DNA of 64,000 bases from Sacculina carcini (Eukaryota; Arthropoda; Thecostraca; Sacculinidae). The stretch is from contig OU696592.1 in assembly GCA_916048095.2 (NCBI GenBank), positions 1,076,626-1,140,625 on the forward strand, read 5' to 3'. Shown piece after piece: positions 1 to 64,000 of this stretch. How positions within the stretch are numbered: the first letter of the stretch is position 1; the number at the start of each line of letters is the position of its first letter. A model generated the notes under the pieces. The model ran no database searches and was not told the DNA's origin. It was given only the letters and a program-made list of their open reading frames with translations. The position numbers and the translations under genes were made by a program.

Positions 1-997
1 CGAGCGTATCAGAACAAGTTGAATGAGTGATTTGTGTAATTGCAATAATTAACAGAGCTAACAAATATTAATACCAGGTGCAACCCATAAAATGACATAC
101 TTGGATATCATTTTTCAGTGAAAATAACATTTTTTGTTTTTTTTGTGCTCAAAAATGGCACTTATTGTTTTTTGCTTACAAATGGCATTTTATGTGAAAA
201 AATAGTTTTCATGTGATCACATATAATTCCCAGCTCTAGTGATGAGTCATGGTTGTTTTGCGCCACATTCAGTGGTTTTCAAACTACTTGTTTGTGGTCG
301 AACTGGCCACACTCGTGATACGGCTCAAACAATGCTGTTTTTGACTAATTCCAGTGTTGAGCGTCGGCGTAATCGATGGAAATTGAGATCGAGTTAACTA
401 AATTTGTGATTCGCATACGTGTGTTTGCGCGTGCTAGTGTTTGTGTGTATGTACTGTTGTATGTGTATGTGTGATATGTGTATATGTGTGGTATATGTGT
501 TGTTGTTGGCCTCGTGTGACCGTTATGGGTTATGCGTGGTCGAGGCAGGTAATCGGTTCTCGAGCTTGAGACGTGTTAGAAGTTGAACGAGTGTTGGATT
601 TGCAAGATAAGTGAGCGTTGTTGAGTTATTTGGTCACGACAATTGGCTGTTTTCATTGTTATTGCATTAGTACACACATCTTGTTCACTGTTATTGGGGC
701 GGGTCACTTACCCATCCAAACACGGATGAATTATATCATAATTCAAATGTTTTCAAGAAAAAATCAATTTTGTGCAAAAACCTTTCAATAGTACACTAAA
801 GCTTATGTCATTTTCAGAATATTTAAAAAAAGTTCATCGGAAAATGATTTGAAATGTTTTCACAAGAAAAAGTTGGAAAGTTGAATCCCTAATCAGCGTA
901 GTCTTGAATGAGAACGATTTTCAATTCATGCTTGATTCATGCATGCTCATTCAAGCTTGATAAACCTATTTAATCCATCTATCCTAACCATTTGTTC
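1..997. other. Gene-free AT-rich stretch
   Basis: I see no supported gene here. Around 266-330 the sequence begins with CAGTGGTTTTCAAACTA, the kind of end found on hAT elements, and a related piece recurs at 43182-43245. Around 420-495 there is a TG-rich imperfect microsatellite. The stretch may be intergenic, or an intron of the glycine-rich gene on the minus strand. Confidence 0.5.
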
Positions 998-1310
998 GAC
1001 TCCGTGGTGCAGTTGTTAGCACACCCGCCTCACAAGCGGGAGGTCCGTGGTTCGAAACCCGGCGGAGCAGAATTTCATTGGGCGAATTCTACAATCCCAC
1101 AGCCCCTGTCCACCCAGCAGAAAAATGTGGTACCAGATATCAGTCATGAGTTGTGCCATGCATTCTGGGGAAGTGGCCCTCTCTGATACGTCTTACATCC
1201 TTGTGGCGTCATAGCGTGGAGAGGGTCGGTTCTGCGGTGGCAGAGAGCTGCACGGGGCAAGCTTGTGTGTTCATAAGCTTCGGCTTCTTCCCGTGTAGCA
1301 GCTGCCACTT
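998..1310 (+). repeat. tRNA-Val-like SINE, full-length copy 1
   Basis: The first 73 bases fold like a tRNA. There is a five-pair acceptor remnant, a D arm, a perfect anticodon stem CCCGC/GCGGG around loop CTCACAA (anticodon CAC, valine), and a B-box GGTTCGAAACC. The T stem and outer acceptor stem are mismatched, so this is a tRNA-derived SINE head with an internal Pol III promoter, not a working tRNA gene. A body of about 240 bases follows, ending near TAGCAGCTGCCACTT. Three more copies lie at 4045-4214, 4904-5216 and 34451-34726, which defines the family within this window. Confidence 0.9.
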
Positions 1311-1898
1311 AGCTTGTCAGCTTGCAGCTAGCTAGCAGCTTGTCAGCTTGTCGCAACTCGGTCGATATGTCGGAAAAACGCGAACGGGTAAAACATCTTT
1401 ACTTGTATTTCATTTCTCAATATTTACATAACACTTTTTCTTATAATTATTTGATTTGCATCTGGTGCTGGAACGTTTACAAACCAAAACCTGCAAAACA
1501 CACAAATGACAAATTAAAAAACCAACAATGATTGGCCAAACCGCTATACATGGTCATATCATAGTATTCTTCAATTGTATAGCGCGAAGTGTCAATCGTA
1601 GCACAAACTGAGAAAGTCCGCGAACACACTGAAATGTTTCAATGCGATAAACTGGCATTCAGAAGAAATATCATAACACAGCGTTATCAATTGAAGAAGT
1701 TTGAATCAGCAATTATCTTGTTTAGCTGAACAACACTTGTTGTCCTGGAACCAGTATACAGCACACCTAGTTGTGGTACTTTAGTCTAAATCAAAAATAG
1801 CTTTCATTATGCATGATGATAGGCAGTATGTAGATACTGATAGATATGACAAATATTTCCCCTTCTTCAAATTTGTGTATACCGTGACATATGCTTAC

Positions 1899-2291
1899 CG
1901 CCACCTCCGGGACCACCTCCCATGCCACCTCCCATGCCACCTCCCATTCCTCCACCTCCGGGACCACCTCCCATGCCACCTCCGGGACCACCTCCCATGC
2001 CACCTCCCATTCCTCCACCTCCGGGACCACCTCCCATGCCACCTCCCATGCCACCTCCCATTCCTCCACCTCCGGGACCACCTCCCATTCCACCGCCACC
2101 TCCGGGACCACCTCCCATTCCACCGCCACCTCCGGGACCACCTCCCATGCCACCTCCCATTCCACCGCCACCTCCGGGACCACCTCCCATGCCGCCACCT
2201 CCGGGACCACCTCCCATGCCACCTCCCATGCCGCCACCTCCGGGACCACCTCCCATGCCACCTCCTTGACGGACGCTGCCTCCGAATCCAC
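1899..2291 (-). CDS. Glycine-rich repeat protein, internal exon (downstream of the two seen)
   Basis: On the minus strand this exon follows a clean acceptor (TTTATCAG) and ends at a donor GTAAGC. It encodes GFGGSVRQ and then about 120 residues of GGMGGGPGG-type repeats made only of Gly, Met and Pro. It starts with two bases and ends with one, so it joins the exon at 2944-3196 in phase 1 and needs a further phase-1 exon to the left. I cannot find that exon, so the gene may run off the window or end in a short exon. The codons are dominated by GGT/GGA/GGC; ORFs in the other five frames here are shadows of the 9-10 codon repeat. Such compositions occur in structural secreted proteins (shell matrix, silk, cuticle), but no specific family is recognised. 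Confidence 0.6.
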
Positions 2292-2943
2292 CTGATAAAT
2301 GCATTTTGTTTGTTAAATAAGTCCACATTGAGACCAACATTGCGTCCCTTATCTGATCATTGAACATCGATGAAGTTTGCATATTTTACGACTGGAGAAA
2401 AACGCATATAGTGATACTAACACAAATAATATCTATATAAATATATAAGAGGAATAATATAATATAATTTATGGCAAGCGGAGAAGCGCGTGTCTCTCAT
2501 AAAATTTCGATGGATTTGCTCTATACCGTATAATTTCATATTATAAGCATAAAATTCATAAACATACATCATAGCACTGCTTGGTTATTTTATATCATGT
2601 TATAAGATCGTCAATGTCTTTATTTGGTCACTTATGCATAGACTACATGATATAATGCATGTAGTGCATTTATAAATTAATTTATAAGATCATGTATTGA
2701 CTTTCTTTAAGCGCTTCCAGTATTTGCGCTTTTCTTGTGTCATTCTGTCCATTTTCTGCAATAATAATAATAATAAAAGTATCAGGTTGATAAACATAAT
2801 TCGTTATTATTGTAGCAAGCGAGGAAACAAGAAATCGTTTGCAAATTATTTTCATTGTCAGATTTAGTGACAATATTTCATGAGAACATATTTGAAAAGC
2901 ATATCACCAACGAACTAATAAACAAAGAAAATATGCACATCAC

Positions 2944-3196
2944 CTCCGGGTCCACCTCCCATTCCACCGCCACCTCCGGGACCACCTCCCATTCCACCGC
3001 CACCTCCGGGACCACCTCCCATTCCACCGCCACCTCCGGGACCACCTCCCATTCCACCTCCACCTCCGGGACCACCTCCCATTCCACCGCCACCTCCGGG
3101 ACCACCTCCCATTCCACCACCACCACCACCACCTCCTGGGCCACCTCCTCCAGGACCACCGCGGCACATGGCCATCGTCACACACATTGCTACAAC
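2944..3196 (-). CDS. Glycine-rich repeat protein, upstream exon with signal-peptide-like start
   Basis: On the minus strand a strong acceptor (TTTGTTTTCAG) opens this exon. It reads VVAMCVTMAMCRGGPGG and then six near-identical 10-residue units (GGGGGMGGGP), and closes at a GTGATG donor after one base of a Gly codon. The hydrophobic opening followed by CRGG looks like the second half of a signal peptide, so an upstream first exon with the start codon is expected at higher coordinates, though a start at one of the in-exon Met codons is possible. Its phase (0 in, 1 out) matches the exon at 1899-2291 exactly. The 30-base units are almost identical in DNA as well as protein, so the array expanded recently. 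Function is inferred only: extracellular structural protein. Confidence 0.6.
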
Positions 3197-3581
3197 CTGA
3201 AAACAAACAAGATACACTTGGTATTTATTATCGTTCAGATGTATTTTTGAGCTAGAGACAGAATGCTACTATTTTCACATAGGGCATTTTAATGTTCCAT
3301 ACATTTGATCGGCTAATATTATTTAAAGATTGACTGGGTTATTATATTTTACCAGGAGCTTCATGTTGAAACTGTGAAAAATTCAACTGTGATGAAGTCC
3401 CTATACATTCCACTATTTATACCAAACAAGCATGAGTTTTTCTCACTAAAGATGACATGACATTTTTCCGTGTGAGATCGGTTATCATAGGGCTGTTTTT
3501 GCACGATGAGGTAGTAGATATAATATGTGTGTTGACACGTGTGAGCAATATCATCAGGGCTACGCATGTCTGTATGTTTGT

Positions 3582-3586
<5 letters not shown>
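3197..3586. other. Non-coding stretch beside the glycine-rich gene
   Basis: No supported gene or repeat is seen. The missing first exon of the glycine-rich gene would be expected in or beyond this stretch on the minus strand, but no convincing start plus donor could be picked. Confidence 0.3.

Positions 3587-3631
<45 letters not shown>
3587..3631. repeat. (TG)n microsatellite
   Basis: About 22 uninterrupted TG units. The overlapping Cys-Val and Thr-His reading frames are products of the repeat. Confidence 0.95.
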
Positions 3632-3632
<1 letters not shown>

Positions 3633-4044
3633 TGGTGGTGCAGCTGATGGGTATATGCGTGCTCATGTAGTCCCACACACAAGCACGCTTATTGACAGCG
3701 AAAAAATGGCAATAATGAGCTCAGGTGTTTGCATCACTTGTGAAGATGACGATGTGCTTTCATGTGCACTTCACGATATGCACGAGAATAGAAGCCTATA
3801 CTTTCACTGCGCATCAGTGTACACGGAAAAAGTGGGGAACTATTATGATGACTGTAATATGAACATTCAGAAATCGGCGCGTAAGCCTTTACTCAAGTGA
3901 ACACAATACCTACATAGGTCACGTACACGCTAGCACATGCACGTACACAATAACGTTTCGGGAATAGTCACTGCAAGAATTGCAATAATCCTCTCCTCCA
4001 AGTTGGAAAAAAACATTTTATCACTGCTGATCAAATGCACATCT

Positions 4045-4214
4045 GGGCTTCATGCATGACACAACACATGACTGATATCTGGTACCCATTTACTGCTGGT
4101 TGGACAGGGGCTGTTTGATTATAGAATTCACCCAAGAAATTCTGCTCCGCCGGGTTACGAACCACGGGCCTCCCGCTTGTGAAGCGGGTGTGCTAACCAC
4201 TACATCACGGAGTC
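4045..4214 (-). repeat. tRNA-Val-like SINE, copy 2 (3' truncated)
   Basis: On the minus strand this holds the tRNA-like head (anticodon stem CCCGC/GCGGG with a variant loop, B box altered to GGTTCGTAACC) and the first part of the body. It stops near the TGCATG segment that lies mid-body in the full copies. It is more diverged than copies 1 and 3. Confidence 0.85.
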
Positions 4215-4903
4215 CAGAAAGCGGAGATTGACATTAGCTAAAAATACCACCATTTTCCAATATTAAACATCCAGCAAATGATCCGGTGTAATAGGCGCGA
4301 ATTTGAATCAACGCACAAGAACAGTTTCATGCAGGCCATGAGCAGTAAACGCTAAGATGTATGATGCAGAATGAGATGCATGGTTGGCTCAGACTGTGCA
4401 CCATTTGATGAGAGCGTCATGTTTCATTAAATATATTTCAAGGAATCGTCTTTGCTACGGAAAGGTAAACTCCAGTTATTCTAAGGGTATGAACTTGAAT
4501 ATTGGCCTCTCGTTGGGTCATTCATGAACACGGTCGACTGCCTGACAATACCCGAAGTTCAGAATCTGGAATGCTTGAGAAACATTGTCGGATTCGTGCA
4601 GCGTTGGCTTTGAATTACACGGCGTATATGAGTGTTATAGACGGATAAGCTAAGCCATTGAATTTAAGGGAAGAACGTTTTGATGATGGATATCATATTA
4701 CATGTTAATGGATGAAAAATCACCACTCAACTTGGAAAAATCATGAAAGTCTTCAGGCATATACAGATATGTTCAGTAGGGTTATATATAGCAACAACAG
4801 CAGTAGCTGTATCAGCTCTCTAGAACACTGAATAAGTTTGAAGCGGGTCTGGCCACAAATTCCGCTTGTTAGAACAAGACTAGTGGTTAAAGGTTAAATG
4901 CCT

Positions 4904-5216
4904 AAGTGGCAGCTGCTACACGGGAAGAAGCCGAAGCTTATGAACACACGGGTGTGTCCCGTGCAGCTCGCTGCCACCGCAGAACCGACCCTCTCCACGC
5001 TATGACGCCACAAGAACGTAAGACGTATTAGAGAGGGCCACCTCCCCAGAATGCATGGCACAACTCATGACTGATATATGGTACCATCATTTTCTGCTGG
5101 TTGGACAGGGGCTGTGGGATTGTAGAATTCGCCCAATGAGATTCTGCTCCGCCGGGTTTCGAACCACGGACCTCCCGCTTGTGAGGCGGGTGTGCTAACA
5201 ACTACACCACGGAGTC
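4904..5216 (-). repeat. tRNA-Val-like SINE, full-length copy 3
   Basis: Full-length inverse of copy 1, with an intact B box and the same terminal TAGCAGCTGCCACTT. It lies 690 bases from copy 2 in the same orientation. Confidence 0.9.
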
Positions 5217-5528
5217 CACAGTCCATGGTTATGCTCACTCGGCTGAATTATGCTCATACTGTGAGAGTCAGCACTTAATTTACGCATTAATAATGAGAAG
5301 TATTTAACGTGTTTAAAACTTTAATTTCTGTGAATGAGTTTGTTTATTAATTGTTTGTTGCAGCTCTGATTGCAAATTATTTCGGAAAAAATATATGTAA
5401 GTGTGAATCTTGATGTGGCACGTTTTCCTGCCACTCATAGAAAAGAGATGAAACCATGGCACATATCTAGGAATAAACACGTTTAACTAGATTTGTTATA
5501 ATACATATTTATAACTCATTTCTATAAC

Positions 5529-5712
5529 CCTGCGGTCAGGGGATAAGAATACTGCCGCCGTACCCGCTGCGTGTCGTAAGAGGTGACTAAAAGCGGACCC
5601 CCTGCTTCTTCCCTCCCTGTACTCCCACACCAAGGGGGAGTGATAATCCAACAGGGTTGGCACCTCCTTGAATTAATGCAGCTTTCTCCTGTCCTATCCC
5701 TCTACACGAACT
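5529..5712 (+). repeat. Dispersed repeat with CTGCGTGTCGTAAGAGG core, copy 1
   Basis: This shares a long, well-conserved block with 29678-29850: CTGCG(G/A)TCAGGGGATAAGA, then the TGCGTGTCGT core and GGYGACTAAAA. Both copies end in a TCCTGTCCTATC-like segment and an A-rich tail. The A-rich tail and lack of a reading frame suggest a SINE-like retroposon. The head is not clearly tRNA-like. Confidence 0.75.
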
Positions 5713-5921
5713 ATAAAAAAAATCATTTATATTGATTAAACTGTGTTTCGCAATTCATTATTACTAATGTTGGCAGAACACTGCTGATGCAACATTGAAA
5801 TAATGGCAAAAAAAGGAAAACATGGCACGCCATTACAAACGACGCGCCAACCATGAGATGTTTATCGTTATATTTTGTTGTTTTGTGATCGTGTAGAGCT
5901 TTTATTATCGTATTATCCTGT

Positions 5922-6197
5922 TGTGGTGTGATCGTGTGCAGTGAGAGAGAGTGTGTGTGTGAAAGATTGTGTGTGCGTGAACGTGTTAGTGTGTCTATAT
6001 GTGATCGTGTATGGTTGAATTGTATATTGCGTGCGAGAGTGTGTGAGCGAGTGTGTATAGCTGTGTCGGTGAGTGTGTGCAGTTGTTTCGGTGTGTGTGT
6101 GTGTGTGTGTGTGTATGTGTTTGTTGAGTATGCATGCCCCGCGGCGGCGAGCAATTGACCGGCTCGCCGCTGATTGGTTGTTACGGCGGGTGAGGAC

Positions 6198-6233
<36 letters not shown>

Positions 6234-7317
6234 CCCGTGTTTCACGGTGTGAGCTTGGAGTCGTGTTTGTGGTGCGATCGGAGTGTGACGTCTTGTAGGC
6301 ACGCGTGGGCATCACCGCCCCACGCGCGCCTGTCTGTAATATATTTTAGTTTCTGGTTTCTTTTACAAGCTATTTCGGCCTTTTTGCTTTGAAAGTATTG
6401 TTTGTCTGCGACCCGGCTTCAGCAGCAGAGATTCAGCAGTGCTCTCCAGTATTAGCAGTGGCTTGGAAGATGTGGAGGTGCTCGGCGGCGTGTCAGATTG
6501 GTGTGCAGGGGGACGGCAGGAAAGCATGGTGCCGGCAGAAGGCAGCGGGGGAGCTGTGGCCGAGGGTTGCTGGTCGTCCCGCCTGCACTGGTGGTGGACT
6601 CGTCGCCGGGCAGCTGGCAGTTTGCTGGTGGAGGCAGCTGGTGCTGGAGGGCAGGCGAAATAAAGGTGCTGATGAGGCCGGATGAGGAAAGGATCGACGA
6701 CGACGGCGTGGCCTGCGTGTGCGGCGACGTCACGGCTGTCTGCGGCAGGGTGCTGAAGAGCACTGGAGTCGACGGGAGCATAGTGGGTGCTGGGGTCGAA
6801 GTGTTTTGCCCTGTCGCGGCAGCCGGCGATGAAAAGGACGGCAGGCTGCGGCGGAGCACTGAAGAGCACGGGCGAGGCGGGAGCGTGGTGCATGCTGGGG
6901 CCTGGCGTGTTGTGTTTCGCCGCAGCCGAGGTGTGTGCATCTGGTGGAGGCCGTCGTTGAATTATATTTTGTTTATTGGTTCATTTTTCCTGGTTTGCTT
7001 GGTTCGCGGTCTTTTGTTGATTTATGTTTCTTTAAAACAGGTGGAGGTGTGGTGTGATCGTGTGCAGTGAGAGAGAGTGTGTGTGTGAAAGATTGTGTGT
7101 GCGTGAACGTGTTAGTGTGTCTATATGTGATCGTGTATGGTTGAATTGTATATTGCGTGCGAGAGTGTGTGAGCGAGTGTGTATAGCTGTGTCGGTGACT
7201 GTGTGCAGTTGTTTCGGTGTGTGTGTGTGTGTGTATGTGTTTGTCGAGTATGCATGCCCCGCGGCGGCGAGCAATTGACCGGCTCGCCGCTGATTGGTTG
7301 TTACGGCGGGTGAGGAC

Positions 7318-7353
<36 letters not shown>

Positions 7354-7487
7354 CCCGTGTTTCACGGTGTGAGCTTGGAGTCGTGTTTGTGGTGCGATCT
7401 GAGTGTGACGTCTTGTAGGCGCGCGTGGGGCGGTGATGCCCACGCGCGCCTGTCTGTAATATATTTTAGTTTCTGGTTTCTTTTTAT
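5922..7487 (+). mobile_element. Small non-autonomous LTR-flanked element (TRIM-like), whole
   Basis: Two direct repeats of about 440 bases (5922-6365 and 7048-7487) flank a GC-rich internal part of about 680 bases with no recognisable retroelement protein. Each repeat begins TGTGGTGTGATC. A purine-rich GGTGGAGG lies directly before the right repeat, as a polypurine tract would. TCCTGT sits just outside both ends (5916-5921 and 7488-7493), a candidate target-site duplication. The terminal repeats are nearly identical, so insertion was recent. It looks structurally whole but codes for nothing, so it would have moved using another element's proteins. Confidence 0.75.
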
Positions 7488-7499
7488 TCCTGTGCTGGC

Positions 7500-7598
7500 A
7501 TTGTCAGTGTATATTTAATGTTTCTCTTGCATAGGTACTCGTCTGCGCGCCTGTGAGGATGGGCGCTATACCAAATAAACTGTTGTTGTTGTTGTCAA
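7500..7598 (+). mobile_element. CR1/L2-type LINE 3' tail fragment
   Basis: The segment GGCGCTATACCAAATAAAC followed by (TTG)n matches the 3' end of the LINE at 20.0-24.2 kb (GGCGCTATACAAAATACATG then TTG repeats). Only the tail is present, a common 5'-truncated outcome of LINE insertion. Confidence 0.7.
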
Positions 7599-7734
7599 GT
7601 TTGTATAAGTGATGATGTGTATGTCTATGGAATTCGACACATCGACACGCACACCAATGCAATGTGCGGTGGCGGAAAGATGCACACACACATATACACA
7701 TACATGTACGATGGCTTACACATACATCTATCTA

Positions 7735-7813
7735 CGAATATATCTACGAGGTTCGAACCACAAACCTCTGACACGAGAGTTCAGCGTCTAAGCCAGTGAG
7801 CTACTCGGGAGCT
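7735..7813 (-). repeat. tRNA-like SINE head, second family
   Basis: On the minus strand GCTCCCGAGTAGCTCACTGG supplies an acceptor start and A box, and GTGGTTCGAACC supplies a B box, with tRNA-like spacing. The acceptor end does not pair and the anticodon stem is weak, so this is a tRNA-derived promoter segment, not a tRNA gene. Its body would extend to lower coordinates (about 7620-7735), which are rich in CA/TG. Confidence 0.5.
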
Positions 7814-8699
7814 TACGGTGAACATGATGGACAAAATGAACACCAGTGAAAATTGTTACTTGGCTGCTTAAGGCAATTTTAGTTTAATTTCACAGATGGA
7901 TGATAGCAAAACAAAGTTCAATATTTCTTGGGCGAAAAAATGGTTAAGTTGAAATTCATTCCATTTATAAGCTCGCATTTTAATGCTTGCATTACTAGAG
8001 ATGCGACCTCAAAAAACTGATGTTTTTGTATAAAAAAACGTTTATTCGTGTTTTTAAGCTTTCTTTCGAGTTCTTCTCGGTTAGCTTGTAACAACACAAA
8101 GCACAACTTCTACCGATCAAAATGAATGTGTATTAACAGACAAGCGCCTACAAGACCACACAACACCGTTACCACGCCCGAACACCGACTCCCTCCACGA
8201 ACCCAGAGGACAAAGAAAGGACACCATTGCATACGCGCACACACACTCACATACACATGCAGAGCAAACCAACGCCACAACGACACCTGACACTCACACT
8301 TGCAATCTTGCACACTCCTCGCTGCAATAAAACACATGCACAATGAAGCCATCCACACAAGTACGCACCTCTCTCACACTCTACAATCACTCAACCATGC
8401 ATACACACCTAAACTACCATGCACAAATCGTTACGCCATTACAATTAAGCCACATTCAGTAAATGAGCCGTATAATTGCTGCAAACTTGGTGTGGTTCCG
8501 CTTGAGGGAAAGCGGTCGCACGTGAATGACGTCACGGCATGCTAGCCAATCAGGATTGAGTGCCAAGAGATAAGATAAACTTGTATTTGCAAATGGCAAT
8601 CAATATATGGCAGATAGATACACATCGACGGGTGAGACATCAATTAATATGATGAGTCTAGCAGTCCTCAGTTATCAAGTAGACGGTGAAAAAACTAAT
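7814..8699. other. Non-coding stretch
   Basis: No supported gene. A CA-rich segment lies near 8230-8420 and a lone TGACGTCA palindrome near 8526. Nothing ties either to a transcript. Confidence 0.3.
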
Positions 8700-8704
8700 G
8701 GTAT

Positions 8705-8800
8705 CTCGCAAGAGCGTATATTTGTGTCGAGGCTCGGGGGTGACAGCCATCATGCATTAGTGTTTAAGGTTGACTCAGTTGGTTAATTGTTTGGTACTCT
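8705..8800 (+). repeat. Unclassified dispersed repeat, copy 1
   Basis: About 95 bases resemble 47643-47735: GCGTATATTTGTGTCGAGGC and then CCATCATGCATTAGTGTT, with matching order and spacing. No family assigned. Confidence 0.7.
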
Positions 8801-9015
8801 CAAACATTTTCGGTATATTCAATCACAACACACATGCCTCGATGAAAACTATACTGTGTAGAATTGTATACGCACACACTTGTTTGTATTGGTGCGTTTT
8901 GCTATGCTGATTTTGATGAGAATTCACCCAATACATTGAACTCAGCAGAATTATTGGGGGTATAATTGCATATTTTTATATTTCACAAACATTTTCACCC
9001 TTGATTTCCCCAAAA

Positions 9016-10356
9016 TAGTATTGATTTTATTTTTGTTTCCTAATTCCTAGTCAGTGTGGTTCACGAGCGGCGTAAAATGATCAAAGTTGGCAGAAACGCC
9101 CATCCCCAGACAACAGCAATAACTACAAGCTGCATTGAACCAGCACATTGCACGTTTGAGCTGCAACATTTTGACGTTATATACTGAGTAGTAGCATAAT
9201 TCTGGCGACCTTGAATCGCAATCATGATTTCACCATGTCTTGAGCGAGTTTCAAGTGGCATTACGTGTATTGAAATCATCACTGAAACAGTATAATAATC
9301 GCCACCAGACGATAACATGTGATAGCATAGTGTGAAACTAATCGACTGACACCAAACATAGTGCAGGAAACAGTGCAACAAGCAAATGCAACAAAACGTG
9401 TGCTTAATTCAGCCGAACAATTTCCCAGCGTGCACTACCAGCTCAATAGATTGAAGTAGACGTCAACAATCACCCAAATTGCAGATACTAAGCCAAGAAC
9501 AGTCTGAAAAAGAAAAAATCGCGCCACTGGGCGCGGCTGCAAGTGGTTTCCGCCAGGCGCCGCCACGGACACTGGCTGCGGCATCTGGCGTGTTTGTATG
9601 TGTGTGTGTGTATTTCTGTATGAGGCAATAGTCAGTCGTCAAATAAACTCTCTTGGTAGTACTGTGTTTCACCGGTGTAGCGAGGCGGCGCGATGCCTAA
9701 CATCTCAGCATTGCGCCGCCTAACGACTCCGCTACAGCACTACCAGCTCATTAGATCGAGGCGTTCGTCAATAATCACCCAAATTGCACATCCTAAGGCC
9801 AGAACAAGCTGAAAAAGAAAGAATTCGGCTTCGTTAAACGAATAAGCAGTGTCAATATGTTTCCGTGGCAATTATTTCTCCAAGTATTTAGTTTCAACCA
9901 GTTATCAATGCAAAAAACCCATTAAAAAACTATCACCTCACAGCCAGATTCACTCACTGAGTTCCCTCACAGCTATCACCTCACACTTTGATCCAAATAT
10001 CTTTGATTCTTTGATTTGATTCAGCGAAATTCCATGAAGAATACTGATATCAGGTTGATACATTTTTCTTGATCACTTCATTGTCTGCTATTGGTTAGGC
10101 CAGATACATCGGAGCAAAACGTATAGCTGTTGAAAAAGATATACTCACTCCGGAAATTCCAACACTGAGAATTATTATAAATTCTGTATCCATTATCGAT
10201 GCTACTACGAATCAGAATACAAATAGTCCGAACAAATGCACCGCACTGAAATGTCTGGCAAGCGCAATGATTCTGACCAGCGTGTTGCACGAAGGAAGCA
10301 CACCTTACTATATACTGCCATCTAGCAGGAAAAAGCGTCTGTGCTTGCGTGCTTGC
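9016..10356 (+). repeat. 1.34 kb repeat, copy 1
   Basis: Nearly identical to 12017-12636 plus 15674-16400. Inside it, a block of about 90 bases (9433-9522) is itself repeated at 9735-9827. Between the two lies a (TG)n run and a GC-rich imperfect inverted repeat (9680-9736: GAGGCGGCGCGATGC against GCATTGCGCCGCC). No reading frame is convincing on either strand. Its right edge meets the Gypsy fossil exactly. Confidence 0.85.
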
Positions 10357-11508
10357 AGATACATAGCCAGTGCACATACTGCGGCCGTTCGCACGGCTCA
10401 CCCAGAGCAGAATTTTGTCCGGCTCGCAATACAAAATGCAATGCGTGCGGTCGGCTTGGTCACTGGGCCGTTGTGTGCAGGTCAAATGGAAGGATGAGTG
10501 CAACAACCAAATTCAAACCGGTCAAAGAGGTCACCATTTTGTCCTGCGCGGATCCACAAGACAAAAGATTGATATGCAACGCAAGAGTCACAGTCGAGTC
10601 AGGCCAATCAGCAGACATCGAACTTCAGGTAGATACCGGTGATAGTGTCTCTGTCATGAGTTTGCCGCTAGCAGGGAAGCTTTTCAGAGGCTCAGCGGTA
10701 ACAGCGTCTGACACTCAGTTCTTCGGCATTGGTCGACGCCCGCTGAAAGTCGTCGGAACTCTACCAGTATCACTGTCGGTGATAGCACGACTATGGCTGA
10801 TTTTTCATTATCGATACCAGATATTCAGAAGGTATATTGGGCTTATTCACGCTAGCGAAACTTGGAGTTACGATTCAACCCGGAAAAGGACAGGTGTTGA
10901 AAATAGTAACCGAACCAAAAGAAGTCACAGCTCTAATACCAAACAAAAGGTATTGCCACAAAACCAGATTGAAGCAAAACGACGCACCAACAGCGCATCC
11001 TCTGCGTCAGCTGCCATTCTCCGCAAACGCACGACAGCGTACGACAGTCGCTGTTTTGGCTGAGAAGGGGGAGCAGAGAGAAGTCACGACAGTTACAGTG
11101 ACGTCACGACAGCGACACGACAGCTACTGTGACGAGGACACAGCAGTGTCAGGCTGTGATCCGGTCAGATCCACTGTGCGCAACATCGGCATTTCTGCAG
11201 GTCTGCAGCGGCCAAGTCGGCGAGGCGCGGTCTGCAAGCCGGTGGGCTCCGGCTTCCGACGTTCCGGAGTTATTTGGATAAATTGCCGTTCGCGAACCAG
11301 GCGATGTAGCTGCCGTAGATATCGACCTCGACGATTCCTCACCACCACGTGCGACGGCACCGACGGTCGACATCAGAAACCTCAGTGCTGCTGGGGCTGC
11401 GATCCCGGCATCGGTGAAAACTGGCGGCGTCGCTGCCAAAAAGCTTGCTACTATCGACGAAAACCCCGCTTATTTTTCTGATGGTGTGTAGTATTTTAAG
11501 TGAGGGGG
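10357..11508 (+). mobile_element. Ty3/Gypsy retrotransposon fossil: gag zinc knuckles and protease
   Basis: A fragment of a Ty3/Gypsy-type (metavirus-like) element. It carries a pair of zinc knuckles (CTYCGRSHG, then CNACGRLGHWAVVC) followed by an aspartic-protease segment with the QVDTGDSVSVM active-site motif. This knuckle-then-protease order is typical of the invertebrate K02A2.6-like Gypsy lineage. Reverse transcriptase, RNase H and integrase are absent. The element is broken and incomplete, with several disruptions. A purine-rich GTGAGGGGG near 11501 precedes the LTR. Confidence 0.75.
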
Positions 11509-12014
11509 TAATGCAGTGTCTTGTATCATGTGCGTTTTAATTTAGCGATGTATTGCGATTGTAAAGATGACGCACCAATTCAAGTATGTGTTGTGATGTG
11601 TATCGTATGATTGTGACTTGGACCAATCAGAGGAAGGCACGCATGACAGTGTGGTGTATCATGTTTTGCATTGTTTGTATGTGAATGTGTGTGTGTGTGT
11701 GTGGAATCTTCTGTGCTGGTGCATATGCGAGTGTGTGTTTTCCTCTGCGTGCACGTATGGCTTGCACTGCCCGACGCGTGCATTCCAAAAAAGGTGCAGC
11801 GCAACCTGGCAGTGCTTGCAGCGTCAGCTGACAGATCCGATTACACGAATGATATCATATGGCGTGTATCACTGATAGACTCGGTGAGCGGTGTGAGAAG
11901 TTATGACTGGACGTGTCTGCATTTTTGTGTGTGTGTATTACTTCGTGTTATATTTTTGTCTTCAATATAGTGTCCATATTCAGTGAGATGTTACCATTCG
12001 CGGAGTAACGCCAC
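11509..12014 (+). mobile_element. 3' LTR of the Gypsy fossil
   Basis: It begins just after a polypurine-like tract and ends near AGTAACGCCACA. The first 130 bases recur at 18107-18245, consistent with a second LTR of the same family. It includes a (TG)n run at 11685-11703. Confidence 0.6.
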
Positions 12015-12016
12015 AT

Positions 12017-12636
12017 AGTATTGATTTTATTTTTGTTTCCTAATTTCTAGTCAGTGTGGTTCACGAGCGGCGTGAAATGATCAAAGTTGGCAGAAACGCC
12101 CATCCCCAGACAACAGCAATAACTACAAGCTGCATTGAACCAGCACATTGCACGTCTGAGCTGCAACATTTTGACGTTATATACTGAGTGGTAGCATAAT
12201 TCTGGCGACCTTGAATCGCAATCATGATTTCACCATGTCTTGAGCGAGTTTCAAGTGGCATTACGTGTATTGAAATCATCACTGAAACAGTATAATAATC
12301 GCCACCAAACGATAACATGTGATAGCATAGTGTGAAACTAATCGACTGACACCAAACATAGTGCAGGAAACAGTGCAACAAGCAAATGCAACAAAACATG
12401 TGCTTAATTCAGCCGAACAATTTCCCAGCGTGCACTACCAGCTCAATAGATTGAAGTAGACGTCAACAATCACCCAAATTGCAGATACTGAGCCAAGAAC
12501 AAGCTGAAAAAGAAAAAATCGCGCCACTGGGCGCGGCTGCAAGTGGTTTCCGCCAGGCGCCGCCACGGACACTGGCTGCGGCATCTGGCGTGTTTGTATG
12601 TGTGTGTGTGTATTTCTGTATGAGGCAATGGTCAGT
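12017..12636 (+). repeat. 1.34 kb repeat, copy 2, left part
   Basis: About 98% like 9016-9635 by eye. It begins at the last base of the Gypsy LTR and is interrupted by a 3 kb insertion at about 12637. Confidence 0.85.
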
Positions 12637-12981
12637 AGGGCTGGGCAAGAATCGGATTTCTGAGAATCGTCAGAATCGATTTTAACCGACAGCAGAATCG
12701 TCAGAATCGAGTCTAGAATCGAGTCTGATGTGTAACCAGGGGAATCTCCCAACATCCCGCACAATGGTTATACGCATACAAAGCGAAATACAGTTGCTCC
12801 AGTTAGGTGTGTTTGGGTTCGAGCAAATGATAGGATATACTAAATAGCTATCGAAAACCTAATTAAATTTCTTGTCGCGTGCTAAAATCGCATTGAAACA
12901 AACGATGGTTGAACGATTTTATTGAGCGTGCGTGCTGTGGATGTCGGTGTGTTTTGTGTGTGTTCGTGCACAATGGACAGT

Positions 12982-13180
12982 CACTGGCGGATCCAGGGGT
13001 TCAGGGGGATGAAGAGCTCATTAAGAGGTCAAAATATGTTTTGTGTAGACTTTGTTTATATAAGCATTATTGCAAATACGTTGCATAATGATACATGTAC
13101 ATGAATGACAGCCCCCAAGGTTTAGCTCCCCCCTAAAATAATTCAGTTTCTCACAACATTGCGCCCTGTATCCGCTACTG
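12982..13180. mobile_element. Small hAT-like MITE
   Basis: Ends CACTGGCGGATCCAGGG and CCCTGTATCCGCTACTG are inverted copies with mismatches. They match the CAGTGGCG-type ends of the MITEs at 43.5, 44.3 and 59.7 kb. No clear target duplication is seen. Confidence 0.6.
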
Positions 13181-13203
13181 TTAACAATGTGGTGCGTAGG
13201 ATC

Positions 13204-13231
13204 AACGCCACCTAGTAGTCTAGGTGGCGTT
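13204..13231. repeat. Perfect 12-bp inverted repeat
   Basis: AACGCCACCTAG, a four-base loop, then its exact complement. The arm resembles the AACGCCACA end of the Gypsy LTR at 12014, so it may be two LTR ends meeting head to head. Confidence 0.7.
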
Positions 13232-14384
13232 GGTTGCACGTGTGTTGTAAATCGTGAAGTGCGCGATGTGTCGGTAGTTGGAGTGTCTGGTGTATCAGCT
13301 CGCCTCTGATTGGCTGAGGTATGTCGTAATGTGTGTATGCGTGTGCGCATGTGTCCTTGCTTTGTCTTCGAGCATCGCACGGAGTCAGTTTGCTCAACAA
13401 ACTTTGTTTTCCAGTGTCGTTTGTAGTGTAGTGTTTCTTGTATGTGTCTGTAGGCGCACGTGGAACAGCAATGAATCTTTCTATTAGCAATTGAATCAAT
13501 CTTTCAATTGTTATCAATCGTTTCGCTGCATAAGCCGTTCTCATGAATCTCCGCTGAGTCACAAATATGACAAATTGCGCTCGCAGTGAAGAAAACTGCG
13601 ACCGAATTGGCTAATTTGTCATATCCATGATTGCCTCCATTTTCATATTGCAATTTCTCAACTGGATTCGATAATTTTTGGTTTGACACAAATTTCGTCT
13701 TGCGCCACCTCATGACCCTACCAGCGGTGTGTACGTCGATTTCTTTGTTTGTCTGTGTGTCATGTTTGTCCGCGTCATTGTGTTTGTTGTTGGACCATGT
13801 GTGCGTGAACTTTTTTGTACGCGTGTCTGGTTCGTCCTGCCCTGTTGTGTCTGTGAGTGTGAATACAGTCGGTCCATAGCATTCACGTTCACTTACACGT
13901 TGTTCAGTATTATACAAGCCAATTATGTAGCTTCGTAACAAGCCAAATCAACGAGTGCAGATGCGGTACAACAAACAATAACTGAAAACTCGGTCTTAGT
14001 CAAGTGCGCAAATTAAATACACAAAATTAAGCATGACTCAATAGAAACAGCAACCAACAATACATATAAATATTAATAAATGAATCACTACACTACACTG
14101 AAACATGTATTTATTTGTATATTTAATTCATTTTGAACATTCGCTGTTGAATTATGTTTCACATGCTTCAACTTTCACTTTCTTGTCTTAAGAGGAAATT
14201 AAGGTTGTTATGAAATTTGTTATGACTTTGATTGAAGTCAAACATAGTTGTAAAAGTATATGTCAAATAATGTGTATAATTATGTGTATAGTGACAAAAC
14301 TGGAAAATTACCCTAATACACCAATAGTAACATTCTAATACCAGATAGTAACATTTTAAACCTGCAATATAACAACTTGAATAA

Positions 14385-14665
14385 TGAGCGAAGTCGAGTC
14401 TGGCCAGAGTCGATTTTGAGCGAATCGAATCTGGGCGGATTCGAGTCTGGCCAGAGTCGATTCTGTGAATCGAACCTGGGCGGATTCGAATCTGGCCAGA
14501 GTCGATTCTGAGATTCGAATCTGGGCGGATTCGAATCTGGCCTGAGTCGATTCTGTGATTCGAATCTGGGCGGAGTCGAGTCTGGCCAGAGTCGATTCTG
14601 TGAATCGAACCTTGGCGAATTCGAATATGTCCAGAGTCGATTCTGTGATTCGAATCTGGGCGGAT
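14385..14665. repeat. Tandem array of about 58-bp units
   Basis: About five units built from GGCCAGAGTCGATTCTG and GATTCGAATCTGGGCGGA. The same words occur at both ends of the enclosing 3 kb insertion, which suggests the array grew from the element's terminal sequence. Confidence 0.75.
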
Positions 14666-15009
14666 GGACGATATATCTTATTGAATATTTTATTCACTGT
14701 TCATTGTTTCAAATTGAGTTTTTTATATTGAATTTTCTATTGTTCGGTTGTTGTTTTTATTCTTGGTTGCTGTTATGGATCAAATCATGTTTTTATTTAT
14801 CTGTTGGTAGCTGTTGCTTGTTATATATTGACTTATATATTAATATTTATTCCTACCTATTCATATTTATTGTTTGATATTTATTGAATAATACATTTAC
14901 TTGCTGTGGATAGTTTGTGGATAGTGGAGGAGTTTAGGTGAAATGAAACAACGTAGTGATCCTATCCAGATCTTTCCAGATCTTTCCAGATCTTTTGGGC
15001 GCTTCCGGT

Positions 15010-15096
15010 ACATGGGAGTCACCGCAGGGTGGTAATAGTGCTTGCACTCATCCCATGCTACTGGATTTGCCTGTGATTAATAATAATACTAATTTT
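15010..15096 (+). repeat. Retroposon tail with TAA repeats
   Basis: CTCATCCCATGCTACTGGAT, then TTTGCCTGTGATTAATAAT. A matching tail is found at 34915-34978, ending in (TAA)n. Confidence 0.55.
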
Positions 15097-15673
15097 AGCG
15101 TACCGAAATGGAGTACCCCAATAACACCGAGAGCAGTACCCCCAATAAATATGTGTTGACTATAAAACCTCGGGTGTAGGTACAGCCGCTATATATATCA
15201 CATTTCCATCCGTGTATTCATATGCTGGAATATACCAACACGGTTGTTATTAACGATTATCAGCCTAAAATCATGGCACATCCATAATACAAAGTTCAAC
15301 ACTAACAGCGTGGGCGGATCTACTGACACTGTTCAATCGAGTCATCCCACACACACGCACACACACATACACACAGACACTCGCACACAATCACACATAT
15401 ATATCCATGTATATGCATTGATGACTGCTATTGTCATCTAGTGGTGCAGCGGTCAAACTCTAGCCAGTCGCAGTGTTAATACAGTATATCCCGGTAAAAT
15501 TAAATTAATTTAATACTAAACGAAGTTTTATTCATATGCATTCTTCGATTTTAGTGTTTTGTTAGAGTGAATCTTCAAATAGTCCACCAAGAAAATGTCA
15601 GAATCGATCTTGACGAATCAGACTCCATTCTGCAGCCCGGCGACTAGAATCGTCAGAATCGATTTTGGAGTAA

Positions 15674-16400
15674 ACTCAAATAAACTCTCTTGGTAGTACT
15701 GTGTTTCACCGGTGTAGCGAGGCGGCGCGATGCCTAACATCTCAGCATTGCGCCGCCTAACGACTCCGCTTCAGCACTACCAGCTCATTAGATTGAATTG
15801 TTCGTCAATAATCACCCAAATTGCACATGCTAAGGCCAGAACAGTCTGAAAAAGAAAAAAGTCGGCTTCGTTAAACGAATAAGCAGTGTCAATATGTTTC
15901 CGTGGCAATTATTTCTCCAAGTATTTAGTTTCAACCAGTTATCAATGCAAAAAAAACATTAAAAAACTAGACTATCACCTCACAGCCAGATTCACTCACT
16001 GAGTTCCCTCACAGCTATCACCTCACACTTTGATCCAAATATCTTTGATTCTTTGATTTGATTCAGCGAAATTCCATGAAGAATACTGATATCAGGTTGA
16101 TACATTTTTCTTTATGACTTCATTGTCTGCTATTGGTTAGGCCAGATACATCGGAGCAAAACGTATAGCTGTTGAAAAAGATATACTCACTCCGGTAATT
16201 TCAACACAGAGAATTATTATAGATTCTGTATCCATTATCGATGCTACTACGAATCAGAATACAAATAGTCCGAACAAATGCACCGCACTGAAATGTCTGG
16301 CAAGCGCAATGATTCTGACCAGCGTGCTGCACGAAGGAAGCACACCTTACTATATACTGCCATCTAGCAGGAAAAAGCGTCAGTGCTTGCGTGCTTGCTG
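15674..16400 (+). repeat. 1.34 kb repeat, copy 2, right part
   Basis: Nearly identical to 9640-10356. It ends at GCGTGCTTGC, the same point at which copy 1 meets the Gypsy fossil. Confidence 0.85.
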
Positions 16401-16956
16401 GCTGGTGTGCTTTTGTTAGAACAAACGTATTTCCAAGAACGTACACACTCAAATAATTATCATATACAGTCGATCCTTCAAACAGCGCACCTTCAAATAT
16501 GGGAATAATCCAAATAGCTGATTAGTTTCCCGGCCACAATATATAGACTATAATATTATAGTGCTCGTTGTCACTGGTAAGTCAAATCGAAGGGCAATAT
16601 TGGTGGCGCACAGGCTATGCTATGGGGGCATGTTTTGTAACAATGATTAGTAAGTTTTCAAATATTCACGTCTTTGGCATTTGGAACAATGATTGTTTTG
16701 TTAAATTATTTTCTATATGCAGCATATTTGTACATTTTGAATATTATTGTGACACACCAATAGCTAATTGGAATGCGAAAAGTCCCGGGTGTTTTGTGAG
16801 TTTGCTTGTGCAATTTTACAGTTCAATTATCCCAGTGCGTATCAGGATTTTCATGTTTGGCCGACCGACGCTTTTTGTCAAAAGCGCGAATATAATTCGG
16901 CCCTTTTTGGATTTCATCATTAGCGATCATTGCCATTTTTCCATTGTTTTCTATAG
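16401..16956. other. Non-coding stretch with a Tigger-like terminus
   Basis: No gene. Around 16465 the sequence TACAGTCGATCCTTCAAA resembles pogo/Tigger-like ends that recur near 43370 and 61580. Confidence 0.35.
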
Positions 16957-17433
16957 CAGTGTTTCTCAACGTTGGTCATATGGCCTCTTGAATGGGATGG
17001 CCATGGGATTTTTTCAGGAGTCATAAGACCAAGTTCAAAAAATGTGGGCCACCATGTTTTCTCACGCACCACGAAATGTGTATGTTTAAAAATGTATTAC
17101 TGTGTTATTATTGTCGATGTACGTTCCGATGGAGTGATCCCCCGCTACATAGAGAGCCCCGGTGTTTGCCTGGCGCGTGTACTTGATCCTCGGACGTCCG
17201 TGTGCTTTTAAGCTAACCCCACCTGTACGTGCGGTCATGGCGTTGTCTGGGTGGTCGGTGGAAATAGTCACCGGCGTACTTGAGCTAATCAGCTGGAGAA
17301 GCCGCGACGCGACGATCCATGTGTGTATGAGGCCCCAATGATTTCTAGAAAGGCACTGACTGTTTCTGAGAGGCCACAAGGACTCGTATTTTGTTGAAGG
17401 GATCATGACCAAAAATAAGGTTGAGAAACACTT
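16957..17433. mobile_element. hAT-type MITE (CAGTGTTTCTCAAC ends)
   Basis: The left end CAGTGTTTCTCAACGTTGG and right end AGGTTGAGAAACACT are inverted copies, the classic hAT terminal motif. The 477-base body has no transposase. The flanks (TTCTATAG and TTCTAAGA) match only partly, so the target duplication is decayed. Confidence 0.7.
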
Positions 17434-18106
17434 TTCTAAGAGCCTTGCTCGATGCACAATGCTGCCATTTCATACTTTGTATATTTGTTTTAAATTATTA
17501 TTGTGAAAAATGTGGAAATAAACTAGACAAGTACATACACACACATACACATATGCACGCACACACTAGTGCCAACGCACTCACACAACACACAAGCAAG
17601 GGCAGTACCAGTGTCAGACGATGAGTGTGAGCAAACGACCACTTGTCTATACACACCATGCTATTGGTGTGCATGTTTTGGGTGTTTGTGAACAATCTTG
17701 TTTTCGTTTGAACTAATTGCGCTTGTAGGTATTTTTCATTTGATGGGCTTACTCAATATTGCGTGGATGTTGATAATCAAGGTGCAGGGAGAGTGTAGTC
17801 ATGCGATTTTATATCGTTCACGCCATTTTCCCATCTCACATGATTAATTTATTTTAGTCTTATAATAAATTGTTAAAATATGCATGAAAAATGTTTAGGC
17901 TATAGTTATTGCCTATATATGTGGATTTAAGCATTTATAACACGTTATACCCTAAGGAATCAAAATTAAGCCTATTGATGGGCGAATGAGTTACCTAGTA
18001 GCCATCTGTTGTGTAGTTATTGTAAATAATCTTTCTTTCACTATTGTGTGTTTGTCATCGATCACTATTTTCATTGCCTATTTTTTCTGTTATCTTTTGC
18101 GTCTGT
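17434..18106. other. Non-coding stretch
   Basis: CA-rich microsatellite at 17530-17590; otherwise nothing recognisable. Confidence 0.3.
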
Positions 18107-18382
18107 AGTGACTTGTATCATGTGCGTTTTAATTTAGCGATGTATTGCGATTGTAAAGATGACGCACCAATTCAAGTATGTGTTGTGATGTGTATCGTAC
18201 GATTGTGACTTGGACCAATCAGAGGAAGGGACGCATGACAGCAAGGTACAATCGGGGTCAGGCTAGAGAGTCAAATCAGTCTAGGTGTAGGTCTCGTTCA
18301 GTTAACTTGTCTGTGTTTTCAATATACGTGTGAGTCAAGCCACATTGGCTCAAATTGGAACGCCGTCGCTCCGACACTACAA
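18107..18382 (+). mobile_element. Second LTR-like copy of the Gypsy family
   Basis: The first 130 bases match 11519-11650 closely. The remainder (AGTCTAGGTGTAGGTCT through CGTCGCTCCGACACTAC) is partly repeated at 18754-18853. It looks like a solo or decayed LTR. Confidence 0.55.
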
Positions 18383-18753
18383 TTTGTGACTGAAACACGT
18401 CATTGTATGTTATATCGGCAGCATGTGGCTGGAAAAACCGGCAAGTGGTAGCAATCATGCCCTACGCACGTGATCTTTGGAACTTTTCACCTGAATGCAT
18501 GTGATTCAGTGATGTTGGAATATTTTGCTGGAGTGTTCTGGTCTATTGTTGGCATGTTGTGAAAAAACCAAGGTTGAATGTTGCATGCTGTATGGGGGCG
18601 TCGCTGCATTGCAAATGCATTAAATCAGAATTGAAAATGATGCAAACTCCGTGCGTCAGCACTTTCAATACAAAATGCACATGATTCACACACGCACATA
18701 TACATACACACACGCACTCACGCACTCACTGGCATGGAATCTTGCGTGATCGA

Positions 18754-18853
18754 GGTCAGGCTATAGAGTCAGATCAGTCTAGGTGTAGGTCTAGTCTAGG
18801 TCTAGGTGTGAGCCACATTTCAGATTCGCTCGCCGTCGCTCCGACACTACAAA
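18754..18853 (+). repeat. Partial duplicate of the LTR-like segment
   Basis: Shares GTCAGGCTATAGAGTCAGA-like and CGTCGCTCCGACACTAC blocks with 18255-18382, with an added GTCTAG microrepeat. Confidence 0.55.
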
Positions 18854-19980
18854 ATCCTAATATTGTTCTTACGGTACTGTGCTGCACTTCTAGGTAAAGT
18901 ACAGCTTTGCATTTAATTCTTTAGTTAATCATTATTTAAGACAGCAAACAAACAATTATTCAAGACAGACAGCAGGGTTTGAAAAACGCTTTTTCAGTTA
19001 AAAATCTAAAACTCTTTAAAAAACAATTGGCATAAATTTTATGGCTTTTTACACAAAACATTTTTGCCTCCAGAAATAATCTACATTGATGATGATAACT
19101 TTACGTACTGTGATGCTTAAAATTATATCTTAAACATAATTTATTTCGACAGATCAACTATTTGCAAGCATAAGAGGGCAAAAACTACAAATATACACAC
19201 AAACTTAGTGCCCCTAATGAGACTACGAATATAAGCGGATCACATTATTCAGAATGGCAATACTGACCAGAAAAGCGTGCATTTATTCCGTGTGGGAAAA
19301 TATCGACTGATTGAATATATTCAATGTGTGTAGTGTTGTCCAATAGGCACACAACAAGCCTACACACACAGCTATCGTTCATCACCATATTTGGAAGTGT
19401 TCATCGTGTCACCCAGTGTTCAGTGTATGTATTGTGTATGCGTGTATGTGTGTATGTCACAACTGTGACCCTTGTTACAGTCAGTCTGATGCTAGCCTCG
19501 CTTGGGTGTGCTTCAATATAACCACTCGGGTGTTCTGTGTGTTTCTCGCCAATCAGAGGCGACACAAGAACATTACAATGTGCAAAAGGTATTTGAAAAC
19601 AAATAACTACGTTAAAAATCAATACCCGTAAGACCGGTCCCAAAAAACAGGTAAATAATGAAAAACCACTTGATATAATTTGTTTCAACTTGCCTTGTTC
19701 TGCTGACAATTTTTTCAAACTCTCTACATCTATGAAAACCGTCTCTGAAAAAAATTGATTTTGAAAAAACACTGGTTTGAAAAACAGTTAAATCAAGCGA
19801 TTTAACAAGCCGCTTATAACAGCAGGCTACTGGATATACAAAAGATATTTGAACATACATCAAACAAATCTATCTTTCATAGAGCCTGTTTGAAAAAAGC
19901 ATTGTTTTATTAAAAACATTAGCCTAGAAACGTTTGTTAAAAACACTTGACTAACCAATTAACTCGTCTTGTTGATGTGT
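18854..19980. other. Gene-free stretch
   Basis: AT-rich with a TG run near 19430-19460. No supported gene. Weak palindromic AAAAACA/TGTTTTT words between 19590 and 19950 do not form a clear element. Confidence 0.3.
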
Positions 19981-20007
19981 TGATGTCGTGTTGATGCTCT
20001 AACTCCA

Positions 20008-23000
20008 TTGACGATGGCGGCGACGTCCTATGCGATCTGTCACCTATCGGTTGATGTCGGGATCTGTTGCGACTTGTGTGATGAATGGTACCACAGTGAT
20101 TGTATAAAAATGTCTGCATCCACCCTCAATGAGATTGGCAGAGCTCACGCCAACTGGCATTGTGATCGCTGTCAAGTCAAGTTCAAGACCTTCAAAGGTT
20201 TGGATGCAAACAGCGAACTGTTAAAGCCGCTACTGGCAGCTATCGATGAGCGTGTCAAGTCCACACTTGAGACTGCTGTCGGCAAATCGTTGATGACTAC
20301 GGCTCCTGTTGACACACAGTCGAGTCAGAACTCCACGTCCGCCTCTCTAAAGTCGAAGCTCTCATACACACTGGTGGTGAGGTCCAGCAACAATGATCCG
20401 GCTTCTGCTGCCACTCTGAAGCCTCTGCTTTCTTCTGTGCCGGTATCCTCATCGCATTTTTCCGGACGCGGTGCGGCTGTTATCATGTGCGACACTGCTC
20501 ACCACGTTCAACTCGCTGCCGAAGCTATCAAGACCAAGCCGACTTTGACAGCTACCCAGCAGTCGCCGTCACTGCAACCAAAAATCACAGTGGTCAACGT
20601 CCCGCCGAACTCGACACCGGATGATCTGATGACGTCAATTCAAGCGAAGAACTCGTTCGTCGCTGCATTCTCCGGGTCCCAGCTCCGCGTTATGTTCATC
20701 ACAAAGTCTAGGTCTGGCTCCCACGCCGTTCTGGCCGTGTCTCCTAACGTGCGCGCACTGATCAGAACGGCAGGCGATCGACTCTTCATCGACCTGGGCT
20801 GTTACCGCGTCTACGACCGGTACTGGGTGTCACGCTGGGGTTGATGTGCCGGTCTGGGGCACAAGAAAGATCGCTGTCCGACACAAAATCGTGTCACTTG
20901 CGGTTATTGCGCCGGCGAACACTACTCAACTGATTGCCCGGACAAAAGTCGAACTCGCTGTACAAACTGTATCCATCACAAACGCCCACACACACATTCA
21001 TCCTTCTCCTCTGATTGCCCGTCCTTCCTCGCTGTCCGCCAATCTATTCAGGCTCGAACCATGACCTCATGGCCAGCCGATTACAAATCAACCACCAGGA
21101 ATCTGCCGTCAACTAACAATTATGCACAGCTCAGACTGCAATCCACTATTAATTCTGCTCAAACTACCGCCACCCTTACCCAATGACTATCACCTAATGT
21201 TTCTCCTCTGTCTCCCCCTCTACATTCCCGCTCACATCCAGTTCAATTTGGATTGATAAACATTCGTTCCGCGCGCAACAAAGCATCCTATATATCTGAA
21301 ATTCTCATGGACCAACACATTTGTATCCTTTTCCTAATCGAAACGTGGCTCTTCGATTCCGATATCCTGTCTTCCACAGCCCAACTGCCTTCATCATTCC
21401 ACCTAATACATTCCAGTCGCTCTTCCTCCTCTTCACTCAAATCCCACGGGGGTGGGGTGGTTGCTGTAGTTCATTCTTCACTATCTGTCACCCGTGTCCC
21501 TAACATATCTTTCTCTTCCGTGTCATTCGAATATCTCGCACTCTCTGTTTCTATCCCAGCGTCTTCGAGATTAGGCATACTTGTTATTTATCGCCGGCAC
21601 TACCCACTTATTTATTCATGATTTCGAGGCGCTTGTCTCCATTTTCTCCTCTCATTTTTCCCACAATTTTATCGTGGTAGGCGATTTTAACTTTTGGGTA
21701 GATAGCCCGTCTCGCCAGCCTTATGCCAGAGACTTTATTTCACTCCTTGAATCCACTGACTTAACCTGTTTGAACTCATCTCCTACCCACTTATTCGGTC
21801 ACACTCTTGACCTCTTACTTACACCATCCGACGTCACCAGTCTCATTTCGCTACCTTTTACTTTCCCACCTGATTCACACTATTCCGATCACAGCCTAAT
21901 TGCAGCATCTTTATCTATTGCATCTCTCTCTCGCCCCTCATCCAAATCAATTACTGTCCGCAAATACAATAAGTTTGATTCGACCATCTTCCATCGATTG
22001 GTTCATTCACTTCTTTCTCCTTTATCATATCTTCTGCTTCCTCCTACACTTGTGCCAGAGCATATCAACAATGCCCTCTCAACTATTAATGACACTATCT
22101 TTCCTGCGCATGTAATTCGTATCCGCTCGTCTAACCCCCCCAGCCCCTGGCTTAATCGTGAGCTACGTAAACTTAGATCTGCTTGCCGCTCTAAGGAGCG
22201 ACTATGGCGTCGCTACCGCTCTCATTCATCTTGGGCTGACTTCTGTTCTGCACGCCGACGGTTTTTAACGTCCAATGCCGAGGCCAAGTCAAATTACTTT
22301 TGTCTACATCTATCTTCTTCTTCGTCAACTGCTCACCGCTGGTCAACATTGCGATCTATCACCGGCCGCTCATCCAACTCTCACTGTCCCATTCCTGCTT
22401 CTTCCATGGCCTCATTTTTCTCTGATAAAGTGACTACTGCTCTTTCGAAACTCCCAGTATCCAACACTCCTCTCACCCACACTCATTCAGCTCATTCATG
22501 TTCAGCATTTTCCCAAGTCCGCCTTTCCGAGACATACCGCTACATCGTCAAACTCAAATCCTGCAAATGCCCTTCAGACCCGATAAATTTTTCCGCTCTC
22601 TCTGACTCAATCTATACGCTTGTACCAATTTTCACCCATCTGATAAATTCCTCTTTCTTACATGGTGAATTTCTCGGTTCTAAACATGCACTGATTTCTC
22701 CAATACTAAAAAACCGTCTCTCGATATAACCTCTCCTGCTCACTATCGGCCTGTTTCACTCCTTACTTTTCAATCCAAATTAATCGAAGCAGCCATCCTG
22801 GAACAGCTGCGCCCGCACATCAATTCTATACTTGACCCACTCCAATCCGGATTCGTGCCACGCCATTCCGCAGAGACTTTACTCCTTTCCTTAATTTCTG
22901 ACGTATTTTCTCATTTCTCCTTCAAAAATACTGTGCTCTTCATATAATTAGATTTCTCGTCCGCATTCGACTTAGTGAATCACAGTATCCTACGCAAGGA

Positions 23001-24207
23001 TTTGCAGGTAGCAGGCATTAGTTCAACAGCACTTTCAATCATTTCTTCATTTCTTTCCGACTGTTCCTACGCAGTTCGCTGTAACGGCGGTACGTCCTCG
23101 TCTGTTCCTCTAAACTCAGGTGTACCACAGGGATCACTGTTAGGTCCAACCCTTTTTAATTTATGTCTCTTCTCTATGTCCTATTCTGCGTGACCACTCT
23201 GTGTCATTCCATATTTACGCAGATGATGTGCAAATCTATTTTCCTCTACGTTCTTCTTCACCTTCTCTTGTCCCTAACATACTCGCTGATGGGCCTGGGC
23301 CGCTTCTCGTGACCTCCTGTTGAATCCCGAGAAAACGCAATACTTGGTTTTTCATCCCCCCTCCATCTCTCCTCCGGTTCTCAGTCTGCCCTTTCTTCAC
23401 AAATTCGGAACCGCGGCGTTATTGTCGATTCCTCCCTCACTTTTTGCCGCCACATCATCAATACCCAGCGTACTTGCCAACACCTTATTCGCCAATTTTA
23501 CCCCATTCGACCTCTTCTGGACTACCACTCAGCGCTCCTCCTCATCCAAGCTCACATTCTTTCCCGCATAGACTACTGCAATTCTTTATTTTTCCACCTT
23601 CCATACAAAACTGTTCGTCGTCTTGATTCCGTCCTTAACCAATCTTGTCGTTTCATATTTCGCCTTCCACCACGCACTCCTACTTCTCAATACATCCATA
23701 AACTCCACTGGCTTTCTGCTATCAATCGAATAAAATACAAACTGTGCTGTCTCGTCTACAAAATCCTCCATTCTTCATCTTCTCCCTCATATCTTCGCTC
23801 TCTGCTTCTGTCTAACAACAGACCCATTTCCCGACGTTCTCTTCCTCTCATCTGTCCAGCTGCTCTTAACCTCTCTCCCTGGTCTGCCAAATCCTTCTAT
23901 TTTTCAGCCCCGCGTATCTTTAACTCACTTCATTCTCACATTCGCGATTCTTCCTCATACGCGTCCTTCTCTTCTGCTCTTCATCGTCATCTCTCCCTCG
24001 CTGCAGCATCTGACCGCAATATCTTGTAAACATCTACTTCGTGTTACCTTATCTTGCCTATGCCCTCTCGTTTTAGCGTATACTTTTATTTTTGCTTGTG
24101 TGCACTTACATTTTATTTCTAGCTGATTTCTTTCTGGTCTCTTCGCGCCCTTGTATCATTCTGGCGCTATACAAAATACATGTTTGTTGTTGTTGTTGTT
24201 GTTGTTG
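20008..24207 (+). mobile_element. CR1/L2-type LINE, nearly full length, decayed
   Basis: ORF1 (from 20008) opens with a PHD-type C4HC3 finger (CCDLCDEWYHSDC, then WHCDRC). After a stop at 20842 and a change of frame it continues with zinc knuckles (CAGLGHKKDRC, CGYCAGEHYSTDC). ORF2 starts near 21253 with an exonuclease-type endonuclease (INIRSARNK, LFLIETWL, FIVVGDFN, YSDHSLI). The reverse transcriptase follows (YRPVSLL, LDFSSAFDLVNH, NSGVPQGSLLGP, YADDVQIYF). Frameshifts near 21600, 22730 and 23190-23330 and several stops make it inactive. It ends GGCGCTATACAAAATACATG plus (TTG)8. PHD-bearing ORF1 and a short simple-repeat tail fit the CR1/L2 superfamily; the clade is an inference. Confidence 0.9.
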
Positions 24208-24929
24208 TCTTGTTATGCTGACAGCATCTTCTGTATCATGGCTTCTTTTCATATAAAAAACATGGTTTCCTTAACAACACATGATTACTCAATTAATTTG
24301 TTTTGTTCTACTGACAAATTATTTCATATACCCACATCATTAAAGCCATATTTAGAAAACATTGTTTTTAAATTAATAAAACTTGAACCACCGAGCCGGG
24401 ATGCACTTTCAAACATTATCGTGGTAAATTTACTAATGAATAGTTTTTATACTATTATTTAATTATCTCTGAAATATATCATGTAGAAACATACAAAACA
24501 TCAATTTCAGTCATTTATATATGCCAAAATCCAACATTTGAGGACAATTGGGGCTCATCCAAAAACAAACCGTAAAAAAACTAAAAAACATTTTTTGCAA
24601 AAAACCGCGACAAAAAAAACGTTTTTTTGCATCTCTATGCATTACCTGGCATCATAATGTGTATGCAATTGGCATCATTCGTTAGTTGCTTGTTTGTCTC
24701 TGTTGCGTCGTGCTGATTCCTTTATATTTTGGCCGGTTGGTGTTGTCCTGTGCGTTTATGCTGGAAGCTATGGTAATTATCAATGAAATTAAAGAAACGT
24801 AAATTTGAGGACAGTTAAACAACGGTGTGCTATGTTGTGACAACACAAACTTCTAATAGGTCGTTTCAGGTTATGCTATTATTTGTATATGTTTCGTTAG
24901 CTGCATCTATCCTTTCTCTCGTCTAAAAT

Positions 24930-25060
24930 GTTTAAGCAAAAATGGCACGGATAAAAATGGTACGTGTCAAAATAGCAAGGTAGAAGCGGCACTTGTGAAA
25001 ATGGCACGGGTAAAAATGGCCAGTAGGAAAATTACCTAACCTAACCTAATCATTTTCACC
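24930..25060. repeat. AAAATGGCACG microrepeat and CCTAA run
   Basis: Several imperfect units of AAAAATGGCACGG spaced about 20 bases apart, followed at 25034 by three CCTAA units. Confidence 0.5.
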
Positions 25061-25196
25061 GTGACATTTTTACCGTTCCCCGCCTCTATTATTTCCGGCT
25101 CTTATGTATTATTGAAGCGATGTTGTTATTCGTGGTGTATGTGTGCTGTGTATTTCTCATCGATTACTTTACTTTGGTTACTTTGGAGAATTTCGT

Positions 25197-25935
25197 CGTC
25201 TAGAGACGCAGCTGAAGTGGACTTCCGCTGGAACCGGACTGTGATATCTTCAATGCTCCGACGACCTCCGGTAGGGAGTTGTGATGTGAGCTGAGATATC
25301 CTGGTGTGGGAGGTTCATCAACGATGTTCGCCAGCCACTTGTCCAGTTGTCGTTTGAAGGATTCTCGTGCCACTCCCGTTATATTTCTGAGTTCCCGTGG
25401 CAGGCAGTTGAAAAGACGCGTTCCATTATTTTTGAAGGAATGGTGAACCATTGTACCTATTTTTTGTGTGACGCTTGAACTTCCTTCTACGTAACATAGC
25501 CGGCCTCGTCTTTGGTTTATTGTCTGATGTAGGCCTACGTTGGGAGAATGACCCTCCAACATTCGCCATACGTATATTATTATGTACCGCTCTCTTCTCT
25601 GCAGAGAATACAGTTTCAAGCGCTTCAGTCTATGCCAGTAGTTCAGATCTTGAGTTTCCTGTATTCTGCTGGTGAAAGACCTCTGTATGGCTTCAACTTT
25701 CACTATGTCTTGGATTTTGTATGGTGACCATAATTGACAGCAATATTCCAGTTTTGGTAAGATCATTTCCTTCCATATAGTGAGCATGCTAGTTTGATCT
25801 CTTGTTCTGAATGTGCGAAAAACCCAGCCGCTCATTTTCCTTGCATTGAACACAATTTGGCTCAAATGATAATCAAAAGATGCATCACTGCTCATGTAGA
25901 TTCCTAGATCCTTGACTTCATCTTTTTTCTAGAAG
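25197..25935 (-). mobile_element. LINE 3' fragment: reverse-transcriptase C-terminus
   Basis: An uninterrupted minus-strand frame of more than 240 codons. It reads KDLGIYMSSDASF, LPKLEYCCQLWSP, IQRSFTSRI and LKLYSLQRRERYIIIYVW, and ends in SPLQLRL-stop. These are the thumb and C-terminal motifs of CR1/Jockey-like LINE polymerases. It is cut at its 5' side near 25935, where a GGCGCTATACCAAATACATG tail of the other LINE family begins (about 25945-25993, plus strand). The intact frame suggests a fairly recent insertion. Confidence 0.85.
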
Positions 25936-25993
25936 AGGTTGGTCATTGCAATTCTCGCGCCTTTGTTTTATTACGGCGCTATACCAAATACAT

Positions 25994-26510
25994 GGCTTCA
26001 CATGCATCCTTGATATTTATGTATTGTATGTCGACTTCTTTCAATCTGATAAATTAAGACCGTATGTTCAGGCAAAATGCCATTGATGCCTATATTTGCT
26101 TATTTTAAGGATTTTCCCAGATAAATGTCCATTTTATTCATTCATCCAAAGTTTTGCTAATTTGGTCTTGAAACGTTCATTCAATAAATTAATGTAGTGT
26201 GATTATTTGATTGACCATGTGTATATGCAATGTCATCGTCATCATGTGTGTATACAATGGTTAACCGATTGGAGAACGAGATCTGTGCATCATGAAACCC
26301 GTATAACAGACAACAGGAGATGTACCAAAAATCAAGCTCGTTTCCGGCGTCACACACATATCCTTGGCTCACAGTGCTACAAGCGAAACGTAACCAGTGG
26401 TCGTACTGCTAGGTTTAATTTAGGTTTAATATATTGTCCATGCTGCATTTACCTTCATCACCTGTATGCTTCTAGGGTGTATGTCTGGGCGTGTTTGTGT
26501 GCTTGATCGC
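25994..26510. other. Upstream region of the Tweety gene
   Basis: No coding exon recognised. It should hold the core promoter and any 5' non-coding exon of the Tweety gene; no TATA box could be assigned. Confidence 0.3.
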
Positions 26511-26514
26511 ATTC

Positions 26515-26593
26515 TGACGTCACTGTTTCATCATATTGACGTCACTGTTTCATCATATTGACGTCACTGTTGTGTGTATGTGATGTGACGTCA
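26515..26593 (+). promoter_or_regulatory. Four CRE palindromes upstream of Tweety ATG
   Basis: Perfect TGACGTCA at 26515, 26537, 26559 and 26586. The first three are in exact 22-base tandem register (TGACGTCACTGTTTCATCAT plus two bases). The last lies 58 bases before the ATG at 26652. TGACGTCA is the CREB/ATF binding site. Whether the cluster is promoter or 5' UTR is not known. Confidence 0.7.
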
Positions 26594-26651
26594 CTGTTGT
26601 GAGGCAGAGTGGTTGGTGAGCGCGTGACGAGGTTGGCGTTGTGTGACGATC

Positions 26652-26768
26652 ATGCAACAATATCAGCCTTCTCAACTGGCGCAGCTGGTGCATGCACTGC
26701 CTCACTTCAACTTTGCTCTGAATCATGTGTCGGCCAATTTCAACGTGTCTAGTGCCGCCTATATTGAA
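26652..26768 (+). CDS. TTYH: Tweety exon 1
   Basis: Residues 1-39, starting MQQYQPSQLAQLVHALPHF and ending AAYIE. Donor GTGAGT, phase 0. The ATG is the first in frame before the conserved LVHALP block. Confidence 0.85.
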
Positions 26769-28481
26769 GTGAGTGCTGGCTCTTCTTATTAAACCACTCA
26801 CTCCGAAATAGGAAAAAAAAGTCTTCAAAATGCGATGGAATTGTGACGTAGTAGATATTAGGGTCCAGTAAAACCAGATTTTACGGAACAATTTTGCTAT
26901 TTCATTTTGTTATCGAAATAATGGCTGCTACCACTGGGATGATGCAAGCTCAAAATGATAAATATAATGCATTCAAAAGTCCTGCATTGCCATTTAATTG
27001 ACCGAGTGTGAAGATGGAGCACGACAACGCGTTCAGCTTCACCTTTTTATTGTGCACATAATCGACATGCATTATTGCCGGTGCATGTGATGCATGTGAT
27101 GCATGGGTTGGATTTTAACACTCAACAATCCAGCATGGTACGTGTGTTTGTATGTGTGTGTGTATTTATGTGTATGTGTGTATGTGTGTGTGTGTGTGTA
27201 TTCTTGTCTCTTAATGGATGCTGCTTTTCCTTCTAGACATTCTCATATAATCACTGTCTTTCTATCTTAGGACCCCGGTATTTACAATAAGCTCTCCCCG
27301 TCACTACGTTCTATCAATTCTATCCCTGTTTTCAAAAAGCACCCTGAAACATATTTCTTAGTCGAAATCGTATTATATTTTAGATAACATTATTTATACT
27401 ATCGATGAATATATGGTGTAATTTTCTCTCTTCTCTCTCCATCTTTCACTGTTTGTATGTGTGTGTGTTTGCAGCGCCCTAGAGACCCTCTACTTGGGCG
27501 CAATACATATCTACCTAATGTAATGTGTGTGTGTGTGTGTGTGTGTCAGAGTTTGGCAGCACTGAGCTCGGTGCCTGCGTTGTTGTTGGTCACGGCGCTG
27601 CTGTTATTGTTAGTGTACATGTTGTCGCGATGCTGCTGTGTCAGTCACAAGCAGAAACACACGTTCATCGGCCTCAAATGGAGCATGGGATGCGTGGCTA
27701 CACTCACCTGGTCGCTCCTCCACTCTCTCTTATCCATTCTCCACTCTCGCCACTCTGCTATTTCCCCCCCCCCTCTTCTCCAGAGTCTTCTGTGTGCCGT
27801 TTCTTGTTTGTTTTTGTTCGTTGAGTCCACTTTATTTTCTAATGCTTTCTTCCTCTAGTTTTCAGCATTTGTTCTTGATTTTATTTTTTTACTTCATCTT
27901 GTAGGCGAATTCACCGACTTATATCAATGGTATATTTCGTATCAGCTTTTTTAACTTATCGAAATATCGGATTTTCTCGCTGCTCAGGCGTTCATTAATA
28001 CGATATACTGCTCAATTATTCCTTATTTGTTTTATTTACTTCTTTTTGTCTTCTGTTTATCTAGCAAATACCATACTGATTGGCTACCAACAGTTCAGAC
28101 AATTCAGACAATTCAGACATGTCATGTTCTCGTCTGTTGTTTCAGAACATCAGTAATGCCAATTCGCTCGATCAACGCTCCATTGCTTGCCGCTTTCTGA
28201 ACTTTGTGAATATCATCACCAGCTGGACTGGTTTTCTGTGTACATTATCGGTGAATTTCTTTGTTCGTCTAGTTGTGTGTTGTTGTGAGGTGTATTTGCA
28301 AGTGTTGTTCGCGCGCGCGCGCGTGTGTATGTGTGTGTGTGTGTATAGTGTGGTGTTGGCGGCCGGTTTCTATGGCAACGAGACGGTTCACAGTGGAGTG
28401 ACGTCATTGCAGCTTAACACTGGTGCACTGGCAGACACTGTGTCCAACATCACAAACCTGGCAAGTCAACAATCTATACCA

Positions 28482-28530
<49 letters not shown>

Positions 28531-31500
28531 TGTCCCAGTGTCAGTGTGTCACTGGGATTGTTTGGCTGTCATTTTTTCAGCACGATCTGTTCTACAATAT
28601 GCCAGCTTGGAGTTGTGTTGTTGTTGTTGTTGTTGTTCCTCAAGTTGTCTGGCCGAGCAACCTCGAGCTCCTGAGGAAAGACACGGCACCGACCGGGTTG
28701 TTCCACAGGTCTCTGACTGAACTGAGCTGAAAAAAGACCTATGGAACCCGGGTGACCGAAGCCGATCCCAGGAGCTCGACAGCCCCGTCGTTCTGACGAG
28801 GCTGGAAGGGTTGTTGCTGCGGTTTGGCCTCCAGATTGGAGGGTGGTCCCACTACGTAGACGTCGCAGCTCCAGGACCCAAGGACTCCAGGAGTTGTGTT
28901 GTTGTTGTGGTCGCCATGTTGTTCACTTCAGAACCGCAGCAACCACCCCTCCCCCCGAACCCTCCCGCCGGGGGAGCCCAAGTGTTGAGTTGCCTGGTTG
29001 CCTCAGGCATGATATTAAAATGTGTCATTAGGTAGGGCATTAAATCACCCAGCTTGATGGAGACCGAGGGGCTGCTCGTAACTGCACTTTCACAAAGTCA
29101 CGCTTCCATTTTATTGGTGCTTCATTTATAATGTTAACCCCCAGTATTGCCTTCGGGGGGGGGGGGGGGGGTGGCACGAGATCTTGCATCGGCTCTGGTT
29201 GATTGGTTTTATCTGGTATTGAAATGTTTGACGCTGACTGTTGCAATCGTCTGTCAATATGCACGGGCACACTTGCGCGTGTCTCACTGCATATGTCCAG
29301 AAGCGTGTATGATGTGTGTGCAAGCCCACAATAAACACTCAATAGAAGCACGCTAGCAGTACTGGCTGCTTCAGTCAAACACATTGATGTCATATTAACA
29401 CAGTGGTGATGGCGCATGGTGTAACACATTGTATGACACGGCGCGTGTATGTGTGTGTGTTTGTGTGTGTGTGTGTGTTGGCGTGTCAAGTGCAGACGAG
29501 GTCGACGGAGACGCTGCTGGTGCAGGATGTCAGTGCTCGCTTGGAGAACCTGCGTCAGCTGTTCATGTCAGATAGTCGGCCTGCCAACGGCTCCATAGTT
29601 CGCTGGCTCGACACCGAGGTGGCGCCACTGTACACTCACACTATCACCGTGCACCTTATTCTCACTGTACTTTCATTACCCTGCGATCAGGGGATAAGAG
29701 TACTGCCACCGTACCGGCTGCGTGTCGTGTAAGAGGCGACTAAAACAGAACCCTCTGTTTTAGTTTAACCCTCTGAATGCAGCAAAGTTGGCATCCCCCT
29801 TGCACTACTGTATCTCTTTTCTGTCCTATCACCTCTACTCGAAATAAAAAATCACTCAATATGCACATCAATATATTTTCTTGTGTCATTATTCACTCGT
29901 CTGTCGTCTCACGGTGTATGGGCTCGTTCAAGTGTCTGTGTGTATAGCTGTGCATGTGTCTATGTTTGTTCTTGAGACTCTGTGTTTATGTGTGTGTGTG
30001 TGTGTATGATTGTGTGTATGATTGTGTGTGTTTGTGTGTATGATTGTGTGTTTGTGTGTGTGTTTGTATGTATGATTGTGTTTGTTTGTATGATTGTGTG
30101 TGTTTGTGTGTATGATTGTGTGTTTGTGTGCGTGTTTGTATGTATGATTGTGTGTTTGTGTATATATATGTGTGTGTATGATTGTGTTTTGTGTGTGTGT
30201 GTGTGTGTTTATGTGTATGATTGTGTGTGTGGTAGATGACGTGGATGGGCATGAACATATCCGAGGAGGTTTCTGTATTACGTCATATTGACAGCGACAC
30301 TCACCACATTCGTGCCAACGCCGTATCCTCTTATATCCGCCTCAGTGAGACCATCAGGTGACTCATATTAGCTCGTGAACTTGCTTGATCAATAACATTC
30401 ACTTGATCAACAACATTCATTTGATCAACAACATTCACTTGATCAACAACATTCACTTGATCAGTAACATTAACTTGATCAATAACATTCACTTGATCAA
30501 TAACATTAACTTGATCAGTAACATTCACTTGATCAGTAACATTCACTTGATCAACAACATTCACTTGATCAATAACATTAACTTGATCAATAACATTCAC
30601 TTGATCAGTAACATTCACTTGATCAGTAACATTCACTTGATCAATAACATTCACTTGATCAGTAACATTCACTTGATCAATAACATTCACTTGATCAGCA
30701 ACATTCACTTGATCAACAACATTCACTTGATCAGTAACATTCACTTGATCAATAACATTCACTTGATCAATAACATTCACTTGATCAGTAACATTCACTT
30801 GATCAGTAACATTCACTTGATCAGTAACATTCACTTGATCAATAACATTAACTTGATCAATAACATTCACTTGATCAATAACATTCACTTGATCAGTAAC
30901 ATTCACTTGATCAGCAACATTCACTTGATCAACAACATTCACTTGATCAGTAACATTCACTTGATCAATAACATTCACTTGATCAATAACATTAACCTGA
31001 TCAGTAACATTCACTTGATCAACAACATTCACTTGATCAATAACATTAACTTGATTAACAACATTGACCTGATCAACAACATTCACTTGATTAACAACAT
31101 TGACCTGATCAGTAACATTCACTTGATCAATAACATTCACTTGATTAACAACATTCACTTGATCAACAACATTAACTTGATCAACAACATTCACTTGATC
31201 AATAACATTCACTTGATCAACAACATTCATTTGATCAACAACATTCACTTGATCAATAACATTAACTTGATCAGGAACATTCACTTGATCGAAAACATTC
31301 ACTTGATCAACAACATTCACTTGATCAAAAACATTCACTTGATCAACAACATTCACTTGATCAACAACATTCACTTGATCAACAACATTCACTTGATCAA
31401 TAACATTCACTTGATCAATAACATTAACTTGATCAGGAACATTCACTTGATCAATAACATTCACTTGATCAATAACATTCACTTGATCAACAACATTCAC

Positions 31501-33332
31501 TTGATCAACAACATTCACTTGATCAACAACATTCACTTGATCAATAACATTCACTTGATCAATAACATTAACTTGATCAGTAACATTCACTTGATCAGTA
31601 ACATTCACTTGATCAGTAACATTCACTTGATCAGTAACATTCACTTGATCAATAACATTCACTTGATCACCAACATTTGAATATTGTCCAATTGGTGTAT
31701 GATCTACACACTAGGAAATCATTATTATACATGCTATACTATACTAATACATGCTAGTGTAAGTTTTCTATAGTTTGTATATTGTTACATACACACGTGC
31801 ACATGTGTGTGTGTTTGTGTGTACACAGATGGCCGGCCATGGTAATGTTATTGTCGCTGATAACAGTGTTCTGTATCTTGCTCCTGGTGGCCGTCGTGCG
31901 TCACTCTCGCTGGCTTCTCGTATTGTCAGTCACAACACACTAACACTGCTATTATTAACACTGCTATTATTAACACTGTTATTATTAACACTGTTATTAT
32001 TAACACTGTTATTATTAACACTGTTATTATTAACACTGTTATTATTAACACTGTTATTATTAACACTGCTATCATAAACAATGCTATTATTAACACTGCT
32101 ATTCACACTGTTATTATTAACACTGCTATTATTAACACTGTTATTATTAACACTGCTATTATTAACACTGCTATTATTAACACTGCTATTATTAACACTG
32201 CTATTATTAACACTGTTATTATTAACACTGCTATTATTAACACTGCTATTATTAACACTGTTGTCATATATTGTTGAAATGGGTTAATTTATATTATTAC
32301 ATTCCAGAACATAGCCATGTATTAAGTAATATGTTAACATAATGTATATATTGAGATAACGATGATGATTTCAGAATGTAGGCTAGTAAATGAGCAGGAC
32401 TACTGTGTTAACTCGTCTTTGAGTACTGTGTAGTGTTAATACTCATTGATGAGGAGTTTATATTCAGTTGCAATTCATTGTGTTTATTCAGTTGAGTGGA
32501 TTGTCGAAATGTCGTGTGTGTATTGATGTGTGTCAAGTGTACACGTGTGTGTGTGTGTGTTTGTGTGTGTGTGTTGGTGTGTGTGTGTGTGTCTGTGTGT
32601 GTGTGTGTGTGTTGGTGTAGTTTCTCCGTGGTGTCTTTGTTCTCCCTGATTGTCTGCTTTCTGCTGGCTTCCGTGTACGTGTTCGTCACCGTGGTGAGTG
32701 CTTCACTACACACTGACACACTAATACTGACACTGACACAGTAATACTGACACTGATGCACTAATACTGACACTGATGCACTGACACACTAATACTGACT
32801 CTGACGCACTAATACTGACACTGACATACTGACACACTAATACTGACACTACACACTGATATTGACACACTAATACTGACTCTGACACTGACACTAAATA
32901 CTGACACTGATACACTGATATTGACACTGACACTACACACTAATACTGACACTGATACACTGATACTGACTCTGACACTACACACTGACACTGACACTGA
33001 CACACTAATACTGATACACTGACACACCGACATACTGACTCATAGTGACATTTTAGTCATTATCTATGTGCATGTTAGTTTGCAACTCATAATCAGCGAT
33101 GTTCACATGCTGGTGTATCTCACAACCAATGTGTTTCGTTCCACAAGCTCACTCATGTTTGTGTGTGTGTGTGTGTGTCTGTTAGTTATATAGTTAGTTT
33201 ATTTATTGGCCACAACACATGTTACAGTACAAAATAATAAAATAAACACAATGAGCAAAAAAGTGGGTCGAACTGACGCTCGTTGACCAACTTGTTTTCA
33301 TAACATAGCTATATAAACCCGATGCATATCTG

Positions 33333-33383
<51 letters not shown>

Positions 33384-36300
33384 TCAGGGCATGGCTGATT
33401 TTTGTGTGTGGCCCGATATGACGGTGCGAGCGGCCGTGACGTCACAGTTCGCCGACGAGCGGTTTGGCTCGACCGTGGCCACCTACTACCTGAACTGCAG
33501 CGGCGGTGCGTCGCCATGGCAACAACCGCTGGCCGCCGCGCAATCGCACGCGCAACTCATGCTCACACGACTCGACGACATCAATAATGTCGCGCTCAAA
33601 TACTACCCGTCGTCCTCGGTGCCAACTGCCACACATCACTCTCTCTTCACATTACTCTCTCTCACACACACTCTCCCAAGTGGCTTATTATTGCAGGCGC
33701 TTCATGTGCGGTACACGACCAATGAGGGTTCATGATAGGTCCAGGGTTTGATTCCCTGCCACGCACTAATCTCGCATCCGTGTGATGAGTCACCGTGTAT
33801 CTGGACCAGCACATTGTCACTTCATTTTGTTCACAGTCCGTGTACTCACAGTTGTAGTTTACAGGAAATGAGCAGGGCTCAGACTGTCCTGTCTCCATAC
33901 CCACATTTATCTAATCTATGCTTGAACTGTGCTATACTGTTTGATTGAACTATTTCTTTACCCAAACGGTTCCATATATCTATACACCTACTTGGGAAAC
34001 TGTACTTCTTTATATCCCTTAATACCCGGGTTTGCTGTAGACATTTATTGTGTCCCCTATGGTCCCTCGTACTCCAAACCACCCAATCTTTCCTATCCAA
34101 TCGCTCCATACCAAGGCTGTGCTTGAAAACGTTTATTAAATCCCCCCTTAACCTTCTCTTTTCCAGTGACGACAACCCAATTTTCTCTAACCTTTTTTCA
34201 TAGTTCAACGAACTCAATGATGTTAACAGCTTAGTCGCTACTTTTTGGACTTTCTCTAACCTAGCGATATGTTTTTTGTGTGTGTGTGTGTGTGTGTGTG
34301 TCAGTTGGAGCCTGCCGTTGCTGAGCTACGTACTCACTTGTCATCATGCCAGGCGGTGTACAAGACAATGTCAGATGCGCTGCTGTGTCAGAACATCCAC
34401 CGTCTATATGAGCGGTCACTACACTCGCTGTGCGACACTACTCTGTGAGTGCGGCTTCTTGGGGTTCAAAACCCGACCGAGCAGAATTTCTTGGGTGAAT
34501 TCTACAATCCAACAGCCCCTGTCCACCCAGCAGTAAATGATGGTACCAGATATCAGTCATGAGTTGTGTCGTGCATTCTGGGGAGGTGGTCCTCTCTAAT
34601 ACGTATTCCTTCCTTGTGGCGTCATAGCGTGGAGAGGGTTGGTTCTGCGGTGGCAGCGAGCTGCACGGGACACCCCTGTGTATGTTCATAAGCTTCGACT
34701 TCTTCCCGTGTAGCAGCTGTCACTTGAGGTCTTAAACGTGTAACCTACTAGCGCGGAGATATTTGGTCGTGTCTGTCTGAATTATCACTTGAACACACAA
34801 TTAAATCACGGGCACTTTGACATTACGTGCTTGCTCTTCTATGGTATTTTTTATTTTACACATTTTTGGGTATAGCCTGAGCTGTGCATGGACTGACATG
34901 AATTTATACTGATATGTTTATACTCCTCCCATGCTACGGCATTTGCCTGTAATTTATAATAATAATAATAATAATAAGGGATGGACATTGGTGTCAATAT
35001 AATGTAATATAATATAACATAATGTAACGACAGCATTGCGGTCGTGTTGTTTAATGTTGTCGAGGTTAATAATGTCTTTATGCTAGCTGCATATTGACAG
35101 TTGAATTACTCTAGTGGTATTAGTTGCTGTGTTCACCTGTGACGTTGCCTTTTGGTTGAGTTTTGGCTTTGTGCCTCTTACTGATTGATTGTAGATTAAT
35201 CTATTGGTCTCATGTATTATGTAGTTTCACTAATGTCGCAAAGGTTACATGTCAATTTTGTTAAACTGCATTTCCTGGCAAGATATCCTTCCCCGAGTTC
35301 TAAACATGCTCTTTGAAACAATGCTCGGTTTGATGTTATGTTTGTTTTTGGCTGGCATCATCATGTAATACACACATGTGTGCTTGTGTGTGTGTGTGTG
35401 TGTGTGTGTGATATGCAGTGTGGGCGTTGTTGTGCTCGTGTTATCGCTGTTGTTGTGTGGTCTGGCGCTAATTGTACTTGCCTGGTGTGACGCGCACGCC
35501 TGGATCCACATTCAAAAACGGTACCACTTCTCTCACTCACTCACACACACACTAGCACACACACACACACACACACACTCGGTTAATAAGGGGTAGGCAA
35601 ATTGTTGGACGTGTGTGTGTATGTATTTTCCAATGTTTCATTGTTCTCACAACCTGTCAATTCCGGCATGAAATCAGTGAGAACTACAATGATAAAATAA
35701 ATGGAATTAAATAAGTAAATCAATTGTGTTATTTGTAGTGAGCTGTGTGTGTGTGTTTGTGTGTGTTGTTAGTCGGGACTACTTGCGCGTGGACACGGTG
35801 GATCACTACGGCACCACGTGTCGCCGTCCTCCTTCACTGTCCACCCTGACTGCCGTGCCGCCTGGAGGAGGAGGAGGCGCCAGTGGAGGAGGATATGTTG
35901 CCATGGCGACCAGGCTGGGCCGAGATACACCGCCACCCCTGCCTCTGTCCACCTCTTCCACCACAAGACTGCGTCCTCCACCGCCATTTCCCACCGCCAA
36001 CCACGGCTCTCTTAGACCGTTGTCAGTTGACATACACACTGACACATACTGACACATTCTCACACACACTGACACATACTGACACACTCAAACTGGCACA
36101 CACACACACACACTCACACTGACACACACACACAAACAGACAATCATACTCGTACAGGCGCCTACACAAAAACATTGTGCAGGTTTTATAAAACATTTTA
36201 AAGCCCAGTGTTGTGAATTCGACCTGTGATCGTTGAGCACTGAAGAGAAGTCAGTTGGAGATGAACTCGGCATTAACACTCACACAATACACACTGACTG

Positions 36301-39300
36301 ACACACTACTAGATATTCAATCGTCTGCTAATTACACTAAAACCTCTATTTGAGCGGCATGTTGTTCTATTTTTCAAACCTTCTATCTCGTAGTGTCGTT
36401 CAATTATAGGGTGCCGCTCTATTTTTCCGCTATTTGGTCGGAATTTTCGAAAAAAATACGGTAAATTTTATGGATGAAAAAGTAACTAGGTAACGTATAC
36501 ATATTTACTCAACAAAAGACACAAATACACGATGATTATTGGTAATTAATCACAAATACACTAATAAAATGAGTCAGTCATGCCTATTGCCAAGAGATAA
36601 TTGATCAAAGTGAAGTTTAATTAGAGTTACCGTTCAATTAGAGGATTTGCGGTAGGTGCCATCATGAGACAATATTGAAATATACCATCACAAACAGTGC
36701 ATCACTTTTACCGCAAATTGAGAATCTATTTTGCAGTGTTTCATTCTGAATGAATGTGTGTGTGTGTCTGTGTGTGTGTGCGATATAGTATGAGGATAGG
36801 TCACGATGTGTTTTACAACGTGATGTGTTGTGATGTGTGATATGGTACAGTTCGAGGATGATGTCTTGTGTGATGTGATGTGTGATGTGGTACAGTTCTA
36901 GTATGATGTCTTGTGTGATGTGATGTGTGATGTGGTACAGTTCTAGTATGATGTCTTGTGTGATGTGATGTGTGATGTGGTACAGTTCGAGAATGATGTC
37001 TTGTGTGATGTGATGTGTGATGTGGTACAGTTCGAGGATGATGTTTTGTGTGATGTGATGTGTGATGTGGTACAGTTCGAGGATGATGTCTTGTGTGATG
37101 TGATGTGTGATGTGGTACAGTTCGAGGATGACGGAGGGACAGCAGAGAGCAGGTGTGATGGCGGGGGGAACTTTGCCCACACGCTACACCTCAGCCGGCC
37201 CTGTTGTAAGTAGACCCGGTCCTCTCGGCCTCACGGCGCAGTACGCCACTCTTTCTCGACAATGCAAGACTCTGGAGTCGTCCGATTTCTACTAACACTC
37301 CGTCTCTCCCTCTCTCTCTCCCTGTCTCTCTCCCTCTGTCTGCCTGCTGGTGACAATCTGGTGCCGGGTTGTTGTGTGGAGTCTAATGCTTGCATGACGC
37401 CTGCTCGTACTAACCCACTTGCCTGACCATCATACCCCTCTGTGTGTCTGTGCGTGAGTGTCTTTTATGGCGTAGAGCTCAGTTTTGAACAAAAAGTATC
37501 GCTTTAAGTGTAGGGTTTTAACGCTTGATGTGTATATTCTTGTGTAGTCGACAGATGAATGTGTTTGTTTGTCTGTCTGTCTTGCGTATGTTTTTGTGTG
37601 TGTGTGTGTGTGTGTGTTTATATGCTATGTCTGTCGTTTATTTTTCAGGGTTTTTTATTCAGGGGCTTTCTCGTGAACTAATGTAATGCAGCCATTTTTG
37701 CTCTCTTGCTGTCTGGACCGATTTAAACAATATTTGTTCCATGTATTTATTATATATTGAGCGAGGTTAGAGATTTCAGTGCAAGACACGCTACAAACAT
37801 TATCCCAATGTAAATTTGATGCGAGATAAATTTTATGCAAGCGGCTTGCAATGCTATCATTGCAATCATCCACTCATCATCGCACTGCTAGCAACATTCT
37901 CAACATTCGGGGTGTATGTGTTTGCCATACACACACACATACATACGCACACAAATATGCGCGCTTAAATATATACGCACACTGTTTCCTATCATGAGTA
38001 AGAGTTTTATATTTTGGCATTTATTTGAGATTGTAGAGCGTATATTTGGAGGTTGGTGGCGATTATGGCTCAATATATTATCGTTTTTTTAATTTATTAT
38101 CTGCAGGTTATTATGTGTGTTGTGTTGTGTTGTGCGCTCATTTGAGCGTTGTTGTTTATGCTGTGTTATTGCAGCGTGTGACTTGGCAACAATGAGGCTT
38201 TTTTCTAGTCATCTTGTCTTTTCATATTCAACGCCTCGATTTTGTATGATCACCATGTGTATGTATGTGTGTGTGTGTTTTCTAGTTGCTTAATACATTA
38301 GAGCTGGTATGTGTGTGTGTGCGTGTGTGGGTGAGTGGTTTTTAATGCACCAGTCATGAGGAGGAGCTACCAACAATACTAACATTAACAAATATATCAC
38401 TAACAACGCTAACATCAACAAGATACGACAAACAACTCTAACATTAACCAAATACTACTAACAACGCTAACATTACAAAGTTCTACTGATTCCTTATTGA
38501 TTATTATCTCGACCATCCTTCATATCGTATTATCTTATTATCTAATTATCATTGTTTTCTTTCGCTGTCCTTCTGCTATTGTCTGCACAAAGTTGCTGGG
38601 TTATTTTCGCCGTCCAAATCAACCTTGTCGACTCAGTCAGTTATCCAGTCGTTCAGTTAGTCAGTTATCCGGTTAGTTATTCAGTTAGTCAGTCATTCGG
38701 TCAGTGATTGAGTCAGTCATTCGGTTATTTAGTCAGTCATTCGGTTATTTAGTCAGTCATTCGGTTAGTTATTCAGTTAGTCAGTCATTCGGTCAGTAAT
38801 TGAGTCAGTCAGTTAGTTAGTCAGTCATTCGGTTAGTTATTCAGTCAGTAATTGAGACAGTCAGTTAGTTATTCAGTCAGTAATTGAGTCAGTCAGTCAG
38901 TCATTTAGTTAGTTATTCAGTCAGTAATTGAGTCAGTCAGTTAGTCAGTCATTCGATTAGTCATTCAGTCAGTAATTGAGTCAGTCAGTTAGTTAGTTAT
39001 TTAGTCAGTAATTGAGTCAGTCAGTTAGTTAGTCAGTCAGTTAGTTATTCAGTAATTGAGTCAGTCAGTTAGTTAGTTATTTAGTCAGTGATTGAGTCAG
39101 TCAGTTAGTTAGTTATTTAGTCAGTAATTGAGTCAGTCAGTTAGTTATTTGGTCAGTAATTGAGTCAGTCAGTTATTCAGTCAGTCAGTAATTGGGTGCG
39201 GCCGCAGATATTTCAGCTGTTTGCTATTTGATCCTGCGATTTATTTGATCGGTCGCGGTTTTCATGGCAGCATGGTGGCTATTGGTCTTGTTAATGGTGT

Positions 39301-39987
39301 TAATGGTGACGTGAAGGGGCCTCGCCATCTTGCTGTATTTGCGCTTATAACTGGCATTGTCGTCAAGGTCAGTTTGGTATTTCGCACTGCTCCTGTTCTC
39401 TGTCTCTCACTCACACACTCTCTCCTCGTCCACCGTTGCTCTTTCATGCATCGGCACATGCCTCATCGTTCAGTGTTTTATTATCATGTTATCTACTGCA
39501 CTCGTTTAGCACAGTGTCCACGTGTCTCTCACCGACACAATGTCTATTCGGCTTGCAGACTTGCATGTTGCACACTTACATGATGCAGACTTGCATGCGC
39601 GTTCTGTCATTGTCTTCGAGATTTATTTTATTTATTGTTTGTTGCTGTTTGAGTTGTATTTTAGCGGTGACAACTGGTGTTTACTGCGTGATTCTGGCAG
39701 TCATTTCAAAGCGGATTTTTGCTCGCTGATTTCTCATATTATTTACTCTGTTGTGTTTTTTGTGTTTTTATTTTCTGATCGTGCACACGTTTCACTCTGT
39801 TATACGGGCTTTGATTTTATGTAAAGTGGACATTGTTAAAAACTCGTGAGGTCGTGCTAATGTTGGCTGGGCTTGTGATACGTGGGCGCGTGTGTGACAG
39901 GGCACGTGCACCGATCCTCCTCCTTACACCACGGCCCTCCTGTCTTCAAGTGTGGCCGAACACTCCGACTACGATAACTACAACTAG
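26652..39987 (+). CDS. TTYH: Tweety-family (TTYH) five-pass membrane channel protein, 13-exon model
   Basis: Joined exons: 26652-26768, 27550-27710, 28349-28460, 29496-29618, 30236-30357, 31829-31924, 32621-32693, 33388-33618, 34305-34444, 35419-35520, 35773-36021, 37121-37205 and 39901-39987. All phases agree and give 565 residues. Family marks are LVHALPHFNF near the N-terminus, TM1 (47-65) followed by CCC, TM2 ending in GFYGN, TM3 (about 214-235), TM4 (244-268), the paired cysteines of DFCVWPD and YYLNCSGG, LLCQNIHRLYERSLHSLC, and TM5 (393-415). N-glycosylation sequons lie in the presumed outer loops (NVS, NET, NIT, NIS, NCS). Tweety proteins are plasma-membrane proteins linked to swelling-activated anion currents and lipid handling. 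The tail is Pro/Gly-rich and can end in two ways. AATAAA at 40493 could serve the long form. No transcript data support the model; exon 4's left edge has an alternative. Confidence 0.9.
27550..27710 (+). CDS. TTYH: Tweety exon 2 (TM1)
   Basis: Residues 40-92 plus two bases. Acceptor (TG)n-TCAG. TM1, the CCC motif and GLKWSMGCVATLT are here. The donor GTCGCT is weak but is the one that keeps phase with exon 3. Confidence 0.8.
28349..28460 (+). CDS. TTYH: Tweety exon 3 (TM2 end, first outer loop)
   Basis: Completes Cys93 and encodes VVLAAGFYGNETVHSG through VSNITNL. Acceptor (TG)n-TATAG. It ends at CTG before GCAAGT, a good GC-type donor. A GT two codons later (phase 1) is the alternative. Confidence 0.8.
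28606..28905. repeat. GC-rich repeat-like block bounded by GAGTTGTGTTGTTGTTGT (intron 3)
   Basis: The block starts and ends with the same TTG-rich phrase (28608 and 28890), as a target duplication or a tail would give. GC content is higher than the surrounding intron. No protein frame or known family is recognised. Confidence 0.4.
29496..29618 (+). CDS. TTYH: Tweety exon 4 (outer loop 1)
   Basis: Residues 131-171, TRSTETLLVQDVSARLENL through VRWLDTE. Acceptor GTGCAG after a (TG)n tract. If the phase-1 donor of exon 3 is used, the exon would begin at 29491 after CAAG instead. Donor GTGGCG. Confidence 0.75.
29678..29850 (+). repeat. Dispersed repeat with CTGCGTGTCGT core, copy 2 (intron 4)
   Basis: Matches 5529-5712 in core and tail. 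It lies 60 bases downstream of Tweety exon 4. Confidence 0.75.
30236..30357 (+). CDS. TTYH: Tweety exon 5 (outer loop 1)
   Basis: Residues 172-211 plus two bases: MTWMGMNISEEVSVLRHI through IRLSETI. Acceptor GGTAG after about 45 bases of TG-rich sequence; donor GTGACT. Confidence 0.8.
30380..31676. repeat. 18-bp minisatellite in Tweety intron 5
   Basis: About 72 units of ACATTCACTTGATCAATA and variants; each unit holds the palindrome TGATCA. Because 18 is a multiple of three and units lack stops, 430-440 codon frames stay open on both strands; they are not genes. Confidence 0.97.
31829..31924 (+). CDS. TTYH: Tweety exon 6 (TM3)
   Basis: Completes Arg212, then WPAMVMLLSLITVFCILL and VVRHSRWLLV. 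Matches the family's RW-TM3-K/R-x-W-L block. Acceptor TACACAG after a TG tract; donor GTCAGT. Confidence 0.85.
31940..32272. repeat. 15-bp minisatellite in Tweety intron 6
   Basis: About 22 units of CTGTTATTATTAACA, alternating CTGTT and CTGCT variants. Confidence 0.95.
32621..32693 (+). CDS. TTYH: Tweety exon 7 (TM4)
   Basis: Completes Phe244, then FSVVSLFSLIVCFLLASVY and VFVTV. Acceptor GGTGTAG after a 75-base TG tract; donor GTGAGT, phase 0. Confidence 0.85.
32700..33045. repeat. ACTGAC-based microsatellite in Tweety intron 7
   Basis: Irregular mixture of ACTGAC, ACACTAATACTGAC and GATACACTGATA words. A similar CACTGACACATACTGACACA run follows exon 11 at 36035-36130. Confidence 0.85.
33388..33618 (+). 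CDS. TTYH: Tweety exon 8 (second outer loop)
   Basis: Residues 269-345, with the paired cysteines of MADFCVWPD and TYYLNCSGG and the SPWQQPL segment that aligns with NPFQQRL of vertebrate TTYH. Acceptor GATCAG after (TG)23; donor GTGCCA. Confidence 0.9.
33695..33790 (+). repeat. tRNA-like B-box fragment (intron 8)
   Basis: CAGGGTTTGATTCCCTG forms a perfect T-arm hairpin with a B-box-like centre. No matching D arm or acceptor stem is seen, so this is at most a decayed SINE head joined to the LINE tail that follows. Confidence 0.4.
33800..34265 (-). mobile_element. LINE 3' fragment (intron 8)
   Basis: The minus strand encodes NYEKRLEKIGLSSLEKRRLR, GDLINVFK, RCIDIWNRL and FKHRLDKCGYG, the C-terminal end of a CR1/Jockey-like polymerase. 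A related fragment lies at 58110-58462. The 112-codon frame is open; the 5' part is lost. Confidence 0.8.
34305..34444 (+). CDS. TTYH: Tweety exon 9 (second outer loop end)
   Basis: Residues 346-391 plus two bases: LEPAVAELRTHLSSC through RSLHSLCDTT. Acceptor (TG)n-TCAG; donor GTGAGT. SINE copy 4 begins within a few bases of the donor. Confidence 0.88.
34451..34726 (+). repeat. tRNA-Val-like SINE, copy 4 (5' truncated, intron 9)
   Basis: Keeps only the B-box end of the tRNA head (GGGGTTCAAAACCCGACCGA) and the full body to GTAGCAGCTGTCACTTGAG. It starts a few bases after the exon 9 donor. Confidence 0.85.
34915..34978 (+). repeat. Retroposon tail with (TAA)n (intron 9)
   Basis: CTCCTCCCATGCTACGGCAT, then TTTGCCTGTAAT and (TAA)7; partner of 15010-15096. 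Confidence 0.55.
35419..35520 (+). CDS. TTYH: Tweety exon 10 (TM5)
   Basis: Completes Leu392, then VGVVVLVLSLLLCGLALIVL and AWCDAHAWIHIQK. Acceptor ATGCAG after (TG)n; donor GTACCA. Confidence 0.87.
35773..36021 (+). CDS. TTYH: Tweety exon 11 (cytoplasmic tail)
   Basis: Completes Arg426, then RDYLRVDTVDHYGTTC, a Gly run, and Pro-rich segments (DTPPPLPL, LRPPPPFPT). Donor GTCAGT at 36022. Reading through would stop at 36052. Confidence 0.75.
36334..36662. mobile_element. Decayed Tc1/pogo-like MITE (intron 11)
   Basis: AACCTCTATTTGAGCGGCAT at the left and CCGTTCAATTAGAGGATTTG at the right are loosely inverted. The interior is AT-rich and non-coding. A tentative call. Confidence 0.35.
36826..37120 (+). 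repeat. 45-bp minisatellite ending at the exon 12 acceptor
   Basis: Seven units, each carrying GATGTGGTACAGTTCGAG or TTCTAG variants. The last GGTACAG is the exon 12 acceptor. The units are TG-rich. Confidence 0.9.
37121..37295 (+). CDS. TTYH: Tweety exon 12, short-isoform C-terminus
   Basis: Acceptor GGTACAG is the last copy of a 45-base minisatellite. The exon reads SRMTEGQQRAGVMAGG and continues to a stop at 37295 with TAQYATLSRQCKTLESSDFY (566-residue form). A strong internal donor GTAAGT at 37206 allows splicing to exon 13 instead, so this is both an internal and a terminal exon. Confidence 0.65.
38630..39195. repeat. TCAG/TTAG-based tandem repeat (intron 12)
   Basis: A 565-base run of GTCAGTCAGTTAGTTATTCA words with longer composite periods such as CAGTCAGTAATTGAGTCAG. 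Confidence 0.93.
39901..39987 (+). CDS. TTYH: Tweety exon 13, PPPY-bearing alternative C-terminus
   Basis: Acceptor TGTGTGACAG. Reads GTCTDPPPYTTALLSSS and ends EHSDYDNYN-stop, in phase with the internal donor at 37206. PPPY is a WW-domain ligand; vertebrate TTYH2/TTYH3 are known to bind the ubiquitin ligase NEDD4-2 through a PY motif. Confidence 0.65.
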   Translation, partial: GTCTDPPPYTTALLSSSVAEHSDYDNYN

Positions 39988-40919
39988 GCCCAACTAGGCG
40001 GTTGTGGCTCTTGAATTCCTGCCGTCAATATATATTTTCAATCGAGCATTTGGTGTGTGTGTGTGTTTGTGTGTGGTCGCGTGATTATGGTTTTATTTGT
40101 GCGATAGCTAGCTTTATTTTGTTCTAGTTCAGGTGTACGTTGTTTGGTCAGTACATCGAGGAGTAATTTGACTGCGACTTATTTGGCGGGCATCTTGTGT
40201 GTCTCTGCGGCGCATTTTCTGTGTGTCAATGTGTTTGTTGTGTTTTCATCAAGTATGCAACACGGCAATGAACCACATAAAAACCCTGGCATCTCTCCTG
40301 TATTCTATGCTCCCCGTTCTTGTGTATGTGTGTGTGTGTGTTGAGTAGTGTTCGTTTCCTATCATCATAAATGTGTTAGTGCTAAGCGGCAACGAGAGTA
40401 GGCTTTTCTCAATGTCGTCTTTGTCAATTGTTCAGACCTGCAACGATCTTTTCACTCATCTTCAGTGTCAGTGTGTGCGCGCGCAGTTTTCAAATAAACA
40501 CATCTCAACAGACTGTGCCTTGTTCTTCAAGTTGGCAATGAACTCTGGTTTCATACACACACGCACGATTCATAGCGTGGCCATCCAATTTTTTATCTGA
40601 AATTCCACATTGTTGTGGGTTTAATTTGTTCATGTGGTTCGCCAGTTGTCACAGGCAGCTACAAAAACAGTTGCTTATACAGAATTTAGCGATGGACAAT
40701 GATTTTCGCAAGTTAGAAATGTAAAGTGACATATTATTGATGATACAATTAGAAGAATCGACAACGTTTCACCATGAATTTAGATATTCATATGAGTTTG
40801 GGGTATTTAGTATTCAGTATGGAATATCAGACTATCGACGAGTTTGAACACCATTAACCACTTTATTCTTGAAGTAATGTTTTATTATGCTGGGGAGTTT
40901 TGCAATTTCTATGTAAAAA

Positions 40920-41520
40920 TGGTTCAGCGAAGGTTCGCCAGATGAGTTTTACATATGAAGGACGTTTTAATTGAACAGGAACTCCACCAGTGAAACAGCA
41001 AATAAAATGGCTCGATGAGAACAGACTGATACTGAATATTAAAAACCCAATACATGCTATTCAACAATAAAACAAAGAAGAAATGACAGGATGAAATGTG
41101 CATCAAGGTTGGTGGTTCATTCGTTAAAAAAACCGGAACTTTCAAATTCTTGGGGGTGACTATTGATCAAAACTTATCTTGGGTATATACATCATATCAT
41201 CATATAAGCTTTGTAACCTAAAAAACTTTCCAAAATATCGTACGCAATGTGCAAACTCAGACACTTGTTCATAGATGAGAATGCCCGCCTCATTTTGTAT
41301 AACAGCCTAGTCAAGCTACACTTGAGTTTTTACAATGAAATTTGGGAGTCGTCGTAGATAACCAGACTGACAAAGCTAATTACAACTCAGAAACATTTAA
41401 TAAGGATCATCGCAAATATACAAATTCGACAATCCACGAGGCCTTACTTCAAATTATATAACATTCTTAACTTTGATAAAATGGTAAAACTAAACACGAC
41501 AGTGTTCATGTTCCGGGTAC
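40920..41520 (+). mobile_element. Highly decayed LINE reverse-transcriptase fragment
   Basis: Across shifted frames: WLDENRLILNIK, then ENARLILYNSLVKLHLSFYN, QKHLIRIIANIQ and NILNFDKMVKLNTTVF. This is the order of the RT palm end and thumb in CR1/Jockey-like LINEs. Several stops and frameshifts are present. A TG microsatellite follows (41535-41820). Confidence 0.65.
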
Positions 41521-41534
41521 ACAAATACATGTAC

Positions 41535-41820
41535 ATGTACGTGTACGTGTATTCAGTGTGTACATGTTGGGTTGTGTCTGTTTGTGTGTGTATGCACCTG
41601 TGTACGTATATTTGCTCGTGTGTTTTGTGTTTGTGTGTCTATGTGTGCTTGCGAGTGTTTGTGTGCATGTGTATGTATGTCTGTGTGCGTGTGTATGTTT
41701 GCAACTGCACATTGCACTGGCTGTTGCTTCACTACGCCTCACTCGGGCGACACATTCATGCGCTCGTGTGCGCGTGCGTGTGTGTATGTGTGTGCGGGTG
41801 TGCATGGGTGTATGCGTGTG
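41535..41820. repeat. TG-rich compound microsatellite
   Basis: Imperfect GTGTGTATG/GTGTGCGTG repeats; the Cys/Val-rich frames are artefacts. Confidence 0.85.
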
Positions 41821-43490
41821 ACGCCAGGTAACATCTAGTTCAGGTGAGGTCAATCTACAGGCATTTGAGTATGAGCGCTGCATTCATCAACCTTGATCCG
41901 TAACAGAATATACTTTCTAGCATGTATGGCGCCTGTATTGGCAATTTGTTTTGAATTTGTCATATTACGTAACTTATGGGCCCATTGTTCCCAATGCTTG
42001 ATCTCAAACACTTCGATAATTGCATATTAAAACTCCGTTTTATATCTGCATCCTATAGGTTGTCGATTTTTAATGTTCGTCTTAGCAGCATAGTCATGAT
42101 GTTGCAATCGCCTCAACTTGCCCCGTATCTCCTAGCCTTAATCTCATCTTGATGAATTATCAAACAAGTGGCGCGCCAGTATATTTCAGGTGTGGGGCTG
42201 AGGGAAAAGATACGGGGCTGGACGGAACAGGGAGACCATGTTCCCAATATTGAAGATGATATCAATTTTGTGATCGCGCCAAAATTGAGGATTTCATTGA
42301 AAAATTGACTTCTTATAGACAATGACAAATTGCATGTCAAGTTTAACTATTCTAACTCTACCAAAATCCGACATTTCAAGCATATTACAAATAGAACCCG
42401 AACAGTGCACAAAATGGGCACGTCGGGAGAATGAGGACGTATGATCACCCTAGGAACCCTGGGCAGCTACACTTCAAATGTTTGCGGGGAGGATTATTGG
42501 GTTGTTAGAGGGGACCTGCGCATTTAGGGAACTCAAGCCCCCCTAACCCCTCTTGGCGTCGCCACTGTGTCAAAGGCATTCATGCAAATACGACAAGATC
42601 AGCGAAGTTTCGGATTTTCAGAGGTAACACGGCTAGAATATCACATACGTTCACGTTATATAGGTACAGTAGCGGTACAGAACAGTCAACTATATCTCCC
42701 GTCCACCGTGGTTGCATGTCCCGTCGCCAGGGTGCAGCAGAGGCGCTATGACCTCAGAGGGTGAAGCTAACAGTCGCCGTTTTAATCATCGTCTTAATTG
42801 TTGATTAAAGTGTTAATGTTAATTTTTTCCATTTATAACTTCAACTCATAAGAATATATTTATTTGGGTCTGTATTAAAAAAATAATGCATTACCGGTGT
42901 TTGTTTCGAGTTTGCAGTAGGAGCATTCGAAAATAGGCGGTCTTTCATGAGACTCGAGAACGTAACCACAACAATTACCATCAGTTGTTATGGACAATTA
43001 ATTTCTCTTGGCACAGCTCTTGTGTCATTTTGGCCTATGCTCGACGATGTCAAAACGATATGTTGCATATCAACGTTGATCAAAATGGTACATGTCGTGG
43101 GTGTATTAAGCAATCGCGTGTCTAGCGACTGAAAGTTAGGCATGTGACCATCTTGACCAATATTTCTTCAGTTGTATAAAGTTCAGTGGTTTTCAAACTA
43201 TTCAGTGCTTACACGTACAATTCAAACATGACCCGAACCATCGTATATGTAGTGGCCAACCGCATGATATATTTTTGATGGTGAAAGTTTTATTATATGC
43301 ACCACATCAGAGCCACATTAAAGATATATTAATTTCGATAGTGTACGTACATTGTTGTGAAGTACAATGAATCCTCCAAATAGTGGAATATTCTCTTGGT
43401 CACGATCAAAAGAAGGCCTATCAAATACATGTTGATCATGGGTTATGTGCGATTCTCAAATAGCGGAAATACGGTTGACTGTTGTGACAT
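41821..43490. other. Gene-free stretch with MITE ends
   Basis: At 42553-42567 TTGGCGTCGCCACTG is the right end of a CAGTGGCG-type MITE whose left end is not found. CAGTGGTTTTCAAACTA at 43182 matches 266. No gene seen. Confidence 0.4.
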
Positions 43491-43775
43491 CAGTGGCGGC
43501 GTCAGTATTCTTCCGATGGGGGCGCTGAGAGGGGGGGGGGGCTAAAGGAAAAGTTGAGGAGACTTGGCGAAGCATGAAGAGCTACAATCGAACACTGACT
43601 ACATGGTATAATAAAAAGGTAATGGGACACACTGATTCAGTCCTCGAACTTGAACCATAATTACAGGACTTCATTTACAGTGGTAATAAATTTTATTGTC
43701 CATGATTATGATTTTTGGGGGGCTTAGGGGAGGCTTGGCATATTTTTGGAGGGATCCAGCCCCCCCTTGGCGCCG
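43491..43775. mobile_element. hAT MITE with perfect TSD (TGTGACAT)
   Basis: The left end is CAGTGGCGGCGTCAG and the right end TTGGCGCCG, which lacks the last few bases. Perfect 8-bp target duplications TGTGACAT flank it at 43483-43490 and 43776-43783. The interior shares TTCCGATGGGGGC and CTTGGCGAAGCATGAAGA with the next MITE. Eight-base duplications are the hAT signature. Confidence 0.88.
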
Positions 43776-44256
43776 TGTGACATGCTCGACTGTTGGTAGA
43801 TACAAGTAATATATTTGGCCGGCATCAGGCATAGTCAAACTAGGCGGCTACCTAGGAAGTGGGTTTGGTGGGCCACGCACATGAATCATACAGGAACATA
43901 TATCTTCTTATATCTCCGAATGACAAGAACAATTGACAATTTCGATTACTCTGCAATCGGAGACTAATGATGTGAATCAGTAGCGGCTATCGAAATTATG
44001 ATTGAGTTCAAGTGGTGGGTTATGTTAAACAGCCTGGCCTAACCTGATGTCTGACAAAGTTTAATTACAGAAAATAGTTGTATTTGAGTATATTGCGACG
44101 GTCAATGAAATCACAAAGAACGTGAAAATTTTGCCACTGCGAAAACGCGCTTAAGCCAATGCAATGATACGAAACTCGAATAATAGGAAAATTGGCCAAG
44201 ATCGTCACTAGCTTAATTTTCAGCCAATAGACACGCCACTGTCAGATGCACCACGG

Positions 44257-44520
44257 CAGTGGCGGCGCCAGGATTTTTCCGATGGGGGCTAAGGAAAAAG
44301 TTGAGGGGGCTTGGCGAAGCATGAAGAACTACACACAAACGCTGACATGATATAATAAGGGACTGGGGCACAATGATTCAGTCCTCGAACTTGAACCATA
44401 ATTACAGGACTTCATTTACAGGGGTGAGAAATTTTATTCTCCATGATTATTATTTGGGGGGGGGGTTGGCACATTTTTGGAAACTGGAGCCCCCCAAGCC
44501 TCCCCTTGGCGCCGCCACTT
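44257..44520. mobile_element. hAT MITE with perfect TSD (CACCACGG)
   Basis: Termini CAGTGGCGGCGCC and GGCGCCGCCACTT are near-perfect inverted repeats. Target duplications CACCACGG lie at 44249-44256 and 44521-44528. Same family as 43491-43775; 264 bases, non-coding. Confidence 0.92.
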
Positions 44521-44883
44521 CACCACGGCAGGTACCATTTTGACCAACGCTCCGTGTGGCGATGCAAACCACACCGATTATTGGCCAAGGTAGTCCCTCC
44601 TATATCAGTTAAGCGATGTCTCTGGGAACTTAACTTACGGATAGTTAACTGTACAGTGGCGATTATCACCCGTAGTCCTAGATATAATCTTGGTGGGCTT
44701 AATTCACACATCACCCCCTTTCTTAAGGTTGTGCTGTAGAAGATGTATTCATATCATCATACATACAATCCAAAACTATGCAGATGGAAATTTTATCTCT
44801 CAGGGTTATAGCACAATCACGCTTTGTCAATCTGTCAGTGGGAGAAAGTGTTAGTGGACCAATTGATGCTGAACATGCTAAAC

Positions 44884-45199
44884 CAGTGGTTCCCAACCTG
44901 GGGGTAATTTAGCGTTTGTTCGGGGGTAATGTAGGGGTGACAGGAAAATGCTAAGAATTCTGAAATTCAAGAAAACATTGCGGTACCTTGTATTGGGATT
45001 AATGTTAACTTAGCATATTATGTTTATTGTTTGCATTGTGTGGATATTCTATTGCTCATATGGTGTGTTATATATAGTTGTGTGTGCACGCGTGCGTGTG
45101 TGTGAATGCTTACAGTAACATGTACAGTAACAAAGGGGTAACATGCTTAATAGGGGATGCTAAATTGGGTAACAAGCTGAAAAAGTTTGGGAACCACTG
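44884..45199. mobile_element. hAT MITE with perfect TSD (TGCTAAAC), upstream of PLAG-like gene
   Basis: Inverted ends CAGTGGTTCCCAACCTGGG and AAGTTTGGGAACCACTG; target duplications TGCTAAAC at 44876-44883 and 45200-45207. It sits 73 bases before the ATG of the zinc-finger gene. Confidence 0.93.
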
Positions 45200-45272
45200 T
45201 GCTAAACGAACGACTGTGTGTGGCGTGCCCGTGAGCAGCTAGAGGCGATCAGTTGCACCAGCCGTATGCCAA

Positions 45273-46091
45273 ATGTTCGGCTACAATAATAGGATGTTCG
45301 CGTGCGAGGTGTGTTCGAAGCGCTTCTGCACGCGCAAGGACGTCAAGCGACACATGGTCGTTCACACGGGCAGACGCGACTTTGCATGTCGTCACTGTCC
45401 ACGCAGGTTCGGCCGCAAGGATCACTTGCTGCGACACGTGCGCAATTCTCACGTGCTGCCTCGGTCGCCGGCGGTGGCGGAGCTACCGACCCCTGGCAGC
45501 AGCGGGATGGCAACATCGGGCCATCATGTTCCCTTCTGTACGTTCCAGGTCTGCCAACCGGACGGCGTGACAATGACTTCGTATGTGCCCTGCGTCCATC
45601 AACGCCCCTCTTTCGTGCTGCCCCGGTCTGCCATCCAAGTTCCTCAAGCAGAGTACGGGCACCAACAGCGTGCACAGCCACCGCTGAGGCAACAGTATAT
45701 GTACGAGTCCGACGCTCCGCCGCACATCATCAGCGCAGATTCTATGCCGGAACTCGGCGCCTTGCTCGGGGAGCCCACTGGTCCCGCTGCTGCCACGAGC
45801 ATGCACCGCACCTCACACCAACCTGCCGGTGCCGTTGCCAGCTCGTCGCACGTGCTGTCGTCGCCGTACGGGGAGCCGCGTGGCACACACAATGTGTCCA
45901 CGCAGACGGATATGAGCGCAGGCGGTGCAGTGCCAGGCCACAATACGCTCACTTTTTACACCCAGTGGGCAACGGACAGCGTGTCTGTGTCAACACTCGG
46001 CGCATCACGTGCCGCCGCTCCGCCGTTACACCACGATCAGCAGTCCCTCAGGCAGTTTCCTCACGTGCCCGGTACATACAATACAGAATAA
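45273..46091 (+). CDS. PLAG-family C2H2 zinc-finger protein, two-finger form
   Basis: A 272-residue frame begins with two C2H2 fingers (C11/C14/H27/H31 and C39/C42/H55/H60). The joined sequence DVKRHMVVHTGRRDFACRHC, then RRFGRKDHLLRHVRNSH, closely resembles the last two fingers of vertebrate PLAG1/PLAGL proteins (RRHMVVHTGRKDF..RFGRKDHLTRHMKKSH). PLAG proteins are nuclear sequence-specific activators with seven fingers; five are missing here. An in-frame TAG at 45240 means the frame either starts at this ATG or is entered by splicing between 45243 and the first finger (GATCAG at 45246-45251 is a candidate acceptor). I see no upstream fingers in the preceding 5 kb. The rest is Pro/Ser/Gln/Ala-rich, as activation regions are. 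AATAAA lies at 46437, 346 bases past the stop. Confidence 0.75.
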   Translation: MFGYNNRMFACEVCSKRFCTRKDVKRHMVVHTGRRDFACRHCPRRFGRKDHLLRHVRNSHVLPRSPAVAELPTPGSSGMATSGHHVPFCTFQVCQPDGVTMTSYVPCVHQRPSFVLPRSAIQVPQAEYGHQQRAQPPLRQQYMYESDAPPHIISADSMPELGALLGEPTGPAAATSMHRTSHQPAGAVASSSHVLSSPYGEPRGTHNVSTQTDMSAGGAVPGHNTLTFYTQWATDSVSVSTLGASRAAAPPLHHDQQSLRQFPHVPGTYNTE

Positions 46092-46436
46092 CGCTCAACA
46101 GATGTTCTGAAAATAGCTTGACAAGTTCAAACGACGTCGTGGCAAATTGCCTTGATTCCATACACTGTTTGTTTTGTTTAAATGTTGAACAGTGCAGCTT
46201 GTTTGACTAACCCGCATGACCTTGTCATTGATACACACACACCCACCCACCCACACACACACACTAACTAAGCGCAAAAACACTTAACGACACGTATTAG
46301 TCAATGATGGGCATTTGAGTAGAGCGTTTGTGTGCTAGCACAACTGGTCATTTTTCCGTTTTTGATGTTCTGTTTGAATTGAATCAGCGTATTTTAGTCA
46401 CCGACACCAACAAAATATGCATGTATTTATACGTCT

Positions 46437-46442
46437 AATAAA
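46437..46442 (+). terminator. Polyadenylation signal of the PLAG-like gene
   Basis: AATAAA 346 bases after the stop codon. Confidence 0.5.
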
Positions 46443-47364
46443 CGTCTTGAGGGGACCATTTTCAAACATCGAGAACTCTCGATGCAAGCAGCCTATTTGA
46501 TTTGTAATCGGGCAAGCGAATGCACGGTCGCGACCAATCCTAATTGATAACTTGATGACACAATTACATGCCAGATCAAACGATGATGTCAGCATGTCTC
46601 AATGTTTCAGGAATCATATATTATGTGCTATATGCCCAAAAAATATTCGCCATCTTAAACCTGAAAACAAATAGTTCAACTCTGCACGTACACGCAAGTG
46701 AGAACGCGCGTGTTTGTCTGTATGTAACAAGTTTGACGATTCTCCAGTGAAATCCGCTTAAACGAACCCCGCATTGATCTGTTCTATTACGTCCATCCTC
46801 ACATTTCATCGACAGCACAAAAGTCGTCAATGGAGTTTGTAGCACCCGTCAAATGATTGTGTTTTTGTGAGAGAAAAAAATCGTTAAACCATAAATTACC
46901 AGAAACGAATCATTGTTCGTGGAATGTTTATTGTGACTGACTCCCCTATCAGTGCGTAAAACTAAAAAACTCGAGTATGCACTCAGTTCTGTATCCAATG
47001 TGTCTTCACAATCGCGTCACACAACACATCATCACGATACAAAACACCGTGGCACGCTCTCACTCATTGTGTGTCGATATTCGCACTGATTGGACCACAT
47101 AACACCGCCAGCAAGATGTATCGGCTTAGAAAATAACTTCAGCAGATAAAACAGTTGAAAAGAAGCTGTGTTGAAGAGTCCATTCAATGAGCTTGCATTA
47201 GTGAAAAGCAACAACACTTGCACTACGTAGTTCAAATATGATTGCGAAGAGTTTTCATTAGTTAGAAATATTATCGGAAGTTCAAAAAACAAGAAAATTC
47301 AAGCAAAACAAGAGGACAAAAAAGCAAGCAACGAAATGTAAGATTACTGCTAGATCGTTTAGGG
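46443..47364. other. Gene-free stretch
   Basis: No gene or repeat recognised. Confidence 0.3.
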
Positions 47365-47635
47365 TAGTGGTTCTTAATCGGGCTGCGATAATCCCTGTAT
47401 TTTTTTCAAACAAATGATATGTTAAACCTATACATTACATTATTCCTGAAAAACGTAGTTTTGCTAAATCCTCTTAGAGGATTTGTATAAATGAATATTG
47501 AATAAAAACAGTTTTGTTATTACGTCGTTTGTATTTTTATACGTCGTTTGTATTCGTATCAAGAATCTAGGTTGTGTGAAAACTGACTGCTCATTTAAAA
47601 GGGCTGCCAACACTGAGAAAGGTTAAGAACCACTG
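47365..47635. mobile_element. hAT MITE with perfect TSD (GTTTAGGG)
   Basis: Inverted ends TAGTGGTTCTTAATC and GGTTAAGAACCACTG; target duplications GTTTAGGG at 47357-47364 and 47636-47643. 271 bases, AT-rich, non-coding. Confidence 0.92.
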
Positions 47636-47642
47636 GTTTAGG

Positions 47643-47735
47643 GCAAGGGCGTAGATTTGTGTCGAGACTCGGGAGGGATGACAACCATCATGCATTAGTG
47701 TTCAAAGTTGACTCAATTGGTAAATTGCATGGGAC
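47643..47735 (+). repeat. Unclassified dispersed repeat, copy 2
   Basis: Partner of 8705-8800. It begins exactly at the target duplication of the preceding MITE. Confidence 0.65.
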
Positions 47736-48629
47736 CTGTGATGTATCCAGCAATAATAATGCACAGAAAAATGATGTAATAGTGAACATAATGTGTCAAT
47801 AGCCAATCACACCAGACTACACGAAACCGCAACAAAGTGTTAACTCCGCATACACACAAATAACCCTCTCACCAAGAGGTTGACACTAAATGTGCAAGGA
47901 ATCAAGAACATTAGATTGAAAAAATTTGATTTAACGAATTTCTTCCAGTCCCTCGCCTCCTGCAAAGGCAGCAAATTGCATTAGAACGCTCAACCTAACC
48001 TAACCTAAAATATATGAAAAATGTAGAAACGTTTTTGTGCGTTTTTTATAAATTATCGTTTTAAATGTTATTGAATCCTTACACATTTAGCCTAGACCTC
48101 ACCAACACACTTGATCATTCCGCACTATTTGCCCTAGTTACACATCCACCAACACAGTTTAGTACGTACGCAGACACACACACACACACACATACACAGA
48201 GCGTTGTGGAGGGCCGCGAGAGACGGCCTGGTTCAGACAGCGGCACAGTCACATACACATCGCTTGCTTACACAAACATCATAGCCCACACACATACACA
48301 CACATACTAATAGCACATCAGTACACCACAGGACTCTCGACCATTTTGTATATTTTCAAGTACAATTACCCAAATTAAATGTATATTGCAAATATTTTAT
48401 ATTGTTACTTTGTTGCTGTACTGATTTTGTAATGTAATGTAATGTATTGGCATATGTCTCAATGAAATTATCACACACGGACAATGCCGGACTGTTGGAA
48501 GCTGGAAAGCTTATTAGCCCAGATGACAATAAACACCAAAGGAACCTGGTGTCTGGAACCTGGAACCAGGAACCTGGTCCTGGTCACCAGGACCTGTCAG
48601 AATTACTTTTGCAAAATGCTTCAAATGTC

Positions 48630-48825
48630 CGGGTTGATATATTTTGAGTAGCTAAATTCCCTCTGCAGGTGTATAATGGTTCGGTCCGTGTCAAAAAAGG
48701 TCAACCCAAACATTTGGCCTATGGAAAAAAGTGAACATTACAATAAAAGTGCCATTTTTCAATATTTCCTTGGCTCTCTCTCTCAGCCCCCACCGGACAA
48801 ATCCTGGCGTCGCTTCTGTTCTCAT
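48630..48825. repeat. MITE-related repeat (pair with 61280-61442)
   Basis: Shares GGTTGATATATTTTGAGTAG at the left and CAGCCCCCACCGGACAAATC plus CTGGCGTCGC at the right with 61280-61442. The right end looks like a CAGTGGCG-type MITE terminus. Confidence 0.6.
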
Positions 48826-49495
48826 ACAGCCACCGCAGTATGTAATTTAACTGAATTGAAAATTACTTGCAGAATTCATGACAAGCCGACATGTACCAGT
48901 GAAACATAAATCAGCTAATAAAAGTACAAATATAATAAATTCGTACCAGACAGAATGGTGACATCATCTTACAATACATCTTACATCATCATCAACAATA
49001 AAATAGCATCAACACTCGAAATAAAGGCGAGTACTACAAGAATTAAAACAATAAATAAACCAGACTTCAATTTCTCCTCTGTACTACCTTAATGTCTGTC
49101 TTTATTTGTGTTCGCGCATTGGTTGTCATCAAGTGTGCTATGATAAATGCATGTTAAGCTTATTTTTTATAACAACATGTATTGGCACATTAGGGAAAAC
49201 GAAGGTTGACAGCAACAACAACGAAGAGATGGATACAGAGAAATGAGTCATGAATAGATATTTGTTTAATTTATATTAGATTTACACTGCATTCAATTTA
49301 TTGTATTGATGCTAATAGCGAATATGGGAATTTCAGGAGTAAGATGCTGTTAAATCAACACGACACATTTAGAAAACTATAGATATATATCGAGAGAAAA
49401 ATGGAAGAACATAAGGTTTCAGTAATATAGAGAGATGCTTTCAGAATCTTGAGAAAAAATGTATGAGCTGACAAGACTGAAACAGTTTCATCAAT
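48826..49495. other. Gene-free AT-rich stretch
   Basis: No gene recognised. Confidence 0.3.
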
Positions 49496-50116
49496 GTCAG
49501 AGAACCGGGTATAATGTGAGAGTACCGGGTATAATGTGAGAGTACCGGGTATAATGTGAGAGAACCGGGTATAATGTGAGAGAACAGGGTATAATGTCAG
49601 AGTAACGGGTATAATGTGAGAGAACCGAGTACAATGTGAAAGTACCGGGTATAATGTGAGAGTACCGCGTATAATGTGAGAGAACCGGGTATAATGTGAG
49701 AGAACCGGGTATAATGTCAGAGTACCGGGTATAATGTGAGAGTACCGGGTATAATGTGTGAGTACCGGGTATAATGTGAGAGAACCGGGTATAATGTGAA
49801 AGTACCGGTTATAATGTGAGAGTACCGGGTATAATGTGAGAGAACCGGGTATAATGTGAGAGTACCGGGTATAATGTGAGAGTACCGGGTATAATGTGAG
49901 AGTACCGGGTATAATGTGAGAGAACCGGGTATAATGTGAGAGAACCGGGTATAATGTGACAGTACCGGGTATAATGTGAGAGTACCGGGTATAATGTGAG
50001 ATAACCGGGTATAATGTGAGAGTACCCGGTATAATGTGAGAGTACCGGGTATAATGTGAGAGTACCGGGTATAATGTGAGAGAACCGGGTATAATGTCAG
50101 AGTACCGGGTATAATT
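49496..50116. repeat. 20-bp satellite (AGAGTACCGGGTATAATGTG)
   Basis: About 31 units. Because 20 is not a multiple of three, the long minus-strand frames rotate through three phrases (YPVLSHYTRYSHIIPG); they are not genes. Confidence 0.97.
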
Positions 50117-50651
50117 GTCCATAAGCAAATTGATAGCATGGAGTTACACCAAGAAGTATTGATGAAAACAACATCAATTTGACGAAATCGACAAGACAAG
50201 GATGAGTGAAGAGAAGGGTAGAATCATAACAGTTTGTTATCATTCTAGAAAGCTGAAATATTCGATCATCCTGGAATATCCCGTCATGTGAGGACTCAAT
50301 AACAATTCATTGGTGAAATTCATGTGACAATTTAGAAGAGCAAGACAAAGACGATGAAAAATTGCCAACAAATGACTAGGCGAGAGGTGATTCTCAATGT
50401 TGAGTGTGAGAGTGAGCATTAAACTATATCATCAACGCTCCGATTCCTTGTAAAACACCACAGACACCAACAGACACACAGTTTGTGAAAAACGAATATT
50501 TATGACGTTTCACATATATGTGTGTACATGTGTGTGAATATGATGATAATAATAACGGTAATGAATGGTGTATAAGTGGTGTATACCGCTCTGACAAACC
50601 ACACCACGCCCGGCATGTGTGTGTGTGTGTGTGTGTGTGTGTTATATGCTG
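50117..50651. other. 3' flank of POT1
   Basis: Contains a (TG)n run at 50618-50642 that is transcribed as (CA)n in the POT1 direction, 9 bases beyond the stop. No canonical polyadenylation signal was found on the minus strand here. Confidence 0.4.
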
Positions 50652-52286
50652 CTAATTGGCGGTTTGGTGGACAATACTCGTGTTGATTAAGCACAGCTGA
50701 CCTTTCTGCATACGCAACACTAGCAGCTCGCACTGACCCAGTCTGCTGAGTCGGTCAACGACCCAGCGCGAGGTCAGCTCAAGCGAATCGGCAATTGGCG
50801 CCGCCATGTTGAGAAAGAGCAGCGAATTGCGGCCGAACACCCACACACGCTCACACTGCTTGTATTCCGCAGAAGAGCAGGTGTTATTGGAGGTAGAGTG
50901 CTGGGGGAACGGCGTGGACGATAGCAACATGGTGAACACGGGCTGGGCACTCATAATGCAGCCACATGCTGATTTACTACACACGCCATCCGCACGCAGG
51001 CTCGACATCACACGATAATGACTGTTTGATGGAGATTGCTTCGTGCCGCAGCGAGGACACACCAACAACCAGCCAACTCTTGAGGAAAGTCCGTCTGATG
51101 GACCTCGTTGTCGCCGGGAATCACACAAGCGCACGTAAGCACGCACAATCGCCGATGAGTTGGCAGTCAATTGTCCCAGCTGCGCCACGTTCAGTCGCGG
51201 AGCGTCGGTGATCGTCACGACCTTGGCAGTCAGCGCTGACCTCGGCTGACCTCGACTGGTCACGTGACACGCGCCCGGGGTCGTGTGAGCGGCCACGGCG
51301 AGACGAGAGGCAAACTGCTGGCGCAATTGCTGGAGATGATTGCCGGCAAGTGGCACAATGGCAGGCTCATCCTCGGCCAGCATTGCCACGAGAAATACGC
51401 AACCAGCAGTCGCCACGCTCGTCTCCTCTGGCGGAGGCAGCTTCTGCACGCGAACCCTCTTGAGCATCACACAGACGGGTCCCGCCGTCGCCGCCGACGA
51501 CGTGCTAGTCTTCAAGAGAGACAGAGCCGTCGAACACCGAGCACAACGCATTTGAACCAGCAGCCCTCTTCCGCTGTCACAATACTCTGTCACTCCGTCA
51601 TGCACCTGCACGCGCAGCGGACATGCGGTGCCGTCCGTCACTCGCAGCATGGTCGCGTCCTGCGACACGTCGACTATTTGCACGTGCAGGTTGTAGAGGC
51701 CGGCGTGACGCAGGTGGTTGATGGTGGCGACGGTGCTGGCGCCACTGATCCACTCGCTCCACACGGGCCGCCAGTACTGGGTCAGCCAGTCATACAGCCA
51801 GCTGACACGACGCTGCTCCTGCTCGCTGACCGTCTGACCAGTGCGACACAGCAGCGCCCCCTGTGCGGCCGACTGTTGGTTGTCGAAGACGAGCAGGTCG
51901 TGCAGCGAAAAGACGCGCCCGTCCAGCTTGCCGTTGTGCATTTCCATCTTGACTCGACGCGCGCAAACGACGCGGCCGACGGTGAACAGCGACGCCACGT
52001 CACACGCAGAAGTCTCACCGTGCTTGATGAAGACAAACAGCAGCAGATCGGCGCGCGGCGAGTCGGCCAGCGCACATGACGGGTCCTTCAGCACCAGCAT
52101 GCTCTTGAAACCACAGCGCGAGTGCGACAGTGCGTCGGGAACCTCAGCCACCACGCCTACCAGTGTCACACGACACCATTGACTGCGCTCGTTGAGAGAT
52201 GCCAACAGTGGCATGCAAGAAAGGACATCATCGGGACCAGGAGGAGGTAAGTAGCGTGGAAATACAGGTGGAGACAAGTCTGTCAT
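50652..52286 (-). CDS. POT1: POT1, protection of telomeres protein 1, single coding exon
   Basis: A 544-residue uninterrupted frame. An N-terminal OB fold (about 36-136: CRVTLVGVVAEV, VCARRVKMEMHNGKLDGRVF) and a second OB fold (about 160-285: YDWLTQYWRPVW, LRVTDGTACPLRVQ, VMLKRVRVQKL) match the telomeric single-strand DNA-binding module. A C-terminal OB fold follows, with CPRC (410-413) and CSKSACGC (436-443) as likely zinc ligands. The end (GQLCLINTSIVHQ) aligns with the human C-terminus. POT1 caps the G-strand overhang and binds TPP1 through its C-terminal part. Human POT1 is 634 residues; here only about 22 residues separate the cysteine pairs, so the Holliday-junction-resolvase-like insert appears absent. 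Vertebrate POT1 genes have many introns; this one has none in the coding part. TTTCACTGTGCAG directly before the ATG could be the acceptor of a 5' UTR intron containing the satellite. Confidence 0.88.
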   Translation of the reverse strand: MTDLSPPVFPRYLPPPGPDDVLSCMPLLASLNERSQWCRVTLVGVVAEVPDALSHSRCGFKSMLVLKDPSCALADSPRADLLLFVFIKHGETSACDVASLFTVGRVVCARRVKMEMHNGKLDGRVFSLHDLLVFDNQQSAAQGALLCRTGQTVSEQEQRRVSWLYDWLTQYWRPVWSEWISGASTVATINHLRHAGLYNLHVQIVDVSQDATMLRVTDGTACPLRVQVHDGVTEYCDSGRGLLVQMRCARCSTALSLLKTSTSSAATAGPVCVMLKRVRVQKLPPPEETSVATAGCVFLVAMLAEDEPAIVPLAGNHLQQLRQQFASRLAVAAHTTPGACHVTSRGQPRSALTAKVVTITDAPRLNVAQLGQLTANSSAIVRAYVRLCDSRRQRGPSDGLSSRVGWLLVCPRCGTKQSPSNSHYRVMSSLRADGVCSKSACGCIMSAQPVFTMLLSSTPFPQHSTSNNTCSSAEYKQCERVWVFGRNSLLFLNMAAPIADSLELTSRWVVDRLSRLGQCELLVLRMQKGQLCLINTSIVHQTAN

Positions 52287-52299
52287 GCTGCACAGTGAA

Positions 52300-55200
52300 A
52301 CATCACATCATCACATGATAACATAACATTATCACATGATAACATCACATCATCACATGATAACATCACATCATCACATGATAACATCACATCATCTCAT
52401 GATAACATCACATCATGACATGATAACACCACATCATCACATGATAACACCACATCATAACATGATAACATCACATCATCACATAATAACATCACATCAT
52501 AACATGATAACACATCATCACATGATAACACCACATCATCACATGATAACATCTCATCATCACATGATAACACCACATCACACATAATAACATCACATCA
52601 TCACATGATAACATCACATCATCACATGATAACACCACATCATCACATGATAACATCACATCATAACATGATAACATCACATCATAACATGATACCATCA
52701 CATCATCTCATGATAACACCACATCATCACATGATAACATCATTTCATCACATAATAACATCACATTATCACATGATAACACCACATCATCACATGATAA
52801 CACCACATCATCACATGATAACACCACATCATCACATGATAACATCACATCATCACATGATAACACCACATCATCACATGATAACATAACATCATCACAT
52901 GATAACATCACATCATCACATGATAACATCACATCATCACATGATAACATCACATCATCACATGATAACATCACATCATCACATGATAACATCACATCAT
53001 CACATGATAACATCACACCATCACATGATAACATCTCATCATCACATGATAACATAACATCATCACATGATAACATCACATCATCACATGATAACATCAC
53101 ATTATCACATCATGACATGATAACACCACATCATCACATAATAACACCACATCATCACATGATAACATCACATCATCACATGATAACATAACATCATCAC
53201 ATGATAACATCACATCATTACATGATAACATCACATTATCACATCATGACATGATAACACCACATCATCACATAATAACACCACACCATCACATGATAAC
53301 ATAACATTATCACATGATAACATCACATCATCACATGATAACATCACATCATCACATGATAACATCACATCATCAAATGATAACACCACATCATCACATA
53401 ATAACACCACATCATCACATGATAACATAACATTATCACATGATAATATCACATCATCACATGATAACATAACATCATCACATGATAACATCACATCATA
53501 ACACCACATCATCACATGATAACATCACATCATCACATGATAACATCACATCATCACATGATAACATCACATCATAACATGATAACATCACATCATGACA
53601 TGATAACACCACATCATCACATGATAACACCACATCATCACATGCTAACATCACATCATCACATGATAACATAACATCATCTGATGATAACATCACATCA
53701 TCACATAATAACATCTCATCATCACATGATAACATGATATCATCACATGATAACATCACATCATCACATGATAACATCACATCATCACATGATAACACCA
53801 CATCATCACATAATAACACCACATCATCACATGATAACATAACATTATCACATGATAATATCACATCATCACATGATAACATAACATCATCACATGATAA
53901 CATCACATCATAACACCACATCATCACATGATAACATCACATCATCACATGATAACATCACATCATCACATAATAACACCACATCATCACATGATAACAT
54001 CACATCATCACATGATAACATCACATCATCACATGATAACATCACATCATCACATGATAACATAACATTATCACATGATAATATCACATCATCACATGAT
54101 AACATAACATCATCACATGATAACATCACATCATAACACCACATCATCACATGATAACATCACATCATCACATGATAACATCACATCATCACATAATAAC
54201 ACCACATCATCACATGATAACATCACATCATCACATGATAACATCACATCATCACATGATAACATCACATCATCACATGATAACATCACATCATCACATG
54301 ATAACACCACATCATCACATGATAACATCACATCATCACATGATAACATCACATCATCACATAATAACACCACATCATCACATGATAACACCACATCATC
54401 ACATGATAACATCACATCATCGCATGATAACATCACATCATTACATGATAACACCACATCATCACATGATAACATCACATCATAACATGATAACATCACA
54501 TCATAACATGATAACATCACATCATTACATGATAACACCACATCATCACATGATAACATCACATCATCGCATGATAACATCACATCATTACATGATAACA
54601 CCACATCATTACATGATAACACCACATCATCACATGATAACATCACATCATCACATGATAACATCACATCATCACATGATAACACCACATCATCACATGA
54701 TAACATCACATCATTACATGATAACACCACATCATCACATGATAACACCACATCATCACATGATAACATCACATCATCACATGATAACATCACATCATTA
54801 CATGATAACACCACATCATCACATGATAACACCACATCATCACATGATAACATCACATCATCACATGATAACATCACATCATTACATGATAACACCACAT
54901 CATCACATGATAACATCACATCATCACATGATAACATCACATCATCACATGATAACATCACATCATCACATGATAACATCACATCATCACATGATAACAT
55001 AACATCATCACATGATAACATCACATCATTACATGATAACATCACATCATAACATGATACCATCACATCATCACATGATACCATCACATCATTACATGAT
55101 AACACCACATCATCACATGATAACATCACATCATCACATGATAACATCACATCATCACATGATAACATCACATCATCACATGATAACATCACATCATCAC

Positions 55201-56350
55201 ATGATAACATCACATCATCACATGATAACATCACATCATCACATGATAACACCACATCATCACATGATAACATCACATCATCACATAACACCACATCATC
55301 ACATGATAACATGATATCATCACATGATAACACCACATCATCTCATGATAACACCGCACCATCACATGATAACATCACATCATCACATGATAACATCACA
55401 TCATCACATGATAACATCACATCATCACATAATAACACCACATCACACATAATAACATCACATCATCACATGATAACATCACATCATCACATGATAACAT
55501 CACACCATCACATGATAACATCTCATCATCACATGATAACATCACATCATCACATGATAACATCATATCATCACATGATAATATCACATCATCGCATGAT
55601 AACATCACATCATCACATGATAAGACCATATCATCACATGATAACACCACACCATCACATAATAACATCACATCATCACATCACATCATCGCATGATAAC
55701 ATCACATCATCACATGATAAGACCATATCATCACATAATAACATCACATCATCACATGATAACATCACATCATCGCATGATAAGACCATATCATCACATA
55801 ATAACATCACATCATCACATGATAAGACCATATCATCACATAATAACATCACATCATCACATGATAACATCACATCATCGCATGATAAGACCATATCATC
55901 ACATAATAACATCACATCATCACATGATAACATAACACCATCACATAATAACACCACATCATCACATGATAACACCACATCATCACATAATAACACCACA
56001 TCATCACATGATAACACCACATCATCACATAATAACACCACATCATCACATGATAACATAACATCATTACATGATAACATCACATCATCACATGATAACA
56101 TCACATCATCACATGATAACATCACATCATCACATGATAACATCACATCATCACATGATAACATCACATCATCACATGATAACACCACATCATCACATGA
56201 TAACATCACATCATTACATGATAACACCACATCATCACATGATAACACCACATCATCACATGATAACATCACATCATCACATGATAACATCACATCATTA
56301 CATGATAACATCACATCATCACATGATAACATCACATCATCACATGATAA
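52300..56350. repeat. 21-bp satellite, about 4 kb (ATAACATCACATCATCACATG)
   Basis: About 190 units with ACACCACATC, TAATAAC and TTACATG variants. Larger blocks recur: the phrase CATCATAACACCACATCATC appears near 53490, 53908 and 54131, and AAGACCATATC variants cluster at 55620-55900. The period is seven codons and units lack stops, so frames up to 401 codons are open on both strands; these are not genes. It starts about 14 bases upstream of the POT1 ATG. Confidence 0.98.
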
Positions 56351-57719
56351 CGCTCAACTTCTACTGTGGATGAGTATACAAGAATGAATAGATGGGGTAC
56401 AATAATTAATACACCCATCTCTGAAACCGGGGTCACCAAACAACGCCCCGTGATGCCAGTTTATCCGACAAAACACGAGTTTGCTTGATAAAACGTATGA
56501 AACACGAAATTTAGCAGTTTATTTAGGTCAGTCTTATTTATGAGTGGTGGACAGTCAGCACCTTCTTGATATTAAGAGCATTTTTGCTATTAACACTACA
56601 TGTGTGATGTTTGTCCGCTAAATATGCCTGTTTGAGCGGCTTACTTACTAAGCATACTTAAGCATACTTACTTATTAAGCATTGCGGCTTTGTGCGGCTT
56701 ACTTATTAAGCATACTTAAGCATACTTAAGCTTACGCTGGGCATTTTTACAGTTAGGCGGCTCGCAATAGGAAATGTTTGGTGACATCTGTTGTTCGATG
56801 ACCCCCTGGCGTGAATAACGTGAAAACCAGAGAGCAAAATTCAAGAACTGGCCTGATGATAACATTGTATATTTTGACGAGAATAGTGAAGGTTTTTCCG
56901 TGGTGTGAGAAGCATTTAAATATACTGATTCCAGAGAGCTCAAATTTTCGCCGCTTTATGATGATGAGGGACAGACGTGGGTCCAGAGTGATATCTTAAT
57001 ATTTGCTGTTGGTTTTAAAGCTTATTTTCGCGTTATCAATTAATAGAGTAGTTAGATGCTTGCAGGGTATATTTTTTCCCAAACATTATGACTGAAGTAT
57101 CGGGTGAGATTTGAAAACAATATGTGCTACAGAAATTACGAATTATATCTAAAATTCTCTGCCGTGAAAACTACGAGTCAAAAGATTTCATAGTTACCAA
57201 ATATCTACCAGCAAGCCATCTGCCGAGGGAAAACACCAGATCGGCCAACACTAAGCAATCAATGCAAACCGAAAACGGCCAAAAACAAACCCAATACAGA
57301 CCTGCCGCAATCAGATGACGATTCTTCAAACAATACGCCTGAACACCGAGAAAGCATCAGGTCACTCACATAAGTCTACATTCGTTTATTATTGCTTGCG
57401 GCCTGAATGGCGCGCGTGGTTGAAACTTGGCCATTTATGACGATTCAGTATTGCTGTAGTTTAGCTTTCGTTTTAGTTTTTTAATTAGTGAATTACGTGT
57501 TGTAGATAAAATACGCACAGTGGTGTTCCTCAAGTGGCTATTGTTAATGTGTTATATGCTATTGTTATTGACATTTGTAGTTTAAGCACTGCACACTAAT
57601 TTAGTTATACACAGAATAACGATTCTGAGCGTTTACTTTTTTAATTCGCTTATATATGTATGTATGTCTTTATGTATTTGTGTGTGTATGTGCTTGGGCC
57701 GTTTGTGTCGGTTCAGTGC
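56351..57719. other. POT1-MED11 intergenic region
   Basis: No gene recognised. A block GCGGCTTACTTACTAAGCAT plus ACTTAAGCATACTTA occurs twice (56637-56673 and 56694-56731). The region should hold divergent promoters for POT1 and MED11. Confidence 0.4.
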
Positions 57720-57805
57720 TAGTGGAGACGTGATAGTGGTGTTGTGATAGTGGTGGAGACGTGATAGTGGTGTTGTGATAGTGGTGGAGACGTGATAGTG
57801 CAGTA
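57720..57805 (+). repeat. GTGATAGTGGTGTTGTGATA minisatellite before MED11
   Basis: About three units of GTGGAGACGTGATAGTGGTG-type sequence directly upstream of the MED11 ATG, so probably in its 5' UTR or core promoter. Confidence 0.8.
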
Positions 57806-57823
57806 GTGATAGTGGTGACGGTT

Positions 57824-57946
57824 ATGTCGTCGCTGACGGAGAGATTGCAGGCACTGGACAAGATCGAGGCTGACGTGGCCATTGTGCTCAGTCTGGCCAC
57901 CAACGTGCTGCACGAGCTCGGCAAGGACAAACCCAGCATCAAACAG
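57824..57946 (+). CDS. MED11: MED11 exon 1
   Basis: Encodes MSSLTERLQALDKIEADVAI and on to GKDKPSIKQ (41 residues). Matches the N-terminal helix of Mediator subunit 11 (human ERLRALEDIEREIGAILQ). Donor GTGCGT, phase 0. A 68-base (CA)n tract starts 11 bases after the donor. The ATG is the first in frame in the TAGTGGTGACGGTT context. Confidence 0.9.
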
Positions 57947-57954
57947 GTGCGTCA

Positions 57955-57956
<2 letters not shown>

Positions 57957-58024
<68 letters not shown>
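57957..58024. repeat. (CA)n microsatellite in MED11 intron
   Basis: 34 uninterrupted CA units. Confidence 0.97.
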
Positions 58025-58026
<2 letters not shown>

Positions 58027-58109
58027 TCCACCGCTAACTTGCCCTGATTGGTAGTACCTCGTAACGCAGTCACAATCTGTTGTCTGGTGCGTACATTGTT
58101 CCTGTATTT

Positions 58110-58459
58110 GTACTCAGTCATTTGTTTAGCACAGGAGATGAGCTGTGCTCGAACTGTCCTGTCTCCAACCCACCATCTAGTAACCTATCTTCCTTGAAAT
58201 TCCCGGTATTTCACACAATATCCAGTCTTTCTTTTAATGTTCCTACGCTTTTAGCTCCTGCAATATTCTCCCCTAACTGATTCCAGACATCAACACACCT
58301 ATATGGGAAACTATACTTCTCAACATCTCTCAAACATCTAGTCCTTAACAGTTTTTTCATCACCCCTCGAGCCTGAATTATCACAAACTATACAATAATT
58401 CCTATCTAACTTTTGCATACCTATTCTATGTCTAAAACATTAATCAAGTCGCCCCTTAG

Positions 58460-58462
<3 letters not shown>
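58110..58462 (-). mobile_element. LINE 3' fragment in MED11 intron
   Basis: The plus-strand text CGAACTGTCCTGTCTCCAAC and the following segment parallel 33870-34200 (CAGACTGTCCTGTCTCCATA). This is the same LINE family, on the minus strand, more decayed and with no long open frame. Confidence 0.7.

Positions 58463-58548
<86 letters not shown>
58463..58548. repeat. (AT)n then (GT)n microsatellite
   Basis: About 35 AT units followed by GTGTGTGTGTG. Confidence 0.97.
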
Positions 58549-58549
<1 letters not shown>

Positions 58550-58798
58550 GGCTATATATGCTAGGTGAGTTCAGTCTTGTGTTTTCTGCATGTTTGTAGT
58601 TACATGTGATTTTTAATTTGTTGGCAGTTGTAATATGATCAATTACAATGATTTTGCTGAGTTTGTTTGTGTGTGTTGCACCATGATTTTATTATTTGTT
58701 GATTGTGCTGGACGTTTTATGTTGCATGTGTGTTTTCTCAACTGGCCTTGTTCTATTTTGTTTTCATCGCGCTCTGCTGGCATTCCACCGTGTTGCAG

Positions 58799-59131
58799 GT
58801 GGACAACCACTGCAATCAGTTTCTCAAAATGCTCAACACAGTCGAGACAGACCTGGCGCGCCAGATCGCCTACCTCAGCCAGGTGTCCACGGGCCAGCCG
58901 CACGAGGGCAGCTGTTACGCCGCCAGCAAGCAGCTGCAAATGGCCTGGCACCGGCTGCAGCACGCGCGCAATGAGGTGCAGCGAGCTGACAGCCGCCGGG
59001 CGCTGCTCACCACTGTCGTGACGTCACAGGCGCAGCTTCAGCCGGCTGCCGTGCAGGCGGCGCCAGCATCGGCGTCGGGGGGTTCTGTGCAGGCGACGGC
59101 GCCAGTACAAACTGCACCGTGCTCGCAGTAG
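58799..59131 (+). CDS. MED11: MED11 exon 2
   Basis: Acceptor CCGTGTTGCAG. Encodes VDNHCNQFLKMLNTVETDLA, RQIAYLSQVSTGQPHEGSCY and the following helix, then an Ala/Gln/Val/Ser-rich tail to the stop. The STGQPHEGS motif is the hallmark of MED11. The whole protein is 151 residues against 117 in human, the excess being the low-complexity tail. MED11 pairs with MED22 in the Mediator head and helps recruit TFIIH and Pol II. No other Mediator gene is nearby. AATAAA lies at 59419. Confidence 0.92.
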   Translation: MDNHCNQFLKMLNTVETDLARQIAYLSQVSTGQPHEGSCYAASKQLQMAWHRLQHARNEVQRADSRRALLTTVVTSQAQLQPAAVQAAPASASGGSVQATAPVQTAPCSQ

Positions 59132-59418
59132 TGCTGGGCTTAGCGGCCGCTGATGTGAAAAGTGTGTTTTGTTGAGTGTCGCGTTCGGGTTGATTTTATC
59201 GTCACATGTTTTTTGATAGCTAGATTGTGGCGTTCTTCCAAGTTTAATGATAGTGTTCATGTCATTGTGGCTGACAATACGATCTTTGATTATGTTATTT
59301 CCTTAAGTTTTGTATCTGGTTCATCAATTGACCGGACATTATGATTCGTTGTAACGGCGTGTGTTGTGTATATGACATTATGTTGATCGGTGTGGGACCG
59401 TGTTTCCTCACAGCTTCA

Positions 59419-59424
59419 AATAAA
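59419..59424 (+). terminator. Polyadenylation signal of MED11
   Basis: AATAAA 288 bases after the MED11 stop. Confidence 0.55.
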
Positions 59425-59705
59425 TACTGTCTGATATGTGGCGGGGGTTTTGGTTCAGTCGTCAACGCGATGTTTTCCAGTCGAGTGCCGGGCCAACAGA
59501 ACCAGGCGCGTTGCTGTATAACCTAGATATCAGTGTTCACGACGCTAAACCACTTAATACTGGAGCAAATGAAAATTGAAAATAGTATGAAAATAGTTTA
59601 GACATTGTGTCTGGGTTACTCGAAGTATATGAGTTCCCGTGTGGCTCAATAACTTAGGTTGAACTCTCACACTATATCACACTGTGTATCACACATCACT
59701 TGCTA

Positions 59706-59895
59706 CAGTGGCGTCGCCAGGGTTCTTCCAGTGGGGGCTGGAGGGAGGGGGCTGAGCAAAGAGATGCGGATGCTTAGCGAAACATGAGGAACTACACCAG
59801 CGGTGCTCATGATCAGACCTGGTGGTCTCAGGAGAGGCTTGACACAATTGGGATGTTTCCAGCCCTCCAAGCCCCCTGCCTTGGTGCCGCCACTG
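59706..59895. mobile_element. hAT MITE of the CAGTGGCG family
   Basis: Ends CAGTGGCGTCGCCAGGG and CTTGGTGCCGCCACTG are inverted copies. The interior AGCGAAACATGAGGAACTAC matches the MITEs at 43.5 and 44.3 kb. The flanks do not match, so the target duplication has decayed. Confidence 0.82.
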
Positions 59896-59929
59896 GTCAC
59901 GAGCAAAGACCTGCGTCAACGCCATCTAG

Positions 59930-60200
59930 ATACAGCATCTAGTCATCATGTATCTAGATACTGTATCTAGGTATCATGTATCTAGATACAGTATCTAGGT
60001 ATCATGTATCTAGATACAGTATCTAGTCATCATGTATCTAGATATAGTATCTAGGTATCATGTATCTAGATATAGTATCTAGGTATCATGTATCTAGATA
60101 TAGTATCTAGATATCATGTATCTAGATATGGTATCTAGGTATCATGTATCTAGATACAGTATCTAGGTATCATGTATCTAGATACAGTATCTAGATATCA
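59930..60200. repeat. 28-bp minisatellite (ATCTAGATACAGTATCTAGG)
   Basis: About nine units, each with nested palindromes (ATCTAGAT and GATACAGTATC). Confidence 0.95.
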
Positions 60201-60301
60201 TTGCCTGTGCTTGTATGTTTTCTTCTCTTCTGTTCCGCCCATTTCTCGTGCGAATGAGTCATGTGCACCTGCTGTAAATAGATGTCAGGTGCGAGCCTGC
60301 A

Positions 60302-61100
60302 TGTGTACATGTGTATTATCGTCATGATGTGTATTATCGTCATGATGTGTATTATCGTCATGATGTGTATTATCGTCATGATGTGTATTATCGTCATGAT
60401 GTGTATTATCGTCATGATGTGTATTATCGTCATGATGTGTATTATCGTCATGATGTGTATTATCGTCATGATGTGTATTATCGTCATAATGTGTATTATC
60501 TTCTTGATGTGTATTATCGTCATGATGTGTATTATCGTCATGATGTGTATTATCGTCATGATGTGTATTATCGTCATGATGTGTATTATCGTCATGATGT
60601 TTATTATCGTCATGATGTGTATTATCGTCATGATGTGTATTATCTTCTTGATGTGTTTTATCGTCATTATGTGTATTATCATCATGATGTGTATTATCGT
60701 CATGATGTGTATTATCGTCATGATGTGTATTATCGTCATGATGCGTATTATCTTCTTGATGTGTATTATCGTCATGATGTGTATTATCGTCATGATGTAT
60801 ATTATCGTCATGATGTGTATTATCGTCATGATGTGTATTATCGTCATGATGTTTATTATCGTCATAATGTGTATTATCGTCATGATGTGTATTATCGTCA
60901 TGATGTGTATTATCGTCATGATGTGTATTATCGTCATGATGTGTATTATCGTCATGATGTTTATTATCGTCATGATGTGTATTATCGTCATGATGTGTAT
61001 TATCTTCTTGATGTGTTTTATCGTCATGATGTGTATTATCGTCATGATGTGTATTATCGTCATGATGTGTATTATCGTCATGGTGTGTATTATCGTCAGT
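60302..61100. repeat. 18-bp satellite (GTGTATTATCGTCATGAT)
   Basis: About 44 units with CTTCTTGATGTG variants recurring at wider spacing (60490, 60645, 60750, 61005). Long frames are open on both strands and are not genes. Confidence 0.97.
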
Positions 61101-61442
61101 AGCGGCACCAAGGAGGTGCTTGGGGGCTTCAAGCTCCCCAATAGTTCTGACCATGAACATTTCTAGTGTAGTTTCTAGTGTATGTTCGGTAGAGTGACCA
61201 TACGTCTTATATTCGCCGGAAATGTCCCCTTTTTGGGTCTGCTCCGCCTGTCCGCGTTCTTTTCGTGAAATTCTTCAAAGGTGCGGGGTTGATATATTTT
61301 GAGTAGTTAAATTAGATATGCTGCCTCTGTGAGTGTGTGATGGTTTTGTGCGTGCCTGGAAGACATCAACGACAATCGCTTAATTTTTCGCGCGCGAACA
61401 TCAGCCAACAGAACAGCCCCCCACAGGAAAAATCCTGACGCC
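61101..61442. repeat. MITE pieces
   Basis: AGTAGCGGCACCAAGGAGG at 61099 and CCTGACGCCACCCCTG near 61426 are CAGTGGCG-type MITE ends. 61280-61442 pairs with 48630-48825. Confidence 0.55.
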
Positions 61443-61582
61443 ACCCCTGATTAGCGAGAATGTGTATGTGTGTGTTTGTGTGGCGCATGGAAAATCATTT
61501 AAGAAAGCTGCAAACCGTGAAATAATAATGAAATCTGTGAAAAATGAACTATTCAGAGTAAAAAAGTTGATAATCATTGATG

Positions 61583-61652
61583 CAGAGCACAACTCCAAAT
61601 AGCGGAATTTTTTTCGGTCCCTTCGAGTCTGCTATTTGGAGGACTGACTGTA
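61583..61652. mobile_element. Tiny Tigger-like hairpin MITE
   Basis: ACTCCAAATAGCGGAA at the left and CTGCTATTTGGAGGACTGAC at the right form an imperfect inverted repeat, like pogo/Tigger ends. Related ends occur near 16465 and 43378. Confidence 0.5.
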
Positions 61653-62045
61653 CTTTTCAAAGAAGACATTGAGATTTAACAAGAAGCTCAGATAGAGCAC
61701 ACATAAACCTCGTATACAGCTCAGATAAAACAGATATACACAACTACAGGCTAAGAGAGTCGTGTGTCATTACCAGCACGATAACTGGTGAATTCAGGAG
61801 ATGTTGTGAATCTGATCCTTGATCGTAAGATCACCCATTAACACTGGATCAGGTTGGACCCAACAATATTATAATGGTTATATTTACGAATGAGTTGAGT
61901 CTATGTGGAGCTTGAGATTAAACTTCTGCCAAATTTGTTCCATTGTGTCCGTAATTTTGTTTAATTTTGTTAAATCATTGAGTAAAATGTATTGGGGTAT
62001 TAGGGAATAGCAAATTTTTAAAGTAATGTTTAATTTAAGTAATGT
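61653..62045. other. Gene-free stretch
   Basis: Nothing recognised. Confidence 0.3.
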
Positions 62046-62178
62046 TCAAGTTATATTAGTTATATTAGTTATATTAGTTATATTAGTTATATTAGTTATA
62101 TTAGTTATATTAGTTATATTAGTTATATTAGTTATATTAGTTATATTAGTTATATTAGTTATATTAGTTATATATTAG
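62046..62178. repeat. 9-bp tandem repeat (TTATATTAG)
   Basis: About 14 units. Confidence 0.97.
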
Positions 62179-63189
62179 TTAGTTATAAGTTAGTTAATTT
62201 AAGTTATGTTTGTTGTTTAAGTAATGTTGAATTTACTCATTTTCAATTGCAGTCAATTTTTTTATGGCTCCATAAATATTTAGCATATTCTTGCCCTGTT
62301 GGAATATAGAGTAGACATACAGGAACTTTCAACGCCAAAGCTTCAATCGTTCATCACTAACCGATACGTCTTACTAGCTTTATAATACCTTAATTTGCTT
62401 ACAATAAGAATCATAATTCACCTTAAATCGTTCCTTTCTTGATCAATTCCACTGAAGAAACTTCTACCCACATGCAAACACACACACACACATTCTTATT
62501 GGTCTTAATTGATATATGACAACGTTTTCAGACGAAATAATGATTTAATAAAAATATTTCCGTTCAGATGCCGCCTACCACCTGAGCACCAAATGATCGT
62601 AAATTGTAATGATCAACCAAAAACCAAAAATTGTAATGATTGTGGTATTATGTACATTACATTACATTATATTACATATCCTCAAACATAAAACTCGCCT
62701 TTTTCTTGAGGCCAGTAATTGTTCCTTATTCTTTATATCTAACTATATCTAACCTTATTAGCAGTGAAAACATTCACAAAGGAAACGTGTGTATGGCACG
62801 CAATAACACCCATCCCTGTATCAATTGACATTGAGCTGCTACGTAAAAAAAAAATATTTAGCTGTATATGTGTATGTCAATCTAGCCGTATGTGTTTAGG
62901 TCTGTCTGTCTGTCTGTCTGTGTGTGTGTGTATGTGTGTGTTTGTATTATTCTACAAGACTTGAGTCAACACACATAAATGACTCAATTTATTGATATTC
63001 CCAGTGCAAAGTACACTCATTCATCAACGCACGAACTCAGCTAAGACAAATAAAAATTCCACTTTTGCGCTGATGGATGCCTGGCGCCTATTGTGATGAC
63101 GTCTACATCGACTTCAATTCATTAGACTGTTTTCCCTGGCATAGCGTGTCAATCGTAGTCTGTATGGAGCCATATCTCTGTTTACCCAC
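62179..63189. other. Gene-free stretch
   Basis: Short TG and CTGT microsatellites near 62900; no gene. Confidence 0.3.
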
Positions 63190-63195
63190 GTGTCT

Positions 63196-63232
<37 letters not shown>

Positions 63233-63262
63233 TTTATGTATGTGTGTGTGTGTGTGTGTGTG
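63190..63262. repeat. (GTGC)n then (TG)n microsatellite
   Basis: About eight TGCG units, then about ten TG units. Confidence 0.95.
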
Positions 63263-63522
63263 CATCAGTGAAAGTTGGTCTTGCCTTGTGTATGCATACA
63301 ACGTATTACCGAGAATGTTCGCAAACACAGTGATAATGTGGGCTTATATATTGCCCATGAACACACATATTAATACAATAGCACACTCTGATGCACTGCA
63401 TGAGATGTTTCCACATGCACGTTTCTAATTGGTCGACGCTGGTTTTGTGGGCGTGGTCAAAGGTCACGTGGAGTTATCGATCAACAATACAGTGACATAC
63501 AAGCGTCAACAACAACACGTGT
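63263..63522. other. Non-coding stretch
   Basis: Nothing recognised. Confidence 0.25.
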
Positions 63523-63745
63523 ACACATACATGCACACACACACACACATACACACACACATGCACACACACACACACAGATATACATACACTCACATAC
63601 ACATACATACACATGCATACACTCACATACACATACAAATACAAACACACAAACATGCACATACACACATACAGATACATATACAGATACACACACATAC
63701 ACTTACATGCACACACACATACGTATAATCACATACACATACATA
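63523..63745. repeat. CA-rich compound microsatellite
   Basis: Imperfect ACACATAC/ACACACAC/ACAGATAC words. Confidence 0.93.
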
Positions 63746-64000
63746 GAAATTGTTGTAAAATACAGATATTTACTTAGCCATTATTAATCAAATAAACTAG
63801 AAACACACTAATTAATACTTGTATGAAACAAAATGTATCAACAATCAGTACAAAATTCTATAATAAAACTATTTTCCAACACTGGTCTATAGAAATTATT
63901 TGTTACTTGTTATTGAAAGACACTTGATATAAAAAAAATCAGCATTAAAGCTGCCTGCAATCAGCCTAATTAAAACGTCACTTGTGCAATACGCACGCAC
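63746..64000. other. AT-rich end of window
   Basis: No feature recognised. Confidence 0.3.

Follow-up and report, generated by a model that had tools for sequence, protein, structure and literature searches.

Animal introns normally carry a pyrimidine-rich splicing signal before the acceptor, and the Tweety gene of Sacculina carcini raises the question of what serves as the 3′ splice signal when TG repeats stand in that place before nearly every exon. The gene lies on the plus strand of a 64,000-nt stretch of contig OU696592.1, which was analyzed as a whole and is called the window here; all coordinates are positions in it. The coding region (26652..39987) was modeled with 13 exons on the basis of a consistent frame, Pfam, and homolog alignment. 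Exons 1–7 were placed at 26652-26768, 27550-27710, 28349-28460, 29496-29618, 30236-30357, 31829-31924, and 32621-32693, and exons 8–13 at 33388-33618, 34305-34444, 35419-35520, 35773-36021, 37121-37205, and 39901-39987 (stop codon, 39985-39987); intron lengths ranged from 252 nt (intron 10) to 2695 nt. The frame was kept across every junction, with all phases compatible, and the 565-aa product matched the Pfam Tweety profile (PF04906; E = 7.8e-77) over residues 6-436, which span the membrane domain. This protein was alignable with barnacle Tweety (45% identity to Amphibalanus, 51% to Pollicipes), and its sequence also matched structure chains solved for tweety homologs 1, 2, and 3. Acceptor positions are therefore those predicted from frame and homology. 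For intron 3, an alternative junction (GT donor 4 nt downstream, acceptor 5 nt upstream) is also in frame and adds three residues; the GC donor was preferred because these residues fall where the aligned homologs are ungapped. A read-through form of exon 12, continuing in frame past the donor and ending in ...QYATLSRQCKTLESSDFY, had a tail without a relative among 12 candidates.

The initial annotation had described TG runs directly before exons 2–11, and all of them were found within a few bases of the positions given there, with the acceptors directly after them and the frame kept. Perfect runs precede exon 2 ((TG)11, 27524..27545) and exon 3 ((TG)7, 28330..28343), followed by tracts before exon 4 (29450..29477) and exon 5 (30190..30231, the 3′ end of a TG-rich array at 29981-30231) and by (TG)5 before exon 6 (31804..31813). 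Further downstream, tracts were located before exon 7 (32546..32611), exon 8 ((TG)23, 33337..33382), exon 9 ((TG)12, 34277..34300), exon 10 ((TG)13, 35385..35410), and exon 11 (35744..35770). The link between the exon 12 acceptor and a TG-rich minisatellite also held: the array (36824..37131; period 45, 6.8 copies) ends 11 nt inside the exon, and GTACAGTTC occurs seven times at 45-bp steps from 36845 to 37115, the last of them at the acceptor. The acceptor of exon 13 (39886..39900) is weakly TG-rich. The weaker acceptors are thus those of exon 13 (TG fraction 0.38), exon 6 (0.45, with AC mixed in), and exon 12, which is preceded by the 45-bp minisatellite instead of a (TG)n run.

The TG/GT dinucleotide fraction was measured in the 40 nt preceding the last 3 intron bases and was 0.60, 0.52, 0.72, 0.75, 0.45, 0.90, 0.92, 0.65, 0.78, 0.65, 0.50, and 0.38 for introns 1–12. 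The mean of 0.652 was reached in 0 of 100,000 placements at random positions of the same introns, where the fraction was 0.204. Fractions of at least 0.45 were found at 11 of the 12 Tweety acceptors. This proportion fell to 6.0% among the remaining 415 intronic AGs and to 1.5–2.3% among AGs elsewhere in the window. Among ten dinucleotide classes, GT/TG was the only one clearly enriched before acceptors (z = 9.4; next, CG/GC, 0.8), and CT steps were scarce in the last 40 nt of the introns (0.033). The AG-free zone before Tweety acceptors had a median of 52.5 nt, compared with 12 nt between other AGs; in intron 3 it was just 5 nt. These results support the conclusion that TG tracts occupy the place expected of a pyrimidine tract, well over the background of the same introns.

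Intronic TG loci of at least 5 units numbered 22, of which 11 ended within 30 nt of an exon (in 10 of 12 introns) and 11 lay elsewhere. The proposal that microsatellite growth is tolerated only at acceptors was therefore overly strict. On the sense strand, the 22 TG loci compare with three CA loci, none of them at an acceptor; this bias is compatible with a filter imposed by splicing.

Sixteen acceptors were placed in the window, and TG/GT fractions of at least 0.45 were confined to Tweety (11 of 12, vs. none of the four others; 12/4368 = 0.003 by hand arithmetic, with a threshold chosen post hoc and with three of the four others placed by eye without homologs). Pyrimidine fractions were 0.40–0.60 at the 12 Tweety acceptors and 0.40–0.65 at the other four, so weak pyrimidine tracts are not peculiar to Tweety. 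One of the four belongs to MED11, in which the Med11 profile matched on both sides of the intron at 57947-58798 (exon 1, E = 2.9e-5, short of the curated threshold; exon 2, E = 1.8e-11). MED11 had been described as differing from Tweety, which is correct for its acceptor (TG fraction 0.20) but not for the start of its intron, where a (CA)34 run on the plus strand (57956..58023, beginning 9 nt into the intron) had been overlooked. The MED11 acceptor has no UG tract, yet its AG-free zone of 137 nt exceeds the Tweety median, and the ends of the intron paired no more strongly than shuffled ends. Elsewhere in the window, a minus-strand frame of 544 aa (50655-52286) resembled POT1, but Pfam gave only POT1PC at E = 0.1, below the cut-off; a solved-structure search was unconvincing and a protein search returned no match, so that the name is a guess.

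Donor ends of the Tweety introns were enriched in AC, a feature overlooked in the initial annotation that introduces a third mechanism, the pairing of the two intron ends. The AC/CA fraction in the 60 nt after donors was 0.283 vs. 0.154, reached in 1 of 100,000 placements (3 of 100,000 with two other window sizes and 3 of 100,000 in a second run). The enrichment survived the removal of any one intron (P ≤ 0.0003) and of introns 10 and 11 together (P = 0.0007). Fractions of at least 0.30 were observed in 6 of 12 introns (4, 6, 7, 8, 10, and 11) and were lower in the other six; perfect (CA)5 or longer runs within 100 nt of the donor occurred in introns 10 and 11 only. The features concerned, all on the plus strand, are CA repeats in intron 10 (35542..35577, 21 nt into the intron), which are predicted to form an intron 10 hairpin in which the TG tract at the exon 11 acceptor is the 3′ arm, an AC-rich array in intron 11 (36034..36142, from 12 nt), an AC-rich minisatellite in intron 7 (32710..33027, from 16 nt), a TAACACTGCTATTAT minisatellite in intron 6 (31941..32260, also from 16 nt), and the starts of intron 8 (33625..33675, AC/CT-rich; AC 0.35) and intron 4 (29625..29684; AC 0.30). 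Donor ends were also enriched in CT/TC (z = 4.1) and depleted in GT, AG, TT, and AT. Intron 3 carries (GT)21 after its donor. Across introns, donor AC and acceptor TG showed no correlation (rho = 0.13, P = 0.68).

Predicted duplexes between the two ends exceeded those of base-shuffled 5′ ends (at most 4 of 300 shuffles as good) and 3′ ends (at most 11 of 300) in introns 6, 7, 8, 10, and 11. Intron 3 also exceeded its shuffles, though it is GU-rich at both ends, and introns 1, 2, 4, 5, 9, and 12 did not. Intron 10 was predicted to fold end to end (z = −3.62), and intron 11 had 40.8 expected end pairs in the ensemble, above all 12 of its rotations. Intron 4 had 29.5 expected end pairs, yet its duplex was no better than shuffles, and the ends of intron 7 barely paired in the whole-intron ensemble (0.6 expected pairs). 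The rotation control covered Tweety introns 1–11 and the MED11 intron, Tweety intron 12 being excluded for its length. Artificial ends often paired equally well (8–10 of 12 rotations in introns 1, 2, 5, 7, and 9), and the mean number of expected end pairs, 17.7 for real vs. 11.3 for rotated ends over the 12 introns, is a weak difference, many rotations exceeding the real value. Swapping ends between introns cost nothing in duplex energy (own, −41.1 kcal/mol; swapped, −43.8 kcal/mol). UG tracts pair with AC tracts irrespective of the intron they come from, and these energies therefore cannot separate the models.

We consider it about an even chance (rough probability 0.48) that Tweety uses its UG tracts as functional 3′ splice signals instead of polypyrimidine tracts, perhaps with PUF60/U2AF-type proteins as readers, and with AC:UG closing added in a subset of introns. 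TG microsatellites would have expanded in a repeat-rich genome, and UG runs would have been retained at acceptors as sequences without AG, with U at every second base, that splicing activators could bind. The likeliest reader would be PUF60 (Half-pint in insects) together with U2AF, CELF-type proteins being less likely. In some introns the branch point may lie unusually far upstream. Introns 6 and 7 contain no A between −15 and −50. The next A is at −78 in intron 6 and at −52 in intron 7, which would place the branch point there or farther upstream unless it is nearer than −15. The other 10 of 12 introns have an A in this interval, which leaves only these two with a distant branch point as a necessity. 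The motif YTNAY was scattered from −25 to beyond −80 and was not found within 120 nt of the acceptor in introns 2, 10, and 11; this look-up is informative in introns 6 and 7 only. The same genome provides AC-rich repeats on the donor side, which could additionally pair with the acceptor end in roughly half of the introns, drawing the splice sites together as has been described in fish. The UG signal is favored by the TG enrichment before acceptors, by their low pyrimidine fractions and long AG-free zones, by the scarcity of CA loci in the introns and their absence from acceptors, and by the PUF60 results cited below. It is opposed by exon 13 and, in part, exon 6, which are without a good UG tract, by the longer AG-free zone of the UG-less MED11 acceptor and the short one of intron 3, and by the four other acceptors, which do without UG tracts at pyrimidine fractions no better than those of Tweety; weak tracts may be acceptable throughout this genome, and the UG runs may be dispensable. 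Against the added pairing stand the six introns without an AC-rich donor end, the (GT)21 after the intron 3 donor, and the equal performance of swapped ends.

Pairing might also do the whole work: AC-rich RNA at the donor would bind the UG tract, draw the splice sites together, and make U2AF2 dispensable, the UG tract being a pairing partner and not a protein site. This reading, which we regard as doubtful, is favored by the robust donor AC enrichment, by the duplexes above shuffles (with introns 10 and 11 the clearest in folding), by the CA run that opens the MED11 intron, and by a precedent in fish described in parts of two sources (PMC12962679, PMC7404189). Half of the introns have no AC-rich end, however, and donor AC does not follow acceptor TG; swapped and rotated ends, intron 7 in the ensemble, and MED11, with a CA run but no acceptor UG tract and with ends not above shuffles, all speak against it. 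The CT/TC enrichment after donors would be expected from mere avoidance of decoy GT sites, which leads to a further explanation that we consider unlikely. In a microsatellite-rich genome, TG may simply have survived at acceptors, and AC and CT after donors where they create no decoy GT, all of them tolerated without a special role. The window is full of tandem repeats (100 rows, part of them overlapping), half of the TG loci lie away from acceptors, and the donors have the composition that such a filter would leave. The four other acceptors have equally low pyrimidine fractions. Bare tolerance is nevertheless exceeded by 11 of 12 vs. 0 of 4 (small n, post hoc threshold) and leaves unexplained why nearly every acceptor, not some, gained a TG tract.

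That TDP-43 (TBPH) or CELF proteins occupy every tract and switch Tweety splicing off or on as a unit, as had been suggested for this gene, is possible but unsupported, and we hold it to be improbable. Skipping any single one of internal exons 2, 3, 5, 7, 9, and 12, whose lengths are not multiples of 3, would disrupt the reading frame, and the tracts resemble UG sites known from partial accounts of TDP-43 on GT repeats (PMC13174678, PMC12171016). The signal also fits activating readers. Such a design would be odd for 12 consecutive acceptors because the CFTR exon 9 case, as excerpted from PMC12171016, is one of repression; twelve repressed acceptors would silence Tweety. Finally, the introns might descend from insertions of a mobile element with AC-rich and TG-rich inverted repeats, of the intron-generating type called introner. 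We consider this very improbable: ends are complementary in about half of the introns, but the interiors look unrelated (cross-intron blastn of 13 introns with low-complexity masking gave two short matches, 18 and 64 bp), lengths differ as much as about tenfold across the range given above, and shared ends were not seen beyond the dinucleotide.

If the tracts are functional, an otherwise conserved task falls to a highly mutable repeat in almost all introns of a single gene, whose splicing would be tuned by changes in tract length. AC/UG-ended introns would then extend to an arthropod, beyond fish and lamprey, and the 12 acceptors would form a natural series, within one gene, on UG as a protein site vs. 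UG as a pairing arm. It is unlikely, in our estimate, that 5′ AC and 3′ UG repeats form an alternative splice-site grammar in this crustacean lineage, convergent with fish, in which recognition of a pyrimidine tract gives way across whole genes to UG tracts, many donors having AC partners, and microsatellite length sets splicing efficiency.

Known systems share parts of this arrangement. In CFTR intron 8, (TG)m(T)n precedes exon 9, and TDP-43 on the UG repeats represses the exon (PMC12171016, in part). Both genes have a UG repeat immediately before the acceptor; unlike Tweety, CFTR has, in the same partial account, a U tract after the repeat, one affected exon, and an inhibitory repeat acting via TDP-43. 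In the PUF60-dependent GANAB exon 6, as far as described in passages of PMC6093180, the natural 3′ splice site, with its distant branch points (−74, −80), requires the UG-rich part of the tract, and poly(U) competed more weakly than poly(GU) for PUF60 binding to a tract. Tweety resembles it in the UG-rich segment and in the putative distant branch points, and differs in that the GANAB tract joins a 27-nt UG-rich to a 40-nt UC-rich segment, whereas CT steps in Tweety are scarce. Human pUGs are enriched near splice sites according to a portion of PMC12276007, and the minimum for the pUG quadruplex fold is given as 11.5 units in a portion of PMC12962679. By length only, the perfect runs at the acceptors of exon 8 ((TG)23), exon 9 ((TG)12), and exon 10 ((TG)13) reach this minimum, unlike the perfect runs of 5–11 units before the remaining exons. 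Among the matches listed, judged by title in open-licence literature, there was no report of acceptors with UG tracts in any invertebrate, crustaceans included. The closest counterpart is the AC-GT intron of fish and lamprey (Lin et al. 2016, Genome Res, 10.1101/gr.181008.114), in which, following partial accounts that assign neither repeat to a particular end (PMC12962679, PMC7404189), a single intron carries UG repeats and AC repeats complementary to them that can pair, and U2AF2 is dispensable. A UG repeat at one intron end is present in 11 of 12 Tweety introns, and those with an AC-rich start may combine it with a partner that could bring the intron ends together. The Tweety layout, UG before nearly all acceptors and an AC-rich start in about half of the introns, resembles one earlier described for fish introns; unlike the fish and lamprey cases in those accounts, it is found in an arthropod, with UG nearly universal in the gene and the AC partner in about half of its introns.

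The Tweety gene on the plus strand could be built from the sequence as 13 coding exons, from 26652 to 39987 including the stop codon, with the frame kept at all junctions. Its 565-aa product matched the Pfam Tweety family (E = 7.8e-77) and, by sequence, the solved tweety homolog 1, 2, and 3 chains. Four relatives were returned from 7994 scored candidates: a contig protein (50% identity, 100% coverage) and proteins of Amphibalanus amphitrite (45%, 100%), Pollicipes pollicipes (51%, 79%), and Ornithodoros turicata (28%, 85%). The alignment covered exons 1–10 with no gap of exon size; the tail (exons 11–13) was variable, with PPFPT and a terminal SDYDNY shared with the protein P0001 and Amphibalanus. 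The source organism is therefore probably a barnacle-related crustacean that is not closely related to either Amphibalanus or Pollicipes. Eleven donors are GT, and intron 3, from 28461 onward, probably has a GC donor (CTG/GCAAGT). Shifting this donor 4 nt downstream to a GT and the acceptor 5 nt upstream would also keep the frame, but the GC donor is preferred because the shift would add three residues absent from the aligned homologs.

The TG tracts that the initial annotation had described before the Tweety acceptors were confirmed. Across the 12 introns of this one gene, with acceptors placed from sequence, frame, and homology, the TG fraction (TG or GT steps in the 40 nt upstream of the last three intron bases) ranged from 0.38 to 0.92, with a mean of 0.652, compared with 0.204 at random positions of the same introns; none of 100,000 random sets reached the observed mean. 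Because the tail fractions of individual introns were 0.003 to 0.117, it is the consistency across introns that is extreme, and not the individual introns. A TG fraction of at least 0.45, a threshold picked with the data in view, was found at 11 of 12 Tweety acceptors, at 6.0% of the 415 other AGs in the same introns, and, outside the gene, at 2.3% of 2245 plus-strand and 1.5% of 3302 minus-strand AGs. Among ten dinucleotide classes, GT/TG had a z score of 9.4 at the acceptors, followed by CG/GC (0.8). In the 20 nt preceding the last three bases, pyrimidines accounted for a fraction of 0.40 to 0.60; thus, no ordinary pyrimidine tract is hidden alongside the repeats.

Four non-Tweety acceptors were placed in the window, and only that of MED11 exon 2 (TG 0.20, pyrimidine 0.60) has a family match behind its gene. 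Two acceptors in the glycine-rich gene (TG 0.20 and 0.12, pyrimidine 0.65 and 0.40; no family match) were unlike those of Tweety, as originally proposed. The acceptor before the minus-strand 544-aa frame (TG 0.40, pyrimidine 0.55; no family match) adjoins a 4-kb satellite. The contrast at the threshold of 0.45 (11 of 12 vs. 0 of 4) gave a value of 0.003 by our own arithmetic, with a post hoc threshold and three other genes, and hints that TG acceptors are a trait of the gene rather than of the species. The other acceptors matched Tweety in their low pyrimidine fractions, and weak pyrimidine tracts are therefore not peculiar to this gene. The contrast drawn earlier with MED11 held for its acceptor only, since it had overlooked that the MED11 intron (57947–58798) opens with (CA)34, nine bases past the donor; (TA)35 and then (TG)9 are also present.

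The 544-aa frame (50655–52286, minus strand), which may resemble POT1 (Pfam POT1PC at only E = 0.1, below its cut-off), had no relatives in a protein search, and the 21/42-bp satellite (52291–56351) precedes its start. Three tRNA matches (998–1069, 4143–4214, and 5145–5216) are followed by sequences alike by eye and may head a tRNA-derived SINE; a similar stretch was seen by eye in Tweety intron 9 (approximately 34480–34560). A glycine-repeat gene with minisatellite exons was read by eye on the minus strand (approximately 1898–3205), with a minus-strand (CA)22 (3587–3630) upstream of its exon near 3200. The window also contains apparent duplicated blocks, noted by eye (5930–6330 and 7050–7460; 9000–9650 and 12000–12650), a retroelement-like frame (near 10326–11063), a LINE-like frame pair (21187–24029; endonuclease match at 21575–22729, below the curated cut-off), and an uninterrupted open frame that matches a C2H2 zinc finger profile (45243–46091).

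In Tweety, the 45-bp minisatellite that ends intron 11 (36824–37131) has copied the exon 12 acceptor: GTACAGTTC occurs seven times in 45-bp steps, the last being the real acceptor. By our reading of the unit, choice of an upstream GTACAGTTC would keep the phase and bring in a stop. The exon 12 frame also continues beyond the donor (37206–37295), with 29 open codons before a stop and ...QYATLSRQCKTLESSDFY at its end; this tail is a possible alternative C-terminus, for which a search for protein relatives found none.

Many intron starts were AC-rich, a feature overlooked by the initial annotation and spotted by eye ahead of the statistical test. Over positions +7 to +66, the AC/CA fraction averaged 0.283, compared with 0.154 at random positions of the same introns; the observed mean was reached by 1 and 3 of 100,000 random sets in two runs. 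The enrichment persisted when any single intron was dropped (P ≤ 0.0003) or when introns 10 and 11 were both dropped (P = 0.0007), and 6 of 12 introns (4, 6, 7, 8, 10, and 11) had fractions of at least 0.30. Donor ends were also enriched in CT/TC (z = 4.1) and low in GT (z = −1.9), and can therefore be described as G-poor as well as AC-rich. Intron 3 runs opposite, with a GT-rich start (28461–28526) in which (GT)21, 24 nt past the donor, is the sole TG locus of at least five units within 100 nt after Tweety donors.

These AC-rich ends may pair with the UG tracts in approximately half of the introns. Duplex energies for the 100 nt at either end of AC-rich introns 6, 7, 8, 10, and 11 were equaled by at most 4 of 300 base-shuffled 5′ ends and 11 of 300 base-shuffled 3′ ends, and the predicted fold of intron 10 (252 nt; −77.6 kcal/mol, z = −3.62, matched by 0 of 200 shuffles) pairs the CA run with the UG tract and leaves the acceptor at the stem base. 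The intron 3 duplex also beat base-shuffled 5′ and 3′ ends (10 of 300 and 5 of 300, respectively), which presumably reflects G-U pairing of two GU-rich ends, but those of introns 1, 2, 4, 5, 9, and 12 and of MED11 were no better than base shuffles. However, swapped ends matched own ends (−43.8 vs. −41.1 kcal/mol), rotated introns frequently paired as well at their ends, intron 7 ends had 0.6 expected pairs in the whole-intron ensemble, and donor AC was not correlated with acceptor TG across introns. The swap and correlation tests discriminate poorly because one repeat motif runs throughout, yet they give pairing no support.

The explanation we favor, at a probability of approximately 0.48, is that the UG tracts are Tweety's working 3′ splice signals. 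A UG run without AG would lengthen the AG-free zone upstream of the acceptor and would bring a U at each second position, with pairing to AC-rich donor ends as a possible extra aid in approximately half of the introns. The median AG-free zone was 52.5 nt at the 12 Tweety acceptors vs. 12 nt between other AGs, but the MED11 acceptor, without a UG tract, has one of 137 nt. Introns 6 and 7 lack A from −15 to −50, where the remaining ten have at least one, so their branch points must be located at −78 and −52, respectively, or farther upstream, unless closer than −15. That TG runs are merely tolerated at acceptors is unlikely in our estimate; the equally low pyrimidine fractions at other window genes nevertheless slightly raised the weight of this alternative and slightly lowered that of working signals.

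In one study, poly(GU) was a stronger competitor for PUF60 than poly(U), and the natural 3′ splice site of GANAB exon 6, with branch points at −74 and −80, required a UG-rich tract segment (PMC6093180); among the cases seen, this is the nearest documented one of a UG tract as an activating 3′ signal. The documented repressive route is TDP-43 on the UG repeat preceding CFTR exon 9 (PMC12171016). For consecutive exons of one gene, an activating reading is likelier than a repressive one. Published work reports enrichment of human pUG repeats of at least 12 units near splice sites (PMC12276007), thousands of intronic UG repeats with complementary CA repeats in fish (PMC12962679), and pairing of AC-rich and UG intron ends, also in fish (PMC12962679, PMC7404189). 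This kind of arrangement is thus already known; what is new, as far as the open-licence literature was searched, is the probable arthropod setting and the near-universal use within one gene.
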